From: Kitasatospora herbaricolor | Lineage (GTDB): Bacteria > Actinomycetota > Actinomycetes > Streptomycetales > Streptomycetaceae | NCBI RefSeq assembly: GCF_030813695.1 | Contig: NZ_JAUSVA010000002.1 | Location: 930,001 to 994,000, forward strand | DNA: 64,000 nucleotides | Reading direction: 5' to 3' | Shown here: positions 1 to 64,000 of the stretch, in pieces | How the letters are laid out: each line of letters begins with the position of its first letter | Numbering within the stretch: the stretch's first letter is position 1 | Notes under the pieces: generated by a model | What the model saw: only the letters and a program-made list of their open reading frames with translations | The model's database searches: none | What the model was told of the DNA's origin: nothing | Translations under genes and position numbers: made by a program

Positions 1-19
1 GCCGGCCCGGGAGGAACCC

Positions 20-829
20 TTGCGCATCACCGACGCCCGTACCGGCCGCGGCACCGAGATCCGCCCCCGCCGCGCCGGACTGCTCCGGGTCCGCACGCTG
101 GTCGGCGGGCCCGGCCGCCCGTTCGACCTCTCCGACCTGCGCGCCCTGCTGGTCACCGACCTGCTGCTGCGCACGGGCGAGATCCGCCACCTCCAGGTCA
201 CGACCTCCCTCGGCCACCCGGCCACCGACCCGCAGGAGGTCAAGCTGCTCCAGCGGGACGCGGGCCTGCTGGGCATCCACCCGCCGGCCGACGACGAGAG
301 CGGCGCGGCCGACCTGGAGGTACGGGCCCACCGAGCGGGGCCGGCCGCGCCACCGGCCGCCCCGGAGCACGCCCCGGAGGCCGGCGAGCCACCGCCGTGC
401 ATCGAGGTCGGGCCGGTGACGGCGCCCTTCCCCCCGGACACGTCCGGCTTGCCGAGTCCGCTGGCCGCCCTGTCCCCGGCCGGCCCCGAACCCCTGGCTG
501 TCCGCCTCGCCCTGTTCGGCACGCCCCACCACGCGCCCGTCGAACTCACCGCCGAGTCGCTCGCCGAGGCCCAGGCCACTTTGCAGCGCTGGCGCCGGGT
601 GGTCACCGAGGCGGCCCGGACGGTCTCCAGGCCGCCGTTCGCCGACGCCGTGCAGCGCGCCTTCGACGGCTTCGCGGACGACCTGGACCCCGCGCCGGCC
701 CTGCGGCTGCTGGACGAACTGAGCACCCGTCCGGAACTCCCGACGGGCGCCGTGTTCGAGACCTTCGTCCGGGTGGACCAGGTGCTCGCCCTGGAGCTGA
801 GCCGCGACGTCGGCTGGTCACCCCGGTAG
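20..829 (+). CDS. Cysteinyl-tRNA synthetase-like protein of unknown function
   Basis: A 269-residue protein starting at a TTG preceded by GGGAGGA at a good distance. The opening (MRITDARTG) and the C-terminal stretch (DDLDPAPALRLLDEL, then FETFVRVDQVLALEL) resemble the N-terminal strand and the helical editing/DALR-side segments of cysteinyl-tRNA synthetases. The HIGH and KMSKS ATP-binding motifs are absent, so it should not be a working synthetase. The middle (about residues 100-150) is Pro/Ala-rich and looks like a linker. Similar CysRS-like orphans occur in Streptomyces without a known job. The family assignment is from memory and moderate; the coding call is firm. Confidence 0.6.
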   Translation: MRITDARTGRGTEIRPRRAGLLRVRTLVGGPGRPFDLSDLRALLVTDLLLRTGEIRHLQVTTSLGHPATDPQEVKLLQRDAGLLGIHPPADDESGAADLEVRAHRAGPAAPPAAPEHAPEAGEPPPCIEVGPVTAPFPPDTSGLPSPLAALSPAGPEPLAVRLALFGTPHHAPVELTAESLAEAQATLQRWRRVVTEAARTVSRPPFADAVQRAFDGFADDLDPAPALRLLDELSTRPELPTGAVFETFVRVDQVLALELSRDVGWSPR

Positions 830-986
830 CGGGCCCGCGCGAGCACTCCGCGGCAGGCCCTCGGGTGAAGCGACCGGCCGGCGGGGCGACCGCCCGGCGG
901 GGCCGCCGTCCGGTGAAGCGTCCGTAGGAGTGAGAACATGTCGCGTCGTGACAGGATGTGGTCAAGTAACGACCTAGCGTGACAGC
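830..986. promoter_or_regulatory. Upstream region of the secreted protease; possible leaderless promoter
   Basis: Non-coding gap. A TAGCGT box at 975-980 fits a -10 element and lies six bases before the ATG at 987, which would make the transcript leaderless; no ribosome site is visible there. No well-spaced -35 is evident (GTGACA at 948-953 is 21 bases away). TGTC and GACA arms around 941-953 form a small inverted repeat. Weak evidence. Confidence 0.3.
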
Positions 987-2900
987 ATGAATGTACATCG
1001 CGCTCTCGGCGCCGCGGGCGGGCCGGGCATCTTCGAGATGCCCCGGCGCAGCAGGTTCGCAGCGCTCTTCGTGCTGACCCTGGCCCTGCTCACCTTCATC
1101 GCGGCGATCACGCCCGCCGCGGCCGCGCGCCGGGCGGGCGGAACCGTGACCGTGTTCTTCGACAACAAGAGCGACCGCGACGTGACGGCCGCCAGCGCCA
1201 ACCAGCCCGAAGGCTGCGTGATCCCCTTCGTGCCGTCCGTCATCCCCGCGGGCTCCTCGGCGAGCTGGACCGTCGCGCCCTGCGACTCCGGGTACGGCGC
1301 CAAAGCGACCGTCAACCTCTTCGTCCAGGGCGAGGGCAACGCGACGCTCCAGGTGGGCTGGGACGTCCCGATCACCGGCCAGAACACCTTCACCGAGTCG
1401 GCTCCCACCGGCTACGTGATCAGCCACACCGGTGGCACCGACCCGCAGACCCCGGTCCGGTTCGCCTTCGACTGCAACTCCAAGACCTGCGACGGCATCC
1501 CCGACGCGTGGAAGCTCAACGGCGTCACCCTCAACCCGGGTGACGGGAGCCCCGCGAAGTTCATCGACCTGAAGAAGATGGGCGCCGACGTCAACAAGCC
1601 GGACGTCTTCATCCAGCTGGACTGGATGGCCGACACCGCCCACAGCCACGCGATCGACCCCGCCGCGATCAAGCAGGTCGTGGACGCCTTCAAGAACTCG
1701 CCGTACAGCAAGCGCCAGACGGGCACCGGCATCAATCTGCACATCGACGCCGGGCCCGACAGCATCATGGACTTCGCTACGAACACCACCTGGGGCACCC
1801 TCAGCCAGGCGAAGAAGCTCACCGAGACGACCAACCTGGGCACCAAGGTCGACGGCATGTACCAGTGGGACGCCTTCACCGCGCTGAAGAACGCCGTGGG
1901 CGGGTTCCGCAGCACCGCGCGGGCGCCGATCTTCCACTATGCGATCTCGGCTCACAAGCTGGAGGTGGGCACCAACTCCAGCGGCATCTCCGCCGGCACC
2001 CCCGGCAGCGACTTCATCGTCAGCCTGGGCGGCTTCACCAACCAGGTCGGCACGGTCAGCGAGCAGGCCGGCACCCTGATGCACGAGCTGGGCCACAACC
2101 TCGGCCTGCGGCACAGCGGCGACTCCGACCTGCCCAACCACGAGCCGCAGTACTTCAGCGTGATGAACTACACCTACCAGTTCGGCCTGGCCAGCGGAAC
2201 CACCACCGGCCTGGTCGACTACTCCCGCCAGAACCTCTCGCTGAACGAGACCACCCTCTTCGAGAACACCTACCCGCCGACCACGCCGCGCTACGACGTC
2301 AGCCACTACTGCCCCGGCGTGGACGGGACGGTCGGCAAGTTCGTGACGGTGCCGTCCACCAGGACCTCGGTCGACTGGGACTGCAACGGCCGGATCGCCA
2401 CCGAGGCGGTCAGCGTCGACGTCAACGGCGACACCCAGAAGACCTCGCTGGCCGGGCACGACGACTGGAGCGCCCTGCAGCTGCGCGGCGGCTCGGTCGG
2501 CCACCAGGGCGCGACCGGCGGCGTCTCCGCGCCCACCCTCGACAACGAGGCCACCCCGGAGGACGAGGCCATGGACCTCCCGGTGGACACCACTGTCCCG
2601 GTGACCACCGCCGCGGTCCGCCCGGTGCAGGTCCACCACAAGGGCGGTGACCACCAGGACGAGGCCGTCGTCACGCTCACCGCCACGGACGACATCTCCG
2701 GCGTCGCCCTGACCGAGTACAACCTCGACGGCGCCGGCTGGACGACCTACACCGGCCCTGTCACGGTGCGCGGCCAGGGCCGGCACGAGTTGCTCTTCCG
2801 CTCGGTCGACCGCGCGCAGAACCAGGAGGCGGACCAGCTCCTGGTCCTGCCGATCGACTGCGACCCCGAGTGGAAGCAGGAGCCGGCCGCCGCGAGCTGA
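987..2900 (+). CDS. Secreted metzincin-type zinc metalloprotease with C-terminal Ig-like domain
   Basis: A 637-residue exported protease. A signal peptide follows an arginine-rich start (RRSRFAALFVLTLALL, ending near ITPAAAA, about residues 20-47). The zinc site HELGHNLGLRH spans residues 366-376 and a Met-turn SVMNY follows near residue 391, the hallmark of metzincins. The C-terminal 100 residues (from DTTVPVTTA, about 533) resemble an Ig-like/OmpL47-type domain seen in secreted actinobacterial enzymes. The ATG at 987 lacks a ribosome site; an internal ATG at 1038 (MPRRSRF) would leave a more compact signal peptide. Substrate is unknown. It appears monocistronic, followed by a strong hairpin. 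Confidence 0.8.
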   Translation: MNVHRALGAAGGPGIFEMPRRSRFAALFVLTLALLTFIAAITPAAAARRAGGTVTVFFDNKSDRDVTAASANQPEGCVIPFVPSVIPAGSSASWTVAPCDSGYGAKATVNLFVQGEGNATLQVGWDVPITGQNTFTESAPTGYVISHTGGTDPQTPVRFAFDCNSKTCDGIPDAWKLNGVTLNPGDGSPAKFIDLKKMGADVNKPDVFIQLDWMADTAHSHAIDPAAIKQVVDAFKNSPYSKRQTGTGINLHIDAGPDSIMDFATNTTWGTLSQAKKLTETTNLGTKVDGMYQWDAFTALKNAVGGFRSTARAPIFHYAISAHKLEVGTNSSGISAGTPGSDFIVSLGGFTNQVGTVSEQAGTLMHELGHNLGLRHSGDSDLPNHEPQYFSVMNYTYQFGLASGTTTGLVDYSRQNLSLNETTLFENTYPPTTPRYDVSHYCPGVDGTVGKFVTVPSTRTSVDWDCNGRIATEAVSVDVNGDTQKTSLAGHDDWSALQLRGGSVGHQGATGGVSAPTLDNEATPEDEAMDLPVDTTVPVTTAAVRPVQVHHKGGDHQDEAVVTLTATDDISGVALTEYNLDGAGWTTYTGPVTVRGQGRHELLFRSVDRAQNQEADQLLVLPIDCDPEWKQEPAAAS

Positions 2901-2955
2901 CCCCGCGCCACCCGGCCGTCCACGGCCCCACTCGGCCACCCCTCACCTGTCCACC

Positions 2956-2985
2956 GCCCCCGGGCCGGCTCCTCGGCCCGGGGGC
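2956..2985. terminator. GC-rich hairpin between convergent genes
   Basis: A perfect 12-bp stem (2956-2967 with 2974-2985) and a 6-base loop lie 55 bases after the protease stop and before the end of the convergent reductase gene. There is no T-tract, as is usual in this GC-rich group. A second, smaller palindrome (GGCCCTCATGAGGGCC) follows around 3013-3028. Confidence 0.65.
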
Positions 2986-3082
2986 CCGCCCGTCAGGGCC
3001 CGCCCGTCCGGGCCCTCATGAGGGCCCGCTCATGAGGGCCCGGACACCGGCACAGCCCGGACGCCGGCACGGCGCTGCGGCG

Positions 3083-4147
3083 CTACCCGACGGCCCCGGC
3101 GAGTTCGGCCAGCAGGTCCGGCCCGCTCCACCGCCGTGCCGTGCCGGGGGCGGCCCGCTCCGCCTCCCGGACCAGCTCCACCAGCCGGGCGTTGGCCGGG
3201 GCCGCCAGGCCGGACTCCCCGGCCAGGGTGACGATCTCGCCCTGCAGGCTGCCGATCTCGGTGGTGCGACCGCGCTGCAGGTCCTCCCACATCGAGGAGC
3301 GGGCCTGGCCGTCGATCCGCAGCGAGGCCCCGGCCAGCCGGCGGAACAGTGCGTCGGGCAGCCCCAGTACGGCCGGCGTCCAGCCCGGGGGCACCGGTCC
3401 CAACCGGGCCGGACGGAGGCCGGCGGCCCGGAAGGCCGCGAGCGCCTCCCGCTGGCACCGGGCGAGGCAGGCACGGTAGGCGCGGCCGCCGAGCTGTTCG
3501 CGCAGCGGCAGGCCGGAGAGCGCGTTCACCGCGTTGTTGAGGTTCATCAGCAGCTTCGCCGCCTGCACCGCCGCCATGTCCCGGCGCAGCGCCAGCCGTA
3601 GCCCGGCCGCGGCGGCCGCGGCCGCCAGCGCGTCACCGTCCGAACCGCCCCCGGCCGCCGGGCCGCCCGCGTCCAGCATCACCTGCCCGGCGCTGCCCTG
3701 GTGGAAGGCGGCCGGGCCGGTGCGCACCACGTTGTACGGGACCATGCCGGCCAGCACACGGCGGCCCGGGAGACCGGCGCGCAGCACCCGGGGGTTGTGC
3801 AGCCCGTTCTGGAAACTGGCCACCACCGTGCCGGGGGCGAGGTGACCGGCCAGGTCGCGGGCGGCGGCGGCCGTGTCGTCGCTCTTGACCGTCACCAGCA
3901 CCCAGTCGGCGCCGGCGGCCGCCGCCGCGTCGGTGGCGAGGGTCAGGTCACGGATCTCGCGACGGGCCTCGGCGGGCCCCGTCAATGTCAGGCCCAGCCG
4001 CTCGATCTCGTCCATCGCGGCCGGTCGCCCGATCAGCGTGACGTCGGCGACCGCGGCGAGCGTGCCGCCGAGGTGGCAGCCGATGCTGCCGGCGCCGAGC
4101 ACGGCGATCCGCAGGCGCGGCGGGGAGGGGGCGGTGTCGGTGGGCAC
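3083..4147 (-). CDS. Ketopantoate reductase-like (PanE/ApbA family) dehydrogenase
   Basis: A 354-residue NAD(P)-dependent reductase; GTG start with GGAGGA eight bases upstream. The Rossmann motif GAGSIG is at residues 18-23. The family C-terminal helices are visible: KLLMNLNNAVNAL, and SSMWEDLQRGRTTEI, which holds the conserved Ser/Asp/Glu region that binds the keto-acid. It is slightly longer than typical PanE (about 300). It lies 141 bases downstream of the class II aldolase gene on the same strand, so the two probably form an operon. PanE family members outside pantothenate synthesis often reduce other branched keto-acids, so a catabolic role with the aldolase is as likely as a vitamin role. 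Confidence 0.8.
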   Translation of the reverse strand: MPTDTAPSPPRLRIAVLGAGSIGCHLGGTLAAVADVTLIGRPAAMDEIERLGLTLTGPAEARREIRDLTLATDAAAAAGADWVLVTVKSDDTAAAARDLAGHLAPGTVVASFQNGLHNPRVLRAGLPGRRVLAGMVPYNVVRTGPAAFHQGSAGQVMLDAGGPAAGGGSDGDALAAAAAAAGLRLALRRDMAAVQAAKLLMNLNNAVNALSGLPLREQLGGRAYRACLARCQREALAAFRAAGLRPARLGPVPPGWTPAVLGLPDALFRRLAGASLRIDGQARSSMWEDLQRGRTTEIGSLQGEIVTLAGESGLAAPANARLVELVREAERAAPGTARRWSGPDLLAELAGAVG

Positions 4148-4288
4148 GAGCGGTTCCTCCGGACGGTGGCGGGTGTGGCGGGGGCGGCAGAGCCGGGGCG
4201 GGCGCGCCGGCCTCCTACGGTGGGACGGGCCGAGGCGGTGGGCGGGCCGAGACGGCGGGGCGCGGCCGAGGCGGTGGGGGCGCGGCCG

Positions 4289-5098
4289 TCAGTCGAAGAG
4301 GTCCGGGTCGGAGGCGGTGATCTGGTCCCAGAGCGGCCGGGCCTGGAACCAGCCCGCGAGATGCGAGCCGATCTGGGCCCGGGTGGTCAGCGCGGTCTCC
4401 CGGTCGATCAGCCGGGGCGTGCCGGCGGCCATCGCGAGCAGCTGGGCCTGGCAGGACCGCTCCATGGTGATGAACCACCAGACGGCCTCCGCCACCGACC
4501 GGCCGACGGTGAGCAGACCGTGGTTCTGCAGGATCACGGCCTTGTGGCCACCGAGCGCGACGCCGATCCGCTTGCCCTCCTCGACCTCGTTCACCACGCC
4601 CCGGTAGTCGGTGTAGAGGCCGTGGTCCTCGAAGAAGGCGCAGGCGTCCTGGGTGATCGGGTCGAGCGGGACGCCGAGGCTGGAGAAGGCCTTCCCGTAC
4701 AGCGAGTGGGAGTGCGCGGCGGCGATCGCGTCGGGGCGGGCGGCGTGCACCTGGGAGTGGATGACGAAGGCGGCGCGGTTCACCGGACGGCTGCCGTGCA
4801 GGAGGGTGCCCTCGTGGTCGACCAGGACCAGGTCGGAGGCCTTGATCTGCTGGAAGCTCATCCCGAAGGGATTCACCCAGAACGACTGCGGGTTCTCCGG
4901 GTCGCGCACGGTGATGTGTCCGGCCACCCCCTCGGAGAACCCGAAGCGGCCGAACAGCCGGAATCCGGCCGCGAGTTGTTCCTTGCGGTACTGGCGTTCG
5001 TCCACCACCGAGTCGAAGGTCGGCGGCATCGGCAGGCTGACCCCCTCCGGAACGGGTCCGACGACGGCGGCCAGGGCGGACGGCAACGCGGTGCTCAT
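4289..5098 (-). CDS. Class II aldolase/adducin family protein
   Basis: A 269-residue protein starting at the ATG (MSTALPS) with GGAG seven bases upstream; the open frame extends further but that part overlaps the operator region and is not protein-like. The metal-binding histidines of class II aldolases are present: H129 and H131 in AAHSHSLYG, and H193 in ILQNHGLLTVG. This family includes fuculose- and ribulose-phosphate aldolases/epimerases and related decarboxylases, all using a divalent metal on a 2-keto or hydroxy-acid substrate. The divergent TetR gene and shared operator region suggest induction by the substrate or a related compound. Confidence 0.85.
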   Translation of the reverse strand: MSTALPSALAAVVGPVPEGVSLPMPPTFDSVVDERQYRKEQLAAGFRLFGRFGFSEGVAGHITVRDPENPQSFWVNPFGMSFQQIKASDLVLVDHEGTLLHGSRPVNRAAFVIHSQVHAARPDAIAAAHSHSLYGKAFSSLGVPLDPITQDACAFFEDHGLYTDYRGVVNEVEEGKRIGVALGGHKAVILQNHGLLTVGRSVAEAVWWFITMERSCQAQLLAMAAGTPRLIDRETALTTRAQIGSHLAGWFQARPLWDQITASDPDLFD

Positions 5099-5138
5099 GA
5101 CAGCTCCAGGGGTCAGCGACGGTGCGGACAGCACGAAA

Positions 5139-5172
5139 GATACAGCGATGTATCGGATACGCCAATGCATCC
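5139..5172. promoter_or_regulatory. Two tandem TetR-type operators
   Basis: Two 16-bp imperfect copies of one palindrome lie head to tail: GATACAGCGATGTATC (5139-5154, six-base arms perfect) and GATACGCCAATGCATC (5157-5172). They agree at 12 of 16 positions and are spaced 18 bp apart. They sit between the divergent aldolase and TetR genes, so binding here could repress both directions. Confidence 0.7.
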
Positions 5173-5240
5173 GCGCCCTCGGTCCGGGCGGTATCGTGAC
5201 GGACGGACGCCGTCGCACCGCAACCGCGACGCGCCCGCCG

Positions 5241-5290
5241 TCGCACAGCACCGCACAGCACCGCGCAACACTGCGCAACACCACGCAGTA
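5241..5290 (+). repeat. Five degenerate 10-bp direct repeats before tetR
   Basis: The leader region of the TetR gene reads as five consecutive 10-mers: TCGCACAGCA, CCGCACAGCA, CCGCGCAACA, CTGCGCAACA, CCACGCAGTA. The period is one helical turn. The array ends 19 bases before the ATG. It could be a protein-binding array or a slippage product. Confidence 0.6.
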
Positions 5291-5309
5291 CCGCCGGGAG
5301 AGGGAGCCC

Positions 5310-5939
5310 ATGCCCAGGGGAGTGACCAAGCGCCGCCCGCGCACCCGCGCCGCCCTGCTGGCGGCCGCACTGGAGGTCTTCGCCGAGTACGGCTTCCACG
5401 CGGCCCCGATCGAGCAGATCTGCGAGCGGGCCGGCTTCACCCGGGGCGCCTTCTACTCGAACTTCAGCAGCAAGGAGGAGCTCTTCCTCGCGCTGTTCGA
5501 CGAGCACAGCGAACGTGTCGTCGCCCGGATCACCACCCTGGTCGACTCGATCGCCACCGAGAACCTCACGCTGCAGGGCCTGGTGGAGGTCCTCGCCGAC
5601 ATCGAGCCGGCCGAACGTGACTGGTACCTCGTCACCACCGAGTTCACCCTGTACGCCATCCGCGACCCGCAGGCCGGCTGGGCCCTCGCCCAGCACGACG
5701 CCCGGCTGCGCGCGGAGATCGCCCGCTGCCTCACCGAGCACCTGGCGCGGGCCGGCCGCACCCTCACCGTGGACGCCGACGAACTCGCCCGGCTCCTGAT
5801 CGCGATCCGCGAGGGCGGGCTGGCGCAGAGCTACGTGGAGCCGGAGCAGCTCCCGCCCGGTCAGCTCGAACGCCACTTCCTCGTCCCCCTGTTGACCGCT
5901 CTCACCCGCGAACGGACGGACCGGCCCGACCCGGCCTGA
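5310..5939 (+). CDS. TetR-family transcriptional regulator
   Basis: A 209-residue regulator; ATG start with GGGAGAGGGA upstream. The N-terminal 60 residues carry a TetR helix-turn-helix (EVFAEYGFHAAPIEQI, then GFTRGAFYSNFSSKEEL). The C-terminal domain (about 70-205) is helical and ligand-binding. It is transcribed away from the aldolase/reductase pair, with two matching palindromes between them, so it most likely represses that pair and itself. The inducer cannot be told from sequence. Confidence 0.9.
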   Translation: MPRGVTKRRPRTRAALLAAALEVFAEYGFHAAPIEQICERAGFTRGAFYSNFSSKEELFLALFDEHSERVVARITTLVDSIATENLTLQGLVEVLADIEPAERDWYLVTTEFTLYAIRDPQAGWALAQHDARLRAEIARCLTEHLARAGRTLTVDADELARLLIAIREGGLAQSYVEPEQLPPGQLERHFLVPLLTALTRERTDRPDPA

Positions 5940-5982
5940 CGGCCGTCCCCGATCGTCCCCGGAGCCGGCCGGGGACGGCCGT
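5939..5982 (+). terminator. Hairpin terminator of the TetR gene
   Basis: A perfect 13-bp stem (5939-5951 with 5970-5982) with an 18-base loop starts on the last base of the stop codon. It separates the TetR gene from the acetyltransferase. Confidence 0.6.
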
Positions 5983-6069
5983 TCCGAACGACCGGGGGTT
6001 GGGCCCCGGGGCGGCCGGGACACCGAAATCCCGTTGCCGACAGGTGTGACTGCCCACGATCCTCTTGGC

Positions 6070-6645
6070 ATGAACCTCCCGCAGCCGGTGATCGAACTGG
6101 ACGAACTGACCCTGCGCCGCTTCGACGGCGAGGCAGACCTTCCGGAGCTCTTCCAGGTGATCGAGGAGTCACTGGAGCACCTGCGCCCGTGGATGCCCTG
6201 GATCGCCGAGCACAGCCGGGCCAGCACGGCCGAGTTCCTGGCGCGGCGCGCGGAACGCTGGGCGAGCGGCCAGGACTACACCTACGCGATCGTGCTGGAC
6301 GGCGCGATCGTCGGCGCCTGCGGGCTGTTCCGGCGCGACGACACCCCGGAGACGGGCCGCGAGATCGGCTACTGGCTGCACCCCGCCGCCACCGGCCGTG
6401 GTGCGGCCACCCGGGCCACCCGCGCCCTGGTCGAACAGGCCTTCCGGTTGCCCGGCGTCGACTACGTGGAGGTCGTGCACGACACGGGCAACCACGCCAG
6501 CGGCGCCGTCCCGGCCCGGCTCGGCTTCACCGAACACCTCCGGCGCCCCGCCGAGCGCCTCGCCCCGGCCGACACCGGCGAGGACCGGATCTGGCGGATC
6601 ACCCGCGATCAGGCGAAGGCCCGGGCGGCCACCGAGGCCGGTTGA
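6070..6645 (+). CDS. GNAT-family N-acetyltransferase (RimJ/RimL-like)
   Basis: A 191-residue acetyltransferase from the ATG at MNLPQPVIELD; an in-frame TTG at 6034 adds 12 residues but they do not match the family. The order is typical of RimJ/RimL-type proteins: an N-terminal strand (LTLRRFDGEAD), WMPWI region, GACGLFRRDD strand, the acetyl-CoA loop EIGYWLHPAATGRGAATRA, and a late V-D-T-G-N-H-A-S segment where most members have N-x-x-S. No ribosome site is obvious before either start. The acceptor amine is unknown. It is convergent with the aminotransferase gene across the 41-bp repeat array. Confidence 0.8.
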   Translation: MNLPQPVIELDELTLRRFDGEADLPELFQVIEESLEHLRPWMPWIAEHSRASTAEFLARRAERWASGQDYTYAIVLDGAIVGACGLFRRDDTPETGREIGYWLHPAATGRGAATRATRALVEQAFRLPGVDYVEVVHDTGNHASGAVPARLGFTEHLRRPAERLAPADTGEDRIWRITRDQAKARAATEAG

Positions 6646-6661
6646 CGGGCCGGGGGCGGAG

Positions 6662-6890
6662 TCGCATGAAGACCGGTCGGTCCATTCACGCCCGAGGCAG
6701 CCGAATATGACGACCAGTCGGTCCATTCACACTTGCGGCAAGCGAATATGACGACCGGTCGGTCCGTACATACCGGAGTCAGCCGAATATGACGACCGGT
6801 CGGTCGATTCACACTTGTGGCAAGCGAATATGACGACCGGTCGGTCCGTACATGCCGGAGTCAGCCGAATATGACGACCGGCCGGTCTGC
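6662..6890. repeat. 41-bp tandem repeat array with two alternating unit types
   Basis: GAATATGACGACC recurs at 6703, 6744, 6785, 6826 and 6867, exactly 41 bp apart, with a further partial unit at 6662-6702. Each unit holds the palindrome CGACCGGTCG (exact in three units, one mismatch in two). The other half of the unit alternates: one type contains CATTCACACTTG and the next GTACATACCGGAG, giving an 82-bp higher-order repeat. The period is not a multiple of three, stops occur, and base composition is much less GC-rich than the genes, so it is non-coding. It fills the gap between two convergent genes. Confidence 0.9.
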
Positions 6891-6917
6891 GCCCGGCGGC
6901 CCACCCCTCCGGATTGG

Positions 6918-8051
6918 TCACCGGCGTTCGCGCAGCCAGCGGGCGAAGGCCTCCAGTCCGTCCTGCGGGTTGCCGCGGCCCACGCCGATCCGGAAGCGAT
7001 CAGTGGGGGTGGGAGTCAGTTCGGACCGGTAGATGCCGGCCGGCAGCAGCAGGACGCCGGCCTCCTCCACCAGCCGGGTGCAGAACTCCTCGACGCCCTC
7101 CCCGCCCAGGTAGCGGGGGTAGGCGACGCAGCCGCCGTCCGGGGCGCGCCACTCGAACAGGTCGGCGAATTCGCCGAAGAAGGCGTCGAAGAGCGGCAGG
7201 TTGGCGGCGATCAGGGCCCGGTTGCGCCCCAGGATCGTCCCGCTCGCCTTCAGCGCGATCCGGGCCAGCACCTCGCTCGGGGCGGAGTTGCAGATCGTGG
7301 TGTAGTGCTTGGCCCGCTCCAGACGGGAGCGCAGTTCACGGTCGCGGCAGGTGATCCAGCCGATCCGCAGGCCCGGGAGCCCGAGCGACTTCGAGGTCAC
7401 GTTCAGTGAGAGGGCGCGCTCCGAGAGGTCAGCGGCGTTCGGCAGGGTGCGGGCCCGGTCCCGCTCAAGGCCGCGGTAGACCTCGTCGCTGAACAGGTGG
7501 ACGCCGCGTTCGTCGCACAGCCGGACCAGGGCGCCGAAGTCGTCGGCACCGATGACCTTTCCGGTCGGGTTGTTGGGGAAGTTGACGGAGACCACCCGGG
7601 TGTTCGGCCGGATCGCCGCGGCGACCTGGTCCAGGTCCAGCGCCCAGTCCCGTGCCGGGTCGAGGGCCACCCCGGTGACCTCGCACAGCGCCATCGGCAC
7701 CGTCTCGGCCGCCTGGTAGTTGGGGGTCAGCACCACCGCGTGGTCGCCGGGCCCGAGCAGCACGTTCATCGCGAGGTAGAGGGCCTCCTCGGCACCCGCG
7801 AAGCAGATCACGTCGTCGGCCCCGGCCTGCCGGTAGCCGGCCGCGATCGCCTCGCGCAGGCCCGGGTCTCCGAAGGTCTCGGTGTAGCCGAGCGACAGGT
7901 TCTCGAAGGCCTTGCGGTCCTCGTCGTCGGCCAGTGCGAGCAGGTCCGCCAGGGTCATGGTCTGCGCGTCGGAGGCGGTCAGGTGGTGGCGGGCGGTGAA
8001 CTCCCAGCGGGAGAAGTAGGTTTCCAGCCGGAAGTCGGGCAGTCGGGTCAC
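6918..8051 (-). CDS. PLP-dependent aminotransferase, class I/II
   Basis: A 377-residue fold-type I aminotransferase. Motifs: NFPNNPTGK around N161, SDEVYRG with the pyridoxal Asp189, the Schiff-base lysine K221 in VTSKSLGLPGLRIGW, and RIGVGR near the C-terminus for the substrate carboxylate. The GTG start overlaps the stop of the upstream regulator by four bases (GTGA), so the two are translationally coupled. It resembles the group that includes capreomycidine synthase-like enzymes, but the amino acid acted on cannot be read from sequence. Confidence 0.88.
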   Translation of the reverse strand: MTRLPDFRLETYFSRWEFTARHHLTASDAQTMTLADLLALADDEDRKAFENLSLGYTETFGDPGLREAIAAGYRQAGADDVICFAGAEEALYLAMNVLLGPGDHAVVLTPNYQAAETVPMALCEVTGVALDPARDWALDLDQVAAAIRPNTRVVSVNFPNNPTGKVIGADDFGALVRLCDERGVHLFSDEVYRGLERDRARTLPNAADLSERALSLNVTSKSLGLPGLRIGWITCRDRELRSRLERAKHYTTICNSAPSEVLARIALKASGTILGRNRALIAANLPLFDAFFGEFADLFEWRAPDGGCVAYPRYLGGEGVEEFCTRLVEEAGVLLLPAGIYRSELTPTPTDRFRIGVGRGNPQDGLEAFARWLRERR

Positions 8052-8692
8052 GAGCTGGTCCTTCGGTCGCGGTGTTCGGCGAGCAGGGCGTAGACGGTCG
8101 AGCGGGAGGCCTTCAGGGCGGCGGCGACCACCGGTGTCGCACGACGCACGGCGAACACCCCGGCCTCGTCGAGCCGCCCCACCACGAGGAGGCGGTCCTC
8201 GCGCCCGAACCGCTCGACCGGCCGCCCCGACTCCCGTACGTAGCTGCCGACGGTGTGCTGGACGCGGTCGGCCCAGTCCTGTTCGAACAGCGGCTCCGGC
8301 CGCTGCACGGTGGGGGCCGCGAAGCCCGCCAGAACGGCGGCCGCCTCCTCCAGCGGGGTGCGGTCCAGGTTGATGCAGAGCACCGCCGAGGGCTCGCCGC
8401 CGGCGTCGCGCAGGACGGCGCTGACCGAGGACAGCCGCCGCCCGTCCGCCAGCACCTTCTCGTAGGGGCCGTACACGTCCTGCTTCGTCGGATCGAGCGC
8501 GTCCAGCTCTCCCAGCAGGGACGGATCACCGCGCCGGCGGGCGGTCATCGGGTTCCAGATCCCTAGCACCCGGTCGGTCGCCGGGTCGTGCAGGACGACC
8601 TCCGCGTACGGCCCGAGCAGCAGGACCACGGCCTGGCACACCGGGGCCCACATCCGGACGCGCGGGTCCTTTCCCAGCTCTGCGTCTCCCAT
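8048..8692 (-). CDS. YheO/DauR-like PAS-domain transcriptional regulator
   Basis: A 214-residue regulator starting at MGDAELGKD. Residues 15-125 form a YheO-like PAS domain (WAPVCQAVVLLLGPYAEVVLHD; DRVLGIWNPMTARRRGD). The last 55 residues hold a helix-turn-helix (FAVRRATPVVAAALKASRSTVYALL), as in YheO and DauR. It is the first gene of an operon with the aminotransferase. Its ATG follows the promoter -10 element by six bases, so the mRNA is probably leaderless, and two inverted repeats overlap that promoter, which suggests autoregulation. Relatives respond to amino acids, fitting the partner enzyme. Confidence 0.85.
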   Translation of the reverse strand: MGDAELGKDPRVRMWAPVCQAVVLLLGPYAEVVLHDPATDRVLGIWNPMTARRRGDPSLLGELDALDPTKQDVYGPYEKVLADGRRLSSVSAVLRDAGGEPSAVLCINLDRTPLEEAAAVLAGFAAPTVQRPEPLFEQDWADRVQHTVGSYVRESGRPVERFGREDRLLVVGRLDEAGVFAVRRATPVVAAALKASRSTVYALLAEHRDRRTSS

Positions 8693-8728
8693 GTTCGGAC
8701 TGTACGTCCAGTTCGGACGAACTGTCCA
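8693..8728 (-). promoter_or_regulatory. Leaderless promoter overlapped by two 18-bp operator repeats
   Basis: On the minus strand TGGACA (-35, 8723-8728), an 18-base spacer and TACAGT (-10, 8699-8704) end six bases before the ATG at 8692. The same stretch consists of two tandem 18-bp repeats, each holding GGAC-N5-GTCC (8697-8709 and 8715-8727). A third palindrome, AGTTCGGACGAACT, lies at 8710-8723. Operator and promoter coincide completely. Confidence 0.7.
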
Positions 8729-8785
8729 GAGGAGCCAGGAGTCAGGAGCCAGGAGCCAGGAGCCGGCCAGCCGGCCAGCCGGCCG
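8729..8785 (+). repeat. Short tandem repeats (GGAGCCA and GCCGGCCA units)
   Basis: About five degenerate GGAGCCA heptamers are followed by three CCGGCCAG-type octamers. A shorter stretch of the same GGGAGCC motif appears at 11814-11836. Probably replication slippage. Confidence 0.6.
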
Positions 8786-8871
8786 GGGCGCCGGCCCCCA
8801 AACCGGTCGCGCCGACCACCCCGGCCGGGAGAGGATCACGCCGGCGGGGCAGTGACCACGGGGGAGCCAGG

Positions 8872-9282
8872 GTGAGCGGTCGGACGGCGAGCATCGGAAC
8901 GACTTGCGCGTGCGGGAGCACGGCGGTGCGGCAGGTGAACCAGTTCGTCCTGCACGACGAGCTCTGGTGGGACTCCGAGTTCTCCTGCGCGGCCTGCGGC
9001 AGTTACTGCTGCGAGCACGCCGGCCCCGGTACCGCACCCGACCACGTCCGGCAGGCCCTGCTCGCGGCGCACGGACCGGCCGGGTTGCGGTTGACCGGCC
9101 CGCTGACCGCACCCGTCGCGGCCATGAAGGCCTTCCGCGAGACCATGTCGGTGTCCTTGCTCCGGGCCCGGGAACTTGTCGCGGAGCTGAGCCAGGACGG
9201 GTTCACGGGGACGGTGCCGGAGATGGAGCACCTGGCGTCCCTGCTGCGGCGCCGGGGCGTCCCGGTCGAGGTCAGCCGGTAA
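8872..9282 (+). CDS. Small conserved hypothetical protein with cysteine pairs
   Basis: A 136-residue protein; GTG start after GGGAGCCAGG. The N-terminal 50 residues contain C12 and C14 (CACG), then CAACGSYCCEH, a spacing that could hold zinc or form disulfides. The rest is predicted helical (ETMSVSLLRARELVAELSQ). No signal peptide or membrane segment. I do not recognise the family. It stands alone between the YheO-like promoter and the convergent pstB-like gene. Confidence 0.6.
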   Translation: MSGRTASIGTTCACGSTAVRQVNQFVLHDELWWDSEFSCAACGSYCCEHAGPGTAPDHVRQALLAAHGPAGLRLTGPLTAPVAAMKAFRETMSVSLLRARELVAELSQDGFTGTVPEMEHLASLLRRRGVPVEVSR

Positions 9283-9344
9283 CCGGGCCCGCGGGAGTGG
9301 GAGTGCCCCCAGGAGGGGAGCCCGCCGGCATCGACCCGCCCTCC

Positions 9345-10169
9345 TCAGCCGAAGCGGCCGTTGACGTAGTCGGAGGTGCGCTGGTCCACCGGGCTGCCGA
9401 ACATCGCCTCGGTCGGGCCGTGTTCGACGATGCCGCCGGGGGCGCCCTGCTCGGCCAGGAAGAACGCGCAGCGGTCGGAGACCCGTTGGGCCTGCTGCAT
9501 GTTGTGGGTGACGATGACGATGGTCACCTCGTGGACCAGTTCGCGGACGGTCTGCTCGATCCGGCGCGTGGAGGTCGGGTCGAGGGCCGAGCAGGGCTCG
9601 TCCATCAGCAGGATCTTCGGGCGTACGGCGAGCGAGCGGGCGATGCAGAGCCGCTGCTGCTGGCCGCCGGAGAGTGCGCCACCGGGCTGGCGGAGCCGGT
9701 CCTGGACCTCGCGCCACAGGCCCGCCTTGGTCAGGCACTCCTCGACCAGCTGGTCCTTCTCGGGGCGGCTCGCCCGGACCCCGGTGAGCTTGAGGCCTGC
9801 CACCACGTTGTCGTAGATGCTCATCGCGGGGAACGGGTTGGGCTTCTGGAAGACCATGCCGATGTCCCGGCGGGCGGCGGTGAGGCGGCGTTCGGGGGCG
9901 TAGACGTCGGCGCCGTCCAGCAGCACCTCGCCCGCCAGGGTGGCGCCGGGGATCAGCTCGTGCATCCGGTTCAGGATCCGCAGGAAGGTCGACTTGCCGC
10001 AGCCGAACGGGCCGATCAGCGCGGTGACCTGACCGGCGGGCATCAGCAGCGAGACCTGTTCCAGGACCTTGCGGTCGCCGAACCAGGCCGAGACGGCCCG
10101 GGCGTCGAGGGCCCCGGCCGCGCCGGCCCGGACGGTGGGCAGGACGGCCGTGGTGTCGAGGCTGGTCAC
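9345..10169 (-). CDS. pstB: PstB-type phosphate ABC transporter ATP-binding protein (orphan)
   Basis: A 274-residue ABC ATPase; GTG start with AAAGGGG upstream. Walker A is GPFGCGKST (53-61), the signature LSGGQQQR lies near residue 165, and Walker B is ILLMDEP. The PstB fingerprint VFQKPNPFPAMSIYDNV follows Walker A, and NGRFG ends the protein. PstB energises high-affinity phosphate import with PstS, PstC and PstA, but none of those is adjacent; only a truncated sortase-like gene lies upstream. It may serve transport proteins encoded elsewhere or be the last survivor of a degraded cluster. Confidence 0.85.
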   Translation of the reverse strand: MTSLDTTAVLPTVRAGAAGALDARAVSAWFGDRKVLEQVSLLMPAGQVTALIGPFGCGKSTFLRILNRMHELIPGATLAGEVLLDGADVYAPERRLTAARRDIGMVFQKPNPFPAMSIYDNVVAGLKLTGVRASRPEKDQLVEECLTKAGLWREVQDRLRQPGGALSGGQQQRLCIARSLAVRPKILLMDEPCSALDPTSTRRIEQTVRELVHEVTIVIVTHNMQQAQRVSDRCAFFLAEQGAPGGIVEHGPTEAMFGSPVDQRTSDYVNGRFG

Positions 10170-10252
10170 GGGACGGCCCCTTTCGTGGTGGTGACGGTCG
10201 GTCGGCGGATCGGGTGCTGAGCGGGTGAGTACGGCGGGCAGGAGACGCGGGG

Positions 10253-10583
10253 TCAGACCAGGTTCGGCAGCAGCCGGGCCACCTGGTCGGCGACCGCGAG
10301 GGCCGGCGCGGTCAGCACCGGCACCCCGACGATCCAGGCCTGCCGCCGGCCCCAGCGCGACCAGGCCGTGGCGAGCGCGACAGCGGCGAGCAGCAGCCCC
10401 TCCCCCCCAGAGCACCAGCGGGATCCAGGCCGCGTCCTCGGTGCCCATGGCCTGCTCGGCGGCGGGCAGCGCGCCCGGGGTCAGCGGGCGGGCGTTGGCC
10501 GGCACCACGTCGGTGATCAGGTCGGCGTCGACAAGCAGCAGCCCGGACGGGGCGTACTTCGGGCGTCCGGGCAGCTCGGCGGG
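10253..10583 (-). pseudogene. Truncated, frameshifted C-terminal fragment of a sortase-like membrane protein
   Basis: The minus strand reads as protein from KYAPSGLLLVDADLIT through LPAAEQAMGTEDAAWIPLVLWG. After a run of seven Gs (10402-10408 on the plus strand) the frame must shift by one to continue as EGLLLAAVALATAWSRWG and ADQVARLLPNLV before the stop. This pattern, with a terminal membrane helix pair, matches what I remember of C-terminal tails of sortase-like proteins next to pstB in Streptomyces. The 5' part is missing; the fragment is cut at the large palindrome 10561-10623. The extra G could be a sequencing error, but the truncation is not. Confidence 0.55.
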
Positions 10584-10623
10584 CGGCGGGCCGGCCGGCC
10601 CCCGCCGAGCTGCCCGGACGCCC
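10561..10623 (-). terminator. Perfect 23-bp inverted repeat, likely terminator of the oxidoreductase gene
   Basis: Positions 10561-10583 and 10601-10623 are perfect reverse complements with a 17-base loop that is itself CCGGCC-rich. It begins 14 bases after the stop of the minus-strand oxidoreductase. The left arm is also part of the sortase-like remnant, so the palindrome may have arisen by copying coding DNA in inverted form. Confidence 0.65.
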
Positions 10624-10636
10624 GCCGCGGGCGCGC

Positions 10637-11620
10637 TCAGCCGGTGCGGACGACCAGCTTCCCGAACCGCCGGCCGTGTTCGAGGTCCTCGTGCGCGGCC
10701 CGGATGGCGTCGAGCGGGTAGACGTGGGTGGGCCCCGGGGTGAGGTCACCGGCCTCGATCCGGTCCAGGTGGCGCTGCAGCACCCGGGCGGGCAGGTCCG
10801 CGGCCCCGCCGGAGTAGGCGGTCAGCCGCACGCCCCGGGGCAGGTAGTCGATGGGGTAGAAGTCAGGGACCGTCCACCGGTTGGAGAGCATCCCGGTGAA
10901 GCACACCGTGCCGTGCACCCGGGTCGCCGCCAGGGTGTCCGGCAGGGTCGGCGTGCCGACCAGCTCCAGCGCCGCGTCCACCCCGCCGGGCAGGATCGCC
11001 CGGACCCGGGCGGCGACCTCGCCGTCGTCCACGACCGGATGGTCGACGCCGTGGTCGGCCAGCGCCTGCACCCGTCCGGCGGCCCGGGTGGTGGCCAGTA
11101 CGGTGGCGCCGAGGTCCTTGGCCAGGGTGGCCGCCACCAGGCCGAGCGCCGAGGTGCCGCCGCGGATCAGCAGGGACTGCCCGGCCCGCAGGTCCAGCCC
11201 GACGGTCAGCGACCCGTACGCGGTCTGCAGGGTCTCCGGGACGGCCCCCAGGACCTCCCAGGGCAGCTCGGAGCGGAACGGCACGACCTGCGCGCGCGGC
11301 ACCACCGTGTACTCGGCGTAGCCGCCGTCGAAGGTACGGCCCATGCCGCCCATCAGCGTCACGACCTGCTGCCCCGGGCGCAGCACGCCGTCAGGGTCGG
11401 TGTCCACCGTCCCGGTCGCCTCGATGCCGGGCACCCGGGGGAAGGTCACCCCCTGGGCCAGGCCGAGCCGGGTGTGCAGCTCGGAGCGGTTCAGCCCGAA
11501 CGCCTCGACCTTGATCCGGACCCAGCCCGGGGGCGGCTCCGGGAGCGGCAGCCGGGTCAGCCGCAACTGCTCCACCGGCCCCGGCCCGTCCAGCACCACG
11601 GCCCGCATCGTCCTGTCCAT
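10637..11620 (-). CDS. NADPH:quinone reductase-like MDR oxidoreductase
   Basis: A 327-residue zinc-independent medium-chain dehydrogenase/reductase; ATG start (MDRTMRAVVLDGPG) with GGGGAGA eight bases upstream. The N-terminal GroES-like part shows GLNRSELHTRLG and GIEATGTV; the Rossmann part shows LIRGGTSALGLVAATLAKDLGA and then TTRAAGRVQ for the NADP phosphate. No cluster of zinc cysteines is present. It likely reduces quinones or activated double bonds. It is a single gene, divergent from the SpoIIE phosphatase. Confidence 0.85.
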   Translation of the reverse strand: MDRTMRAVVLDGPGPVEQLRLTRLPLPEPPPGWVRIKVEAFGLNRSELHTRLGLAQGVTFPRVPGIEATGTVDTDPDGVLRPGQQVVTLMGGMGRTFDGGYAEYTVVPRAQVVPFRSELPWEVLGAVPETLQTAYGSLTVGLDLRAGQSLLIRGGTSALGLVAATLAKDLGATVLATTRAAGRVQALADHGVDHPVVDDGEVAARVRAILPGGVDAALELVGTPTLPDTLAATRVHGTVCFTGMLSNRWTVPDFYPIDYLPRGVRLTAYSGGAADLPARVLQRHLDRIEAGDLTPGPTHVYPLDAIRAAHEDLEHGRRFGKLVVRTG

Positions 11621-11641
11621 CGCGTTCTCCCCTGGTCGTCC

Positions 11642-11673
11642 GGTGGTCCGGTGGTCCGGTGGTCCGGTGGTCC
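11642..11673. repeat. Four exact GGTGGTCC octamers
   Basis: GGTGGTCC is repeated four times without change, just upstream of the oxidoreductase ribosome site, preceded by a decayed copy (TGGTCGTCC). Likely slippage; it may sit within the promoter region. Confidence 0.7.
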
Positions 11674-11978
11674 GGTCGGCGGCGCGCGCGGGGGGCCGGT
11701 CCGGGACCGGGGCCGCCGAGGAGGCCCCGTAGCGTCCGGACGCGCGGGCCCGGCCGCGCCGTGCCGCGCCCGGCGCCACGCTACCCCGCGTGTCCGTCCC
11801 GGTCCCGGGATCCGGGAGCCAGGAGCCGGGAGCCGCGCCGGGCTCCGGCCGGCGCGGGGCCGCGGGCCGGTCCGGTGGCGGTGACGCCCACCGCGCGCGG
11901 CAATGGAGGCAGAGGAAATCGCAGTCCAGGACCACGGCCGTCGCCCACCGGGGGCCGGGCGGGGCCAGGAGAGGACAG

Positions 11979-13187
11979 ATGACCGCAACAGCCACCCCCC
12001 GCGAGGCCGGGTCCGACCCCTCCGCGCTGAACGCCCGCGTGTTCTGGCCGGGACTGATCACGGTCACCCTGATGGTTGTCCTGCTCGCCGTGACCACCAG
12101 CACCGCGGGCCGGCTCTCGCCGCTGCTGATCGTGCTGCCGGCCCTGGTGGCCGGGCTGGGCAGCGTCCGCCAGACCGTCATCGCCTCGGCCTGGGCGATG
12201 ACCGGCATCTGGGCGTCCTTCGTCTACGAGCACCCCGCGCACCGCGGTGACGTCGTCGCCGCGACCGTCGCCGCGCTGGCCTTCCAGGCCCTGGCCGTCG
12301 CCGCCTGCTTCTGGCGGACGTCCCGGCAGCGCGAGCTGGACCGGCTGCGCTCCACCCTGGTCACCCTCCAGCGGCAGATCCTGCGCCCGCTGCCGGTGGT
12401 CACCCGGCAGGTCATGGTGGACGGCCTCTACTCCCCCGTCGAGGAGGACCGCCTGGTCGGCGGGGACATCTACGAGATCGTCAGCTCGCCGTACGGCACC
12501 AGGGTCCTGATCGGCGACGTCCAGGGCAAGGGCCTGGCCGCCATCGGCGCCGGCTTCGCCGTCCTCGGCGCCTTCCGCGAGGCGGCGTTCCGCGAACCCA
12601 CGCTCACCGCCGTGGTCGACGCCCTGGAGGACGCGGTGGTCCGTCACAACGCCTTCGCCGAGGAGAACGAGGAGCCGTCACGCTTCGTCACCGCGCTCGC
12701 CCTGAGCATCGACGGGGCGGTCGGCGTCCAGGTGGTCAACTGCGGCCACCTCCAGCCGTACCTGATCGACGAGGACGGAAGCCGGTCCGTCCCGATCGCG
12801 GAGACCGCCGTCCCGCTCGGCCTGGCCGCCCTGGCCGACGGCCCCCGCACCGTCGGCTGGTTCGACCTCCCGCCGCGGACCACCCTGCTGCTCTACACCG
12901 ACGGCGTCACGGAGGCCCGCGACCCGCAGGGCCGGTTCTACCCCCTCGAGCAGCGGCTCCCCGGACTGGCCCTGCTGCCCCCGGCGGAGCTGCTCACCGC
13001 CCTGCGGAGCGACATCGACCGGTTCACCGCCGGCGCCCGGCGCGACGACATCGCCGCCCTGTCGCTGCGTCGCACGCCCGCCCGGTGGCGGCCCCCGGGC
13101 AGCCTGGCGGGGCCGGACGAGCACGGCGGACCCGGCGCTCACGGCGAGCACGGCGAGCACGCCGGAGCGGCCCCGGACGCGCCGTAG
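11979..13187 (+). CDS. Membrane-bound PP2C/SpoIIE-family serine phosphatase
   Basis: A 402-residue protein from the ATG (MTATATPREAG) after AGGAGAGG. Two hydrophobic regions (about 20-55 and 75-108) anchor the N-terminus. A linker helix (SRQRELDRLRSTLVTLQRQ) leads to the PP2C/SpoIIE domain. Metal-binding motifs: GGDIYE (about 161), GDVQGKG (about 179), LLYTDGVTEA (about 303) and DDIAAL (about 355). The tail is rich in Gly, His and Glu (HGEHGEHAG). Such proteins reverse anti-sigma antagonist phosphorylation in actinomycete stress and development circuits. No partner gene is adjacent. Confidence 0.9.
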   Translation: MTATATPREAGSDPSALNARVFWPGLITVTLMVVLLAVTTSTAGRLSPLLIVLPALVAGLGSVRQTVIASAWAMTGIWASFVYEHPAHRGDVVAATVAALAFQALAVAACFWRTSRQRELDRLRSTLVTLQRQILRPLPVVTRQVMVDGLYSPVEEDRLVGGDIYEIVSSPYGTRVLIGDVQGKGLAAIGAGFAVLGAFREAAFREPTLTAVVDALEDAVVRHNAFAEENEEPSRFVTALALSIDGAVGVQVVNCGHLQPYLIDEDGSRSVPIAETAVPLGLAALADGPRTVGWFDLPPRTTLLLYTDGVTEARDPQGRFYPLEQRLPGLALLPPAELLTALRSDIDRFTAGARRDDIAALSLRRTPARWRPPGSLAGPDEHGGPGAHGEHGEHAGAAPDAP

Positions 13188-13210
13188 CCGGGCCGAACAG
13201 GCCGGCACAC

Positions 13211-13233
13211 CCCGGCCGGGCCGACCGGCCGGG
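13211..13233. terminator. Hairpin between convergent phosphatase and isoprenoid synthase genes
   Basis: A 9-bp perfect stem, CCCGGCCGG paired with CCGGCCGGG, and a 5-base loop lie midway between the two stops. Confidence 0.5.
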
Positions 13234-13250
13234 CGGCCCGGAGAACGCCG

Positions 13251-14273
13251 CTACGGCAGCTCGTCGGTGATCATGCTCACGAAGGCCGCGAGTTCGGCCC
13301 GGGCGACCGGGTCGGGCACCGCGCCGGGCAGCGCGCGGGCGGCCAGCCCGACGTGTTCGCGGATCCGGTCCTCCAGCCAGGCGCGGCCGCCGCACTCCTC
13401 GATCAGCGCGGCCACCTGCTCCAGCTCCGCCAGGGACGGGTCCGAGGTGTCGTCGTAGAAGGCGGCCAACCGGTCGCGGGCCGGCCCCTCGCCCTGCAGC
13501 GCCACCGCGACGAAGGCCCGGGTCTTGCGCCGGCGCAGGTCCGCCAGCGGATCCTCCAGCCGGTCGCGCGAGCTGCTCCAGACCCCCTCCCAGTCGTCGA
13601 AGAAGGCCATCGCCATGCCGGCGTGGTAGCCGAACAGCTTCGCCGCCTCGACCTCCGCCACCGGGGCGCCGCGCACCACGGCGCCGACCATCGCGACCCC
13701 CGCCGTGGGCAGCGCGATCGTGCTCTCCAGCAGGTCCAGCGCGCCCTGGAGGTCGGCCCGCGAGCTGCCCTCGGAGTCCAGGTCGCGGATCTGCCCGGAG
13801 CAGCACTCGCGGATCGCGAAGGCCGCCTGCCGGCCCAGCTCGCAGGAGGCCGCGGTGGCGTCGGTCGCCAGCAGTTCGAAGGCCAGGCAGTGCAGCGCGA
13901 CACCGACCTGGACGGCGGCGGGCACCCCGAAGACCGTCCACAGGGTCGGCCGCCCCTTGCGGAGCATCTCCTGGTCGCCGATGTCGTCGTGCACGGTGCC
14001 CGCCGCGGACATCAGGGTGCCCGCCACGGCGGCGCCGCGCACCGCGTCCCAGGCCTCACGGGTGCTCCCCGCGCAGAGCAGCGCGACCAGCGCGGGCCGG
14101 CGGCGGAACCCGACGGGCACCGAGGCCCGCCCGTCCGCGTCGATCCAGCCGAAGTGGTACTCCGCCATCCGCCTGACCGGCTGGCTGAGCCTGGCCGTCG
14201 CCTCGCGCAGGGCGGGTTCCAGGTAGGCGGTCACCGCTTCGGTGATCCGCTCCGAGGTGCGTACGGTCTGCAA
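13251..14273 (-). CDS. Polyprenyl synthetase-family isoprenoid synthase
   Basis: A 340-residue class I isoprenoid synthase; TTG start with GGAGG five bases upstream. The first aspartate-rich motif is DDIGD (96-100); the second is DDWEG (226-230), replacing the usual DDxxD. Both sit on helices with small residues around them, as in prenyl diphosphate synthases. The basic stretch after motif one is reduced to LRKGRPT. The altered second motif means it could be a short-chain prenyltransferase or a relative with a terpene-synthase-like activity. No terpene cyclase or tailoring gene is next to it. Confidence 0.75.
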   Translation of the reverse strand: MQTVRTSERITEAVTAYLEPALREATARLSQPVRRMAEYHFGWIDADGRASVPVGFRRRPALVALLCAGSTREAWDAVRGAAVAGTLMSAAGTVHDDIGDQEMLRKGRPTLWTVFGVPAAVQVGVALHCLAFELLATDATAASCELGRQAAFAIRECCSGQIRDLDSEGSSRADLQGALDLLESTIALPTAGVAMVGAVVRGAPVAEVEAAKLFGYHAGMAMAFFDDWEGVWSSSRDRLEDPLADLRRRKTRAFVAVALQGEGPARDRLAAFYDDTSDPSLAELEQVAALIEECGGRAWLEDRIREHVGLAARALPGAVPDPVARAELAAFVSMITDELP

Positions 14274-14523
14274 TGCGGCCTCCGTCGGTTTGGCGGGACT
14301 CGTTCCCGGTGCGGGGCCCGTTCCATGCCTCGACTCACCCGGTAGGGCGAGTGCTCACGGCGCGTCACCGGCCCGGACGCCGGCCGGCCGGTATGACGGA
14401 CAGGTGGCACGGGTGCTGCGACGCGGCCCCGGGTGGTCGGGCGGGGCCGGCACCGCGCACGGCCGCCTCCCCAGCGGCGTCCTGACGTCATGTCACCCCT
14501 TCGGAGCACCCCGGGAGTCCGCC
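14274..14523. promoter_or_regulatory. Divergent intergenic region with TGACGTCA palindrome
   Basis: 250 bases between the divergent isoprenoid synthase and GH59 genes. The only clear element is the 8-bp palindrome TGACGTCA at 14483-14490, 33 bases before the GH59 start. No convincing -10/-35 pair was found. Confidence 0.3.
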
Positions 14524-17064
14524 TTGCCCGTGCCAGCACCCGCACCCCTGGATCCGCCCGGTGACGCTCCCCCGGCCCGGACGGGTCCGCCCGGCGGCCC
14601 GCGTCGGCGTGCCCTGCGCCGGCTGCGCGCCGTCGGCCTGGCCGCCGCGCTCATGCTGGCCGTCCCCCAGGCCGCCGGCGCCGCGCCACCCGCCGCCGCA
14701 CCGCCCGGCGCCACCCGGGCCCCGGCCGCGGTGGTGCTCCCCGTACCGGCGGTGGGCCCGGCGGCCACCGGCACGATCACCGTCGACGGGGCCTCCGGCG
14801 GCCGGGTCTTCGACGGCATCGGCGCGGCCAGCGGCGGCGGCGGCAACAGCCGGCTGCTGTACGACTACCCGGAGCCGCAGCGCTCCGAGATCCTCGACCT
14901 CCTCTTCGAACCCGGCTACGGCGCGAGCCTGCAGATCCTCAAGGTCGAGGTGGGCGGGGACACCAACTCCACGGACGGGGCCGAGCCCAGCGCCGAGCAC
15001 ACCGCCACCGACGTCGACTGGAACCGCGGCTACGAGTGGTGGCTGATGGAGCAGGCCAAGGCCCGCAACCCCGACATCCGGCTCTACGCCCTGGCCTGGG
15101 GCGCCCCGGGCTGGATCGGCTCCTCCTGGTCCACCGCGATGATCGACTACTACGTCCGGTGGATCGAGCACGCCCGCAGCGACCACGGCCTGACCATCGA
15201 CTTCGTCGGCGGCTGGAACGAGCACCAGGACGTCGACAAGGCCTGGTACCAGGAGTTCCACGCCGCCCTCGCCGCGCACGGCCTGCCCACCAGGATCGTC
15301 GGCGCCGACGACGGCGGAGCCGACTGGACGGTGGCCGACAAGACGGCCGCCGACCCCGCGTTCGCCGCGGCCGTCGACGTCATCGGCATCCACTACCCCT
15401 GCGGGTACCTGACCGCCCAGACCGACTGCCGGCCCCCGAACGGCAACGCCCTGGCCGGCGGAAAGCCGGTCTGGGCGAGCGAGAGCGGGTCGCACGACCA
15501 CCAGGACGGCGTGGCGCTGATCCGCGGCACGAACCGCGCCTACCTCGACGCCAGGATGACCTCGTACATCAACTGGCCGCTGGTCGCCGCCGTCCACCAG
15601 AGCCTGCCGTTCTCCACCGACGGGCTCCTGCTGGCCAACCAGCCCTGGTCGGGCAACTACACCGTCGGCCGCAACCTCTGGGCCACCGCGCACACCACCC
15701 GCTTCACCCGGGCCGGCTGGCAGTACCTGGACACCGGCAGCGGATACCTCGGCGGCGACCGGGCGAACGGCAGCCACGTCTCGCTGAAGTCCCCCGACGG
15801 CAGCGCCTGGACGACCGTGGTGGAGACGACCACCGCCACCTCCGCCCGGAGCACCGGGTTCCGGGTTCGCGGCGGCCTGCCCGACGCCAAGGTGCACGTC
15901 TGGGCCAGCAAACTCGACTCCACCGACCCCGCGCAGTGGATGACCCGGCAGCCCGACCTGTCCCCCACCGCCGGCGCCTTCTCCCTCACCCTGCAGCCCG
16001 GCTACGCCTACACCCTCACCAGCACCGAACCCGACGCCCTCGGCAGCCCCTCGCCCGTCCCGGCCCGGCACGCCATGCCGCTCCCCTACACCGACGACTT
16101 CGAGCGCTACCCGGCCGGCCGGGAGGCCCGCTACCTGTCGGACATGCAGGGCGCCTTCGAGACGGCACCGTGCGCCGGCGGCCGCCCGGGCAGTTGCCTG
16201 CGCCAGGCCGCGCCGACGCGGCCGATCGAGTGGTCCCGGGCCGACTGCGAACCGTTCGCCCTGATCGGCGACCCCGGCTGGGGCGACTACACCGTCAGCC
16301 TGGACGCCCTGCTCCCGCAGGGCGGCGGCGTCGAACTGCTGGGCCGCGCCACCCGCCAGTCCAAGGGCGCACCGGGCCACCAGGCCGGGTACTACCTGCG
16401 GGTCTCGGACACCGGCGCCTGGTCCGTCACACGCAACAGCGCCACCGACGCCGAGGCGGTGGCCACGCTCCTCAGCGGTACCACCGCCCCTCCCGGCAGC
16501 ACGTCCTGGCACACCGTCAGCCTCGGCTTCCAGGGCAGTACGATCACCGCCGCCCTGGACGGCGCCGTCCTCGGCACCGTCGCCGACAGCACGTACTCCG
16601 TCGGCCTGGCGGGCCTCGGCACCACCGGGTACCAGCCCGCCCAGTTCGACGACCTGGCCGTCACCGGCAGCGGAGCGGGCGACACCTCCACACTGGTCGG
16701 CGTCGGGTCGGACCGGTGCGCGGACGCCGCAGCGCTCGGTAGCGCGGACGGCACCGCCGTCCAGCTCTGGACCTGCAACGGCGGCGCCAACCAGCGGGTC
16801 ACCCTCGCCCCCGACGCCGCCCTCACCGTCTACGGCAAGTGCCTGGTACCGGCCGGCCGGGGCGCCGCGGCCGGCACACCGGTCGTCCTCGGGGCCTGCA
16901 ACGGCGGCGCCGACCAGCGCTGGACCCTGAACGGGGACGGCACGATCGTCGGCGCCCGGTCCGGACTCTGCCTGAGCGTGGCCGGCGCCCGCAGGGACGA
17001 CGGCGCGCCGCTGGAGCTGGGCGTCTGCACCGGCGACGACAGCCGGCACTGGACCAGGGTCTGA
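14524..17064 (+). CDS. Secreted GH59-like galactocerebrosidase with C-terminal ricin-B lectin domain
   Basis: An 846-residue exported glycosidase; TTG start chosen because GGGAG lies six bases upstream. A signal peptide follows an Arg-rich stretch (hydrophobic LAAALMLAVPQAAG, cleavage near AGAA). Residues 80-420 are a TIM-barrel GH59-type domain: GIGAASGGGGNSRLL, the acid/base Glu233 in GGWNEHQD, and the nucleophile Glu320 in WASESGSHD. Residues 520-716 form a jelly-roll (DDFERYPAG). Residues 722-846 are a ricin-B/CBM13 trefoil with repeated C-N-G-G-A-(N/D)-Q-R. GH59 enzymes remove beta-galactose from galactosylated lipids or glycans. It is followed by a strong hairpin. Confidence 0.85.
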   Translation: MPVPAPAPLDPPGDAPPARTGPPGGPRRRALRRLRAVGLAAALMLAVPQAAGAAPPAAAPPGATRAPAAVVLPVPAVGPAATGTITVDGASGGRVFDGIGAASGGGGNSRLLYDYPEPQRSEILDLLFEPGYGASLQILKVEVGGDTNSTDGAEPSAEHTATDVDWNRGYEWWLMEQAKARNPDIRLYALAWGAPGWIGSSWSTAMIDYYVRWIEHARSDHGLTIDFVGGWNEHQDVDKAWYQEFHAALAAHGLPTRIVGADDGGADWTVADKTAADPAFAAAVDVIGIHYPCGYLTAQTDCRPPNGNALAGGKPVWASESGSHDHQDGVALIRGTNRAYLDARMTSYINWPLVAAVHQSLPFSTDGLLLANQPWSGNYTVGRNLWATAHTTRFTRAGWQYLDTGSGYLGGDRANGSHVSLKSPDGSAWTTVVETTTATSARSTGFRVRGGLPDAKVHVWASKLDSTDPAQWMTRQPDLSPTAGAFSLTLQPGYAYTLTSTEPDALGSPSPVPARHAMPLPYTDDFERYPAGREARYLSDMQGAFETAPCAGGRPGSCLRQAAPTRPIEWSRADCEPFALIGDPGWGDYTVSLDALLPQGGGVELLGRATRQSKGAPGHQAGYYLRVSDTGAWSVTRNSATDAEAVATLLSGTTAPPGSTSWHTVSLGFQGSTITAALDGAVLGTVADSTYSVGLAGLGTTGYQPAQFDDLAVTGSGAGDTSTLVGVGSDRCADAAALGSADGTAVQLWTCNGGANQRVTLAPDAALTVYGKCLVPAGRGAAAGTPVVLGACNGGADQRWTLNGDGTIVGARSGLCLSVAGARRDDGAPLELGVCTGDDSRHWTRV

Positions 17065-17081
17065 CCCGCCGGCGGTCCCTC

Positions 17082-17112
17082 ACGGCCCCGGCGCCGCAGC
17101 CGCCGGGGCCGT
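17082..17112. terminator. Hairpin between convergent GH59 and AurF-like genes
   Basis: A perfect 12-bp stem (17082-17093 with 17101-17112) and a 7-base loop lie 17 bases after the GH59 stop. Confidence 0.65.
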
Positions 17113-17144
17113 AAGGGGCGAGCGGCCGGCCCGCGGGGCGGCCG

Positions 17145-18068
17145 CTACACCACGCCGGCCGCGCGCAGCAGCCACCGGTTGGCACCGCCGACCAGCCCCG
17201 CCCGGTCGAGCACGGCCAGGGTCTTCGCCGCCATCTCCCGCTTGGTGGTGTGCCAGTACGGGTTGGCCCGGGCCGCCCGGCGCCCCTCGGCGGGGCTCAC
17301 CCCGACGGCGGCGTAGAGGCGGGGGTTGATCAGGCTGGTGGTGGAGAAGTAGACGATCAGTCCGATGAGCAGTTGCTCCCAGCGCCGCCGGAGCGGGCCG
17401 AGGTGCCCGCGCTGCAACTCCTCCCGGGCGTAGCTGATGTGCCGGGACTCCTCGATCACATGGATCCGGGAGACCTGGCGGGTCAGCGGCTGGAGCGTCT
17501 CGTCGGCCATCACCTCGCGCTGGAAGGCGTCCAGGATCTCCTCGACGTACATCGTGCCGCCGAAGGTCTGGCTGTGCGTGGAGACGGCCTTGAAGATCCG
17601 GCCCAGCTCGTGCGCCAGCCGCGCCGGGCGGTACGCCGGCACGCCCATCCAGGTGATCATCCGGGCGAACATCACCGAGTGCCGGCACTCGTCGCCGATC
17701 TCCGTGAGGGCGTACTGGACGTGGGCGGTGGTGGGGTCGCGGTCGAAGGCGTGGCGCAGCAGCATCTGCATCAGGATCTCCTCGAACCAGATGCCCACGG
17801 CGGCGATGCTGGCGACCTCGTGCTTGCTCAGCTCGATCCGCTCCTCCTCCGTCATCCGCTCCCACTGCGGGGTGCCGTAGAGGGAGAGCCGGTGCGGAGG
17901 GCAGTAGTAGCGGCCGGGCTCCGGTCCGGTGGCCCAGTCGATGTCCTTGACGGGGTCGAAGGAGAGCTTCGCGGAGGAGGCGAGCAGGCGTTGGGCCGTC
18001 CGTTCCCGGGCGGGGGCGTGGTCGGGAGCGTCGGGCCCGTTGTTCGCCCGGCGGGTGGTGGCTGTCAT
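17145..18068 (-). CDS. AurF-like diiron oxygenase (p-aminobenzoate N-oxygenase family)
   Basis: A 307-residue ferritin-like diiron protein; ATG start with GAGGAAC upstream. Iron ligands can be assigned in four-helix order: E96/E97 (IWFEEIL), E127 and H130 (EIGDECRHS), E176 (YVEEILD), H203, E207 and H210 (HVIEESRHISY). The spacings E127-H130 and H203-E207-H210 fit what I recall for AurF, including the extra third histidine. AurF-type enzymes oxidise aryl amines to nitro groups, but many homologues have unknown substrates. It stands alone with its own promoter and no biosynthetic cluster, so a detoxification or stress role is possible. Confidence 0.85.
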   Translation of the reverse strand: MTATTRRANNGPDAPDHAPARERTAQRLLASSAKLSFDPVKDIDWATGPEPGRYYCPPHRLSLYGTPQWERMTEEERIELSKHEVASIAAVGIWFEEILMQMLLRHAFDRDPTTAHVQYALTEIGDECRHSVMFARMITWMGVPAYRPARLAHELGRIFKAVSTHSQTFGGTMYVEEILDAFQREVMADETLQPLTRQVSRIHVIEESRHISYAREELQRGHLGPLRRRWEQLLIGLIVYFSTTSLINPRLYAAVGVSPAEGRRAARANPYWHTTKREMAAKTLAVLDRAGLVGGANRWLLRAAGVV

Positions 18069-18133
18069 CGGCGGTTCCTCGGCTCCTGGGTGGGCGACCG
18101 TCCGGTCGGGGTGGCGATGGGGGCCCGGTTCAG

Positions 18134-18162
18134 AAGCTAGAAGCTATTAGACGCTGCGTCAA
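18134..18162 (-). promoter_or_regulatory. Promoter with overlapping palindrome for the AurF-like gene
   Basis: On the minus strand TTGACG (18157-18162), a 17-base spacer and TAGCTT (18134-18139) make a good sigma-70-type promoter about 65 bases from the start codon. The palindrome GACGC-T-GCGTC (18150-18160) overlaps the -35, and AGAAGCT is directly repeated over the -10. Repression at this site is likely. Confidence 0.6.
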
Positions 18163-18316
18163 TAGAGTGGGCGCGGCCGCGTCGGGGACGGGGAGCACCC
18201 GGCGTCCCGCGCAGCGGCACGGGCCGGCCCGGCGGCGCTCGACGCCACCCTCGGCGGGTTCAACTCACTTGGGCAGGAGGGGTCTTAGCACCCTCGGCCG
18301 GCGGGTCGGCAGGGCC

Positions 18317-18387
18317 TGGCCGATCAGGGCGTGACCGATCAGGGCAGGGCAGGGCAGACAGCAGGCCAGGGCGTGGCCGATCAGGGC
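18317..18387. repeat. Three copies of TGGCCGATCAGGGC
   Basis: A 14-bp sequence occurs at 18317-18330, 18332-18345 (one change, TGACC) and 18374-18387, within GGGCA-rich filler between the DeoR stop and the AurF-like promoter. No other signal was seen in 18163-18429. Confidence 0.6.
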
Positions 18388-18429
18388 AGGACGGACGGAG
18401 AGGCGGACGGGAGCCGGCGCGTTCGGCGG

Positions 18430-19242
18430 TCAGCGCCCGGCGCCGGACAGGGGCGCCACCACGAGCGCGCCCACCGACTCGGCGAGCACCGACCGGGCCT
18501 CCTCCGGCAGGCCGTCGTCGGTGACGAAGGTGCCGACCTCCGCGAGTCCGGCGAAGCTGCTCAGCGCCGTCACACCCCACTTGGTGTGGTCCGCGACCAC
18601 CATCACCCGACGCGCTGCCGCCACCAGCGCGCGATTGGTCTCGGCCTCGCCCATGTTCGGCGTGGTGAGCCCCGACTGCTCGGACACCCCGTGGGTGCCC
18701 AGGATCAGCAGGTCCACGTGCAGGGACCGGATCGCCTGGTCGGCCAGCGGCCCGACCAGCGCGGCCGAGCGGGTCGGGCTGCCGCCGGTCAGCAGCAGCG
18801 CGGGGGCGGCGTCGCCCAGCTCACGGGCCGCCGTCCGCAGCAGGTCCCCGACGGGGAGGGAGTTGGTCACCACGGTCAGCCGGGGGATCCCGAGCAGGCG
18901 GGAGGCCACCGCGAAGGCGGTCGTCCCCGCCGAGACGGCGACCACGCTGCCGGGCTCGACCAGGTCGGCGGCGGCCGACGCGACGGCGGCCTTGGCCGCC
19001 GACTCACGGGTGGACTTGGCCTCGAATCCCGGCTCGTCCGTGCTCGCCCCGACGGCGATCGCCCCTCCGTGCACCTTCTCCACCCCGCCACCGCGGGCCA
19101 GCACGTCGAGATCCCTACGGACGGTCATGTCGGACACGCCGAACTGGTCCACCAGCTCGGCGACCTTGACGGCGCCGTCCCTGCGCACCTGCTCCAGGAT
19201 GAGCGACCTGCGCTGCTGCGCCAGCAGTCCCTGATCGGCCAC
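18430..19242 (-). CDS. DeoR-family sugar-responsive transcriptional regulator
   Basis: A 270-residue regulator; the GTG start (MADQGLLAQQRR) has GGAGG nine bases upstream and matches the start of the paralogue at 32611. The N-terminal DeoR helix-turn-helix shows LVDQFGVSDMTVRRDLDVLA followed by VEKVHGGA. The C-terminal sugar-phosphate isomerase-like domain shows TTAFAVASRL, TVVTNSLPV and ADHTKWGV. It diverges from an AraFGH-like importer and is its most likely controller. It and the second DeoR protein share long identical stretches such as LHVDLLILGTHG. Confidence 0.88.
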   Translation of the reverse strand: MADQGLLAQQRRSLILEQVRRDGAVKVAELVDQFGVSDMTVRRDLDVLARGGGVEKVHGGAIAVGASTDEPGFEAKSTRESAAKAAVASAAADLVEPGSVVAVSAGTTAFAVASRLLGIPRLTVVTNSLPVGDLLRTAARELGDAAPALLLTGGSPTRSAALVGPLADQAIRSLHVDLLILGTHGVSEQSGLTTPNMGEAETNRALVAAARRVMVVADHTKWGVTALSSFAGLAEVGTFVTDDGLPEEARSVLAESVGALVVAPLSGAGR

Positions 19243-19798
19243 GGCTGTCCCTCCATCCCGGCGACGTCGGGCGCACGGCCACGACGACCGTGCGGCATGT
19301 ACCACCGGCGCCCAAAGTAGCGCAGCTGATGTCCGGACAACAGTGAATCTGATTGTTCTTGATCGCCGTATTGGGAAGCACACCCAGCGTGGTGGAAAAT
19401 GTTTATGCTTCCACCACTTACCCATTGAGGCTTCCATCAGACGCCTCGGAGTCGTCCACCGGATCCCGAGCGGCCTGCAACCGGGCGGGCCGGCGAAGCC
19501 CGGCCGCCCTCTCCCCGCGACTACAGGCGGAATCCCATCTGGCAAGGCCCCGGTGTCTCTGTTGGACGGCTGCCGCATAACGGCCGGGTCTCGATCCGAT
19601 TGGTGCCATTCACCTGGTTGACGCCTGCCGGAAACAGCTGTTTTCCTGTGGTTCATCGCGTTGGATCACGTTTACTTTTGATCGAAGCAGCGAGCGCAGC
19701 CGCTACCGTCCCCCTCCTCGGGCCGGCCCCCGCGAGCTCCGCGCAGCCATGCCTCATCGGGTCGGCCACCCCCGGCCCGTCCATGCAAGGGGATGCAC
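19243..19798. promoter_or_regulatory. Divergent regulatory region of DeoR and the arabinose importer
   Basis: 556 bases, unusually AT-rich for this genome at 19320-19430 and 19590-19690. It contains the perfect palindrome TGTCCGGACA (19330-19339) and an inverted repeat with nine-base arms, GTGGTGGAA (19389-19397) and TTCCACCAC (19409-19417). Its centre, read on the minus strand, gives ACATTTTCCAC, the motif shared with two other sites in the window. Promoters must lie here, but spacing is too uncertain to place them. Confidence 0.55.
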
Positions 19799-20845
19799 AT
19801 GTTCACTGCACGTAACCGCAGACCGGCCGCAGTCATGGCGCTGGGCCTGGTGGCAGCCCTCGGCCTCACCGCGTGTTCGACCGGCCAGGAGCCCGGCGGC
19901 AGCGGCGACGTGGCGAAGGTCGACGGGAAGATCTCGATGACCTACCTGCAGAAGCAGGGGGACCAGGAGTACTTCGTCGGCGAGGCGGCGGGCGCGAAGG
20001 CCAAGGCCGCGGAGCTGGGAGTGGACCTCAAGGTCGTCAACCTCGGCACCGACGCCAACAAGACCGTCAGCGAGGCCAAGTCCGCGATCGCCCAGAAGTC
20101 CAACGGCCTGATCGTGGTCGTGCCGGACCCGGCCGTCGGCCCGCAGGTCGTCCAGACCGCCAAGGACGCCAAGGTCGCGCTGCTCACCTCCGACGACCAG
20201 ATCTGCACCACCGGCCCCGACCCGGCGGTCTGCACCTCCGACACGCTCGTCCCCCGGATCGGCTTCAGCGGCGAGCAGATGGGCGGCGAGGTCGGCAAGC
20301 GGGCGGCCGAGGAGTTCAAGAAGGCCGGCTGGAACCCCGCCGAGACCCGCACCATCTCCGCCTGGAAGCAGGACGTCACGGTCTGCACCGACCGGGTGAA
20401 GGCCGCGAAGAACGCCTTCTTCGCCGGAGCTGGCGCCAATGTCCAGAACATCGACGTGGCCACCGACAACACCCCGACCGGCGCCCAGGACAAGATCGCC
20501 GCCACGGTCACCGCGAACGCGGGCGTCAAGCACTGGGTGGTCTGGGGCTGCAACGACGAGAACGTCCAGGGCGGCGTCACCGCGCTGGAGAACGCCGGCT
20601 TCAAGGCCGACGACGTGATCGGGGTCGGCCTCGGCGCCTACCTGGCCTGCAAGAACTGGAACTCGGGCAAGCCCTCCGGCATGAAGGCCGCGCTGTTCAT
20701 CAACGGCAGCGACGTCGGCGCGCTGGCCGTCCAGACCATGTACGACAAGCTCAAGAACGGCAAGGACTTCCCGAAGGAGGCGTTCGCGCCGACCAAGATG
20801 GTCGACGCCTCCAACTGGAAGGCCTCCGGCGTCAGCTGCAGCTGA
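19799..20845 (+). CDS. AraF-like arabinose-binding lipoprotein of a sugar ABC importer
   Basis: A 348-residue substrate-binding lipoprotein. Of two close ATGs I chose the second (MFTARNRRP), because AAGGGG lies six bases before it but abuts the first. Signal peptide with lipobox LTAC, lipidated at C26. The body is a periplasmic-binding fold: VVVPDPAVGPQVV, then VKHWVVWGCNDENVQGGVTALENAGFKADDVIG in pieces closely parallel to E. coli AraF (VKHW, GFKA-DIIG). L-arabinose is the best guess; other aldoses cannot be excluded. First gene of a three-gene operon; a hairpin follows. Confidence 0.85.
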   Translation: MFTARNRRPAAVMALGLVAALGLTACSTGQEPGGSGDVAKVDGKISMTYLQKQGDQEYFVGEAAGAKAKAAELGVDLKVVNLGTDANKTVSEAKSAIAQKSNGLIVVVPDPAVGPQVVQTAKDAKVALLTSDDQICTTGPDPAVCTSDTLVPRIGFSGEQMGGEVGKRAAEEFKKAGWNPAETRTISAWKQDVTVCTDRVKAAKNAFFAGAGANVQNIDVATDNTPTGAQDKIAATVTANAGVKHWVVWGCNDENVQGGVTALENAGFKADDVIGVGLGAYLACKNWNSGKPSGMKAALFINGSDVGALAVQTMYDKLKNGKDFPKEAFAPTKMVDASNWKASGVSCS

Positions 20846-20862
20846 GCCGGCGACCCCCGGTC

Positions 20863-20901
20863 GCGCCGGCGCGGACGTCCCCCACCCGACCGCGCCGGCG
20901 C
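20863..20901 (+). terminator. Intercistronic hairpin after the binding-protein gene
   Basis: A 12-bp stem (20863-20874 with 20890-20901, core GCGCCGGCGC) and a 15-base loop sit in the 117-base gap between binding protein and ATPase. In such operons a hairpin here usually attenuates downstream expression and stabilises the binding-protein mRNA. Confidence 0.5.
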
Positions 20902-20962
20902 CCTCACCCACCCGTCGGATCGGCTCACGGCGCCGATCGGCCCATCGTTTGCGAGGCCCTCG

Positions 20963-22605
<1,643 letters not shown>

Positions 22606-22609
<4 letters not shown>

Positions 22610-23622
22610 CCACCGCGACGGCCGACCGGCGCGCCACCAAGCCCGCCCGCAAGCGTTCCCCGCTGGCCTCGCTGGGCGGCCAGAACCTCAGCCTGATCGG
22701 CGCGCTGGTGCTGGTCCTGGGCCTGTTCGGCGTGCTGAACGACAACTACCTCAGCGTCCCCAACATGCAGGTCATCGCCGAGGCCGCCACCATCACCGGC
22801 CTGCTCGCCGTCGTCCAGACCGCCGTCATCATCTGCGGCGGCCTCGACATCTCCGTCGGCTCCCAGGCCGGCGTCGCCTCCGTCGTCAGCGCCATGGCCT
22901 TCACCACCACCGGCTCCAACGCCCTCGCCGGCATCGCCGCCGCCGTCGGCGTCGGCCTGCTCGTCGGCATCCTCAACGGCGTCATCATCGTCTACGGCCG
23001 CGTCAACCCCACCATCGCCACCCTCGCCGGCCTCGCCGCCTACAAGGGCCTCGCCCAGCTCATCTCCGACGGCCGCGCCCAGGGCTACGTCCTCAACAAC
23101 GACGTCTTCGTCTTCCTCGGCCGCGGCAAGATCGCCGGCCTGCCCGTCATGGTCTGGATCCTCATCGTCGTCGCCCTCGCCGTCCACCTCCTCCTCAAGT
23201 ACACCGACATCGGCCGCAACATCTACGCCATCGGCGGCAACGACACCGCCGCCCGCCTCGCCGGCATCAACATCAACAAGTACCTCGTCGCCGTCTACGC
23301 CCTCATCGGCGTCGTCGCCGCCCTCGCCGGCATCCTCCTCACCGCCCGCACCGGCTCCGGCCAGCCCACCTCCGGCAGCGAAGGCCTCGAACTCAAGGCC
23401 ATCACCGCCGCAGCCCTCGGCGGCGCCGCCCTCAAGGGCGGCAAGGGCGGCATCGGCGGCACCCTCCTCGCCGTCGCCCTCCTCGGCGCCCTCGAGAACG
23501 GCCTCACCGTCCAGGGCATCAACGCCTTCTGGCAGAACGTCGCCCAGGGCGCCCTCCTCGTCGTCGCCGTCGTCATCCAGCAACGCCGCAACGGCGAACG
23601 CCGCATCGGCCTCCCCGCCTGA
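22606..23622 (+). CDS. AraH-like sugar ABC transporter permease
   Basis: A 338-residue permease of the BPD_transp_2/ribose-arabinose class with about nine hydrophobic segments. The motif GGLDISVGS near residue 80 and GGNDTAARLAGININ are family hallmarks. It has no periplasmic or ATPase part of its own and must work with the two preceding proteins. Codon use changes after about codon 50: Leu and Val codons switch from mixed CTG/GTG to almost only CTC and GTC. The start overlaps the ATPase stop. Confidence 0.9.
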
Positions 23623-24300
23623 CCCCGGTCGTCCACGTCGCCGCGCCTCCCGCGACGCGCCGCAGCCCGAAAGCCCGAAAGGTGGCGGACCGGCCCGCTC
23701 GCCCGAGGTTCCGCTCGGGTCCGGCTCCCGGTCGGCGAAGAGGGCATCCGCCTGTTCCCTGTCCTCCTCGCGCCTGACACCACGGCCCGGTGCAGCGGCT
23801 GCCGATACCCGCCGACGGCCAACCGTCTCTGTAGGTCGGTGGGCGCCTCCTGGGCGGTGCGGGCGTAGGGGTCGTGCGGTGTCGTGCAGGTGGCCGGCCG
23901 CACGGTGTCGCTGTTCTTCCCGCGCACGTAGGACCAGAAGGGACGGCGGCGCGGGCGGTGTCGAGTGCGGCGGGCAGGCCCGCGAACTCGGTGCGGAGGT
24001 AGTCGGTGAGATCGGCCGCGAACCGGAACCCGTACCGCGCCTCCACCACGTCCAGCTCCCGCTCGCGCATCCCCGCCGAGATCTCAGCGCCGAGCATGCG
24101 ATGCAGGATGCGCGCGGTCTCGGGAGTCAGAGAGCGGGGAAGCTGAAGAGTCACCGACGCAGCCTGGTGGCCCCGGTACCCTGTGGTCGTTCGCGAGGGT
24201 GCCCGAGCAGGCCCAGGGCAGGGCCGGTCCTGCCCGCCCTCGGACTTCCCGGTGCCGGTAGCCTGTGGCCGGGAAACGAGGATCCACGGGAAAGGACCTG
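23623..24300. other. Mostly non-coding region with decayed coding remnants
   Basis: No intact gene fits here. The minus strand at 23935-24154 holds an SMI1-like remnant (separate entry). Further left another minus frame reads RTAQEAPTDLQRRLAVGGYRQPLHRAVV (23765-23860), which looks protein-like but has no start, end or family I recognise. A TAGCCT box at 24257-24262 could be a -10 element for the next gene. Confidence 0.5.
23935..24154 (-). pseudogene. Remnant of an SMI1/KNR4-like protein
   Basis: From a GTG (MTLQLPRSLTPETARI) the minus strand encodes about 70 residues including GMRERELDVVEARYGFRFAADLTDYL. The phrase VEARYGFRFAAD is characteristic of actinobacterial SMI1/KNR4-like immunity/scaffold proteins. 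After AAVPSGP the frame loses protein character, and no Trp-rich remainder of the family follows. I read this as an N-terminal fragment of a broken gene. Confidence 0.5.
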
Positions 24301-25008
24301 TTGTTGGACTCCGGCCCGCTGCAGCAGTTGCTCGACGATCTCCTGGACCGTGCCCTGCCCGGTCGCCCCGAACTGCCGCTGCTGTCCGGCGCCGACGGAC
24401 AGCAGCCCCACCCAGGGGTGGGGGCGGCCCGCATGTACCTGGGCCGCGCGTTGAAGGCCGACCCGGCCCTGACCGCCCGGTTGGCCGACGACGTACTGGC
24501 ACTGCTCGTCCTGGACGACAACGCCTCCAGCCAGCTGGTCTTCCCCGTGGTCGCGGCGCTCGGCCGCCGCCCCGTCCTGACCCACCTCATAGCCCAGGCC
24601 GGGCAGGGCGGTTGGCGAACAAGAATCAACGCCTGCTCGGCGGCTCACTGGGTCGGCATGTGGCAGCCCACCGACCGTCGCGACGAGATCGTCGCGGCCA
24701 TCCGTCAGGGGACCCTCACCGGCGCACAGGCCCAGACCCTGCTGCTGCAGGACCAGCGACAGCCGACCTGGCGCACCAACGACCAGATCGCCGACCTCTG
24801 GCCCGGCCTGTGGGTGGCGGCGGCAGAGGCCTTCGTCCACTGCGGGGACAACGACCTCCGGCATCGCCTCCAGGACGTCTTCCCCCTGAACACCGACCAC
24901 TACCCGCCCGCACACCGCCCGCTGGTGGACCAGGCCCGTACCATCGCCGAGGAGCAACCCGAACTCTTCGGCAGACTCCTGACAAACGTGTCCGGCCACG
25001 GCACCTGA
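24301..25008 (+). CDS. Conserved hypothetical helical-repeat protein
   Basis: About 235 residues from a TTG (24301, or TTG 24304) with AAAGGA just upstream; an in-frame GTG at 24265 overlaps the likely -10 box and is less likely. The sequence is soluble and mostly helical, with repeated L-A-x-x-V/A patterns and DDNASSQLVFPVVAALGRR, GWRTRINACSAAHWVGMW and GDNDLRHRLQDVFPL, reminiscent of HEAT-like repeats. No catalytic motif, signal or membrane segment. Family not recognised. Single gene. Confidence 0.65.
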   Translation: MLDSGPLQQLLDDLLDRALPGRPELPLLSGADGQQPHPGVGAARMYLGRALKADPALTARLADDVLALLVLDDNASSQLVFPVVAALGRRPVLTHLIAQAGQGGWRTRINACSAAHWVGMWQPTDRRDEIVAAIRQGTLTGAQAQTLLLQDQRQPTWRTNDQIADLWPGLWVAAAEAFVHCGDNDLRHRLQDVFPLNTDHYPPAHRPLVDQARTIAEEQPELFGRLLTNVSGHGT

Positions 25009-25241
25009 CCGACGGCAACCGGCGAGGCTTGGCCCGAGCGCCCATCGGACCCTGAAGGACCCGGTCCGCTCGGCCGTGGCCCCGAGAACCACCCCGTGCG
25101 GTGCGGGCCGCTCAGCAATCCACCCCGGGCTCCGGCCGGACGAGGCTCCTTCCGGTACGACTTGTTCCCCGCCTGGGTGAACCACGCGCCGCGTCCCCGC
25201 ACCGAACCGGGCCCCGCAAGAGGGCAGACGGGTCAGCCGGG

Positions 25242-26324
25242 TCAGCCGGGAGAGCCGGTCCAGACGACGTCGCGGCGCTTCGAGCCGTCGCCGTGGTCGA
25301 ACCGGACCGAGATGGTGTCCGTCGAGCCGTTGGGCAGGGCGTACACCTCCTGGGCGGTGACCGACTGGCCGGGGTCGAGGGAGGCGGGGATCCTGGTGAT
25401 CCGGCCCGAGATGTCGACCAGGGGGAAGAGCAACTTGTCGTTGGCGTCCTTGACGAAGAGCAACTGCGAGCCGGTCAGCGACAGCGGCGTCGAACCGGTG
25501 TTGACCACGGTGACGGCGAGAACGACGACCTTCGCGTTCTCGGGGGCCTTGGACACGGACCTGTCCGGGACGAACGGTTGCGGAGCCGCCAGGCTGATCT
25601 TCAGCCCGGTCTCCCCGTACGTGTAGGACCCGCCGAACGACAGCCTTCGGGCCTGCTCGTCCGCGGCCCGCTTCTGCTTCTCGGCCTCGAACTGTTCGAG
25701 CTGCCGCGCCACCTCCTCGCGTTGCCGCGCCACCTTGTCGCGCTGCCGTTCCGCTTCGGCGTCGGCAGCAGCCGTCGCGGAACGCTGCTCCTCCCTGACG
25801 TTGTGCACCTGCACCACGACGAGTACCCCGCCGGTGACCGAGGCGAGGAGCCCGACGGCACCGAGGATCACGCCCGTGAGGGCGATGCCGCGGTTGGTCG
25901 CCAGGCCCTTGCGGACGTGACTCAGCGCGATGGCGCCGAGGATGACGGCCAGCAGCGCCGGGAGCCAGGCGAGCCAGAAGAAGACGATCAACAGTCCGAG
26001 GACGGCACCGACGATCCCGAGCGTCATGGCCGCCACGCCGAGCCCGTTCCGGGGCTGCGGCGCGGGCTGCAGGAACGGCCAGTACGGCACGCCGGTGCCC
26101 GCCCCCGCGTTCATGTCCGGCCCCGGCACCGCCGCCGGGACCTGGGCCGGAGCTGCGGCCGGAACCGGTTCCGGTATGCCCTCCGCCGCTGGAGTTGGAG
26201 CTGGACCTGCAGGCGCAGCCGGCGCCGGGGTGGGCCCGGACCCGGACCCGGGCGGCGCCCAGGGGTTCACAGCGGCCGGATCCCCGGCGGCCTGCTGGGT
26301 GCCGGACTTGACGGCTTCGGTCAT
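25242..26324 (-). CDS. DUF4190/DUF4352-type membrane protein with Pro/Ala-rich N-terminus
   Basis: A 360-residue protein. Residues 1-90 are Pro/Ala/Gly-rich and disordered. Two or three membrane segments follow (GLGVAAMTLGIVGAVLGLLIVFFWL to LAVILGAIALS, then GIALTGVILGAVGLLASV), the DUF4190 pattern. Next is a charged coiled coil (EAERQRDKVARQREEVARQ) of about 45 residues. The last 110 residues form a beta-sandwich resembling DUF4352/TRF2-like surface domains (VVVLAVTVVNTGSTPLSLTGSQLLF). It is probably exposed outside the membrane. Start is ATG with AAGGACC upstream. Function unknown. Confidence 0.75.
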   Translation of the reverse strand: MTEAVKSGTQQAAGDPAAVNPWAPPGSGSGPTPAPAAPAGPAPTPAAEGIPEPVPAAAPAQVPAAVPGPDMNAGAGTGVPYWPFLQPAPQPRNGLGVAAMTLGIVGAVLGLLIVFFWLAWLPALLAVILGAIALSHVRKGLATNRGIALTGVILGAVGLLASVTGGVLVVVQVHNVREEQRSATAAADAEAERQRDKVARQREEVARQLEQFEAEKQKRAADEQARRLSFGGSYTYGETGLKISLAAPQPFVPDRSVSKAPENAKVVVLAVTVVNTGSTPLSLTGSQLLFVKDANDKLLFPLVDISGRITRIPASLDPGQSVTAQEVYALPNGSTDTISVRFDHGDGSKRRDVVWTGSPG

Positions 26325-26568
26325 GCGGTGGTCCTTCGGGTGGATCGGGCCGTGGACGGGTGTTCAGGTCGAATCCCGCAGTCTGCCTGACGAACACCCA
26401 GATGGCGACTCGTTTCTCCGCAGGTCGGGAGCGGTCAGCTCCACGTGCAGGTGAGCCGCACGGCTCCGCCCGGCAGCACCGCCTGGTCGGCGTGCACGAA
26501 GGTGCGGGGTTACCGGCCCGACGGCTGCTGCAAGTGCCCGGCTCGCAACGTCGGCTGCACGCGATCGA
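26325..26568. other. Non-coding gap
   Basis: No gene is supported between 26325 and the hairpin at 26569. One frame reads GYRPDGCCKCPARNVGCT (about 26511-26562), which may be a fragment of an unidentified protein but has no start or stop context. Confidence 0.4.
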
Positions 26569-26593
26569 GGGGCGGTCTCATGAAGACCGCCCC
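26569..26593 (-). terminator. Hairpin downstream of the MMPL gene
   Basis: GGGGCGGTCT pairs perfectly with AGACCGCCCC across a 5-base loop. It lies 92 bases past the MMPL stop on the minus strand, immediately beyond the 78-bp direct repeat. Confidence 0.6.
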
Positions 26594-26594
26594 C

Positions 26595-26672
26595 TGATGG
26601 GGCATCAGGCCGCCGCAGTCACCGCGCACAACCTCTGAGCAGGCAAGACATCGAAGTCGTGCTGGAGTACCA
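26595..26672 (+). repeat. 78-bp direct repeat, copy 1
   Basis: This stretch aligns without gaps to 31520-31597 in the same orientation with roughly 12 mismatches, including an identical core CTGAGCAGGCAAGACATCGA. It ends 12 bases before the MMPL stop codon. No open frame is conserved through both copies. Confidence 0.85.
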
Positions 26673-26684
26673 ACTGCTCGCCGG

Positions 26685-28877
26685 TCAGGGCACCGGGACG
26701 CGGTACGGCTCCGGGACCGGCTCGGCCCGGTGGTCGTGGCGGGCCTGGCGCAGCGGCCACCAGAGGGCGCGGCCGAGCAGGGCGGCGACGGCGGGCACCA
26801 GGACCAGGGACAGGACGACCGCGGAGAGCAGGATGCCGAGCGTCAGCGCGAAGGCGACTTGTTCACTGCCCGGGGTGGCGGCGAGGGTCGCGAAGGATCC
26901 GGCCAGGACCAGGCCGGCCGTGGCGATGGCGGGCGTGGTGTGCCGTACGGCGCGGGCGACGGCGGCGCGGGGCGGGCCGGGGCGCTGCATCTCTTCGCGG
27001 ATCCGGTCGGTGATGAGGATGTTGTAGTCGGTGCCCAGCGCCACGACGAACAGGAACAGCACCAGCGGGAGGGTGAAGCTGACGCCCGGTTCGCCCAGCC
27101 CGTGCTGGAACAGCAGGGTCGCGGCGCCGAGGGTGGCGGCGAAGCCGAGCCCGACCGAGAGCATCAGGACCACCGGGGCGAGCAGGCTGCGCAGGAGCAG
27201 CAGCAGGATCAGGGCGATCAGGGCGGCCGCGACCGGGAAGACGACCGCCAGGTCGTGGTCGACGGCGGTGGAGATGTCGGCGAAGATCGCCGCCGTGCCG
27301 CCCACGTGGGCGCTGGTCCCGGCGGGTGTGTGGGCGGCGACCGCGGCGCGGACGGGGCCGGAGGCCAGGTCACGGGCGCGTCGGCTCTGCGGGTCTGCGG
27401 TGAGGTAGAGGTCGATCCGGGCTGCGCGGCGGTCCCCGTTGAGGACGGTGCCGCCCGTCTTGCCGACGCCCTCGACCTGGGTGAGGGCGTGGGCGAGGCC
27501 GTCGAGCCGGTCGGGGGTGAGGGTGGTGCCGTCCGTGGTGACGACGTAGACGCTCGTCGGGTCGGAGACGCCGGCCGGCAGGGTGCGGGAGATCTCGGCG
27601 GCGGTGGCGGCGGCCGGGGTCCGGGCGTCGGCGCCGCCGAGGCCGTAGTCCATCCGGATCCCGGTCATCCCGGCGGCCAGCGCGCCGAGCAGGGCGAGGG
27701 CGGCGAACAGCATCGGCAGCGGCCGCCGGGCGACGAGCGTGCCGAAGCGGGCGGCGAAGCCCTCGCCCGGCTGGCGGCGCAGGCTGCGGGAGGGCCAGAA
27801 CATGCCGCGGCCGCAGGCGGCGAGCAGGGCGGGCATCATGGTGAGGCTGCCCAGCAGCATGACCAGGACGGCGACGGCGATGGCCGGGCCGAGGGAGCGG
27901 AACTGGCCGAAGCTGGCCACGCCGAGGGTGGCGAAGGCGGCGACGATGGTCAGCGCGGCCGAGGTGATCGCGGTGCCCACCCGGGCGGTCACCTGGGTGG
28001 CGGCTTCGCGGGCGGGCTGCTCGGGCCGGGCCCGCAGGTGCTCGCGGAAGCGGAAGAGCAGGAAGAGCAGGTAGTCGACGCCGATGCCGAGCAGGACCAC
28101 GGAGACCAGCCCGGGGGTGCCGGCGTCGAGCTTGAGGCCGGTCAGCGTCGCGGCGACGGCCACGGCTCCGCCGGCCACACTGCCGATCATGGCGACGGCG
28201 AGCAGCGGCAGCAGGGCCGCCGCCACGCTGCGGAACACCAGCACGTTCAGCAGGACGATCAGCCCCATGACGAGCGCGCTGCCGACCTTCGCGGCGGTGC
28301 GGTGGGAGTCGGCGGTGTCCACGGCGTCGGCCAGTCCCCCGGTGAACCCGGTGCGCATCCCGGCGTCGGCGAACTGGGCTCGGGTGGCGTCCCGGAACGC
28401 CCGGTAGACGCCCTGGACGCCCTCGTCCGCGGCGCTGCCGGTCAGTTCGACGGAGAGCAGTTCGAAGCCGCGGTCGGGCGCCACCATGGCCGGGGCGACC
28501 CGGGGGGTCTGGGACCGGTCGGGGACGAGGAAGGCCGGCGCGTCGTCCTTCCTGGGCATGACGACCCGGCGCTGGGCGAGCTTCGCCCCCTCGGCCTCGA
28601 CCCGCTGCTGGTCGGCGGCGGTGAGCGCCTGGCCGTCGGTCCTGGCGACCAGCACCGTGACCGTGGTGGCGTCGGGGTTCATCCCGAAGTTCTCCTCGGC
28701 GATCCGCAGCGCGGCGGCCGAGTCGTAGCTCTTGGGCAGGAAGTCCCCGGTCTGGGACTGGGTGACGCGGTCGAGCAGCATCGGGCTCAGCAGGGCCAGG
28801 GAGATTCCCAGCACCACCCAGAGGGTGATCACCTTCCACGGGTTCCTGGTGGAGTATCCGGTCAGTGCGCGGATCAA
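26685..28877 (-). CDS. MMPL-family RND-type membrane transporter
   Basis: A 730-residue exporter; the TTG start has GGAGGA four bases upstream, and the longer reading frame before it is not protein-like. It has the MMPL layout: one N-terminal helix (VITLWVVLGISLALLSPMLL), an extracytoplasmic loop, five helices, then the same pattern again. Family motifs include GIGVDYLLFLLFRFRE in the first half and ALGTDYNILITDRIREE in the second, where the Asp residues carry protons. Such proteins export lipids or drugs. It diverges from a two-component system likely to control it, and the pair is bracketed by 78-bp repeats. Confidence 0.9.
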   Translation of the reverse strand: MIRALTGYSTRNPWKVITLWVVLGISLALLSPMLLDRVTQSQTGDFLPKSYDSAAALRIAEENFGMNPDATTVTVLVARTDGQALTAADQQRVEAEGAKLAQRRVVMPRKDDAPAFLVPDRSQTPRVAPAMVAPDRGFELLSVELTGSAADEGVQGVYRAFRDATRAQFADAGMRTGFTGGLADAVDTADSHRTAAKVGSALVMGLIVLLNVLVFRSVAAALLPLLAVAMIGSVAGGAVAVAATLTGLKLDAGTPGLVSVVLLGIGVDYLLFLLFRFREHLRARPEQPAREAATQVTARVGTAITSAALTIVAAFATLGVASFGQFRSLGPAIAVAVLVMLLGSLTMMPALLAACGRGMFWPSRSLRRQPGEGFAARFGTLVARRPLPMLFAALALLGALAAGMTGIRMDYGLGGADARTPAAATAAEISRTLPAGVSDPTSVYVVTTDGTTLTPDRLDGLAHALTQVEGVGKTGGTVLNGDRRAARIDLYLTADPQSRRARDLASGPVRAAVAAHTPAGTSAHVGGTAAIFADISTAVDHDLAVVFPVAAALIALILLLLLRSLLAPVVLMLSVGLGFAATLGAATLLFQHGLGEPGVSFTLPLVLFLFVVALGTDYNILITDRIREEMQRPGPPRAAVARAVRHTTPAIATAGLVLAGSFATLAATPGSEQVAFALTLGILLSAVVLSLVLVPAVAALLGRALWWPLRQARHDHRAEPVPEPYRVPVP

Positions 28878-29119
28878 GATTTCCTCCGGCGGTGGACGCG
28901 AGCGTCCGCAAGGTCGGTCTCGGCTCCGGGGGTTCCCGGCCGGGTTCCAGACCATCACCCGGGGCGGGTCGCGGACGTCCCCGCGACGGACGATCCGCAC
29001 CGGGGGCCCTGCTCCTCGGCCGGGCCCGGACCCGGGACCGTGGTCCTGGTCCGGCCCCCGTGATCGGCCGTGGGGACCATGCCGGGGCGGGGTGGGCCGA
29101 TGCCAGAATGGGGTCGTCG

Positions 29120-29191
29120 GGCCTGTTCAAAGCCTGTTCAGGGTCTCATCGGGCCCTGATCGGGCTCATCGGGGCTCGTCAGGGCTCATCG
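29120..29191. promoter_or_regulatory. Seven 10-bp iterations between MMPL and kinase genes
   Basis: The stretch divides into 10-mers with strong similarity: GCCTGTTCAA, AGCCTGTTCA, GGGTCTCATC, GGGCCCTGAT, CGGGCTCATC, GGGGCTCGTC, AGGGCTCATC. The period matches a helical turn. It lies 40 bases upstream of the kinase start, in the intergenic region shared with the MMPL gene, and is a plausible binding array for the response regulator. Confidence 0.6.
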
Positions 29192-29231
29192 GTTGGGCGC
29201 GGCGCGGGCCGGGCACGGAGGGGGAACGGAC

Positions 29232-30542
29232 ATGGGCGGTCATCAGCGCCCCACGCTGGACGCGGCACTCGGGGCGGACCCGGCGCACCCGGCACACCGG
29301 GCGAGCGGGAGCCCGGGGACCGGCGGGGTGGCGGTGGCGGACGCGCCGCCGGAGACCGACGGCGCGCCGTGGACCCACACCGACGCGCTGGTGGCCGCCG
29401 GCGCCTGCACGCTCGACCTGCTCAACTACCTGCTCTTCAGCGAGATGGACGGGGTACGCCGGGTGACCCCGCCGGGCCTGCTCCTCGTCGCACTGTCGGC
29501 CCTGCCGCTGCTCGTCCGGCGCCGCCACCCGGGGCCGGCGCTCGCCGTGGTCCTGGCCGTGGAGGCCGCGATCGACCTGTCCACACCGGCGAGCACCCAC
29601 TTCGGCGCCGTCCTGATGGTCAGCCTGTACTCGGTCGCCCGGGCCCGCCCCGCCCGGGTGACGGCGGCCGCCGCGGCGGCGACGACGGTGCTGACCGCTC
29701 TGAGCCAGAGCCACCTGCGCGTCCCCTCCTGGCAGGCGCTCGCCAGCGCCTCCTGCTCCACCCTGCTCGTGGCCGGCGCCGGCCTCGCCGTGGCGCGCTG
29801 GCAGCGGGAGGTCGCGGCCAACCGCAAACTGCTGGCCGACCGCGCGGTGGCCGACGAACGCCGCCGCATCGCAAGGGAGTTGCATGACATCGTGGCGCAC
29901 CACATCACCACCATGCAGCTGATGGCCGGCGGCGCCCGGGCCAACCTCGCCCACCCGGAGGTGGTCCGGGACGCCCTGGTCACCCTGGAGTCCTCCGGGC
30001 GGATGGCCCTGCGGGAGATGCGCCAGCTCCTGGACGTCCTGCGGGCCGGCGACGAACCGGACACCGCCCCGCCCTCGCCCCAGCCCGGGGCCGAGGACCT
30101 CGGCCGGCTGGTGGACGAGTCCCGGGTGGCCGGCCTGCCGACCGACCTCGGCGTCCACGGGCCCCGCCGCCCGCTGCCGCCCACCGTCGGCCTGACCGTC
30201 TTCCGGATCGTCCAGGAGGCTCTCACCAATGCCCGCAAGCACGCCGGGCCCGCCCGCGCGACCGTCACCCTGACGTACGGTCCGGACCGGGTCACCGTCG
30301 AGGTGCGCGACGACGGGGGCACGGCGGGCACGGGCGGCGCCGCACCGCAGGAGGCGGTGCCGGCCGGCGGCAGGAGCGGGTACGGCCTGATCGGCATGCG
30401 CGAGCGCGTCGCCCTGCACGGCGGCACCCTGCGGACCGGACCACGTCCGGAGGGCGGCTTCGCCGTCCTGGCCGACCTGCCGCTGGCCCCGGAGGAGACG
30501 GCCGACGCGGCCGTCCAGCACGGAACGGTGACGGCCAGGTGA
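29232..30542 (+). CDS. NarL-type sensor histidine kinase
   Basis: A 436-residue kinase from the ATG (MGGHQRPTL) after GAGGGGGA. A 60-residue polar start is followed by hydrophobic segments (about 60-190) with no large extracellular loop, so sensing is probably within the membrane. The HisKA_3 helix ERRRIARELHDIVAHH carries the phosphorylated His218. The ATPase domain shows VFRIVQEALTNARKHAG (N box) and SGYGLIGMRERV (G box). The stop overlaps the regulator start by four bases. Partner: the following LuxR-type regulator; likely target: the divergent MMPL gene. Confidence 0.9.
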   Translation: MGGHQRPTLDAALGADPAHPAHRASGSPGTGGVAVADAPPETDGAPWTHTDALVAAGACTLDLLNYLLFSEMDGVRRVTPPGLLLVALSALPLLVRRRHPGPALAVVLAVEAAIDLSTPASTHFGAVLMVSLYSVARARPARVTAAAAAATTVLTALSQSHLRVPSWQALASASCSTLLVAGAGLAVARWQREVAANRKLLADRAVADERRRIARELHDIVAHHITTMQLMAGGARANLAHPEVVRDALVTLESSGRMALREMRQLLDVLRAGDEPDTAPPSPQPGAEDLGRLVDESRVAGLPTDLGVHGPRRPLPPTVGLTVFRIVQEALTNARKHAGPARATVTLTYGPDRVTVEVRDDGGTAGTGGAAPQEAVPAGGRSGYGLIGMRERVALHGGTLRTGPRPEGGFAVLADLPLAPEETADAAVQHGTVTAR

Positions 30543-31270
30543 GCACGCAGGGCGACGGCCCGGTGAGGCCGAACGACGTCGGCCCGGTGGGCGCGGTGAC
30601 ACCGGGCATCCGGGTCCTCATCGCGGACGACCAGCCGCTGGTGCGGCGCGGCCTGTCCCTGATCCTCTCCCCCGACCCGTCCTTCGAGGTGGTGGGCGAG
30701 GCCGAGAACGGGGAGCAGGCCGTCACCGCCGCCCGCCTGCTGCGCCCCGACGTCGTGGTGATGGACATCCGGATGCCCGTGCTGGACGGGGTCGGCGCGA
30801 CCCAGGAGCTGGCCCGCACCCTCCCCTCCTGCCGAGTCCTCGCCCTCAGCACCTTCGACATGGACGAGTACGTGGTGGCCGCGCTGCGCGCCGGCGCCCA
30901 CGGGTTCCTGCCCAAGGACGTCTCGCCGGAGGAGCTGGGCGCGGCGATCCGCACCGTCCACGCCGGCGAGGCGGTGGTCGCCCCGCGCCTGCTCACCCGG
31001 CTGATCTCCACCTACGTCCGAGCCCCGGTCGGCACCCCGCCGCCGGTCACCGACACGGGCGGGCTGACGCCCCGGGAGGTCGAGGTGTGGCGGCTGATGG
31101 CCACCGGCCTCGACAACACCGAGATCGCCCGGGCCCTGGACATCAGCCTGTCGACGGTGAAGAACTACATCACCAGCATCTTCGGCAAGCTCTACGTCCG
31201 GGACCGCGCCCAGGCGGTCATCGCGGCCTACGAGTCCGGCCTGGTCACCGCACGTACGGGAGGCGGGTAG
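30539..31270 (+). CDS. NarL/LuxR-family response regulator
   Basis: A 243-residue regulator with an extended N-terminus (25 residues before VLIADDQPLVRRG). Receiver domain residues: D30/D31, phospho-acceptor D76 in VVMDIRMP, K126 in FLPKD. The C-terminal LuxR helix-turn-helix is LTPREVEVWRLMATGLDNTEIARAL with STVKNYITSIFGKL. GTG start overlapping the kinase stop, so synthesis is coupled. The 10-bp iterations upstream of the kinase are its best candidate target. Confidence 0.92.
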   Translation: MSTQGDGPVRPNDVGPVGAVTPGIRVLIADDQPLVRRGLSLILSPDPSFEVVGEAENGEQAVTAARLLRPDVVVMDIRMPVLDGVGATQELARTLPSCRVLALSTFDMDEYVVAALRAGAHGFLPKDVSPEELGAAIRTVHAGEAVVAPRLLTRLISTYVRAPVGTPPPVTDTGGLTPREVEVWRLMATGLDNTEIARALDISLSTVKNYITSIFGKLYVRDRAQAVIAAYESGLVTARTGGG

Positions 31271-31359
31271 CGGGGCCTTTCCGTCTGCGGGCTCCTGTCG
31301 ACCGCGAGCCCCACCTGCCCAGGTCCTGGACCGGGGATCGGGACCGCCGCCGCGCGGCG

Positions 31360-31512
31360 GTGATCCCCGACGAGCGGCAGTTCCGCACCAGGGGCCGGCT
31401 CGCCGAGGCCTTGGTCCTGCGCGCACCTGCCTACCAGCTGCCCGTCCCCTGGGTCACCGCCGACTCGGCTCACGGACAGGAAGGACGCTTCCGCCGACTG
31501 CTGGAAGAGTCC
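31360..31512 (+). mobile_element. IS701-like transposase fragment
   Basis: About 50 residues of one frame read VIPDERQFRTRGRLAEALVL, then LPVPWVTADSAHGQEGRFRRLLEES. The WVTADSxYGQ segment with its catalytic Asp is characteristic of IS701-family DDE transposases common in Streptomyces. The fragment begins and ends abruptly inside that domain; the expected GYVLAVPKSQ continuation is missing. The 78-bp direct repeat copy 2 starts eight bases later. Confidence 0.7.
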
Positions 31513-31519
31513 GTGGCGG

Positions 31520-31597
31520 TGATGGGACATCAGGCCGTCGTACTCACCGCGCGTAGCCGCTGAGCAGGCAAGACATCGAAGTCCTGCTGGAGTACCA
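31520..31597 (+). repeat. 78-bp direct repeat, copy 2
   Basis: Gap-free match to 26595-26672 in the same orientation. It follows the IS701-like fragment directly. The 4.85 kb between the two copies holds only the MMPL gene, the two-component system and the transposase fragment. Confidence 0.85.
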
Positions 31598-32610
31598 GGA
31601 CGCCGAGCGGTGAGCGGGGCGCACCGGCGCCCGGAGGTGGGACGGCTGCCGGTGCGGGCGTGGCGGACGCGCGCACCGGCGGCCCGGTGGATGGCAGGAT
31701 CGCCGTCCCTCAACGGCTCGCTGCCGCCGTCACGATCCGGATCCGAGCCGGCGCCGCTGTGCGAGGGGCGACGGCTCAGGGGGATTCCGAGTCGTGACGG
31801 AGTCTCACGGCGCCGAGCTGGTACGGCCCGCGGCCGCGGCCGCGCCGGTACCGACGGCGGTGACCTGCGCCGTGGAGGAGCGTGCCCCGCCGGGGGTTCC
31901 AGGGCAGCCCGGCGGGGAGGTCGAGAGCGCCGCCCGGCGCAGGGGTGGCGCCCTCGTCCATAGTCAGCATTTTCCAACATTTATCAACGGAAGGCAATAG
32001 TCGGCCCGGCGGTGCAGCTCGCCCCCGGAGCGACCTCGGGCCAACGGGCAGCGCGCGTGCGGAGCAGCAGAACGCGTCGGACGGGTGTCCGGGAATCCAC
32101 CACGACCGGACCGGAACCACCCGCAGGCCGGCAGCGGCCCCGTCGGGCGACGGATCCGAACCCGGCCGCCTGCCGTCCTCGATCCCCAGTCCCCGGAACT
32201 ACCTACCGGCCGCACTACCTAGGGTGCCCGCAGTCTCGGCGGGAACCGTGTCGGTTCGGTGTCCTCGCCGGTGTCGGAACCGGCGTGCGCGGAGGGCGGA
32301 ATGGAACGACGCCCGGGACGGGTCGCAGCCAGGCCCGGGCTCCGCCGGTCCGGACCGGCGGAGCACCTCGCGGCCCCGGCCGGGCGTCGTGGAGCCACCC
32401 GCAGCAGGTGGCCGAAGCCGAGAATGGAGCTGCCCGATGGACCCCGAAATCCCCGCCGTCCCGTTCGTCCCGGCCCCCCGGGAGGCCGGTGCGCGTCGCC
32501 TCGGCGCGGTGGCCCGTCTCCGACGTCGGAACCGTCCGCACACTGCGGAATGCCTGTGCAGTAGATTCATGCCGACGGACGACACTCTCGACGGCGGGTC
32601 TGGGGATCTG
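31598..32610. other. Kilobase-long region without a recognisable gene; AT-rich motif at 31968-31988
   Basis: No frame in this kilobase looks like a protein. At 31968-31988 two near-identical 10-mers stand head to tail, CATTTTCCAA and CATTTATCAA, in an AT-rich island. This is the motif shared with sites near the other DeoR gene and the P450 operon. A TAGATT box at 32562-32567 could be the -10 of the following regulator, giving a leader of about 35 bases. The long gap between motif and gene is unexplained. Confidence 0.5.
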
Positions 32611-33441
32611 GTGGCTGATCAAGGACTGCTCGCACATCAGCGCCGTGCGCTGATCATGGAAGCGATCCGGCGCGACGGTGCTGTCCGCGTGTCGGAGCTG
32701 GTCGAGCAGCTGGGCGTGTCGGACATGACCGTCCGGCGCGACCTGGACGCTCTGGCGCGCAGCGGCGATGTGGAGAAGGTGCACGGCGGCGCCGTGGGGC
32801 TGGTCGGCCGCACCGGTGACGAGGTCGGTTTCGCGGCCAAGAGCGGCCTGGAGCCGTCCGCCAAGCGGGCCATCGCGGAGGCGGCCGCCCTTCTGGTGAC
32901 GCCCGGCAGCGTGGTCGCGCTGGGCGGCGGCACCACGGTGCACGCCGTGGCGACCCGGCTGGTGAACGTCCCGGGGCTGACCGTGGTGACCAACTCGCTG
33001 CCGATCGCGCAGCTGCTGGAGTCCGAGGGCGTGAAGAGCCCGACCTCGCCGTCGGTCCTGCTCACCGGCGGCGCGCCGACCCCCTCGCAGGTGCTGGTCG
33101 GGCCGCTCGCCGACATGGTGATCGGTTCGCTGCACGTGGACCTGCTGATCCTCGGGACGCACGGCGCCTCCGGCCGGGCCGGGCTGACCACGCCGAACCT
33201 CGCCGAGGCACAGACCAACCGGGCCCTGATCGGGTGCGCCCGGCGGGTGGCCGTGGTCGCCGACCACACCAAGTGGGGCGTCACCGGCCTGAGCAGCTTC
33301 GCCGGCCTGCACGAGGTGGACTACTTCGTCACCGACGCCGGTCTCACGACGGAGGACCGCTCGGCCCTCGCCGAGGTGGTCGGCGAGCTGGTGATCGCGG
33401 AGGCCTCCGACGCCGCGGGCACGGACGCCCTGCCCGGCTAG
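32611..33441 (+). CDS. DeoR-family transcriptional regulator (paralogue of 18430-19242)
   Basis: A 276-residue regulator from GTG (MADQGLLAHQRRAL) after GGGGA; an in-frame ATG at 32569 overlaps the probable -10 and is rejected. The helix-turn-helix LVEQLGVSDMTVRRDLDALA and VEKVHGGAV match the first DeoR protein nearly word for word, as do TVVTNSLPI, LHVDLLILGTHG and ADHTKWGVTGLSSFAGL. The sugar-phosphate pocket therefore probably recognises a similar effector. It sits upstream of the ferredoxin/P450 pair, with the shared AT-rich motif on both sides of it. Confidence 0.88.
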   Translation: MADQGLLAHQRRALIMEAIRRDGAVRVSELVEQLGVSDMTVRRDLDALARSGDVEKVHGGAVGLVGRTGDEVGFAAKSGLEPSAKRAIAEAAALLVTPGSVVALGGGTTVHAVATRLVNVPGLTVVTNSLPIAQLLESEGVKSPTSPSVLLTGGAPTPSQVLVGPLADMVIGSLHVDLLILGTHGASGRAGLTTPNLAEAQTNRALIGCARRVAVVADHTKWGVTGLSSFAGLHEVDYFVTDAGLTTEDRSALAEVVGELVIAEASDAAGTDALPG

Positions 33442-34070
33442 GCCACCGCCGCCTCGGACCGCCGCTGCCGATTGCCGCCGCTCGCCTCGGGCGGGCGGGC
33501 GAGAGCCGCCGGCGCCCGCTGACGCGCGGCACCGGCGGCCCCGGGCCCACGATCAGGCCGACCCTCAGCGGCCGTGGGTGGTCCCACCGCCGACGGGACC
33601 ACGGCCCGCGCGACTCTGCGGGGCCGGACAGCTGGTCCGTCGGGACGGTGCTCCGATCCCCGCGAGGTGCGCGGGGTCGACCGGGGATCCCCCGCCGGCG
33701 ATGTCAGGGCAACCGGCGGGGGACGTTCGGGGGGCGGTCCGGCCCGGAGGTCCGGCCTCGACCGCACTCCAGAATCTACAACATTTTCGAACAGTTTTGC
33801 ACTCAATGCACCACGGAGTATCTCCGTCGCCAGGCGCGGACGACCCGAAGGCCCCCTCCCGGGCATGGCCGGCACTCCGCCGCGCCGCCCGCCCCAGGGC
33901 CCAGCCGTCCGTCCCGGGCCGGCGGCCTGCTCCCCCACCCCCGTTAATCGGCCATTCTCGTCCCGCCCGGCCCCGCACCATTCGTGTGCGACAGAGTGGC
34001 CGCTAGGTTGTGTGGACGCCAGTGGAGGACGGCCCCCGCCGCCCGCCGCCGCCCCACGGAGGTGTTCCGC
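33442..34070. promoter_or_regulatory. Upstream region of the ferredoxin/P450 operon with AT-rich motif
   Basis: 629 bases without a gene. An AT-rich island at 33773-33815 holds CAACATTTTCGAACAGTTTTGC (33778-33800), matching the motif at 31968-31988 at 13 of 17 aligned bases. A TAGGTT box at 34004-34009 is a possible -10 about 60 bases before the ferredoxin start, with only a weak -35 (TTCGTG, 33981-33986). Confidence 0.5.
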
Positions 34071-34280
34071 ATGCAGGTGATCCTCGATCAGGACCGTTGC
34101 TGCAGTTCGGGCCAGTGCGTCCTGACCGCGCCGGAGGTGTTCGGGCAGAGCGACGAGGACGGTCTGGTGACGCTCCGCCGGGCGCGCCCCGAACCGGGCC
34201 TGTACCCCGACGTCCGGCTGGCCGCCGTGCTCTGCCCCGGCGGCGCCATCACCGTGGAAGAAGCCACCGGGACACCGTGA
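34071..34280 (+). CDS. 3Fe-4S ferredoxin of the P450 redox-partner type
   Basis: A 69-residue ferredoxin; ATG start with GGAGG eight bases upstream. Cys10, Cys16 and Cys55 (DRCCSSGQC; VLCPGGAI) fit a single 3Fe-4S cluster, with an extra Cys11. Acidic residues around EDGLVTL fit docking to a reductase and a P450. It ends 71 bases before the P450 start, so they form one operon in which it passes electrons to the P450. Confidence 0.88.
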   Translation: MQVILDQDRCCSSGQCVLTAPEVFGQSDEDGLVTLRRARPEPGLYPDVRLAAVLCPGGAITVEEATGTP

Positions 34281-34351
34281 CATCCGCCGCGCGCCGGCCG
34301 CCCGCCCCGGGTGGCCGGCCCCGCGCGCGGCCGGAAACGGAAGGACTCATC

Positions 34352-35566
34352 GTGACGACCACACCCACCGCGCCCGCCCTCGCCCTCCCCGCCGCCCACG
34401 GCAGCTGCCCCTTCGACCCGCCGCCCGCCTACGACCAGGCCGCCCGCCAGGGGGCGGTGACCCCGGCGGAGCTGCCCGACGGCGCGTTCTGCTGGCTGGT
34501 GACCGGCCACCAGGAGGTCCGGACCGTCCTGTCCGACCCGCGCTTCAGCGCCGACGCCCGCCACCCCGGCTTCCCCTTCCTCACCCCCGGCCGCCGGGCC
34601 CTGGCCGTGACCAACCCGAGCTTCATCCGGATGGACGACCCCGAGCACGCCCGGCTGCGCCGCATGGTCACCAAGGACTTCCTGGTGCACCGGGTCGACG
34701 CGATGCGTCCGGGGATCCAGCGGATCGTCGACGAGACCATCGACCGGATGACCGCCGCGGGCACCGGCGCCGACCTGGTCACCGACTTCGCCCTGCCCGT
34801 CCCCTCCCTCGTCATCTGCCTGCTGCTCGGCGTCCCGTACGAGGACCACGAGCTGTTCCAGGCGCAGAGCAGGACGCTGCTCGACAACCGTGCCACCCCG
34901 GCGGAGGTCGAAGCGGCGCAGCGCGGACTGACCGGGTACCTGACCGAGCTGGCCGCCCGTAAGAGGAGTCACCCGGCCGACGACATGCTGAGCAGGCTGG
35001 CCGCCCGCGAGGACGTCAGCCCGGCCGAGATCGCGGCGACCGGGCTGCTGCTGCTCGTCGCCGGGCACGAGACCACCGCCAACATGACCGCGCTGTCCAC
35101 CGTCGCACTGCTGCGCCGGCCCGAGCAGGCCGCCCGGCTGCGAGCCGATCCGGAGCTGCTCCGGGGCGCGGTGGAGGAGTTGCTGCGCTACCTCACCATC
35201 GTGCAGTCCGGGCTGCCCCGGGTGGCCGTCGAGGACGTGGAGCTCGGCGGCACGCTGGTCCGGGCCGGCCAAGGCGTGCTGGCCATGCTCTCCACCGCCA
35301 ACCGGGACGAGCGGCTCTTCGGTGCGCCCGGCGAAGGCGCGGCCGACGAGCTGGAGGTGTCCCGCGACGCCCGCCGGCACCTGGCCTTCGGCTTCGGCGT
35401 CCACCAGTGCCTCGGTCAGCCGCTGGCCCGGGCCGAGCTGCAGATCGCGCTGGAGACCCTGCTGCGCCGGCTGCCGGGCCTGCGGATCACGGTGCCGGAG
35501 GATGAGCTGGTCTTCCGCGGCCACTCGGTGGTCTACGGCGTCGACTCGCTGCCGGTGGCCTGGTGA
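34352..35566 (+). CDS. Cytochrome P450 monooxygenase
   Basis: A 404-residue class I P450; GTG start with AAGGA six bases upstream. I-helix oxygen motif AGHETT near residue 237, K-helix ExxR as EELLR, and the haem loop FGFGVHQCLGQPLAR with ligand Cys353. It looks like the CYP105/107-type actinomycete enzymes that hydroxylate hydrophobic small molecules; the substrate is unknown. Paired with the upstream ferredoxin; no reductase gene nearby. The DeoR gene upstream and the shared motif suggest sugar- or stress-linked control. Confidence 0.92.
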   Translation: MTTTPTAPALALPAAHGSCPFDPPPAYDQAARQGAVTPAELPDGAFCWLVTGHQEVRTVLSDPRFSADARHPGFPFLTPGRRALAVTNPSFIRMDDPEHARLRRMVTKDFLVHRVDAMRPGIQRIVDETIDRMTAAGTGADLVTDFALPVPSLVICLLLGVPYEDHELFQAQSRTLLDNRATPAEVEAAQRGLTGYLTELAARKRSHPADDMLSRLAAREDVSPAEIAATGLLLLVAGHETTANMTALSTVALLRRPEQAARLRADPELLRGAVEELLRYLTIVQSGLPRVAVEDVELGGTLVRAGQGVLAMLSTANRDERLFGAPGEGAADELEVSRDARRHLAFGFGVHQCLGQPLARAELQIALETLLRRLPGLRITVPEDELVFRGHSVVYGVDSLPVAW

Positions 35567-35680
35567 ACCCGGTTGGCCCCGATGCCGGGCCGGAGGCACG
35601 CTGGAGGGAGGCACAGACCCGGCCCGGCGACCGCCCGCAGCGACGGCCGGCCTCGGCCGGCCGAGGCGAGGGAGTTCGCC

Positions 35681-35842
35681 ATGTCGGACATGAGCGCACG
35701 CGCACAGGCGAGCAGCGACCAGGGCGAGGACGTCCGCGCGGCGGACCCGGAGGAGGGCATCACCTCGATGCAGAACATGCACGCGCAGGAGACGTCGCAG
35801 GCCGAGGGCGACACCTACGAGGAGATGGAGGGGCGGTCCTGA
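35681..35842 (+). CDS. Small acidic hypothetical protein
   Basis: A 53-residue peptide (MSDMSARAQASSDQGED) with GGGAG six bases before its ATG. It is very acidic and rich in Glu, Gln, Ser and Met, with no hydrophobic core, so it is probably disordered. Coding is supported by the ribosome site and composition only. It follows the P450 by 114 bases and may be co-transcribed. Confidence 0.5.
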   Translation: MSDMSARAQASSDQGEDVRAADPEEGITSMQNMHAQETSQAEGDTYEEMEGRS

Positions 35843-36056
35843 GCGCCGTGGCGGGGCCGCCGCCGCACGGCGGAGGCGGACGGACGGCGGATTCCGGGGG
35901 GCCCGCGACGGGCTCCGGGCGGCGGACGCGGTGCGGCGGCGGTGTCCGGCGGACCGGGACGACGGGCGGGGACCTCCCGCGTGGGCGGGTCACGCGGTGC
36001 GAGGCGCGCGGGCGGCCGCTGCCGGGCGGAACTGCCGGCCGGGGCGGTGAGGTGCG

Positions 36057-36344
36057 ATGAACACCTGGGCGACCTGGACCACGCAGAGCATCATCAGCGG
36101 CCCCGGGGGCGTCGAGACGGCCGAGGTGGGCCCGATCTCCGGCGACCTCACCATGCACACCACCTGGGTGGACGGCGAGGCGCGGCTGACGGTGCAGTAC
36201 ACCGGCGCGCTGGACTGGTACACGGTGGTCGGCAGCCCCGTGCCGGCCGCGGACGAGACCACCGCCCGCGCCATCCACCAGGCCATGGTGGTCGCCTGCA
36301 AGGCGGGCCACGGCGCGCACGCGCCCGCGGCGGAGGCGCAGTAG
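36057..36344 (+). CDS. Small hypothetical protein
   Basis: A 95-residue protein; ATG start with GAGG upstream. The body is a likely beta-sheet (MHTTWVDGEARLTVQYTGALDWYTVVG) followed by one helix (TTARAIHQAMVVACKAG). No signal, membrane or catalytic motif. Family not recognised; similar short beta-helix proteins are common in Kitasatospora and Streptomyces. Confidence 0.55.
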   Translation: MNTWATWTTQSIISGPGGVETAEVGPISGDLTMHTTWVDGEARLTVQYTGALDWYTVVGSPVPAADETTARAIHQAMVVACKAGHGAHAPAAEAQ

Positions 36345-36637
36345 CGGGAGGAGCAGCAGGAGCGGGAGGAGCAGCAGGAGCAGCGGTGGCGGCGACGACG
36401 GCCCGGACAGCCGGGCCCGGACGGGAGCCGGCCGCCCGTCGGCGGCAGCAGCCGGACGGGCGGCCGGCTGCTGCCGCGGTACGGCGGCGCGGTACGGCGG
36501 GACGGGGATCCGCCGGGGCCGGGATCCGGCGGACGCGACGCACCGGGACCGGGTCCGGTGCGCCGCGGTCCGGCGGGGCTGCGCCGCGGTGGGACCGGGA
36601 CTCAGGCGCCGTACGGCAAGGCTCCGGCGCGGTGCGG
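36345..36637. repeat. Short 17-bp duplication and low-complexity spacer
   Basis: GCGGGAGGAGCAGCAG occurs twice with a 17-bp period (36345-36378), beginning at the stop of the preceding gene. The rest, to 36637, is low-complexity GC-rich sequence with no gene. Confidence 0.5.
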
Positions 36638-37618
36638 TCAGCCGCGCTTCTTCCGGGCCACCGGCCGACCGGTACCGGAAGCGGGGGCGGCCGCCGTCCA
36701 GTAGCCGGGGTCGACCGCCCGGCGACCTCGCAGGTCCGCCCGGATCTGGCGGGCCAGCTTGGCGGTGTCGCGGCGGTTGATGTGCGCCCCGATGCCGGCC
36801 CCGATCAGGAGCGGGGCGAGCGAGGGAAGCCTGCGCAGCGAGCTGCGGGTGAGCCGCTGGCGCAGCCGCCCGCGGACTTCGCTGCCGACCGCCATCGCGG
36901 CGAGCCCGGCGGGTTTCACCAGGAGCGAGGAGTCGATGCCCCGCCGGTTGGCCCAGGAGGTGACGTAGGCACTCGCCCGCTGGGAGCCGTTGCCGGGGGC
37001 GGGCACACCGTAGACCTCGTGCAGTTCGGCGATCAGTTTGATCTCCACCGCGGCCACGGCGAGCGTCTCGGCGGCGATCTCGACCGCCATCGCGGGCGGC
37101 ACCGGCAGCATCGCGGCGGCGCCGACGCCCGCGCCGAGTGCGGCGGAGGCCCTGCAGGCCCCGGAGGTCAGCAGGTCGGCCAGTTGTTCCGGGTCGGCGA
37201 CGTCCGGGTGGTGGCTCCGGAGGGTGGCCAGGTTGCGGACCGGGATGCGCGGCGCCGCCACCAGCAGCCGGTCGGCCAGGGCGCGCCCGCCGAACCCCGC
37301 GCCCTTCGCCGCCACCCGGCCGCCCCGGCCGAGCTGCTTGGCGACGGAGCCGACCAGCCGGGCGGCGCGCTGCCGTCCGCGCTCCTGGACCAGTGCCGAC
37401 TCGACCAGACTCCCCGGGGCCGGGCCCTCGCCGGCAGGTCCGACGGCCTCGGGCAGCCCTGCGGCCGCTCCCTCCGGGACGGCCTCCGCCGGGCCCCGTT
37501 CCATCCCCTCGACCAGCTCGGCCAGGTCCTCGGCCAGCCGGCCGGGCGTCGGTTCGCCGGTGTCGGCCGTCCGGCCGTCCGGCTCGCCGGACCGCTTGGG
37601 CTTCCTGAAAAGTGCCAT
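36638..37618 (-). CDS. Conserved hypothetical protein with hydrophobic helical core
   Basis: A 326-residue protein. Residues 1-90 are polar and Gly/Pro/Glu-rich. A central helical part has short hydrophobic stretches (ASAALGAGVGAAAMLPVPPAMAVEIAAETLAVAAVEI) and ends in a basic tail (RPVARKKRG). The segment LIAELHEVYGVPAPGNGSQRASAYVTSWANRRGI is conserved-looking and resembles EcsC-type proteins of Streptomyces, though I am not certain. Start is ATG with a weak ribosome site. Confidence 0.6.
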   Translation of the reverse strand: MALFRKPKRSGEPDGRTADTGEPTPGRLAEDLAELVEGMERGPAEAVPEGAAAGLPEAVGPAGEGPAPGSLVESALVQERGRQRAARLVGSVAKQLGRGGRVAAKGAGFGGRALADRLLVAAPRIPVRNLATLRSHHPDVADPEQLADLLTSGACRASAALGAGVGAAAMLPVPPAMAVEIAAETLAVAAVEIKLIAELHEVYGVPAPGNGSQRASAYVTSWANRRGIDSSLLVKPAGLAAMAVGSEVRGRLRQRLTRSSLRRLPSLAPLLIGAGIGAHINRRDTAKLARQIRADLRGRRAVDPGYWTAAAPASGTGRPVARKKRG

Positions 37619-37779
37619 GCACTGCGCCTACCCGAACCGGTGCGCGGGCACGCCTGGGCCGGGACGGCGACCGGGCGCGGCCACCCGCCCGGTCCTGGAC
37701 GCGGGGCGACCGGGTGACGGGCCGCGCCGGCGGACGAGGTCGTACCGGGCACCCCGCCCGGGCCGGGCACCGTCCGTGG

Positions 37780-38064
37780 TCAGTCGCTGATCTCCACCCC
37801 GCGCCAGAACGCCACCTTGTCCCGGACGTGGGCCGCCTCCGGCTTCGGGTCCGGGTAGAACCAGGCGGCGTCCGGGTTGCTCAGACCGTCGACGTGGACG
37901 GTCCAGTAGCCGGCCGTGCCCTTCCAGGGGCAGACCGTGGTGGTGTCGGAGGCCCGCAGGTGCTCCACCCGCACGGACGCGAGCGGGAAGTAGTGGTTGC
38001 CCTCGACGATCGTGGTCTCGTCACTCTCGGCGATGATCGTGCCCTGCCAACGCGCAGTTGTCAT
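37780..38064 (-). CDS. DUF427-family protein
   Basis: A 94-residue single-domain protein with the DUF427 pattern: IIAESDETTIVEGNHYFPLASV, TVCPWKGTAGYWTVHVDG, and AAWFYPDPKPEA...VAFWRGVEI. The conserved Cys-Pro-Trp-Lys-Gly loop is intact. DUF427 forms a small beta barrel; its function is unknown. It has no clear ribosome site and stands alone. Confidence 0.88.
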   Translation of the reverse strand: MTTARWQGTIIAESDETTIVEGNHYFPLASVRVEHLRASDTTTVCPWKGTAGYWTVHVDGLSNPDAAWFYPDPKPEAAHVRDKVAFWRGVEISD

Positions 38065-38190
38065 GCGCCGATTCTGCCCCAGGACGGGCGTCGCCGGGCC
38101 AAGAACCCCGACGGGCCCGACGGCCGGGCCGGCCGCCCCCGGACAGCCGCACGTCCCCCGGAGCGGCTCGGGTGCCGGCCCGGGGGACGC

Positions 38191-38223
38191 ACGGGTGGGG
38201 TACGGGTGGGGTACGGGTGGAGT
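38191..38223. repeat. Three 11-bp tandem repeats
   Basis: ACGGGTGGGGT occurs three times in a row, the last copy with one change, between the DUF427 gene and its upstream neighbour. Confidence 0.6.
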
Positions 38224-38284
38224 CGGAGCTGCTCGGGTCGAGCAGGTAGGGGCGGGGGCAGGGCTGCGGACGTCCGGACGCGGC

Positions 38285-38527
38285 TCAGGCCTGTGGCAGC
38301 GGTTCGGCGTGCACCGGCAGGTGCGGGGACTGGTGGCCGCCGGAGGCGAGCATCCGGACCTCCCCCGAGTCGCTGATCTCGGCCCGGACGATGCCCGAGG
38401 CGTCCTCGTAGACGGGGTGCCCGCCGGGGCCGGTGGCGCTGGTCCAGGACACGATCACGACGTCCTGGGGGGCCTGGGTGCCAGGCGTACCGGGGAACGT
38501 CAGGGCGTACCGCTTCTCGTCGCTCAT
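38285..38527 (-). CDS. Small conserved protein, DUF6296-like
   Basis: An 80-residue protein from the ATG (MSDEKRYALTFPG) with GGAGG six bases upstream. It reads as a small beta-rich domain: YALTFPGTPG, DVVIVSWTSATGPGGHPVYED, IVRAEISDSGEVRMLASGG. I recall similar sequences as DUF6296 in Kitasatospora, which is the main hint of genus here. No function is known. Confidence 0.6.
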   Translation of the reverse strand: MSDEKRYALTFPGTPGTQAPQDVVIVSWTSATGPGGHPVYEDASGIVRAEISDSGEVRMLASGGHQSPHLPVHAEPLPQA

Positions 38528-38577
38528 GAACAACCTCCTCGTGCACCCCGGCCGGATCCGAGGGAGCCGGACAGGAC

Positions 38578-38811
38578 CTAGGCCGACTGTTCCACGCGGC
38601 CGGCCGATCCGCGCACCTCCAGTTCCCCGAGCAGGCGGGCGGTGGCCTCGGCCACCGCCTCCACCGCACGGTCGAAGGCCTCACGGTTGTGGGCGGCGGG
38701 TGCCCGGAATCCCGACACCTTGCGAACGTACTGCAGGGCGGCGGCGACGATGTCCTCGTCGTGGACCTCGGGCGTGACTGGTGGCCTCAACGTCTTGATA
38801 CTGCGACACAT
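38578..38811 (-). CDS. DUF2277-family protein
   Basis: A 77-residue protein with the DUF2277 signature: MCRSIKTLRPPVTPEV at the start, then AALQYVRKVSGFRAPAAHNREAFDRAV. It is helical and probably cytoplasmic. Function unknown; widespread in actinobacteria. It is followed by the DUF6296-like gene on the same strand with a 50-base gap. Confidence 0.9.
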   Translation of the reverse strand: MCRSIKTLRPPVTPEVHDEDIVAAALQYVRKVSGFRAPAAHNREAFDRAVEAVAEATARLLGELEVRGSAGRVEQSA

Positions 38812-39241
38812 GCCCCCAGTCTCGCGCGCGGAAGGCCCCGCGGCCAGCGCCCCGGCCGGATCCCCCGCGGACCGGGCTCGGCCGTTCGGACTACTGTCGC
38901 ATCGGCGGGCACGGCAGTTCGGGACGTCCGGCCCGGGAGACCCGGTGGCGACCCGCCGCGGGACCGCCGCCGGGCCGCGGCCGGGCCCCTCGCCGGCCCG
39001 GGAGGTGTCCGGAGCGCACTCGCGGCCGTATTAAGATTCTGAACGAACAAACCGCTGCTCCGAACGGCCTTCCGGGCCCGACGCCGCACCACGGCCCCGG
39101 GCCCGCAGCCGTTCCTTCCGCCCCTGTTCCACTCCCGCCCGCCCGCCGCACACACGGGCCGGGTAGACCTGCACCAGACCAGCTTCGTCAGTGCTGCCGG
39201 AGCCCAACCGCCCGTGACCGGGCGTCACCCGGGAGACCGTC
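38812..39241. promoter_or_regulatory. Divergent gap upstream of the MFS gene
   Basis: 430 bases, GC-rich except for ATTAAGATTCTGAACGAACAAACC at about 39029-39052, which is likely the MFS promoter region. No clear operator. Confidence 0.35.
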
Positions 39242-40459
39242 ATGCCACTGGCGCTCGTCGCGCTGGCGATCACCGCCTTCGCCATCGGCACCACCGAGTT
39301 CGCCGCCATGGGGCTGCTCCCCCAGGTCGCGGACGACCTCCAGGTCTCCATCCCGCAGGCCGGCTGGCTGATCTCCGCCTACGCGATCGGCGTGGTGATC
39401 GGTGCGCCGCTGCTGACCGCCGCGGCGGCCAGGATGCCGCGCAAGGCCGTCCTGGTCGGTCTGGCGGCCCTGTTCACCGTGGGCAACCTGCTCTGCGCCC
39501 TCGCCCCGAACTTCTGGCTGCTCGCCGCCGCCCGACTGATCACCGGCCTGCCGCACGGCGCGTTCTTCGGGGCCGGCGCGGTGGCGGCCGCCGAACTGGC
39601 CGCCCCGCACCTGCGGGCCCGGGCGGTGGCCGTGATGTTCTCCGGTCTCACCCTCGCCAACGTGGTCGGCGTGCCGGCCGCCACCCTGCTCGGCCAGCAG
39701 CTGGGCTGGCGGGCCACCATGCTCGTCGTCGTCGCCATCGGCGCGGCCGGCACCCTGGCCATCGCCCGGCTGGTCCCGCACCTGCCCGCCCCCGAACGGG
39801 CCGGGCTGCGCCACGAGCTGAGCGCCTTCCGCAGCGGGCAGCTCTGGCTGGCGCTGGGCACGGTCGTGTTCGGCTGCGGCGGCTTCTTCGCCTGCTACAG
39901 CTACATCACCCCGCTGCTCACCGAGGTCTCCGGGTTCACCACCGGCTCGGTGACCGGCGTGCTGGCCCTGTTCGGCGTCGGCATGACGGTCGGCAACGTC
40001 GTCGGCGGCTACGCGGCCGACCGTGCCCTGCGGCCGGGCATCTGCGCGTCCTTCGTGCTGCTGGCGCTCACCCTGGCCGCCTTCTCGGTGACGGCCCGGG
40101 CCGAGTGGTCGGCGGCGCTCACGGTCGTCCTGGTCGGCCTGTTCGGCTTCGCCATCGTCCCCGGCGTGCAGACCCTGGTGCTGCAGAAGGCACGCAACGC
40201 CCCGACCCTCGCCTCGGCGACCGTCCAGGGCGCGTTCAACCTTGCCAACGCGCAGGGGGCGTTCTTCGGCGGGCTCGCGATCGACGCCGGACTGGGCTGG
40301 ACGGCGCCCCCGCTGGTGGGGGCCGGGCTGGCCGGGATCGGCGCGCTGATCGCCGTACTCGCCTGGGCCGCCGACCGGCGGGCCTGCGCCGGCCCCGGGA
40401 CGGGTCCGGCCGACGGGAAGCCGGCCGCTGCCTCCGTGCCGGTGGCGTCGGCCCACTGA
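39242..40459 (+). CDS. Major facilitator superfamily exporter (AraJ/YdhP type)
   Basis: A 405-residue, 12-helix transporter; ATG with GGGAG upstream. Motifs of the DHA1 drug/sugar exporter group are visible: FAIGTTEFAAMGLLPQVADDLQVS in helix 1, GAPLLTAAAARMPRKAVL in the loop after helix 2 and RLITGLPHGAFFGAGAVAA in helix 4. Relatives export arabinose, chloramphenicol or other small molecules. The C-terminal 35 residues are polar and extra. Single gene. Confidence 0.88.
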   Translation: MPLALVALAITAFAIGTTEFAAMGLLPQVADDLQVSIPQAGWLISAYAIGVVIGAPLLTAAAARMPRKAVLVGLAALFTVGNLLCALAPNFWLLAAARLITGLPHGAFFGAGAVAAAELAAPHLRARAVAVMFSGLTLANVVGVPAATLLGQQLGWRATMLVVVAIGAAGTLAIARLVPHLPAPERAGLRHELSAFRSGQLWLALGTVVFGCGGFFACYSYITPLLTEVSGFTTGSVTGVLALFGVGMTVGNVVGGYAADRALRPGICASFVLLALTLAAFSVTARAEWSAALTVVLVGLFGFAIVPGVQTLVLQKARNAPTLASATVQGAFNLANAQGAFFGGLAIDAGLGWTAPPLVGAGLAGIGALIAVLAWAADRRACAGPGTGPADGKPAAASVPVASAH

Positions 40460-40489
40460 CGGCCCGCCATCAGGAGCCGGCGGCGCCCG

Positions 40490-40532
40490 CCGTCCTCCGG
40501 CAGGCCCCCGCCCACCGTCCTCCGGCAGGCCC
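40490..40532. repeat. 18-bp direct repeat between convergent genes
   Basis: CCGTCCTCCGGCAGGCCC is present at 40490-40507 and 40515-40532, period 25 bp, between the MFS and carbonic-anhydrase-like genes. Confidence 0.6.
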
Positions 40533-40557
40533 TCCGGCCCCGAGGGGTCAGCCGGGG

Positions 40558-41091
40558 TCAGACCTCCAGCGGTTCGACGCCCCGGTGGGCCTCGGCCAGC
40601 AGCCGGTACCCCTCGCCGTTGGCCTTGATGCCGGCCAGTTCCTCCTCGCCGACCTCCCGCCGCACCTTGGCGGGCACGCCCGCGACCAGTGAACCCGGCG
40701 GGACCACCATGCCCTGCGGGACGACCGCACCGGCGGCCACCAGGGAGCCGGCTCCGATCCGGGCGCCGTTCAGCACCGTCGCCCCCATGCCGACCAGGAC
40801 GTCGTCCTCGACCGTGCAGCCGTGCAGGACCGCGTTGTGCCCCACCGAGATCCGCTCGCCCAGCAGCAGCGGGAAGCCGGGGTCGGCGTGCAGGGTGCAG
40901 TTGTCCTGGATGTTGGTACCGGCGCCGACCGTGATCGGGCCCGCGTCGCCGCGCAGCACGGCGCCGTACCAGATGCTGACGTCGGCGGCGACGGCCACCG
41001 AGCCGACCACCACCGCGTTGGGCGCGACGAACACCGACGGGTCCAGCCGGGGCACCAGCCCCGCCACCGCGGCGATCAGCGGCTCTGCCAT
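40558..41091 (-). CDS. Gamma-carbonic-anhydrase-like left-handed beta-helix protein
   Basis: A 177-residue hexapeptide-repeat protein; ATG start with AGGAGG upstream. The repeats (VAPNAVVVGSVAVAADVSIWYGAVLRGD and so on) form a left-handed beta-helix. Metal-site residues of the family are present: D72-type TNIQDNCTLHAD, RISVGHNAVLHGC. Most such proteins (YrdA/PaaY group) bind zinc or iron; activity as carbonic anhydrase or thioesterase varies. It stands alone. Confidence 0.88.
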   Translation of the reverse strand: MAEPLIAAVAGLVPRLDPSVFVAPNAVVVGSVAVAADVSIWYGAVLRGDAGPITVGAGTNIQDNCTLHADPGFPLLLGERISVGHNAVLHGCTVEDDVLVGMGATVLNGARIGAGSLVAAGAVVPQGMVVPPGSLVAGVPAKVRREVGEEELAGIKANGEGYRLLAEAHRGVEPLEV

Positions 41092-41301
41092 GTCTCGTCC
41101 TCCTGCTCCGACCGGTGGGCCCCATGATCGCACCGGGGACGGCGGCGGCCGACGGCAGGTCACCCGGCGGAAGGCGGCCGCCCCGGCAGCGGGAACCGGA
41201 CCGGGAGCGGGCGCGCGACGGCGGTGGGACGGCCGCGGCCGTGGGCGGGGAGTTCGGGAGCGGGGCCCGGGCTGTCAGGCGCCGGGGCCCCGCCGTCAGG
41301 G

Positions 41302-41868
41302 TCAGGCCACCGGGGCCTTCACACGGAGCACCTCGACGAACGCCCGGATCCAGGCCGGGTGGTCGGGCCAGGCGCGGGCCGAGACGACCACGCCGTCCAC
41401 CACGGCCTCACCGTCCACGAACTCGCCGCCGGCCGCCTGGACGTCCGGCTGGAGCGCCGGGTACGCGGCGCTGCGCCGGCCGTTCAGAACGCCGGCGGCG
41501 GCCGTGATCAGCGGGCCGTGGCAGATCTGCGCGACCGGCTTGTCGGTGTCGAAGAAGTGCTTGACGATCCGCTGCAGCTCGGGGTTGTTGCGCAGGTACT
41601 CCGGGGCGCGGCCGCCCGGGATCACCAGGGCGACGTAGTCGGCCGGGTCCACCTCGTCGAAGGCCAGGTCGGCCGGCCAGGTGTAGCCGGGCTTCTCGGT
41701 GTAGGTGTCGAAGTCGTCCACGAAGTCGTGGACGACGAACTGCAGCCGCTTCCGGGCGGGCGCCGCGATGTCGACCTGGTACCCCTCCTCCTGCAAGCGC
41801 TGGTAGGGGTAGAACACCTCCAGCGACTCCGCCGCGTCACCGGTGACAAGCAGGATCTTCGATGCCAT
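41302..41868 (-). CDS. DJ-1/PfpI family protein
   Basis: A 188-residue protein from the second ATG (MASKILLVTGDAAESLE), because GGAGG lies between the two candidate ATGs. The nucleophile elbow AQICHGP holds the conserved Cys, with Glu in the AAESLE strand and His next to Cys. The family includes glyoxalase III/deglycase-like and protease-like members. Its length and GGRAPEYLRNN segment fit the PfpI/YhbO branch. Divergent from the serine hydrolase gene. Confidence 0.88.
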   Translation of the reverse strand: MASKILLVTGDAAESLEVFYPYQRLQEEGYQVDIAAPARKRLQFVVHDFVDDFDTYTEKPGYTWPADLAFDEVDPADYVALVIPGGRAPEYLRNNPELQRIVKHFFDTDKPVAQICHGPLITAAAGVLNGRRSAAYPALQPDVQAAGGEFVDGEAVVDGVVVSARAWPDHPAWIRAFVEVLRVKAPVA

Positions 41869-42086
41869 CGCTGAGCAAACCTCCATGATCGACCGTCGGA
41901 CGTGCCGGTGCGCGGCCGGTGACGTCGCCGGCCGTGACCGAGATCAACCTCCCCCACCGGGACCGGCGCGCAACAGGGCGCACCGGATCACTCGAAGCAC
42001 ACCGAACCGCGGACGCGCCGGGGGCGTGGGGTGCGCGCCCCGTAGAATCCCGCGGCATACGCCGCCCCCAGGAGGGATCACCCCAG

Positions 42087-42632
42087 ATGGCACCCCAGCC
42101 CGCCTACCTCGTCCTGCCCGGGTACCAGAACTCCGGCCCCGAGCACTGGCAGAGCATCTGGGAGCGCGAGGACCCCGCCTTCCGCCGGGTGGAGCAGGAG
42201 GACTGGGACCACCCGGACGCGGACGCCTGGACCGACGCCCTGCAGCGTGCCGTGACCGGCCGGCCGGGCCCGGTGGTGCTGGTCGCCCACAGCCTCGGCT
42301 GCACCACCGTGGCGCGCTGGGCCGCCCGCACCGCGTCCGCGGGCAGCTCCGGGGTGCTGGGCGCCCTGCTGGTGGCCCCGCCCGACGTCGACCGGGCCGA
42401 GGTCCCCGAGATCGAGGGCTTCCGGCCGGTGGAGCTCCGGCCGCTGCCCTTCCCCAGCATCGTGGTCGCCGGCAGCGACGACCCCTGGTGCACCCCCGAG
42501 CGCTCGCGCCGGTTCGCGGACGGCTGGGGCTCCCGGTACGTCGACCTCGGGCCCCGCGGACACGTCAACGCCGACTCCGGACTCGGCTCCTGGCCCGAGG
42601 GCCGGGCCCTGCTCGACCTGCTGACCGCCTGA
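42087..42632 (+). CDS. RBBP9/YdeN-like serine hydrolase
   Basis: A 181-residue alpha/beta hydrolase; ATG with GGAGG upstream. The catalytic triad is visible: Ser in VLVAHSLGCTT, Asp in VAGSDDPWC, His in GPRGHVNADSGLG, all matching the RBBP9 family, with LPGYQNSGPEHWQ at the start. These are small esterases with unknown natural substrates. Confidence 0.9.
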   Translation: MAPQPAYLVLPGYQNSGPEHWQSIWEREDPAFRRVEQEDWDHPDADAWTDALQRAVTGRPGPVVLVAHSLGCTTVARWAARTASAGSSGVLGALLVAPPDVDRAEVPEIEGFRPVELRPLPFPSIVVAGSDDPWCTPERSRRFADGWGSRYVDLGPRGHVNADSGLGSWPEGRALLDLLTA

Positions 42633-42717
42633 CACCCGACCGCCCGCCGCCCGCCGCCCGACCGCCCGCCCGACGCCCAGCAACCGCTGACCGGACGGCG
42701 GCCCAGGGACGGCGGCC

Positions 42718-43017
42718 TCAGGACGGCCCGAAGGCGTACCCCGCGAGGCCGGCCACCAAGGCGTTGGCGGCCGCCCCCGCCGCCGAGGCCGCGAGGAACT
42801 GCTCGCCCGGCGTCCGCTCCGGCAACGGCCACAGCACCGGCGCCACCAGGAAGCCCGGCATCGTCCAGAGCGCGAGCGTCCCGCGCAGGCCGGCCCCGGC
42901 CCCGCCGTGTCCCCGTGCCGCTTCGCGGCCGGCTCCGGCGGTCAGCAGCAGGTAGCCCGCGAGGTAACCGGTCACCGGTCCGGCGCCGGCGAGGAGAGCG
43001 AGCATGCTGTGCGACAT
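42718..43017 (-). CDS. Small membrane protein
   Basis: A 99-residue protein from MSHSMLALLAGAG, where GGGAGG is nine bases upstream. Three hydrophobic segments (1-28, 50-66, 76-99) cross the membrane. No recognised family. It diverges from the glycerophosphodiesterase gene. Confidence 0.55.
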   Translation of the reverse strand: MSHSMLALLAGAGPVTGYLAGYLLLTAGAGREAARGHGGAGAGLRGTLALWTMPGFLVAPVLWPLPERTPGEQFLAASAAGAAANALVAGLAGYAFGPS

Positions 43018-43245
43018 GCCCGTCATCCTCCCGGGCCCGGCGGCCCGGCGCCTGAGTACGGGTACTCAATCCCACCCGCCGACCGGTCCGTCGGAGCCGA
43101 CCGCGCCCGGTCGACGGCGGGCGAAGGACCGGTGTGCGCGGCGGCGGCCGATCTTCTCCCGCCGTTCGTCGGGCGGCCACCCGGTGAGCGCCCGGCCCTC
43201 CTAGTCTGCGGGCGACACCGACAACAGCGCGGACAGGGAGCATCC

Positions 43246-44526
43246 ATGACGGACCGCCCGATCAACGGCACCGGCAGTCACGGCGACCGGACCGACGGAA
43301 CGGCGGGGAGCGGCGGCGGGACGGCGGGCGCCTCCCGCCGCGGGTTCCTCCGGGCCGCCGGCGCGGTCGGGCTCGGCACCGTCGCGGTGGGCACCGCCGG
43401 CGCCGGCGAGGCCGCCGCGGCACCCGCCGACTCCTCCGGGGAGGAGAGCGGGCGGGCCCCCGGCACCACCCCGCCGGTCCGCACCGGCACCGGCCTCGAC
43501 CGGCTCCCGCACCCGCTGGTGATCGGCCACCGCGGGGCCAGCGGCTACCGCCCCGAGCACACCCTCGGCTCGTACGAACTCGCCCTGCAGCTCGGCGCCG
43601 ACGTGATCGAGCAGGATCTGGTCCCCACCAAGGACGGCCAGCTCGTCGTCCGGCACGAGAACAACATCGCGGAGACCACCGACGTCGCGGACCACCCGGA
43701 GTTCGCGGCCCGCAGGGCCACGAGGACCATCGACGGCCAGAGCCTGACCGGCTGGTTCACGGAGGACTTCACCCTCGCCGAACTGCGCACCCTGCGGGCC
43801 AAGGAGCGGCTGCCGCAGCAGCGCCAGCGCAACACGCTGTACGACGGCCGGTGGCCGGTCCCGACCTTCCGCGACGTGATCGACTTCGCCGAGAAGCGCT
43901 CGCGCACCCTGGGGCGGGACGTCTGGCTGTACGTGGAGACCAAGCACCCCAGCTACTTCCGCTCGATCGGCCTCCCGCTGGAGGAGCGGCTCGCCGCCGA
44001 GCTGCGCCGCGCCGGGCTGGCAGGCCGGCGCGGCCGGGCGATCCTGCAGTCCTTCGAGCCGAGCAGCCTGCAGCGCCTGGCCCAGCTGGTGGAGAACCCG
44101 CGGGTGCAGCTGCTGGGCGACGCCGCCTCCCGGCCGTACGACTTCGTGCTCGCCGGGGACACCCGCAAGGTGGCCGACCTGGTCACCCCCGCCGGTCTGA
44201 AGTGGATCGCCTCGTTCGCGCACGGCATCGGCCCGACCACCCAGCTGATCGCCCCGGTGGACGCCACCGGCAAGCTGCAGCCGCCGACCACCCTGGTGCC
44301 CGACGCCCACCGGGCGGGCCTGGTGCTGCACCCCTACACCGTGCGCAACGAGAACGGCTTCCTGCCCGTGGACCACCGGCGCGGCACCGACCCGGCCGCG
44401 TACGGGGACGCCCTCAGCTGGTCCAGGTACCTGTACGAGCAGGGCGTGGACGGGTTCTTCACCGACCAGAGCGACACCGCGGTGCTCGCCCGGGCCGACT
44501 TCTGGGCCTCGCGCGGCGTGCGCTGA
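43246..44526 (+). CDS. Tat-exported glycerophosphodiester phosphodiesterase
   Basis: A 426-residue secreted enzyme; ATG after AGGGAG. The twin-arginine signal is SRRGFLRAAGAVGLG (residues 30-44). The GDPD barrel begins at IGHRGASGYRPEHT (His95), with E122 and D124 (VIEQDLV) binding calcium and H137 as the second catalytic His. A long insert with TKHPSYF and NEVENP-like segments matches the bacterial GlpQ type. It frees glycerol-3-phosphate from phospholipid head groups, useful under phosphate limitation. A hairpin follows. Confidence 0.92.
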   Translation: MTDRPINGTGSHGDRTDGTAGSGGGTAGASRRGFLRAAGAVGLGTVAVGTAGAGEAAAAPADSSGEESGRAPGTTPPVRTGTGLDRLPHPLVIGHRGASGYRPEHTLGSYELALQLGADVIEQDLVPTKDGQLVVRHENNIAETTDVADHPEFAARRATRTIDGQSLTGWFTEDFTLAELRTLRAKERLPQQRQRNTLYDGRWPVPTFRDVIDFAEKRSRTLGRDVWLYVETKHPSYFRSIGLPLEERLAAELRRAGLAGRRGRAILQSFEPSSLQRLAQLVENPRVQLLGDAASRPYDFVLAGDTRKVADLVTPAGLKWIASFAHGIGPTTQLIAPVDATGKLQPPTTLVPDAHRAGLVLHPYTVRNENGFLPVDHRRGTDPAAYGDALSWSRYLYEQGVDGFFTDQSDTAVLARADFWASRGVR

Positions 44527-44545
44527 GCCCCGCTCCGGCGCGGGC

Positions 44546-44576
44546 CCGGGCGGGCGTTCGACGACGGCCCGCCCGG
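44546..44576 (+). terminator. Hairpin after the glycerophosphodiesterase gene
   Basis: CCGGGCGGGC pairs with GCCCGCCCGG over an 11-base loop, 20 bases after the stop. Confidence 0.6.
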
Positions 44577-44659
44577 CCCGACCGGGTGTGTTGTCCGCAG
44601 GTCATGAGGGCCTGTTGATTCCGGTCGCGCGGGGGTGTGGTGCTGTCGCGGGCTTGCGG

Positions 44660-46184
44660 TCAAGGGGTCGGACTGCCGAACCAGCGGCCGGCGGCGTGCC
44701 GGAACGTCTCGGGGCCGCCGTCCGAGCCACGGGCCTGGGCCCAGGCGACGACTCCGTCGGGGCGCACGAGTGCGGCGCTGTACCCGAGGTCGTCGGCGGC
44801 TGGCCCGGCGGCGTAGTGGATGCGGTCCGTCCAGGCCGTGGCCGCGTCCTTCAGCCGGCGGTCGGCGGTGAAGTCGAGGACGACGCCGTGTCCTTGGTGC
44901 AGCAGGTCGGCCAGGCGGGCGCCGTCGGCGAGGCGGAAGTCCGGGCCGGTGCCGCCGACCAGGGGCAGGTCGCTGCCCAGGTCGTAGCGGTGGGCCAGTC
45001 CCGAGGTGCTGCGGAAGACGTGGGTGGCCCCGTCCCGGGTGTCGAGCAGGCCGGTGAGCAGCCTGCGCAGGGCGGGGGTGTCGGGGCCGGGCCGCATCGT
45101 GGCCACCTGCGCGCGGGACCAGTCGAGGACGGCCGCGCCGACGGGGGTGGCGTTCGGCGGTGTAGGTGTCGAGCAGGCCCTCGGGCGCGGTCCCGTGAAC
45201 GGTGGCGGCCAGTTTCCAGCCGAGGTTCATCGCGTCGCCGAGCCCGAGGTTCAGGCCCTGGCCGCCGAGCGGGGAGTGGATGTGGGCGGCGTCGCCGGCC
45301 AGCAGGACGCGGCCCTCGCGGTAGCTCGTGGCCTGCATGGCGCGGTCGGTGAAGCTGGAGGCGAGGTGGACCTCGTTCAAGGTCGCGTCGGTGCCGCTGA
45401 CGCGGCGCAGGACCGACTACAGGTGTTCGCGGGTCAGTGGCTGCGAGCGGTCGAGGGCCCCGCCGTCGAAGTCCATCATGCCCAGGTGCCCCTCGAAGGG
45501 CGTGCGCAGGTACGTGCCGGTGGGCGTGTGCCGCAAGCCCATGCCCAGTTGCTCGGGGTCCGCGAGGTCCACGTGGGCGACGTAGCCGGTGAACAGCGGT
45601 TCGGTGCCGGCGAAGGCGAAGCCGGCCAGCCGGCGCACCGTGCTGCGTCCGCCGTCGCAGCCCACGAGCCAGCGCGCCCGGTGCTCGTGGCCGCCTGCCC
45701 GTACGACGACGCCCTCACCGTCCTGGGTCAGGGCGTCCACCCCTGCACCGCGGACGATCCGGGCGCCGAGCCGGGCCGCGCGCCGCTCCAGGACGCCTGC
45801 GACCGCGTCCAGGCTGGTCATGATGCCCTCCATGGCCGGGCCGGGGAGCCTCAAGGAGTCGGCGCCGGGGTCGATGCGGCTCGCGTCGACGGGCAGGCCC
45901 GCGAAATGGCTCACGTCGCGGGGGGCTGTCGATCCCTGCGGATCGGCTCCGACCCGGGCCGCGTCGACGCCCGAGGCGTCCAGCAGTTCGCGCAGCATCC
46001 CGCGGCGGTGGAACGCCTCGACCGACCCGGCGTTCAGGCCCCGTAGGCCGAGCGGGAGCCGCTTCCAGGCGGTGGTGGGCTCCGGGTCCTGTTCGAACAC
46101 CACCACCGAGCAGCCGGCCAGCGCGAGTTCGGCGGCGAGGAACAGGCCCACCGGGCCGGCACCCACGATCATCACGTCGTACAC
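44660..46184 (-). pseudogene. Broken FAD-dependent aromatic monooxygenase (PgaE/RdmE type)
   Basis: From a GTG with GGAGGAGG upstream the minus strand encodes YDVMIVGAGPVGLFLAAELA (FAD-binding), DG-type and RWLVGCDGGRSTVRR motifs. At 45417-45419 a TAG interrupts the frame after TREHL. The same frame resumes with RAMQATSYREGRVLLAGDAAHIHSP and GGQGLNLGLGDAMN. Near 45165, in a run of five Gs, the frame must shift by one to continue as GAAVLDWSRAQVATMRP through the thioredoxin-like C-terminal domain to the stop at 44660. Two independent lesions indicate a pseudogene. Its regulator and three operators are intact. Confidence 0.85.
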
Positions 46185-46271
46185 CTGGAACCTCCTCCAG
46201 TCGGAATCCCGCGCGTCGTGCGGGTTTCTCCGGGGGAAGCCGGGGCCGCGAGCGGCGAGCCGGCAACCCGT

Positions 46272-46325
46272 TTGGAGCGTCGCTCCAATATTGGAACGGT
46301 ACTCCAACATGGAGCATCGCTCCAA
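46272..46325. promoter_or_regulatory. Three tandem 17-bp TetR operators
   Basis: TTGGAGCGTCGCTCCAA (46272-46288, perfect palindrome), TTGGAACGGTACTCCAA (46291-46307) and ATGGAGCATCGCTCCAA (46309-46325) share the frame TTGGA-N7-TCCAA at 18-19 bp spacing. They fill the gap between the broken monooxygenase and the divergent TetR gene. Confidence 0.85.
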
Positions 46326-46343
46326 CTCTGGCATGATGGGGGT

Positions 46344-47102
46344 ATGGCCATGCAGACACAGCAGTCACAAAGGCGCAGGCAGGTGCTCTCCCGCGAGCGC
46401 ATCGTCGAAGCAGCCGTCGAGCTGCTGGACGCGGCCGGGCAGGACGCCCTGACGGTCCGGGCGGTGACCGAGCGCCTCTCCACCGGGGCCGGAGCGATCT
46501 ACCACCATGTGGGCAACATGGGTGAACTGCTGACCGCCGCGACCGAGAGCGTCCTCGTCGGCGCCCTGGCCGCGCGCCCCGAACCCGCCGAAGCCCCTAC
46601 GGCCGTCCCGGCAGCCGCGGAGGAGATCCGTGGTGTCGCACTGGCCCTGTACGACGCGGTCTGCGAGCACCCGTGGCTGGCGACCCAGTTCGCCGTGCAG
46701 CTCACCCGCAGCCCCTGGGGGGCGGTGACACCGCGGGTCTTCGAGAGCATCGGCGGACACGTGCGCACGCTGGGCGTACCCCGACGCGACTGGTTCGCCG
46801 CCACCTCGACACTGGTCCACTACATCCTCGGCGCCACCGCCCAGAACGCCCAGGCCCCCGGCGACGCCGGCCGGGGCACCGGCTCCACGGCCGAGCCGGA
46901 CCGTGCCGCCTACCTCGACGTCGCCTCCCGGGCCTGGCAGGCCCTGGACCCTCACGAGTACCCGTTCATCCACGACATCGCCGAGCAGATGCGCGAACAC
47001 GACGACCGGGAGCAGTTCCTCGCCGGCATCGACCTCGTCCTCGCCGGCATCGCCGCCACCCGCCCGGCCGCAGACCCCGGCCACCACCCCCAGGCCGGAT
47101 GA
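46344..47102 (+). CDS. TetR-family regulator with C-terminal TetR_C domain
   Basis: A 252-residue regulator (or 250 from the second ATG at 46350, which has the better-spaced GGGGG). HTH: AAVELLDAAGQDALTVRAV then LSTGAGAIYHHVGNMGELL. The C-terminal part (YDAVCEHPWLATQFAVQL, LVHYILGATAQNAQ) is ligand-binding. It probably represses itself and the adjacent monooxygenase through the three operators. Since the enzyme gene is broken, its control function may be obsolete or serve other genes. Confidence 0.9.
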   Translation: MAMQTQQSQRRRQVLSRERIVEAAVELLDAAGQDALTVRAVTERLSTGAGAIYHHVGNMGELLTAATESVLVGALAARPEPAEAPTAVPAAAEEIRGVALALYDAVCEHPWLATQFAVQLTRSPWGAVTPRVFESIGGHVRTLGVPRRDWFAATSTLVHYILGATAQNAQAPGDAGRGTGSTAEPDRAAYLDVASRAWQALDPHEYPFIHDIAEQMREHDDREQFLAGIDLVLAGIAATRPAADPGHHPQAG

Positions 47103-47245
47103 GCCGCCCCGCCCCCGCGCCACCTGCCGGCGGAACCGCCCCGAATCCCACCGCCTCCCCCGTGGGCACGCCCCCTCCCGGCCCGGGGCGGGCAGCAGTC
47201 GCGGGCCCCCGGGGCCCCTTGGGCGGCAGGGCCCGGGCGCGGAGG

Positions 47246-48622
47246 TCAGCCGGCTCCGGTCGCGAGGGCCGCCGCGACCACCAACTCCTCCATGCCGTAG
47301 AGGAATCGCTCCATGTCGGGGCGAGGGAGGACGGCGCTGTCGGCGGTCATCGAGAGCTCCAGTGCGCCCGGTGCCTGGACGGCGTCCAGGGCGTAGCTGA
47401 CGTTGGCGCGCGGCGCGAACTCGACCGGCCAGCTCAGTGTGGTGCGTGACCTCTCCCGGTCCAGCGGCCCGGCGGCCGTCCCCTGCTCCGGCTCCGCCGG
47501 CATCAGGTCGCGGGTGTCGTTGAAGAAGCACGAGCGGTCGGCCGCCACGCCGTCCCGCGCCGCGAGGTCGGCGATGTCCTGGTCCAGCAGACGCTTGTCG
47601 TAGTAGGCGCTGCGGTAGGTCGCGATCGAGGCGGCGTGGGTGCGGCGCAGCACGTCGGTGAACTCGCCGCCGGCGTCCGGCAGTCGGAACAGCCCCTCGG
47701 CGGCCACGGTGCTCACGGCGTGCGCGAGGCCGGGCAGGAAGCGGTTGTTGACCACGACCTGGAGCAGTGCGTCCGGCGCACCGGTGAGCCGGGCCGTCAT
47801 CGCCGAGGCGGCGGCGAGCAGGACGGAGGAGGGACTCACCCGGAGCTCGGCCGCGACCGTCGGGACCGCTCGGGCCAGGGCCGGGGAGTTGAGCACCGCG
47901 TTGGGGAAGAGCGCCGCGGGGGTGCCGGCCGCCGCGGGCGCGGGCGGCGGGAAGAGCCGCTCGGGGCCGAGGGCCAGCTTGCGCTGCCAGTGCTGCCGGG
48001 CGTTGGCGTCGCGGCGCCGGCCCCGGTCACCGGCCTGGAAGGCGGCCTCGTCGAGCGGCTGGAGGGCCGGGAACCGTTCGCCCAGCGCCTGCGGGGTGTC
48101 GCCGAGCACGATCGCGGTGAGGTCGGTCGCCAGTCGGCGCAGACCCCAGGCGTCGGCCGCGGTGTGGGACAGCACGAAGGCCAAGTGCCTGACCAGGCCG
48201 CCGGATTCGACCAGTCCGACCCGGACCGGCCACTCCCGGGCGACGTCGAAGGGCTGCCCCGCCAGCTCGGCGAGCTGCTGCCGGCCGGCGGCGGTCACCT
48301 CCTCGCCGTCGGCGCACTCCCGGACGTGGACGGTGAGGCGGCCGTCCCCGTCGACGGTCTGCCGCAGCCGCCCGTCGTCGTCCTGGCTCAGCCGGGTGTG
48401 CAGGGAGTCGTGCAGTTCGAGCAGTTGCCCGAGGGCGTCGAGCACGGGGGCCAGGGGTACGCCCGGGTCCACCGGGGCGGCCAGGGAGACGTTGTACCTG
48501 GGCGCGTCGGCGGGCCCGAGGCCCCGTACGGTGTCCCAGATCGCCTGCTGGCCCCAGGTGGCCGGGCCGGTGCCGGAGCGGCCGGACGAGAGTCCGATCT
48601 CCAGCTGTCGAGTCGTGCTCAC
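47246..48622 (-). CDS. Stand-alone condensation-domain (NRPS-type) acyltransferase-like protein
   Basis: A 458-residue protein; GTG start with GGAGA ten bases upstream. It has the bilobed condensation-domain layout: TWGQQAIWDTV near the start, LLELHDSLHTRL, the active-site region LSHTAADAWG (residues 151-160) and VNNRFLPGLAHAVSTVAAEGLFRL in the C-lobe. In the HHxxxDG motif the first His is Ser, the second (H153) and Asp157 remain, and the Gly is Ala. Such free C-domain proteins esterify or amidate carrier-bound or free acyl groups. No adenylation or carrier gene is adjacent. Confidence 0.8.
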   Translation of the reverse strand: MSTTRQLEIGLSSGRSGTGPATWGQQAIWDTVRGLGPADAPRYNVSLAAPVDPGVPLAPVLDALGQLLELHDSLHTRLSQDDDGRLRQTVDGDGRLTVHVRECADGEEVTAAGRQQLAELAGQPFDVAREWPVRVGLVESGGLVRHLAFVLSHTAADAWGLRRLATDLTAIVLGDTPQALGERFPALQPLDEAAFQAGDRGRRRDANARQHWQRKLALGPERLFPPPAPAAAGTPAALFPNAVLNSPALARAVPTVAAELRVSPSSVLLAAASAMTARLTGAPDALLQVVVNNRFLPGLAHAVSTVAAEGLFRLPDAGGEFTDVLRRTHAASIATYRSAYYDKRLLDQDIADLAARDGVAADRSCFFNDTRDLMPAEPEQGTAAGPLDRERSRTTLSWPVEFAPRANVSYALDAVQAPGALELSMTADSAVLPRPDMERFLYGMEELVVAAALATGAG

Positions 48623-48975
48623 GATGGACGTCTCCGATTCGCTGGTCCGGTCGGGTACTTGAGCTGCTGCTGGGCAGATCGCGCAGCCGGCCGGCCGGCA
48701 GGTGCCGGTGCGCGCGGCTTCGGTGGCTTCCGGGCCGGCCGGGCTGCGGGGTGCGGGGTGCCCTCGCTGCCGGGTACCCGCCCGGCGCTCCGGATCGCGG
48801 AGCCGGCGGCGGAGCGGGTGGGACGCGGAGTGCCCGCGGTGCACCGCGGCCGGGGCGGCGCCGTGCCCCCGTCGGCCTGGCACGAGTGTGACGTACGGTG
48901 CGCCGCACGTCGACCCTCGGAGCCGGACCTGGCCGCACGTTCCCGACGCTCCGTCAGGGGGCTTGGCGGGCAGGC
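48623..48975. promoter_or_regulatory. Gap upstream of the condensation-domain gene
   Basis: 353 bases, GC-rich, containing the promoter of the minus-strand condensation-domain gene. No clear -10/-35 pair, operator or hairpin was found. Confidence 0.3.
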
Positions 48976-50073
48976 TCAGTCGCCGCGGCGCTTCTTCCGC
49001 GCGCCGGCGAGCACCACACCGCCGACGACCAGCGCCAGGACGAGCAGGCCACGCCCGGAGACCTTGTCGTCGCCGCTCTTGCCGCCCGAGGCCTCAGCAC
49101 TCCCCGAAGGAGCGGGAGTTGCACTGCCGGAGGGAGCCGGGGCGGCGGACGGGGATCCGGTCGGCCGGACGCTGTCCGGGAGTTGGGCGTCCTTCAAGGC
49201 CACCGGGGAGACCGGGCTGTCCTTGCCCTCGCTGCCGAACAGCACCGTACGGCCGTCGGTGGTGAAGGTGACCGACTCGCCCTGCCGCTGGAACGGCAGG
49301 TCCACCGCGCCGAGCAGCTCGGGCGCGGCCTCCTGCCAGCGGTAGAGGTTGGCCCAGAAGTAGCCGCGCAGCACCAGCCGGGTGCCGTCCGGGGAGAAGG
49401 CGCCGTCGGTGACCCACGGGACCTCCGCCACCTTGCGGAAGGTGTTGACCGCCGTCGCCGAGAGCGTCTCGGGGCCCTGGTAGAGGTTGCCGCCCTGCTC
49501 GCGCTTGCTGGCGATGTACACCCGGCCGGTGACCGGGTGGACCATCAGCGCCTCGGCGTTGCGCGGGCCGTCCTCGTAGTGGACGCGGTAGCGGACGGCG
49601 TCGACGGTCTGGTCCCGGAGGTCCTTCGGCTCGGCGAAGGCGTAGATCCACACCTCGGGCCAGGTGCCGTTCAGGTTGTCGCCGATGTCGGCGACGTACA
49701 GCCGGCCGTCCGGGCCGAGCGAGATCGCCTCGACGTCCCGCGGCTTCACCCCGCGCAGGGTGATCGTCGCGACGGTGCGGCCGGTGGAGTCGACGCCGTA
49801 GACGTAGGGGCCGTCGTCGCTGTCGTTGTGCGTCCAGTAGACGCCCGGGTGGGCGGCGCTGGCCGCCAGGCCGCTGGACTCGGTGATCCGCGGGTCGGAG
49901 ATGGTGAACTGGTGCACGCCGTCCGCCGCGAGGGCGGGCGGCGCCGTCGCGCCCAGGGCGACGGCGGCGGCCGCCAGCGCCGGCGCGCAGGCCCGCAGCA
50001 GCCGGCGCCTCGCGAAGTCTCCCGTGTTCGATCGCACCACCGGACGATCATCGCACGGCCGGTCCGGCGGCAC
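48976..50073 (-). CDS. Secreted beta-propeller-like protein with C-terminal membrane anchor
   Basis: About 365 residues from a GTG at 50073; GTGs at 50040 and 50037 are also possible, as no ribosome site is clear. A signal peptide (FARRRLLRACAPALAAAAVALGATAPPALA) leads to a six-blade-like repeat region: ESSGLAASAAHPGVYWTHNDSDDGPYVYGVD, DVEAISLGPDGRLYVADIGDN, NAEALMVHPVTGRVYIASK, VTDGAFSPDGTRLVLRGY. A Ser/Ala/Pro linker and a helix (LLVLALVVGGVVLAG) with a basic tail (ARKKRRGD) attach it to the membrane. Function unknown; no active-site motif. Confidence 0.75.
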   Translation of the reverse strand: MPPDRPCDDRPVVRSNTGDFARRRLLRACAPALAAAAVALGATAPPALAADGVHQFTISDPRITESSGLAASAAHPGVYWTHNDSDDGPYVYGVDSTGRTVATITLRGVKPRDVEAISLGPDGRLYVADIGDNLNGTWPEVWIYAFAEPKDLRDQTVDAVRYRVHYEDGPRNAEALMVHPVTGRVYIASKREQGGNLYQGPETLSATAVNTFRKVAEVPWVTDGAFSPDGTRLVLRGYFWANLYRWQEAAPELLGAVDLPFQRQGESVTFTTDGRTVLFGSEGKDSPVSPVALKDAQLPDSVRPTGSPSAAPAPSGSATPAPSGSAEASGGKSGDDKVSGRGLLVLALVVGGVVLAGARKKRRGD

Positions 50074-50175
50074 GGAGCCGTCCGGGAAACGGGCCCCGAC
50101 CGCCGGCGGCCGGCCCGTCCGCTTGCCTACCCGCTTGCCCGACAGGGGCGGCGCCGGGCGGTTCGGGGCGGCCGT

Positions 50176-50475
50176 TCAGCCGCCGGCCGCCAGATGGCGC
50201 TCCACGGTCACCACCTTCGCGGTGAGCCCGTCGGTCACGCCCGCCCGGTCGTCGATCTTGATCACGGTGCTCACCCGGCCGCTGTAGGCCTTGACCGCGT
50301 CGATCGCCTCCCGGATGACCGGCATCACCTCGTCCCACTCCCCCTCGATGCTGGTGAACATCGCGTCCGTCCGGTTGGGCAGGCCGCTCGCCCGCACCAC
50401 CTTCACCGCGGCGGCGACGGCCTCGCCGACGTCCTCGCCGATGCCCAGCGGGGTGACCGAGAATGCTGCGATCAC
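50176..50475 (-). CDS. MTH1187/YkoF-type thiamine-binding protein
   Basis: A 99-residue ferredoxin-like-fold protein; GTG start with GGAGGAGA upstream. Conserved stretches [37 protein letters not shown] and [17 protein letters not shown] match the MTH1187 (DUF77) thiamine-binding family. It may bind thiamine or a precursor. No thiamine gene or riboswitch lies near it. Confidence 0.88.
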
Positions 50476-50617
50476 GCTTCTCCTCCTTCGTCAGGGCCCC
50501 GCAGCCGGGGCAGCACGAAACTACCCGGGCCGGGCCGCCCGGCGGAGCCCCCGCACCGGGCGGCCGCTTCGGCGCCCGCGTCCGCCCGTACGCGCCCGGG
50601 GCCCGGCCGCGTACGGT

Positions 50618-52240
50618 TCAGGCGCGATGGGGCATCAGCTTCCACAGACCCTGGTAGACCGCCGTCTTCTCCGGGTGGACGCCGCAGACCAGCGTGGTGA
50701 GCTGGGCCAGGATCTCCTCCAGCTCGACGATCTGCGCCACCGGGACGATCTGGTCGGCGGCCAGCTCCCCGGTGATCGTGGCGGCCAGCCCGACCTCCAC
50801 GGCCAGGTTCTTGTCGAGGCCGGCGAGCACCTCGAGGTCCGCCAGCGACTGGGCGGCCTGCTCCTTGACGGCGGGGGCGGAGGCCGGCGGCAGCAAGGGG
50901 TCCTTGGCGCGGGCGGCGTCCGCCTTCGACCTGGTCACCAGGTCCCTGGCCTGCACCGTCACCACGCGCCACAGGGCGGCCACGTCGTCCAGCCGTGCCA
51001 TCCGCAGGCCGACGGCCAGGGCCTGCCATTCGGCCGGGGTGGGCACCCGGTACCTGGCGGTCTCGAAGGTCTTCCCGAGCTCCTTCAGGGCGGCCCGTTC
51101 GACGGGCCGGTCGTTGCGCACCAAGAGGTCGGCCAGACGCCTCTTGGCGGCGGCGAACGCGGGCGTCTCGGAACCGGCCGGCTCTCCCAGACCCAGGATC
51201 ACGGCATCGACGACGAGCGCGGCCAGCGGCACCGGGCCCTGGTTCATCACGGCGTGCGGAATGCTCAGCTGCCGGGACGCGTGCTGGTAGCGGACGGCCG
51301 AGCCGTCGACGACCGGCACCGGGACGAGGTCGGTCAGCGCGTTCTTCACCGCCGTGAAGAAGTTGTGGATCTGACCGGCGGTGGCCTTGTCGGTCCGGCT
51401 CAGGCCGAACCCGCTGTTGAGCATGCCCTGGTAGCGCGGCTTGATCAGGCCGGCCCGCTCAAGCTCGTCCTCGATCTCCACCCGGGCGGCCAGGTCCTCG
51501 TCCGCCAGCCAGCTCGCCAGCTGAACGGCCCGCTCGGCCGTGTCCGCGGCATCCTTCTCCGCCGTGGCCAGGTAGTCGTTGCTGCGGAGCCAGGCCCGGT
51601 TGACCGTGATGTCGGCCCAGGCCAGCGCCGGGCCGAGGGCCGACCAGCCCGCGGTCCTGAACAGGGCCCGGCGGATCGCCGGCGTGCGCCCCGGGGCCCG
51701 GAGCTGCCCCGGCCGGTCGAGCAGCCCCTCGGCGAGCAGGGCGGCGGCCTCGGCGTAGGTGTCGGCGTTGCACTCGGCCATCGCCGCCGGCAGGTACTCC
51801 AGCGCCCAGCCGGAGCGGTACGCGTAGTCCTTCACCGGGAAGGACGGCGCCTCGTGGAGGGCGTGCGACAGCTCGTGGACGAGGGTGACGGTGTGCAGCG
51901 GGAGCACCCGGGGCGACGACGACGCCAGCAGGGACGGAGCGAGTTCGATGTCGATCAGCTGCGGCTTCATGCCCCAGCTGAGCCGGGTGCTGGCCCCCAT
52001 GCCGGCCGGCAGGCTCTCGTTGACCACCAGGTGCACGCCCCCCTTCACCAGCTCCAGCAGCTCCAGGCCGATCTGCTGGAACCGGTCATGGAAGCGCCCG
52101 TAGTCGGCCGGGTCGGTCGATCCTGCCAGCACACCCGTCAGGGCGAGCTCCTGCCGGGTGCAGCCCGCGGTGACGCCGTGCACCTGCTGGCTCAGCACCA
52201 CCAGGACCTTCTTCTCGTCTTCGGTCAGCTCTCGGCTCAA
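50618..52240 (-). CDS. Putative aspzincin-like (M35-type) metallopeptidase, large
   Basis: A 540-residue protein with no signal peptide; TTG start with GAGGAG upstream. The zinc motif HELSH is at 122-126, followed 12 residues later by Asp138 in VKDYAY and then NADTYAEAA at 158-166. HExxH plus a downstream Asp in a D-Y-x-Y setting and a following N-A-D-x-Y is the layout of aspzincins (deuterolysin/peptidyl-Lys metallopeptidases). The remaining 370 residues are helical and unlike known M35 proteins. It could be a cytoplasmic protease or an effector-like enzyme. Family link inferred from motif spacing. Confidence 0.6.
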   Translation of the reverse strand: MSRELTEDEKKVLVVLSQQVHGVTAGCTRQELALTGVLAGSTDPADYGRFHDRFQQIGLELLELVKGGVHLVVNESLPAGMGASTRLSWGMKPQLIDIELAPSLLASSSPRVLPLHTVTLVHELSHALHEAPSFPVKDYAYRSGWALEYLPAAMAECNADTYAEAAALLAEGLLDRPGQLRAPGRTPAIRRALFRTAGWSALGPALAWADITVNRAWLRSNDYLATAEKDAADTAERAVQLASWLADEDLAARVEIEDELERAGLIKPRYQGMLNSGFGLSRTDKATAGQIHNFFTAVKNALTDLVPVPVVDGSAVRYQHASRQLSIPHAVMNQGPVPLAALVVDAVILGLGEPAGSETPAFAAAKRRLADLLVRNDRPVERAALKELGKTFETARYRVPTPAEWQALAVGLRMARLDDVAALWRVVTVQARDLVTRSKADAARAKDPLLPPASAPAVKEQAAQSLADLEVLAGLDKNLAVEVGLAATITGELAADQIVPVAQIVELEEILAQLTTLVCGVHPEKTAVYQGLWKLMPHRA

Positions 52241-52435
52241 GGGGTTCTCCTCGGTTCCCGGCGCGGGCCGGGCGGCGGTGGTGGTCTGCGGGGGGACGGC
52301 GGTGCCCGGGCCCGGACGGCGGGGGCGCCCGCACGGCCGCAGCGTGGCCCACGGCGATGCACAGCGGATAAACGGGCGGGTCGGGGCGGGTACGTGCCTC
52401 TTCCCCCGGCACGCCGTGGCGGGCTGCGTACCGCC
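52241..52435. other. Gap between metallopeptidase and amidohydrolase genes
   Basis: 195 bases, GC-rich, holding the promoter of the minus-strand metallopeptidase. Nothing specific identified. Confidence 0.3.
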
Positions 52436-53629
52436 CTAGCGACGGCGCAGCGCGAGCGCGGCCAGCAGGGCCGCGCCGTCGGCGAGCACCGATTCGTCGA
52501 AGGCCGCCTCGGGCGAGTGGTTGTAGGGCGCGTCGGCCGGATCACGGCCGGGCAGAGTGGCGCCGAGGAAGAAGAACGCGCCGGGTACCCGCTGGAGCAC
52601 GAAGGAGAAGTCCTCGGAGCCGGCGAAGGGGTGCTCCAGCTCCACCCAGCGGTCCGCGCCGAGCAGGTCGCGGGCGGTGTCCGCGACCTCGGCCGCCGCG
52701 TCCGGCCCGCTGATCGTCACCGGGTAGTCCTGCCGGTACTCCACCTCGACGGCCAGGCCGTGCGCCGCCGCGATGCCCCGGACCACCGCGGGCAAGACCT
52801 CGGCGGCCCTCGCCCCCGCTGCCGGGGAGAAGCTGCGGACGGTGGCGACGAAGCAGGCCTCGTCGGGGATCACGTTGTGGGCGTCGCCGGCGTGGAAGGA
52901 TCCGACGGTCACCACCACCGGGTCGAAGACCGAGAAGGTCCGGGTGACGGCGGTCTGCAGCGCCGTCACCATCTCGCAGGCCGCCGGCACCGGGTCGAGC
53001 GCGGTGTGCGGGGAGGAGCCGTGGCCGCCGCGTCCGCGCACCACCACCCGCAGCCGGTCCGCCGCCGCGAGGATCGGCCCCGGCCGCCCCGCGACCACCC
53101 CGGTCGGCAGCACCGCCGAGGTCACGTGCAGCGCGTACGCCGCGCCCACCGGCCGGTCGGCGCCGGCGGCGGTCAGCACCCCCTCGTCCACCATGACCCT
53201 GGCGCCACCCTCGCCCTCCTCCCCGGGCTGGAACATCAGCACCACGTCGCCGCCGAGCAGTTCGCGCCGCTCGGCCAGCAGCCGGGCCGCGCCGACCAGG
53301 ATCGCGGTGTGCAGGTCGTGGCCGCAGGCGTGCATCCGGCCGGGGATCCCGGACTCCGGCGCGCCGGCCGGCGCCCGTTCCTGGACGGGCAGGGCGTCCA
53401 TGTCGGCGCGCAGCAGGACGGTCGGTCCGTCGCCGCCGCCGCGCAGCACGGCCGTCACCGAGTCCAGCCCGGTGCCGGTGGAGATCTCCAGCGGCAGGCC
53501 GGCCAGTGCGTCGAGCACCTTGCGCCGGGTGAGCGGAAGCCGCAGGCCCACCTCGGGTTCGGCGTGCAACGCGCGGCGCAGCGCGACCAGTTCGGGCTGC
53601 AGGGTTCGGGCGGCGTCCAGCAGGTCCAC
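52436..53629 (-). CDS. M20-family amidohydrolase/peptidase
   Basis: A 397-residue metal-dependent hydrolase; GTG start with GGGAG eight bases upstream. Zinc-site motifs: VLLRADMDALPV, GRMHACGHDLHTA, LMFQPGEEGEGGARVM, HNVIPDEA and FAGSEDFSFVLQ, with PYNHSPEAAFDE near the end. This is the hippurate/indoleacetyl-amino-acid hydrolase group (M20D). It removes an acyl group from amino acids or related amides. Single gene; substrate unknown. Confidence 0.9.
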   Translation of the reverse strand: MDLLDAARTLQPELVALRRALHAEPEVGLRLPLTRRKVLDALAGLPLEISTGTGLDSVTAVLRGGGDGPTVLLRADMDALPVQERAPAGAPESGIPGRMHACGHDLHTAILVGAARLLAERRELLGGDVVLMFQPGEEGEGGARVMVDEGVLTAAGADRPVGAAYALHVTSAVLPTGVVAGRPGPILAAADRLRVVVRGRGGHGSSPHTALDPVPAACEMVTALQTAVTRTFSVFDPVVVTVGSFHAGDAHNVIPDEACFVATVRSFSPAAGARAAEVLPAVVRGIAAAHGLAVEVEYRQDYPVTISGPDAAAEVADTARDLLGADRWVELEHPFAGSEDFSFVLQRVPGAFFFLGATLPGRDPADAPYNHSPEAAFDESVLADGAALLAALALRRR

Positions 53630-53789
53630 GGTGAGCTCCCCCTCGGGCGGTACGGACGACGGTGGGTGCCATCCTCCGCCCGGCGGGCCCGCGAGGACAG
53701 GGCTCTGACGCGATCGGGCCGCAGCGGCCGGGGGTGGCTGCGGACGCCGCCGGCGCGCCCACCGGTGGGCGGGTGCGGCCGGCGGCCGT

Positions 53790-54265
53790 TCAGACCGCGG
53801 TGGGCAGCGGCGGCTCCACGTCCAGGGTCCCGGTGCTGCGGGCGCGCGGTGCTGCGCGGCCCAGGTGACCAGCGCAACGGTGCAGGCGTGGTCGAGGTGC
53901 CGCAGACCGGACCAGTCGAGTTCGACGGCGCGGTCGGCCGGCAGCCGCTCCAGGGCGTCGAGTAGCCGGGGCAGCCGCAGGAAGGTGGCCTGCCCGGTGA
54001 GACGCACCCGCAGCGGGCCGTCCGGGTCCGCGGGGTCCTCCACCCCGATGTGCAGGTGCGAGGTCTGCCAGGCCGACTTCAGGACGGCCAGGCCGATGCC
54101 GGCCAGCACCCCTTCGAACAGGTGGTGGCGATGGTCGCGCCCGCGGTGGTGGCCAGCACCACGGCCTCGCCGCGGTGGTCCCGCCAGAGCGCGCCGATCC
54201 GCCGGACGGGGACGAGCTTCGCCCCGGCGTGCACCAGCACGGCGGCCAGCGCGGCGACGGTTTGG
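53790..54265 (-). pseudogene. Decayed C-terminal part of a SulP-type transporter with STAS domain
   Basis: On the minus strand TVAALAAVLVHAGAKLVPVRRI and GEAVVLATTAGATIAT form the end of the membrane part. Then, one frame away, FEGVLAGIGLAVLKSAWQTSHLHIGVED and a STAS-like part (TFLRLPRLLDALERLPADRAVELDWSGLRHLDHAC) follow. After TWAAQHRA a second shift leads to STGTLDVEPPLPTAV and a stop at 53790. At least two frameshifts and loss of the N-terminal half make this a pseudogene. Confidence 0.75.
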
Positions 54266-54301
54266 CCATGCGATGGTCCGTGGGCTGGAGATTGCGCGGG
54301 G

Positions 54302-54472
54302 TCAGGGGCGCTTCTCCTCGGCGCCGCCTTGTTTGTACACGGGGTTGTACTGCTGGCACTTCCGTACGGCTTCCGGGGGGAGTACGGAGCTGAGGTCCAG
54401 GCCGCCGCGGGCCTTGTCCACCTTGATGCCCTGGGCGCCGTTCTGGTTGAGGCAGTCCGCATACTCCTGCAT
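54302..54472 (-). CDS. Short hypothetical protein or fragment
   Basis: A 56-residue reading frame (MQEYADCLNQNGAQGIKVDK, then LPPEAVRKCQQYNPVYKQGG) with two cysteines. It is clearly protein-like and resembles pieces of small Streptomyces secreted proteins with M-x-x-Y-A-D-C-x-N repeats. No ribosome site, and the frame is open for another 250 bases upstream without good protein character. It may be the end of a lost gene. Confidence 0.45.
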   Translation of the reverse strand: MQEYADCLNQNGAQGIKVDKARGGLDLSSVLPPEAVRKCQQYNPVYKQGGAEEKRP

Positions 54473-54869
54473 GGATGCGAGCCAGCCGTTCCCTCGCCCT
54501 TTGCCCTTGCCGGATGCACATCGTGGGCCGTCGGCGCTCGTGGCGGGCAAAGGGAGTTCAAGTCGCGCACGAACGTGCCGATCACTCCCCGCACCGGGCA
54601 GGAACCGGACACGCAGCGTCGGCGCCCGCACGGCCGGGCCGCCCCGACCGTACCGGCCCCGCCGGGGGCGGCCCGCACGCCGCGCAGCCCGCCCGCGCAG
54701 CCCCACCCGTCCCGGTGGCCGCCCCGGGCCGTGGACCGTCATGGTTCGACCCGGATCGTCACGGCTGGGAACGGTTCGTCACAGCCCGGCACGGCGGGAA
54801 CCGGGCACCGGGGTCCGTCGCGTCATCTGCGGCAACGAACGAGGACGGCACGGACAGCAGGGGGATCTG
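54473..54869. other. Gap upstream of the DUF4232 lipoprotein gene
   Basis: 397 bases without a gene; must include the promoter of the lipoprotein. GC-rich; no clear elements. Confidence 0.35.
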
Positions 54870-55571
54870 ATGGAGCGACGTACGAACCGGCCGGGCACCC
54901 GTAGGACGGCGGCGACGCTGGCGGCGGTCGGCGCCGCGGCCGCGCTGCTCACGGGGTGCGGCCCCACCGAGGCCGGCGGTGCGGCCGGCCCCTCGGCCGC
55001 CGTGCCCGCACCGCCCGTCGGCACGAGCGCGGCGCCGAGCGCCGCTCCGGCCGGCAGCGGGTCGCCCGGCACCGGCGCGACGGCGACGGCCGGCAAGCCC
55101 TCGGCCTCCACCGCGCCGGGCGTGCTGCCGGCCTGCGCCGACGCCGACCTCAAGGCCTCGCCCGCCCGGGACGTGGAGCCGAGCCCGGTCGGCTCCTACG
55201 TGGTGACCGTGGAGTTCACCAACGTCGGCGGCCACGCCTGCGGCGTGAAGGGATTCCCCACCCTGGCGGGGGCCGGCCAGGGCTCGCCGGACAAGTCCCT
55301 GCCGCTCCAGGTGCAGCAGGTCGGTCCGGCGGTGGCGGTCCAGCTGCTGCCGGGCGCGAAGATGTTCACCACGCTCGGTCTGAAGCCGGTGCTGGGCGAG
55401 GCGGACGGCTACTGCCCGTCCGGCGCCGCGCCGTTCGCCCCGCCCTCGCTGGTGGTCGGGGTGCCCGAGGCGGGCAAGTACCAGGTCGGCCGGGAGGGCG
55501 GCGGGCTGTTCGCGACGTGCGACAAGAAGATCACCGCGACGGCGTTCCTGCCGTCCGTCGGCAAGAAGTGA
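54870..55571 (+). CDS. DUF4232-type lipoprotein
   Basis: A 233-residue secreted lipoprotein; ATG after AGGGGG. Signal peptide with lipobox LLTGC, lipidated at Cys30. A Pro/Ala/Ser/Thr linker (35-90) leads to a beta-sandwich domain with conserved cysteines and ADLKASPA, GSYVVTVEFTNVGGHACGVKGFPTL, FTTLGLKPV, the DUF4232 pattern. Function unknown; common in Streptomyces. Followed by a very strong hairpin. Confidence 0.85.
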   Translation: MERRTNRPGTRRTAATLAAVGAAAALLTGCGPTEAGGAAGPSAAVPAPPVGTSAAPSAAPAGSGSPGTGATATAGKPSASTAPGVLPACADADLKASPARDVEPSPVGSYVVTVEFTNVGGHACGVKGFPTLAGAGQGSPDKSLPLQVQQVGPAVAVQLLPGAKMFTTLGLKPVLGEADGYCPSGAAPFAPPSLVVGVPEAGKYQVGREGGGLFATCDKKITATAFLPSVGKK

Positions 55572-55608
55572 CCTGCCCGGCCCGGGGCGGGCGGGCGACC
55601 GTCCGCCC

Positions 55609-55667
55609 CTGAGCACCGGCCGCCGGGCCCGGGTCTCAGCAATCCGGGCCCGGCGGCCGGTGCTCAG
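55609..55667. terminator. Perfect 24-bp-stem bidirectional terminator
   Basis: 55609-55632 pairs with 55644-55667 without a mismatch across an 11-base loop. It lies between the convergent DUF4232 and LacI genes, 38 and 22 bases from their stops. Confidence 0.8.
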
Positions 55668-55688
55668 GGTCGGGGCTCGGGCTCAGGC

Positions 55689-56747
55689 TCAGGCCGACTG
55701 CCGGACCACCAGGTTCGGTTCGAAGATCACCGAGGTGACCGGGCCGGCCGGGTTCTCCACCCGGTCCAGCAGCAGCCGGGTCAGCTCGGCGGCCATCTCC
55801 TCCACCGGCTGGCGGACCGTGGTCAGCCGTGGCCGGCTGGCCAGCGCGGCGCTGCTGTCGTCGAAGCCGATCACCGCGACGTCATCGGGGATCCGGCGGC
55901 CCTGCTCGTGCAGGACGAACATGGCGCCCTGGGCCATCAGGTCGTTGCCGGCGAACACCCCGTCCAGGCCGGGGTTCTCGGCGAGCAGCCGCTCCATCGC
56001 GAGTTCGCCGCCGCGCTGGGTGAAGTCCCCCTCCACGCACGGGACGTAGGGGAAGCCGTGGCGGGCCATCGCCTCCCGGAACCCGGTCAGGCGGTCCTGG
56101 GCGGCCGGGACGCCGGCCGGGCCGCCGATCATCACGACCTGCCGGCAGCCGCGGGCGGCGAGGTGGTCCGCGGCCAGCCGGGCGCCGTCCCGGTTGGCGA
56201 GGTCGACGTAGCTGATCGGGATCGGCCGGACCGGTCGGGCGAACAGGACGACGGGCAGGCCGACTTCGACCAGCCGGGAGGGCAGCGGGTCGTCCGGGTC
56301 GGTGGAGACCAGGACGGCGCCGTCGGCGCCACCCTGCTTGAGGTGCCCGACCACCTGGTCCCTGGCCGCGGCGGTGTCGGCCACCATCAGCAGCGGGTGC
56401 AGTCCGCGCGGGCGCAGCGCGCCCACCACCCCGCTGAGGGCGCGGCCGAAGAAGGGGTCGGTGAGGACCCGGTTCCTGGCACTGTCCTCGTCCTCCACCT
56501 CGCCGGCGACGCCGGAGAGGACCAGCGCGATCGACCCGGCCCGGCGGGTGACCAGCGAGCGGGCCGCGCTGTTGGGGACGTAGCCGGTGGCGGCGATGGC
56601 CTCGCGGACGGTCTCCTGGATCTCCAGGTCGACGTTGCGGATGCCGTTGATCACTCGGGAGACGGTCGACCTGGAGACCCCGGCGACCCGGGCCACGTCC
56701 TCCAGGGTCGCGGGCCGGGAGGCGGCCGTTCGCAGGGCATCACTCAT
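55689..56747 (-). CDS. LacI-family transcriptional regulator
   Basis: A 352-residue regulator. HTH: ATLEDVARVAGVSRSTVSRVING, with DLEIQETVREAIAATGY as hinge entry. The C-terminal sugar-binding domain shows GADGAVLVSTDPDD, RGCRQVVMIGGPAG, DGVFAGNDLMAQGAM and DVAVIGFDDSSAA. TATAAA on the minus strand lies seven bases before its ATG, so the transcript may be leaderless. A box resembling the operators of the neighbouring discoidin gene is just upstream, suggesting self-control and control of that gene. Confidence 0.92.
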   Translation of the reverse strand: MSDALRTAASRPATLEDVARVAGVSRSTVSRVINGIRNVDLEIQETVREAIAATGYVPNSAARSLVTRRAGSIALVLSGVAGEVEDEDSARNRVLTDPFFGRALSGVVGALRPRGLHPLLMVADTAAARDQVVGHLKQGGADGAVLVSTDPDDPLPSRLVEVGLPVVLFARPVRPIPISYVDLANRDGARLAADHLAARGCRQVVMIGGPAGVPAAQDRLTGFREAMARHGFPYVPCVEGDFTQRGGELAMERLLAENPGLDGVFAGNDLMAQGAMFVLHEQGRRIPDDVAVIGFDDSSAALASRPRLTTVRQPVEEMAAELTRLLLDRVENPAGPVTSVIFEPNLVVRQSA

Positions 56748-56766
56748 AGCGGCTTTTATAGCATGG

Positions 56767-56780
56767 CGGAAAGCGCTCCC
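56767..56780. promoter_or_regulatory. LacI box upstream of the lacI-type gene
   Basis: CGGAAAGCGCTCCC matches GGGAGAGCGCTCCC at 12 of 14 positions. It starts 20 bases before the LacI ATG and lies close to the TATAAA element. It is related to the TGGGAGCGCTCCCA type known for CebR. Confidence 0.65.
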
Positions 56781-56911
56781 TGCTGCCCTTCGCAGGTGCG
56801 CCCGGTGCGGTGCGGACGGCCCGCCGGTGACCGGCGGGCCGTCCTTCCTCCGTCTCCTCCTCCTACCGGGTGGCCACCGGGGTGGCTCCGGTCGCTACGG
56901 TGCCGGCCGCG

Positions 56912-59497
56912 TTACGGGTACGAGACCAGGTTCGACGGGACGGTGCCGGTGCCCGAGGTCGGGTTTCCGGTGTTGTTCACCACGTGGTTGAACTGGCCGT
57001 TGCCGCCGAGCGAGTTCACCAGGACGTCGTGCAGCTTGACGCCCGGCTTGTTCGGCACCTCGAACCCGTGGTCCATCACGATGGTGGGGTCGACGTTGAA
57101 GTAGCAGTAGCTGCCCAGGCCCCAGCCCTCGTGGGTGTTGACCGAGTCCTCGACCTTGTAGGCCGCGTAGCCCTTGACGGCGCCGTTCTGGATGGCCGCC
57201 TGGTTGGGGGCGTCGTAGGCCTTCTCGTTCTGGAAGAAGATGGTCTTGCCGCGGTCGCCGAACCACTGCACGTCGTACTTGTTGAAGTGCTCGACGAACA
57301 GGCCGGTGGCCAGCACGTCGTTGCCGCGGACCTGCATGCCGTAGTCGGAGCGGTTGCTCTCCCAGCCGACACCGGCGCCGTGGTCGGCGCGCCAGATCCA
57401 GGTGTGGTCGACGATCGTGTTGTTGCTGTTGATCAGCATGCCCGCGGTGGCCTTGCCGGCGGTGACGCCGCCGACCCGGACGAAGACGTCCTGGACGGTG
57501 GTCGGGTTCGCCGAGTGGTCCGCGCCGGGGCCGCCGTCGCCGACCTGCAGCAGGGCGGGCGAGTTGGCGGTGCCCGCGTCGAGCAGCAGCCCGGCGAGCT
57601 TGACGCCGTCGACGTCCGCGACCTTCACCGCGGTGACGCCGTTGTCCGGGATGACGGTGGCCATGCCGAGGCCGAGGACCACGGTGTTCGGCCGGGTGAT
57701 GTTGATCGTCTGGTCGACGTGGTAGACGCCCGGGGTGAAGAGCAGGTTGAGGCCCTGCGCCAGCGCCTGGTTGATGGTCGCGGCGGTCGCGCCGGCCTTG
57801 ACCACGTAGAACTGGCTCAGCGGGAGGGACTCGCCCTGCGGCGCGCCGGCGCCCCAGGAGACGCCGCGCGCGTTGGTGCGCTTGGCGGGGGTGAACACCT
57901 TGTACTCGTTGCCGTCCAGGTAGAGGAACGGCTTCTCACGCGAGATCGGGGTGGTGTCCAGCGTGGTGTACGGCGGGTCCGGGAAGCCCTGGGCGGGGGC
58001 GCCCTGGACACCGGAGAAGGTCTGGTTCCAGACGCCGTTGCTGAAGCCGCCGATCGAGCTGTCGCGGGTGTACCACTGCTGCTGCGAGTAGTTGCCCACC
58101 TGGCCGTCGATCTTGCTGTCGGCGATGTAGCCGCCGCTGGCCCAGCCGTAGCTCGCCGGGGCGAGGTTGAGGCCGCCCTCGACGTGCATCCGGCGGAACG
58201 GCGCGGCCTGCGAGACGGCCCAGCGGTCGGTGCCGCTGACCGGCTTGAGGTGCAGGTTCTCTGCCGAGCGCCAGAAGTTCTGGGTGGCGTTGCCGTTGAA
58301 CCAGCCGGCGTCGACGGTCACGTCACCGTTGATGGTGGTGTCGTCGGGGTTCAGGCCCAGGCCGGCGATCGAGGTGTAGAAGCCGATCTGCGCGTTCAGG
58401 TTGCTGTAGGTGCCCGGCTTGAACAGCAGCGCGTAGCGCTCGGAGCCGAACTGGTTGGACTCCTGCTGGGTGAAGATCTGGTCGACCGTGGCCTGGATGT
58501 TCGGCGTGGACGGGTCGAAGACCTTCACGTTCGGGCCGAGGTCGCCGCCGCCCTGGACCGGCGGGACGGTCGAGCCGCCGCCGGTGTGCACGGCGAACTC
58601 CCAGAGGGAGTAGCCGTACCCGGTGTGGCGGTGGGTGCCGTTGAACCGGACGTAGCGGCCGGTGCCGCTGACGTTCAGCGTCTCGACGCCGCCGGTGCCC
58701 GTGGTGGTGCTGTAGACGGTGTTCCAGGTGGTGCCGTCGGGCGAGAGCTGGATCTGGTAGCCGTCGCCGTACGCCGCCTCCCAGTTGAGGTCGACCGAGC
58801 AGACCTGCTGGCTGGAGCCGAGGTCGACCTGCAGCCACTGCGGGTCGCTCGCGGCGCTGGCCCAGCGGGTGCCGGTGTTGCCGTCGAAGGCGGCCGAGGC
58901 GGGGGTGCCGCCGTTCTCCGTGGAGGAGGAGGTGGCCGGCTTGTTCAGCGCCGCGTTGGCGGTGGAGCAGGTCGGGCCGGTGCCGCCGCCGGGGGTGCCG
59001 TAGACCTGGAACTCCCAGAGGGAGTAGCCGTATCCGGTGTGGCGGTGGGTGCCGTTGAACCGGACGTAGCGGCCGGTGCCGCTGACGTTCAGCGTCTCGA
59101 CGCCGCCGGTGCCCGTGGTGGTGGTGTAGATCGTGGTCCAGGAGGCGCCGTCGGCGGAGACCTGGATCTGGTAGCCGTCGCCGTAGGCGGCCTCCCAGTT
59201 GAGGACGACCTTGTCGATCGAGGCGCTGACGCCGAGGTCGACCTGCAGCCACTGGGCGTCGGCCGCGGCGCTGGACCAGCGGGTACCGGTGTTGCCGTCG
59301 ACGGCGGCGGTGGCCGGGGTGCCACCGTTCTCGGTGGAGGAGGCGGTGACCGTCTTGCCCTGGGAGAGCAGCGTGCCGGCCGCGTTGGCGGTGGTGACCG
59401 GGACGGCCATGCAGAGGCCGGCGACCACGGCGGCCGCGGTGAGGGCGGCCGGGGCGCGCCGGACTCTGGAGCCTGAGCCTGCTGAGGTGAACCTCAC
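56912..59497 (-). CDS. Secreted protein with two discoidin domains and a parallel beta-helix domain
   Basis: An 861-residue exported protein; GTG start with GGAG upstream. A signal peptide (AALTAAAVVAGLCMAVPVTTANA) is followed by two F5/8-type C (CBM32-like) domains (about 42-167 and 178-305), each ending in YVRFNGTHRHTGYGYSLWEF. Residues 318-861 form a pectate-lyase-type beta-helix with many short repeats, GTYSNLNAQIGFYTS, PNTVVLGLGMATVIPDNG, and HTWIWRADHGAGVG. Close relatives are misannotated as adenylyl cyclase; a glycan-degrading or glycan-binding role (GH55-like) is likelier. Two LacI boxes lie upstream. Confidence 0.75.
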   Translation of the reverse strand: MRFTSAGSGSRVRRAPAALTAAAVVAGLCMAVPVTTANAAGTLLSQGKTVTASSTENGGTPATAAVDGNTGTRWSSAAADAQWLQVDLGVSASIDKVVLNWEAAYGDGYQIQVSADGASWTTIYTTTTGTGGVETLNVSGTGRYVRFNGTHRHTGYGYSLWEFQVYGTPGGGTGPTCSTANAALNKPATSSSTENGGTPASAAFDGNTGTRWASAASDPQWLQVDLGSSQQVCSVDLNWEAAYGDGYQIQLSPDGTTWNTVYSTTTGTGGVETLNVSGTGRYVRFNGTHRHTGYGYSLWEFAVHTGGGSTVPPVQGGGDLGPNVKVFDPSTPNIQATVDQIFTQQESNQFGSERYALLFKPGTYSNLNAQIGFYTSIAGLGLNPDDTTINGDVTVDAGWFNGNATQNFWRSAENLHLKPVSGTDRWAVSQAAPFRRMHVEGGLNLAPASYGWASGGYIADSKIDGQVGNYSQQQWYTRDSSIGGFSNGVWNQTFSGVQGAPAQGFPDPPYTTLDTTPISREKPFLYLDGNEYKVFTPAKRTNARGVSWGAGAPQGESLPLSQFYVVKAGATAATINQALAQGLNLLFTPGVYHVDQTINITRPNTVVLGLGMATVIPDNGVTAVKVADVDGVKLAGLLLDAGTANSPALLQVGDGGPGADHSANPTTVQDVFVRVGGVTAGKATAGMLINSNNTIVDHTWIWRADHGAGVGWESNRSDYGMQVRGNDVLATGLFVEHFNKYDVQWFGDRGKTIFFQNEKAYDAPNQAAIQNGAVKGYAAYKVEDSVNTHEGWGLGSYCYFNVDPTIVMDHGFEVPNKPGVKLHDVLVNSLGGNGQFNHVVNNTGNPTSGTGTVPSNLVSYP
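58597..59130 (-). repeat. Near-identical DNA repeat within the two discoidin domains
   Basis: The stretch from about 58597 repeats at 59011 (period 414 bp, 138 codons). About 90 bases (58620-58709 against 59034-59123) are identical, including silent positions, while the flanks diverge. This points to recent duplication or gene conversion inside the gene. Confidence 0.75.
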
Positions 59498-59945
59498 TGG
59501 GGCATCTCCTGCTGTGGGTGGGGTGCGGGGGATGGGGACGCTGTCGCGCGAAGCCGGTGCGGGGCCGGTTGAGCGGGACGCCTGACGGGTGCCGATGACA
59601 CCTGCGCAAAGAGGGCGGAGACCGCCGGAGGATCAACCGGTGCCTGCGCACCGGGACTCGGGAGAGCGCTCCCGGATGGAGTGTTGCGGTGGCGTATCCA
59701 GCGTGTCAAGACTGTGGACAGCACTTCCGGTGCGAATCAACTTGCCTGCGGAAAAAGGGTTATGGCGCCAGCTGCGAGCCGACGGGCCGCAGAAGCCGCA
59801 GGTCAGAGCCCCTGTCGGGAGAGCGCTCCCCCACCGCGCCGCCGGAAGGGCCCCACCCGGAGCCCCGAAGATCAGGAGGGGCCTCGGCCGGGGCGGCCGC
59901 CCGGCCACCCGGGGCAACCGGCCCCGGACGGCCGTCCGGCGGCGC
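59498..59945. promoter_or_regulatory. Upstream region of the discoidin gene with two LacI boxes
   Basis: 448 non-coding bases. GGGAGAGCGCTCCC occurs twice, at 59660-59673 and 59817-59830, 157 bp apart, which would allow a repression loop. Between them lies a more AT-rich segment (59690-59770) that probably holds the promoter. Confidence 0.7.
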
Positions 59946-61202
59946 TCAGCGCAGCGCCCTGGCCTCTCGCCGCCCGGGCTCCGGCACGTCCCCGCCGGAG
60001 TCCAAGAAGCGCGCCAGCGGCAGCGTCGCGGCGCCCACCGTGACGGCGTCCGGACCGAGCAGCCCGAGCTCGATCGAGGTCTGTTCGCAGGGGAAGCGCA
60101 GGGCGTACGAGCGGGCCGCGGCGCGGATCGCCGGCAGCAGGCGCGGGCCCAGCAGCAGACCGGCCCAGCCGCCGATCACGATCCGTTCCGGGTTGAACAG
60201 GTTGATCAGGTCGGCGATGCTCGCGCCCAGGTACTCGGCGGTCTCGCAGAGCAGCGCGTCGGCCACCGGGTCGTCGGCCTCGGCGGCGGCGAGCAGGGCG
60301 GCCAGGCCGGCCTTCTCGCTGGAGTCGGAGGCCTCCCCCCAGCGCTCCACCAGCGCCTCGGCGCCGACGTAGGCCTCCAGGCAGCCGCGGGAGCCGCAGC
60401 GGCAGAGCCGTCCGCCCACGTGGACCTTGGTGTGGCCCCACTCCCCCGCGCTGCTGGTGGCGCCGCGGTAGGGGACGCCGTTGGCGATCACGCAGGCCCC
60501 GACGCCCGAGCCGAACAGCGCGACCACGGCGTTGCCGGCGCCGCGGCCGGCCCCGAACCACATCTCGGCCTGACCGAGGGTCTTCGCGCCGTTGTCGATG
60601 TGCAGCGGCAGGTCGGTGCCGGCCCGCAGCAGGCGGCCGAGCGGGACGGCGTCCCAGTCGATGGTCTGGCCGTGCACCACCGCGCCGATGCCGCCCGGGT
60701 CCGCGGGGTCGGCCGCCGGGTCGCCCTGTTCGACGATGCCGGGCACCCCGATGCCGACGCCGAGCACCCGGTCACGGTCGGTCCCGGTGCTGTCCAGGAC
60801 TTCGGCCAGGCCGTCCAGGATCAGCTGGACCACGTGGTCGACGTCGTGGCCGTGGTCGGACAGCGGATGGTCGCTGGCGGCCAGCTCGGTCAGGGCCAGG
60901 TCGAACAGGGCCACCCTGACCTGCGTCTCTCCGACGTCCACCCCGATCAGGAAGCCCCGGTCGGCCGCCACCTGGAGTAGGACGCGTGGTCGTCCGCCGT
61001 CGGAGTCGACCGATCCGGCCTCCTCCACCAGGCCGTCGGCGATGAGTTCGCCGACCACGTTGCTGATCGTGCCCCCGCTCAGTCCGGTGTCCCGGCCCAG
61101 CTCGTGACGGCTGAGCCGGCCCTCGAAGTACAGGTGCCGCAGCAGCACCGATCGGTTGCCTCTTCGCAGGTCACGTACGGTCTGCTTGCTTCGCTCCACC
61201 AT
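59946..61202 (-). CDS. ROK-family transcriptional regulator
   Basis: A 418-residue regulator; ATG with GGAGGGAG upstream. N-terminal winged helix: GRLSRHELGRDTGLSGGTISNVVGELIADG. The ROK domain has the phosphate loop LIGVDVGETQVRVALFD, the zinc-binding set H-x9-C-x-C-x4-C in GHTKVHVGGRLCRCGSRGC, and FNPERIVIGGWAG. It diverges from a CUT1 sugar importer, its probable target, and senses a sugar or sugar phosphate. Confidence 0.92.
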   Translation of the reverse strand: MVERSKQTVRDLRRGNRSVLLRHLYFEGRLSRHELGRDTGLSGGTISNVVGELIADGLVEEAGSVDSDGGRPRVLLQVAADRGFLIGVDVGETQVRVALFDLALTELAASDHPLSDHGHDVDHVVQLILDGLAEVLDSTGTDRDRVLGVGIGVPGIVEQGDPAADPADPGGIGAVVHGQTIDWDAVPLGRLLRAGTDLPLHIDNGAKTLGQAEMWFGAGRGAGNAVVALFGSGVGACVIANGVPYRGATSSAGEWGHTKVHVGGRLCRCGSRGCLEAYVGAEALVERWGEASDSSEKAGLAALLAAAEADDPVADALLCETAEYLGASIADLINLFNPERIVIGGWAGLLLGPRLLPAIRAAARSYALRFPCEQTSIELGLLGPDAVTVGAATLPLARFLDSGGDVPEPGRREARALR

Positions 61203-61348
61203 TCGGACTCCCTCCTGGTCTGAATCTATCGCTGCGACAAGTCTTGACGCCAGCTTTTCTCACAAGTTAAATCACGGCCTGAAGTAAGCCTCACGGCTGA
61301 TCACTTCACCAAGGTCGCTCACCCATCCCCTGAGAGGGGAACTCCGCT
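61203..61348 (+). promoter_or_regulatory. Promoter/operator region of the CUT1 importer
   Basis: TTGACG (61244-61249), a 17-base spacer and TTAAAT (61267-61272) form a good promoter for the importer. ACAAGT occurs at 61237-61242 and 61262-61267, in direct orientation 25 bp apart, framing the -35 and reaching the -10, a likely operator for the ROK protein. On the minus strand TAGATT at 61223-61228 could be the ROK -10. Confidence 0.6.
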
Positions 61349-62665
61349 ATGCGCACGAGCCGCGTCATCGCCGCCACAGCTCTGGTAGCCGCCCTCACCG
61401 TCACCGCAACCGCCTGCGGGGGCGGCTCCGACACCGGCAGCGGCGGGGGCAACAGTGCCCCCAAGACGCTCACCTACTGGGCCAGCAACCAGGGCACCAG
61501 CATCGAGAACGACAAGCAGGTCCTCGAGCCCGAGCTCAGAAAGTTCGAGCAGCAGACCGGCATCAAGGTCAACCTGGAGGTCGTGCCCTGGTCCGACCTG
61601 CTGAACCGGATCCTCGCCGCCACCGCCTCCGGCCAGGGCCCCGACGTCCTCAACATCGGCAACACCTGGTCGGCCTCGCTCCAGGCCACCGGCGCGCTGC
61701 TGCCCTTCGACGAGGCCACCTTCGGCAAGATCGGCGGCAAGGACCGCTTCCTGCCGTCCACCATCGCCTCGGCCGGCGCCGCCGGCAAGGACCCGGCCGC
61801 CGTGCCGCTGTACTCGATGGCCTACGGCCTCTACTACAACAAGAAGATGTTCGCGGCCGCCGGCATCGACAAGGCCCCGGCCACCTGGGACGAGTTCCAG
61901 GCCGACGCGCAGAAGCTCACCAAGGACGGCAAGTACGGCCTCGCGATCGAGGGCGGCAACGTCTCGGAGAACGTCCACCACGCCTTCACCTTCGGCAAGC
62001 AGAACGGCGCCGACTTCTTCGACGCCTCCGGCAAGCCGAAGTTCGACAGCCCCGAGGCCGTCAAGGCGATCAAGCAGTACGTCGACTTCGTCGCCAAGGA
62101 CAAGGTCGCCGCGCCCGGCAACGCCGAGTACTCCAACAACCAGACGCTGAGCGACTTCGCCACCGGCAAGGCCGCGATGATCATGTGGCAGTCGGCCGGT
62201 GCCAACCTCAAGTCCCAGGGGATGAACCCGGAGGACTACGGGGTCGCCCCGGTCCCGATCCAGGCCGGTGCCACCGGTGACAAGGCCATCAAGTCGATGG
62301 TCGCCGGCATCAACCTCGCGGTGTTCAAGAACACCAAGAACCTCGACGGCTCGCTCCAGTTCGTGAAGTTCATGACGAGCAACGAGGAGCAGAAGACCCT
62401 GAACAGCACCTACGGCTCGATCCCGCCGGTGAAGGAGGCCGGCAAGGACCCGGTCTTCGCCACCCCGGACCTCACCACCCTGAACGACGTGCTGGCCACC
62501 AGCTCCGCGCCGCTCCCCCAGGTCGCCAACGAGAGCCAGTTCGAGACCCTGGTCGGCACCGCGGTGAAGAACCTGCTCGCCGCCGCCGCCGCGGGCAAGC
62601 CGGTCACCGACGACAGCGTGAAGGCCGAGCTCACCAAGGCTCAGCAGCAGATGCCGGCGTCCTGA
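61349..62665 (+). CDS. CUT1-type sugar ABC transporter substrate-binding lipoprotein
   Basis: A 438-residue lipoprotein; ATG with GAGAGGGGAA upstream. Lipobox TATAC with lipidated Cys23. Typical family-1 pattern: LTYWASNQGTS, KFEQQTGIKVNLEVVPWSDLLNRIL, GPDVLNIGNTW and AYGLYYNKKMFAAAGI, DYGVAPVP. The sugar cannot be read; disaccharides or oligosaccharides are typical. First gene of an importer operon opposed to the ROK gene. Confidence 0.92.
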   Translation: MRTSRVIAATALVAALTVTATACGGGSDTGSGGGNSAPKTLTYWASNQGTSIENDKQVLEPELRKFEQQTGIKVNLEVVPWSDLLNRILAATASGQGPDVLNIGNTWSASLQATGALLPFDEATFGKIGGKDRFLPSTIASAGAAGKDPAAVPLYSMAYGLYYNKKMFAAAGIDKAPATWDEFQADAQKLTKDGKYGLAIEGGNVSENVHHAFTFGKQNGADFFDASGKPKFDSPEAVKAIKQYVDFVAKDKVAAPGNAEYSNNQTLSDFATGKAAMIMWQSAGANLKSQGMNPEDYGVAPVPIQAGATGDKAIKSMVAGINLAVFKNTKNLDGSLQFVKFMTSNEEQKTLNSTYGSIPPVKEAGKDPVFATPDLTTLNDVLATSSAPLPQVANESQFETLVGTAVKNLLAAAAAGKPVTDDSVKAELTKAQQQMPAS

Positions 62666-62666
62666 C

Positions 62667-63596
62667 GTGCGACAGCGACTGCGCCGACTGCGCCACCCCC
62701 GAGGGGCTCTGCCCTACCTGCTCCTGCTCCCCGCCCTCGCGCTGGAGCTGCTGATCCACCTGGTCCCGATGGTGGTCGGCATCGTGATGAGCTTCAAACA
62801 GCTCACCCAGTTCTTCATCCGAGACTGGTCGGCCGCACCCTGGACCGGCCTGGGGAACTACCGCATGGCGGTGGACTTCAGTGCTCCGGTCGGCCAGTCG
62901 CTGCTCAACTCGTTCTGGACAACGTGTTGCTTCACCGTCCTGTCGGTCGGCCTTTCCTGGCTGCTGGGCACGGCGGCGGCGATCTACATGCAGGACGCGT
63001 TCCGCGGGCGGGGCATCCTCCGGGCCCTGTTCCTCGTCCCGTACGCCCTGCCGGTCTACGCCGCCGTGATCACCTGGTCGTTCATGTTCCAGCGGGACAC
63101 CGGCCTGATCAACCACGTGCTGGTCGACCAGCTGCACCTGATGGACGAGAAGCCGTTCTGGCTGATCGGTGACAACAGCTTCACCGCCCTGGTCGTGGTC
63201 TCGGTCTGGAAGTCCTGGCCGTTCGCGTTCCTCACGCTGATGGCCGGCCTGCAGAACATCCCCCGGGAGCTGTACGAGGCCTCCTCGATGGACGGCGCCG
63301 GCGTCTGGCAGCAGATCCGCAAGATCACCCTGCCCTCGCTGCGCCCGGTCAACCAGGTCCTGGTGCTGGTGCTGTTCCTGTGGACCTTCAACGACTTCAA
63401 CACGCCGTACGTGCTGTTCGGGAAGTCCGCACCGGAGGCCGCCGACCTGATCTCCATCCACATCTACCAGTCCTCGTTCGTCACCTGGAACTTCGGTGTC
63501 GGCTCGGCGATGTCCGTGCTGCTGCTGCTCTTCCTGCTGCTGGTGACGGCCGTCTACCTCTTCCTCACCTCACGACGGAGGGACGCCGATGCCTAA
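62667..63596 (+). CDS. CUT1 sugar ABC transporter permease (MalF-like)
   Basis: A 309-residue permease; GTG start one base after the preceding stop. Six hydrophobic segments. The EAA loop PRELYEASSMDGAGVWQQIRKITLP, which contacts the ATPase, is present. Its ATPase is not within the window; in many Streptomyces CUT1 importers the shared ATPase MsiK is encoded elsewhere. Confidence 0.93.
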   Translation: MRQRLRRLRHPRGALPYLLLLPALALELLIHLVPMVVGIVMSFKQLTQFFIRDWSAAPWTGLGNYRMAVDFSAPVGQSLLNSFWTTCCFTVLSVGLSWLLGTAAAIYMQDAFRGRGILRALFLVPYALPVYAAVITWSFMFQRDTGLINHVLVDQLHLMDEKPFWLIGDNSFTALVVVSVWKSWPFAFLTLMAGLQNIPRELYEASSMDGAGVWQQIRKITLPSLRPVNQVLVLVLFLWTFNDFNTPYVLFGKSAPEAADLISIHIYQSSFVTWNFGVGSAMSVLLLLFLLLVTAVYLFLTSRRRDADA

Positions 63597-64000
63597 GGCT
63601 CCCGTCTCACCGATGGCTCCGCCGGCCTCGTTCAAGTGGTCGCGCCGGGTGTTCCTGCTGCTGCTGTCGGCCTTCGTGCTGACCCCGCTGTTCGTGATGA
63701 TCAGCTCCTCGATGAAGCCGCTGCAGGACGTCCAGGGAGCGTTCTCCTGGATACCCAGCAGCTTCACCCTGCAGCCCTACGTCGACATCTGGACCACCGT
63801 CCCGCTCGGCGACTACTTCGTGAACTCGCTGATCGTCTCGGTCAGCGCCACCGCGCTCTCGGTGGTGATCGCGATCTTCGCGGCCTACGCGGTCAGCCGC
63901 TACCGCTTCCGCGGCCGCAAGCTGTTCACCGTCACGGTGCTCTCCACCCAGATGTTCCCCGGCATCCTGTTCCTGCTGCCGCTGTTCCTGATCTTCGTCA
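63589..64000 (+). CDS. CUT1 sugar ABC transporter permease (MalG-like), 3' end beyond window
   Basis: The first 137 residues of a second permease, overlapping the first by eight bases. A first helix (RRVFLLLLSAFVLTPLFVMI) is followed by SSSMKPLQDV and the start of the second helix region FVNSLIVSVSATALSVVIAIFAAYAVSRYRF, the usual MalG arrangement. The window ends inside the third helix. Confidence 0.92.
   Translation, partial: MPKAPVSPMAPPASFKWSRRVFLLLLSAFVLTPLFVMISSSMKPLQDVQGAFSWIPSSFTLQPYVDIWTTVPLGDYFVNSLIVSVSATALSVVIAIFAAYAVSRYRFRGRKLFTVTVLSTQMFPGILFLLPLFLIFV

Follow-up and report, generated by a model that had tools for sequence, protein, structure and literature searches.

Relics of an IS701-family element around an MMPL transporter and two-component operon in Kitasatospora herbaricolor: a probable decayed composite transposon

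The window, that is, the whole analysed stretch of 64,000 nucleotides of Kitasatospora herbaricolor DNA, contains an operon bracketed by two relics of an IS701-family insertion sequence (IS). The locus is probably a decayed composite transposon of the form IS-operon-IS, which would have spread horizontally and would now be stranded. We infer its transposition from sequence comparison and put the probability of this reading at roughly 0.6. The unit is considered stranded because the best other match to the IS in the window's genome has an identity of 69%.

A sequence-only reading of this DNA had pointed to a pair of 78-bp direct repeats around a transporter, a kinase, a regulator and an IS701-like fragment. 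Both the pair and the gene content were confirmed: the copies lie at exactly 26595-26672 and 31520-31597, in the same orientation and without gaps, with 88% identity and a start-to-start distance of 4925 bp. No direct repeat listed for 25500-33000 is longer than this 78-nt pair. The 22-bp core of the repeat is present twice in the window, where 100 shuffles gave an expectation of 0.00, and a whole-genome search found the 78-bp repeat in two places. An MMPL gene, a histidine kinase gene, a LuxR-type response regulator gene and an IS701 transposase fragment are located between the copies. The features are as follows; the start codons of the MMPL and kinase genes were picked by eye.

26546-26670, plus strand: left IS relic with 125 bp of the element's terminal inverted repeat (IS positions 1465-1588 of whole copy L032:925-2515, 85.6% identity)
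26569-26593, no strand: predicted hairpin with a 10-bp stem, within the terminal repeat and adjoining copy 1 on its left (RNA fold of 26556-26605, -29.9 kcal/mol)
26595-26672, plus strand: repeat copy 1, from the outer portion of the left relic's terminal repeat (repeat search and IS comparison)
26685-28877, minus strand: MMPL-family (RND-type) transporter, 730 aa, TTG start (PF03176, 331.5 bits)
29232-30542, plus strand: HisKA_3 sensor histidine kinase, 436 aa (PF07730, 59.8 bits; PF02518, 47.4 bits)
30539-31270, plus strand: NarL/LuxR-type response regulator, 243 aa (PF00072 and PF00196)
31297-31513, plus strand: right IS relic, inner piece with transposase fragment (IS positions 593-809, 83.9% identity)
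31520-31598, plus strand: right IS relic, outer end, containing repeat copy 2 at 31520-31597 (IS positions 1513-1591, 83.5% identity)

By alignment, the two 78-bp repeats correspond to the outer portion of a 144-bp terminal inverted repeat. It belongs to an IS701-family insertion sequence of 1591 bp, which is present as a whole element in other genomes of the genus. A dispersed element or an attachment site can be ruled out, as the sequence has only two places in the genome and was identified as an IS end. The earlier proposals of a sequence feature in its own right, possibly dispersed, or of sites for site-specific exchange were therefore not borne out, and the puzzling repeat is explained as a routine IS end. 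The IS homology reaches left past copy 1, to 26546. The outward tip of the left relic is oriented toward the MMPL gene, and the left outer end of the unit is gone. In the right relic (31297-31598), the inner end and 703 bp of the middle are missing; its transposase fragment and repeat copy 2 are collinear on a single IS. The fragment (31324-31521, 66 aa) scored 57.2 bits against NCBIfam NF033540 (IS701), below the cut-off of 150, which is expected of a fragment, and 39.8 bits against Pfam DDE_5. The predicted 10-bp-stem hairpin has no counterpart beside copy 2. Outside the locus, no Pfam family matched window positions 24265-25005.

The element is best described from its whole copies. The copy in genome G053 is 1591 bp long with 144-bp inverted repeats of 97.9% identity, and its transposase scored 448.5 bits against the IS701 cut-off of 150. 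Terminal inverted repeats were 141-146 bp in the three copies measured, which is long for the IS701 family. CTAG stands on both sides of all six copies that are unsplit and keep two ends with exact tips (L032, L033, L034, L051, L112 and L113). As CTAG reads the same on both strands, a fixed target would look just like a duplication here. In G063, a copy that is split (L036) has its tips at 7263 and 10562, next to CGAG and CCAG; those in the window are next to CCAA and CCAG, not CTAG. Table 1 of PMC2266710 gives ---YACT-Y--YR as the end consensus of the family; the tip TAG-TACTCCAGCA fits it if the end is set at TAG, TAGTACTCCAGCA having been compared with it by eye. The element resembles the family in its tip, in a transposase far above the NF033540 cut-off and in the 4-bp CTAG beside well-kept copies. 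It differs slightly in its length, 1591 bp including both CTAG against the typical 1400-1550 bp given in PMC2266710, and in the window only fragments are left.

The operon block is common to the window's genome and to three others, G056, G035 and G016 (97.0%, 95.1% and 94.5% identity to the window, respectively), and the MMPL, kinase and regulator frames are uninterrupted and full-length in all four holders. At the left junction of each holder, an IS tip ending in GGAGTA is followed by CCAAC, CTAAC or CTGAC, then by (G/T)GC(T/C)CGCC and the MMPL stop. In G016 the left IS is reduced to a tip of some 8-13 nt, which was recognised by eye and gave no BLAST match. The left-junction pattern was found in three stretches among 84,980 species genomes, a set that may omit the window's own genome: these were G056, G035 and G016. 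On the right, the junction in all four begins between IS positions 584 and 600. The same inner junctions are found at four unrelated sites. Over 12-16 kb around the block in G056 (contig C22), G035 and G016, only the block and IS copies are in common above 150 bits; the same holds above 110 bits when the window is compared with these stretches. On either side, the shared unit thus stops at IS material: the repeats are footprints, as had been proposed, namely IS ends bracketing a shared block. One conserved, vertically inherited location is ruled out by the unrelated flanks. The G016 flank L052:2300-4023 has matches in 8 of 13 genomes, none of them the window's genome, and the best, in G069, reaches no more than 67% over some 530 bp. 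The G056 flanks (C44 and C22) showed nothing above 50 bits against each other or against the G016 flanks.

At the G035 site, the flanks are 643-1703 bp apart and cassette-free in six of the seven relatives fetched, and one gene of the relatives is missing in G035. The site in the window is not a clean insertion: it carries an extra rearrangement, and no clean empty site was present among the matches listed. The claim that the cassette moved as a unit is supported by the same junctions at four sites, by the cassette-free relatives and by the tree conflict described below. Two findings that had been named in advance as refuting it were both made, as the genes occur without the repeats in relatives such as G069 and G044 and the repeat is an IS end; the inference of movement nevertheless holds, since a composite transposon should be bracketed by just such IS ends.

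The operon also stands without IS in G069, G044 and G006, with no flanks in common, and must therefore travel by other means as well. It might be supposed that a larger element, such as a linear plasmid or an integrative conjugative element, or an exchange between chromosome arms carried the operon, and that the IS701 copies came to lie beside it by chance, were dragged along as passengers and then decayed. This seems rather unlikely. Besides the IS-free copies, it would agree with the occurrence of the trio on large Streptomyces plasmids (12 records of at least 80% query cover and about 82% identity, one of which was opened), with the extra rearrangement at the window's site, and with the fact that a matching target duplication for the whole unit is not proven. 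It is opposed by the lack of anything beyond IS material common to the four holders in the stretches compared.

Among the holders, G056 retains the most IS sequence, and its two IS copies are divergently oriented. Between the terminal repeats that bracket its operon, 137 of 143 columns agree (95.8%), and identity rises to 98.7% over the outer 78. The full-length comparison weakened the argument, drawn from the outer 76-78 columns, that both belong to the same IS: each of the two repeats is 94.4% identical to one in G007, the next best, so that the argument is only a modest one. We infer that a group II intron interrupts the left IS, which would run on from C22 into C44. Identity between the C22 repeat and the far terminal repeat, on C44, is just 85.3%, against 97.9% between the ends of the whole G053 copy. 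CTAA stands at both outer tips, which are on two contigs, and also at the inner left tip; in no holder are both outer tips on one contig. Homology of G003 to the G056 flank (94% over 2.9 kb) ends just before CTAA, where G003 reads TGAG. The last part of this flank (query 1994-2081) is dispersed sequence, and the break may be the edge of a dispersed element. The right flank of G056 had no match in 19 kb of G003. The full-length terminal-repeat identities and the G003 site weaken the reading as a composite transposon.

For a decayed composite transposon, the following course is proposed. Two IS701-family copies would have bracketed an MMPL operon with its own two-component system, and the IS701 transposase would have acted on the outer IS ends, inserting the unit as a whole at targets of the CTAR type. 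All four genomes lack the inner end of the right IS, a loss that would have kept this IS from leaving alone. Transfer between species might have occurred via a plasmid or conjugation. Later private deletions would have stripped transposase and ends and fixed the unit in the window. The cargo probably exports a compound that its own kinase senses.

Composite transposons are known from Tn10 and Tn5. As in these, two IS copies lie around a cargo, pointing apart in G056; one IS lacks its inner end, and the unit is found at different sites. In the window, two relics of one IS type flank unrelated cargo. In contrast to Tn10 and Tn5, the IS is of a different family, the unit carries an MMPL transporter with a two-component system and not a classical resistance gene, and the four known copies are all decayed and known from sequence alone. 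The titles and abstract openings listed by literature searches included no description of this cassette. The locus suggests that transporter-plus-sensor operons may pass between actinomycete species in a simple IS-bracketed unit, of which four differently decayed copies are now available.

In G056, G035 and G016, the sequence partner changes within 3 bp at IS position about 665. One variant of the composite reading, in which IS701-type elements with near-perfect terminal repeats of about 144 bp built a unit that spread an MMPL transporter and its own sensor among Kitasatospora species, takes the right border to be a re-used breakpoint at this position; this variant is unlikely. If it held, the joining would have been of an unusual kind, one-ended or end-adjacent, and not ordinary two-ended transposition. 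The difference among the four genomes in the right-hand IS piece beyond position about 665 would also fit integration of the unit by homologous recombination of its IS remnants with resident IS701 copies of the recipient, as would a whole IS copy near the cassette in G035 and further IS pieces in G056. This is very unlikely, as no IS trace above 40 bits was found at the G035 site in the stretches of the seven relatives, and the window's genome has no other match to the IS above 69% identity.

The operon and gyrB histories conflict. The window's genome and G056 are 98.0% identical in the operon and 90.8% identical in gyrB, with dS of 0.029-0.035 and 0.218, respectively; only dS is quoted for gyrB, as the dN values look inflated by reading frames that overrun the gene. 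AU tests rejected a single gyrB clade of the four holders (p 1.04e-47) and a G056 and G044 clade in the operon tree (p 2.67e-41). Near-full or two-part operon matches are common in the genus among the matches listed, and the copies opened outside the four holders were IS-free, as would suit two unrelated IS insertions by chance around a resident operon that never moved as a unit, but the same inner junctions in four genomes at four sites and the conflicting histories make this extremely improbable. Since the window's genome and G016 come out as sisters in the operon tree (100/99), the unit must have reached their two sites by separate acquisitions, or have been acquired once and then moved.

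The two copies of the 78-nt direct repeat (window 26595-26672 and 31520-31597) are 88% identical without gaps, exactly at the positions reported in the sequence-only reading. The 22-bp core occurs twice against 0.00 expected, and a whole-genome search found the repeat in just two places of the 9.58-Mb genome, in which the window occupies C2:930001-994000 (C, contig); the repeat is therefore not due to chance. Within the genus, the 78-mer had matches in 15 of 70 genomes, including this one. In four of them (G053, G029, G035, and G065), it forms an inverted pair approximately 1.3-1.6 kb apart, which is the signature of an IS.

The whole copy in G053 (L032:925-2515) is 1591 bp long, with inverted repeats of 144 bp at 97.9% identity. 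Its transposase belongs to the IS701 family (448.5 bits; cut-off 150) and matches Pfam DDE_5 at 186.6 bits. CTAG stands on both sides of every unsplit copy with two ends and exact tips (six of six); the bases flanking a split copy in G063 are CGAG and CCAG. Two copies on Streptomyces plasmids (L112:301-1893 and L113:301-1893) have terminal inverted repeats of 141-146 bp with 99-100% identity, so that long repeats may be a trait of an IS701 subgroup. Mapping on the G053 copy, whose numbering is used for IS positions, located these remnants in the window:

26546-26670, left relic, IS positions 1465-1588
31297-31513, inner piece of the right relic, IS positions 593-809
31520-31598, outer end of the right relic, IS positions 1513-1591

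According to this mapping, the first repeat copy is a lone terminal repeat with its tip toward the MMPL gene, and the second is the end of another IS copy, from which the first 592 bp and a further 703 bp in the middle are missing. The IS701-like fragment and the second repeat, separate features in the sequence-only reading, are parts of one relic. The bases at the tips are CCAA on the left and CCAG on the right. Outside the two relics, the genome holds no match to the IS query above 69% identity, and only 217 bp of the transposase is left in them; therefore, the unit is stranded in this genome. The left relic also contains a strong hairpin with a 10-bp stem (26569-26593), 92 bp past the MMPL stop codon, which could serve as a terminator for this gene.

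A genus search with window 26324-32460 gave some match in all 70 genomes. Near-full-length single alignments were obtained in at least nine (this genome, G056, G035, G016, G069, G044, G006, G010, and G029), and further genomes, among the matches listed, align in two parts. BLAST placed IS sequence on both sides of the operon in this genome, G056 (Kitasatospora sp. MAA19), and G035 (Streptomyces sp. MJM8645). In G016 (K. indigofera JCM 4646), the IS lies to the right, and on the left of the operon a tip of some 8-13 nt is all that is seen, by eye; G069 and G044 carry the operon without IS. At the left inner junction, the tip is followed by CCAAC, CTAAC, or CTGAC and then (G/T)GC(T/C)CGCC ahead of the MMPL stop codon; a search of 84,980 species genomes with a degenerate form of this pattern gave three hits, those in G056, G035, and G016. 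The right junction starts at IS position 593 in this genome, 584 in G056 and G035, and 600 in G016. The left IS of G035 is reduced to the inner tip and a 34-bp outer tip adjoining CTAG. The right relic breaks at IS 664-666, where a CCCC stretch lies, in G056 (L031:6132-6643), G035 (L051:11408-11651), and G016 (L052 near 4024, reverse strand), with different partners beyond (IS 1153, IS 888, and non-IS sequence, respectively); the window relic continues unbroken to 809.

The operon and gyrB gave different histories. Identities to this genome were as follows.

Identity (%) to the window genome, operon vs gyrB
G056: 98.0 vs 90.8
G035: 97.6 vs 91.2
G016: 97.2 vs 99.2
G069: 93.7 vs 91.2
G044: 88.0 vs 90.6

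Synonymous divergence from G056 was 0.029-0.035 in the three operon genes vs 0.218 in gyrB, and from G016 0.041-0.051 vs 0.027. In AU tests, gyrB rejected monophyly of the four holders (p 1.04e-47), and the operon rejected a clade of G056 with its gyrB sister G044 (p 2.67e-41). This genome and G016 are sisters in the operon tree (100/99), with which gyrB is compatible. The simplest reading would be a transfer between two clades, plus a second acquisition or a later move. In all four holders, the reading frames are open almost throughout, and the four pairs of holders computed gave dN/dS values of 0.28-0.81, which weakly suggests that the cargo is kept.

The insertion sites differ. The window has only the block and IS copies in common with the fetched regions of G056 (C22), G035, and G016 (matches over 110 bits), as do those regions among themselves (over 150 bits). 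Candidate empty sites, which had been proposed earlier as a check, were found for G035: of the seven relatives fetched, six (G047, G007, G037, G026, G058, and G003) have the flanks 643-1703 bp apart with no cassette, and in the seventh, G069, the right flank was found and the left was not. None of these seven stretches has an IS match over 40 bits. Past IS position 1054, the sequence of G035 returns to the native right flank, close to the start codon of what is a hydrolase-like frame in G003 (by eye); this means that G035 lost this gene through the arrival or a later event. An inverted CTAGGGGCTCTCTTTCGGATCACG motif beside the G035 cassette (L051:3333-3370 and 6656-6700; by eye) suggests another adjoining element.

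The insertion site in the window is not as clean. On the right, the flank from 31630/31642 has matches in G016:C36 and G051; in G051, genes matching window 17117-23626 sit 2.4 kb from the flank match. To the left of the cassette, a DUF4190-type gene (25235-26509) is found elsewhere in G016, G049, and G010, among the matches listed; within window 25235-26545, its homology stops short of the left relic by 37 bp in G049, 54 bp in G016, and about 98 bp in G010, at a likely rearrangement breakpoint. A rearrangement came with the arrival of the cassette or after it.

Movement of the cassette is thus supported, as had been proposed, whereas the 78-bp repeat itself is an ordinary IS end. We consider the cassette to be a decayed composite transposon with a probability of roughly 0.6. 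The left IS of G056 is oriented away from the right IS (IS 310-2 at C22:1189-1497; IS 1591-311 at C44:60163-61438). The C44 break carries a group II intron 3' end (RF00029, 52.4 bits; L115:11440-11539), and the C22 side (L031:1-1188) a GTGCG-type 5' end on the opposite strand (by eye); a single intron appears to have split both the IS, between positions 310 and 311, and the assembly. The composite transposon is favored by CTAA at the two outer tips in G056, by homology with G003 that ends just ahead of the left CTAA (94% over 2.9 kb), and by 95.8% identity over 143 columns between the repeats beside the operon. However, CTAA is also present at the inner tip, G003 has TGAG at that place, and the last part of the left flank is dispersed sequence, whose edge may explain the break in homology. 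Furthermore, the far terminal repeat on C44 shares only 85.3% identity with its C22 counterpart, and both operon-side repeats match a repeat of G007 at 94.4% identity. Transposition as a composite unit is therefore a step that we infer beyond the anatomy; that the IS copies were passengers beside a moved operon seems rather unlikely to us.

The cargo comprises MMPL (PF03176), a HisKA_3 kinase, and a NarL/LuxR-type regulator. Their NCBIfam matches, for the regulator the best 25, were all under cut-off, fixing no substrate. Similar trios occur on 12 Streptomyces plasmids, each covering at least 80% of the query; one of these has the MMPL, kinase, and regulator genes between an ISAzo13 transposase, at a distance of approximately 1.4 kb, and an IS3-type pair, at approximately 1.8 kb.
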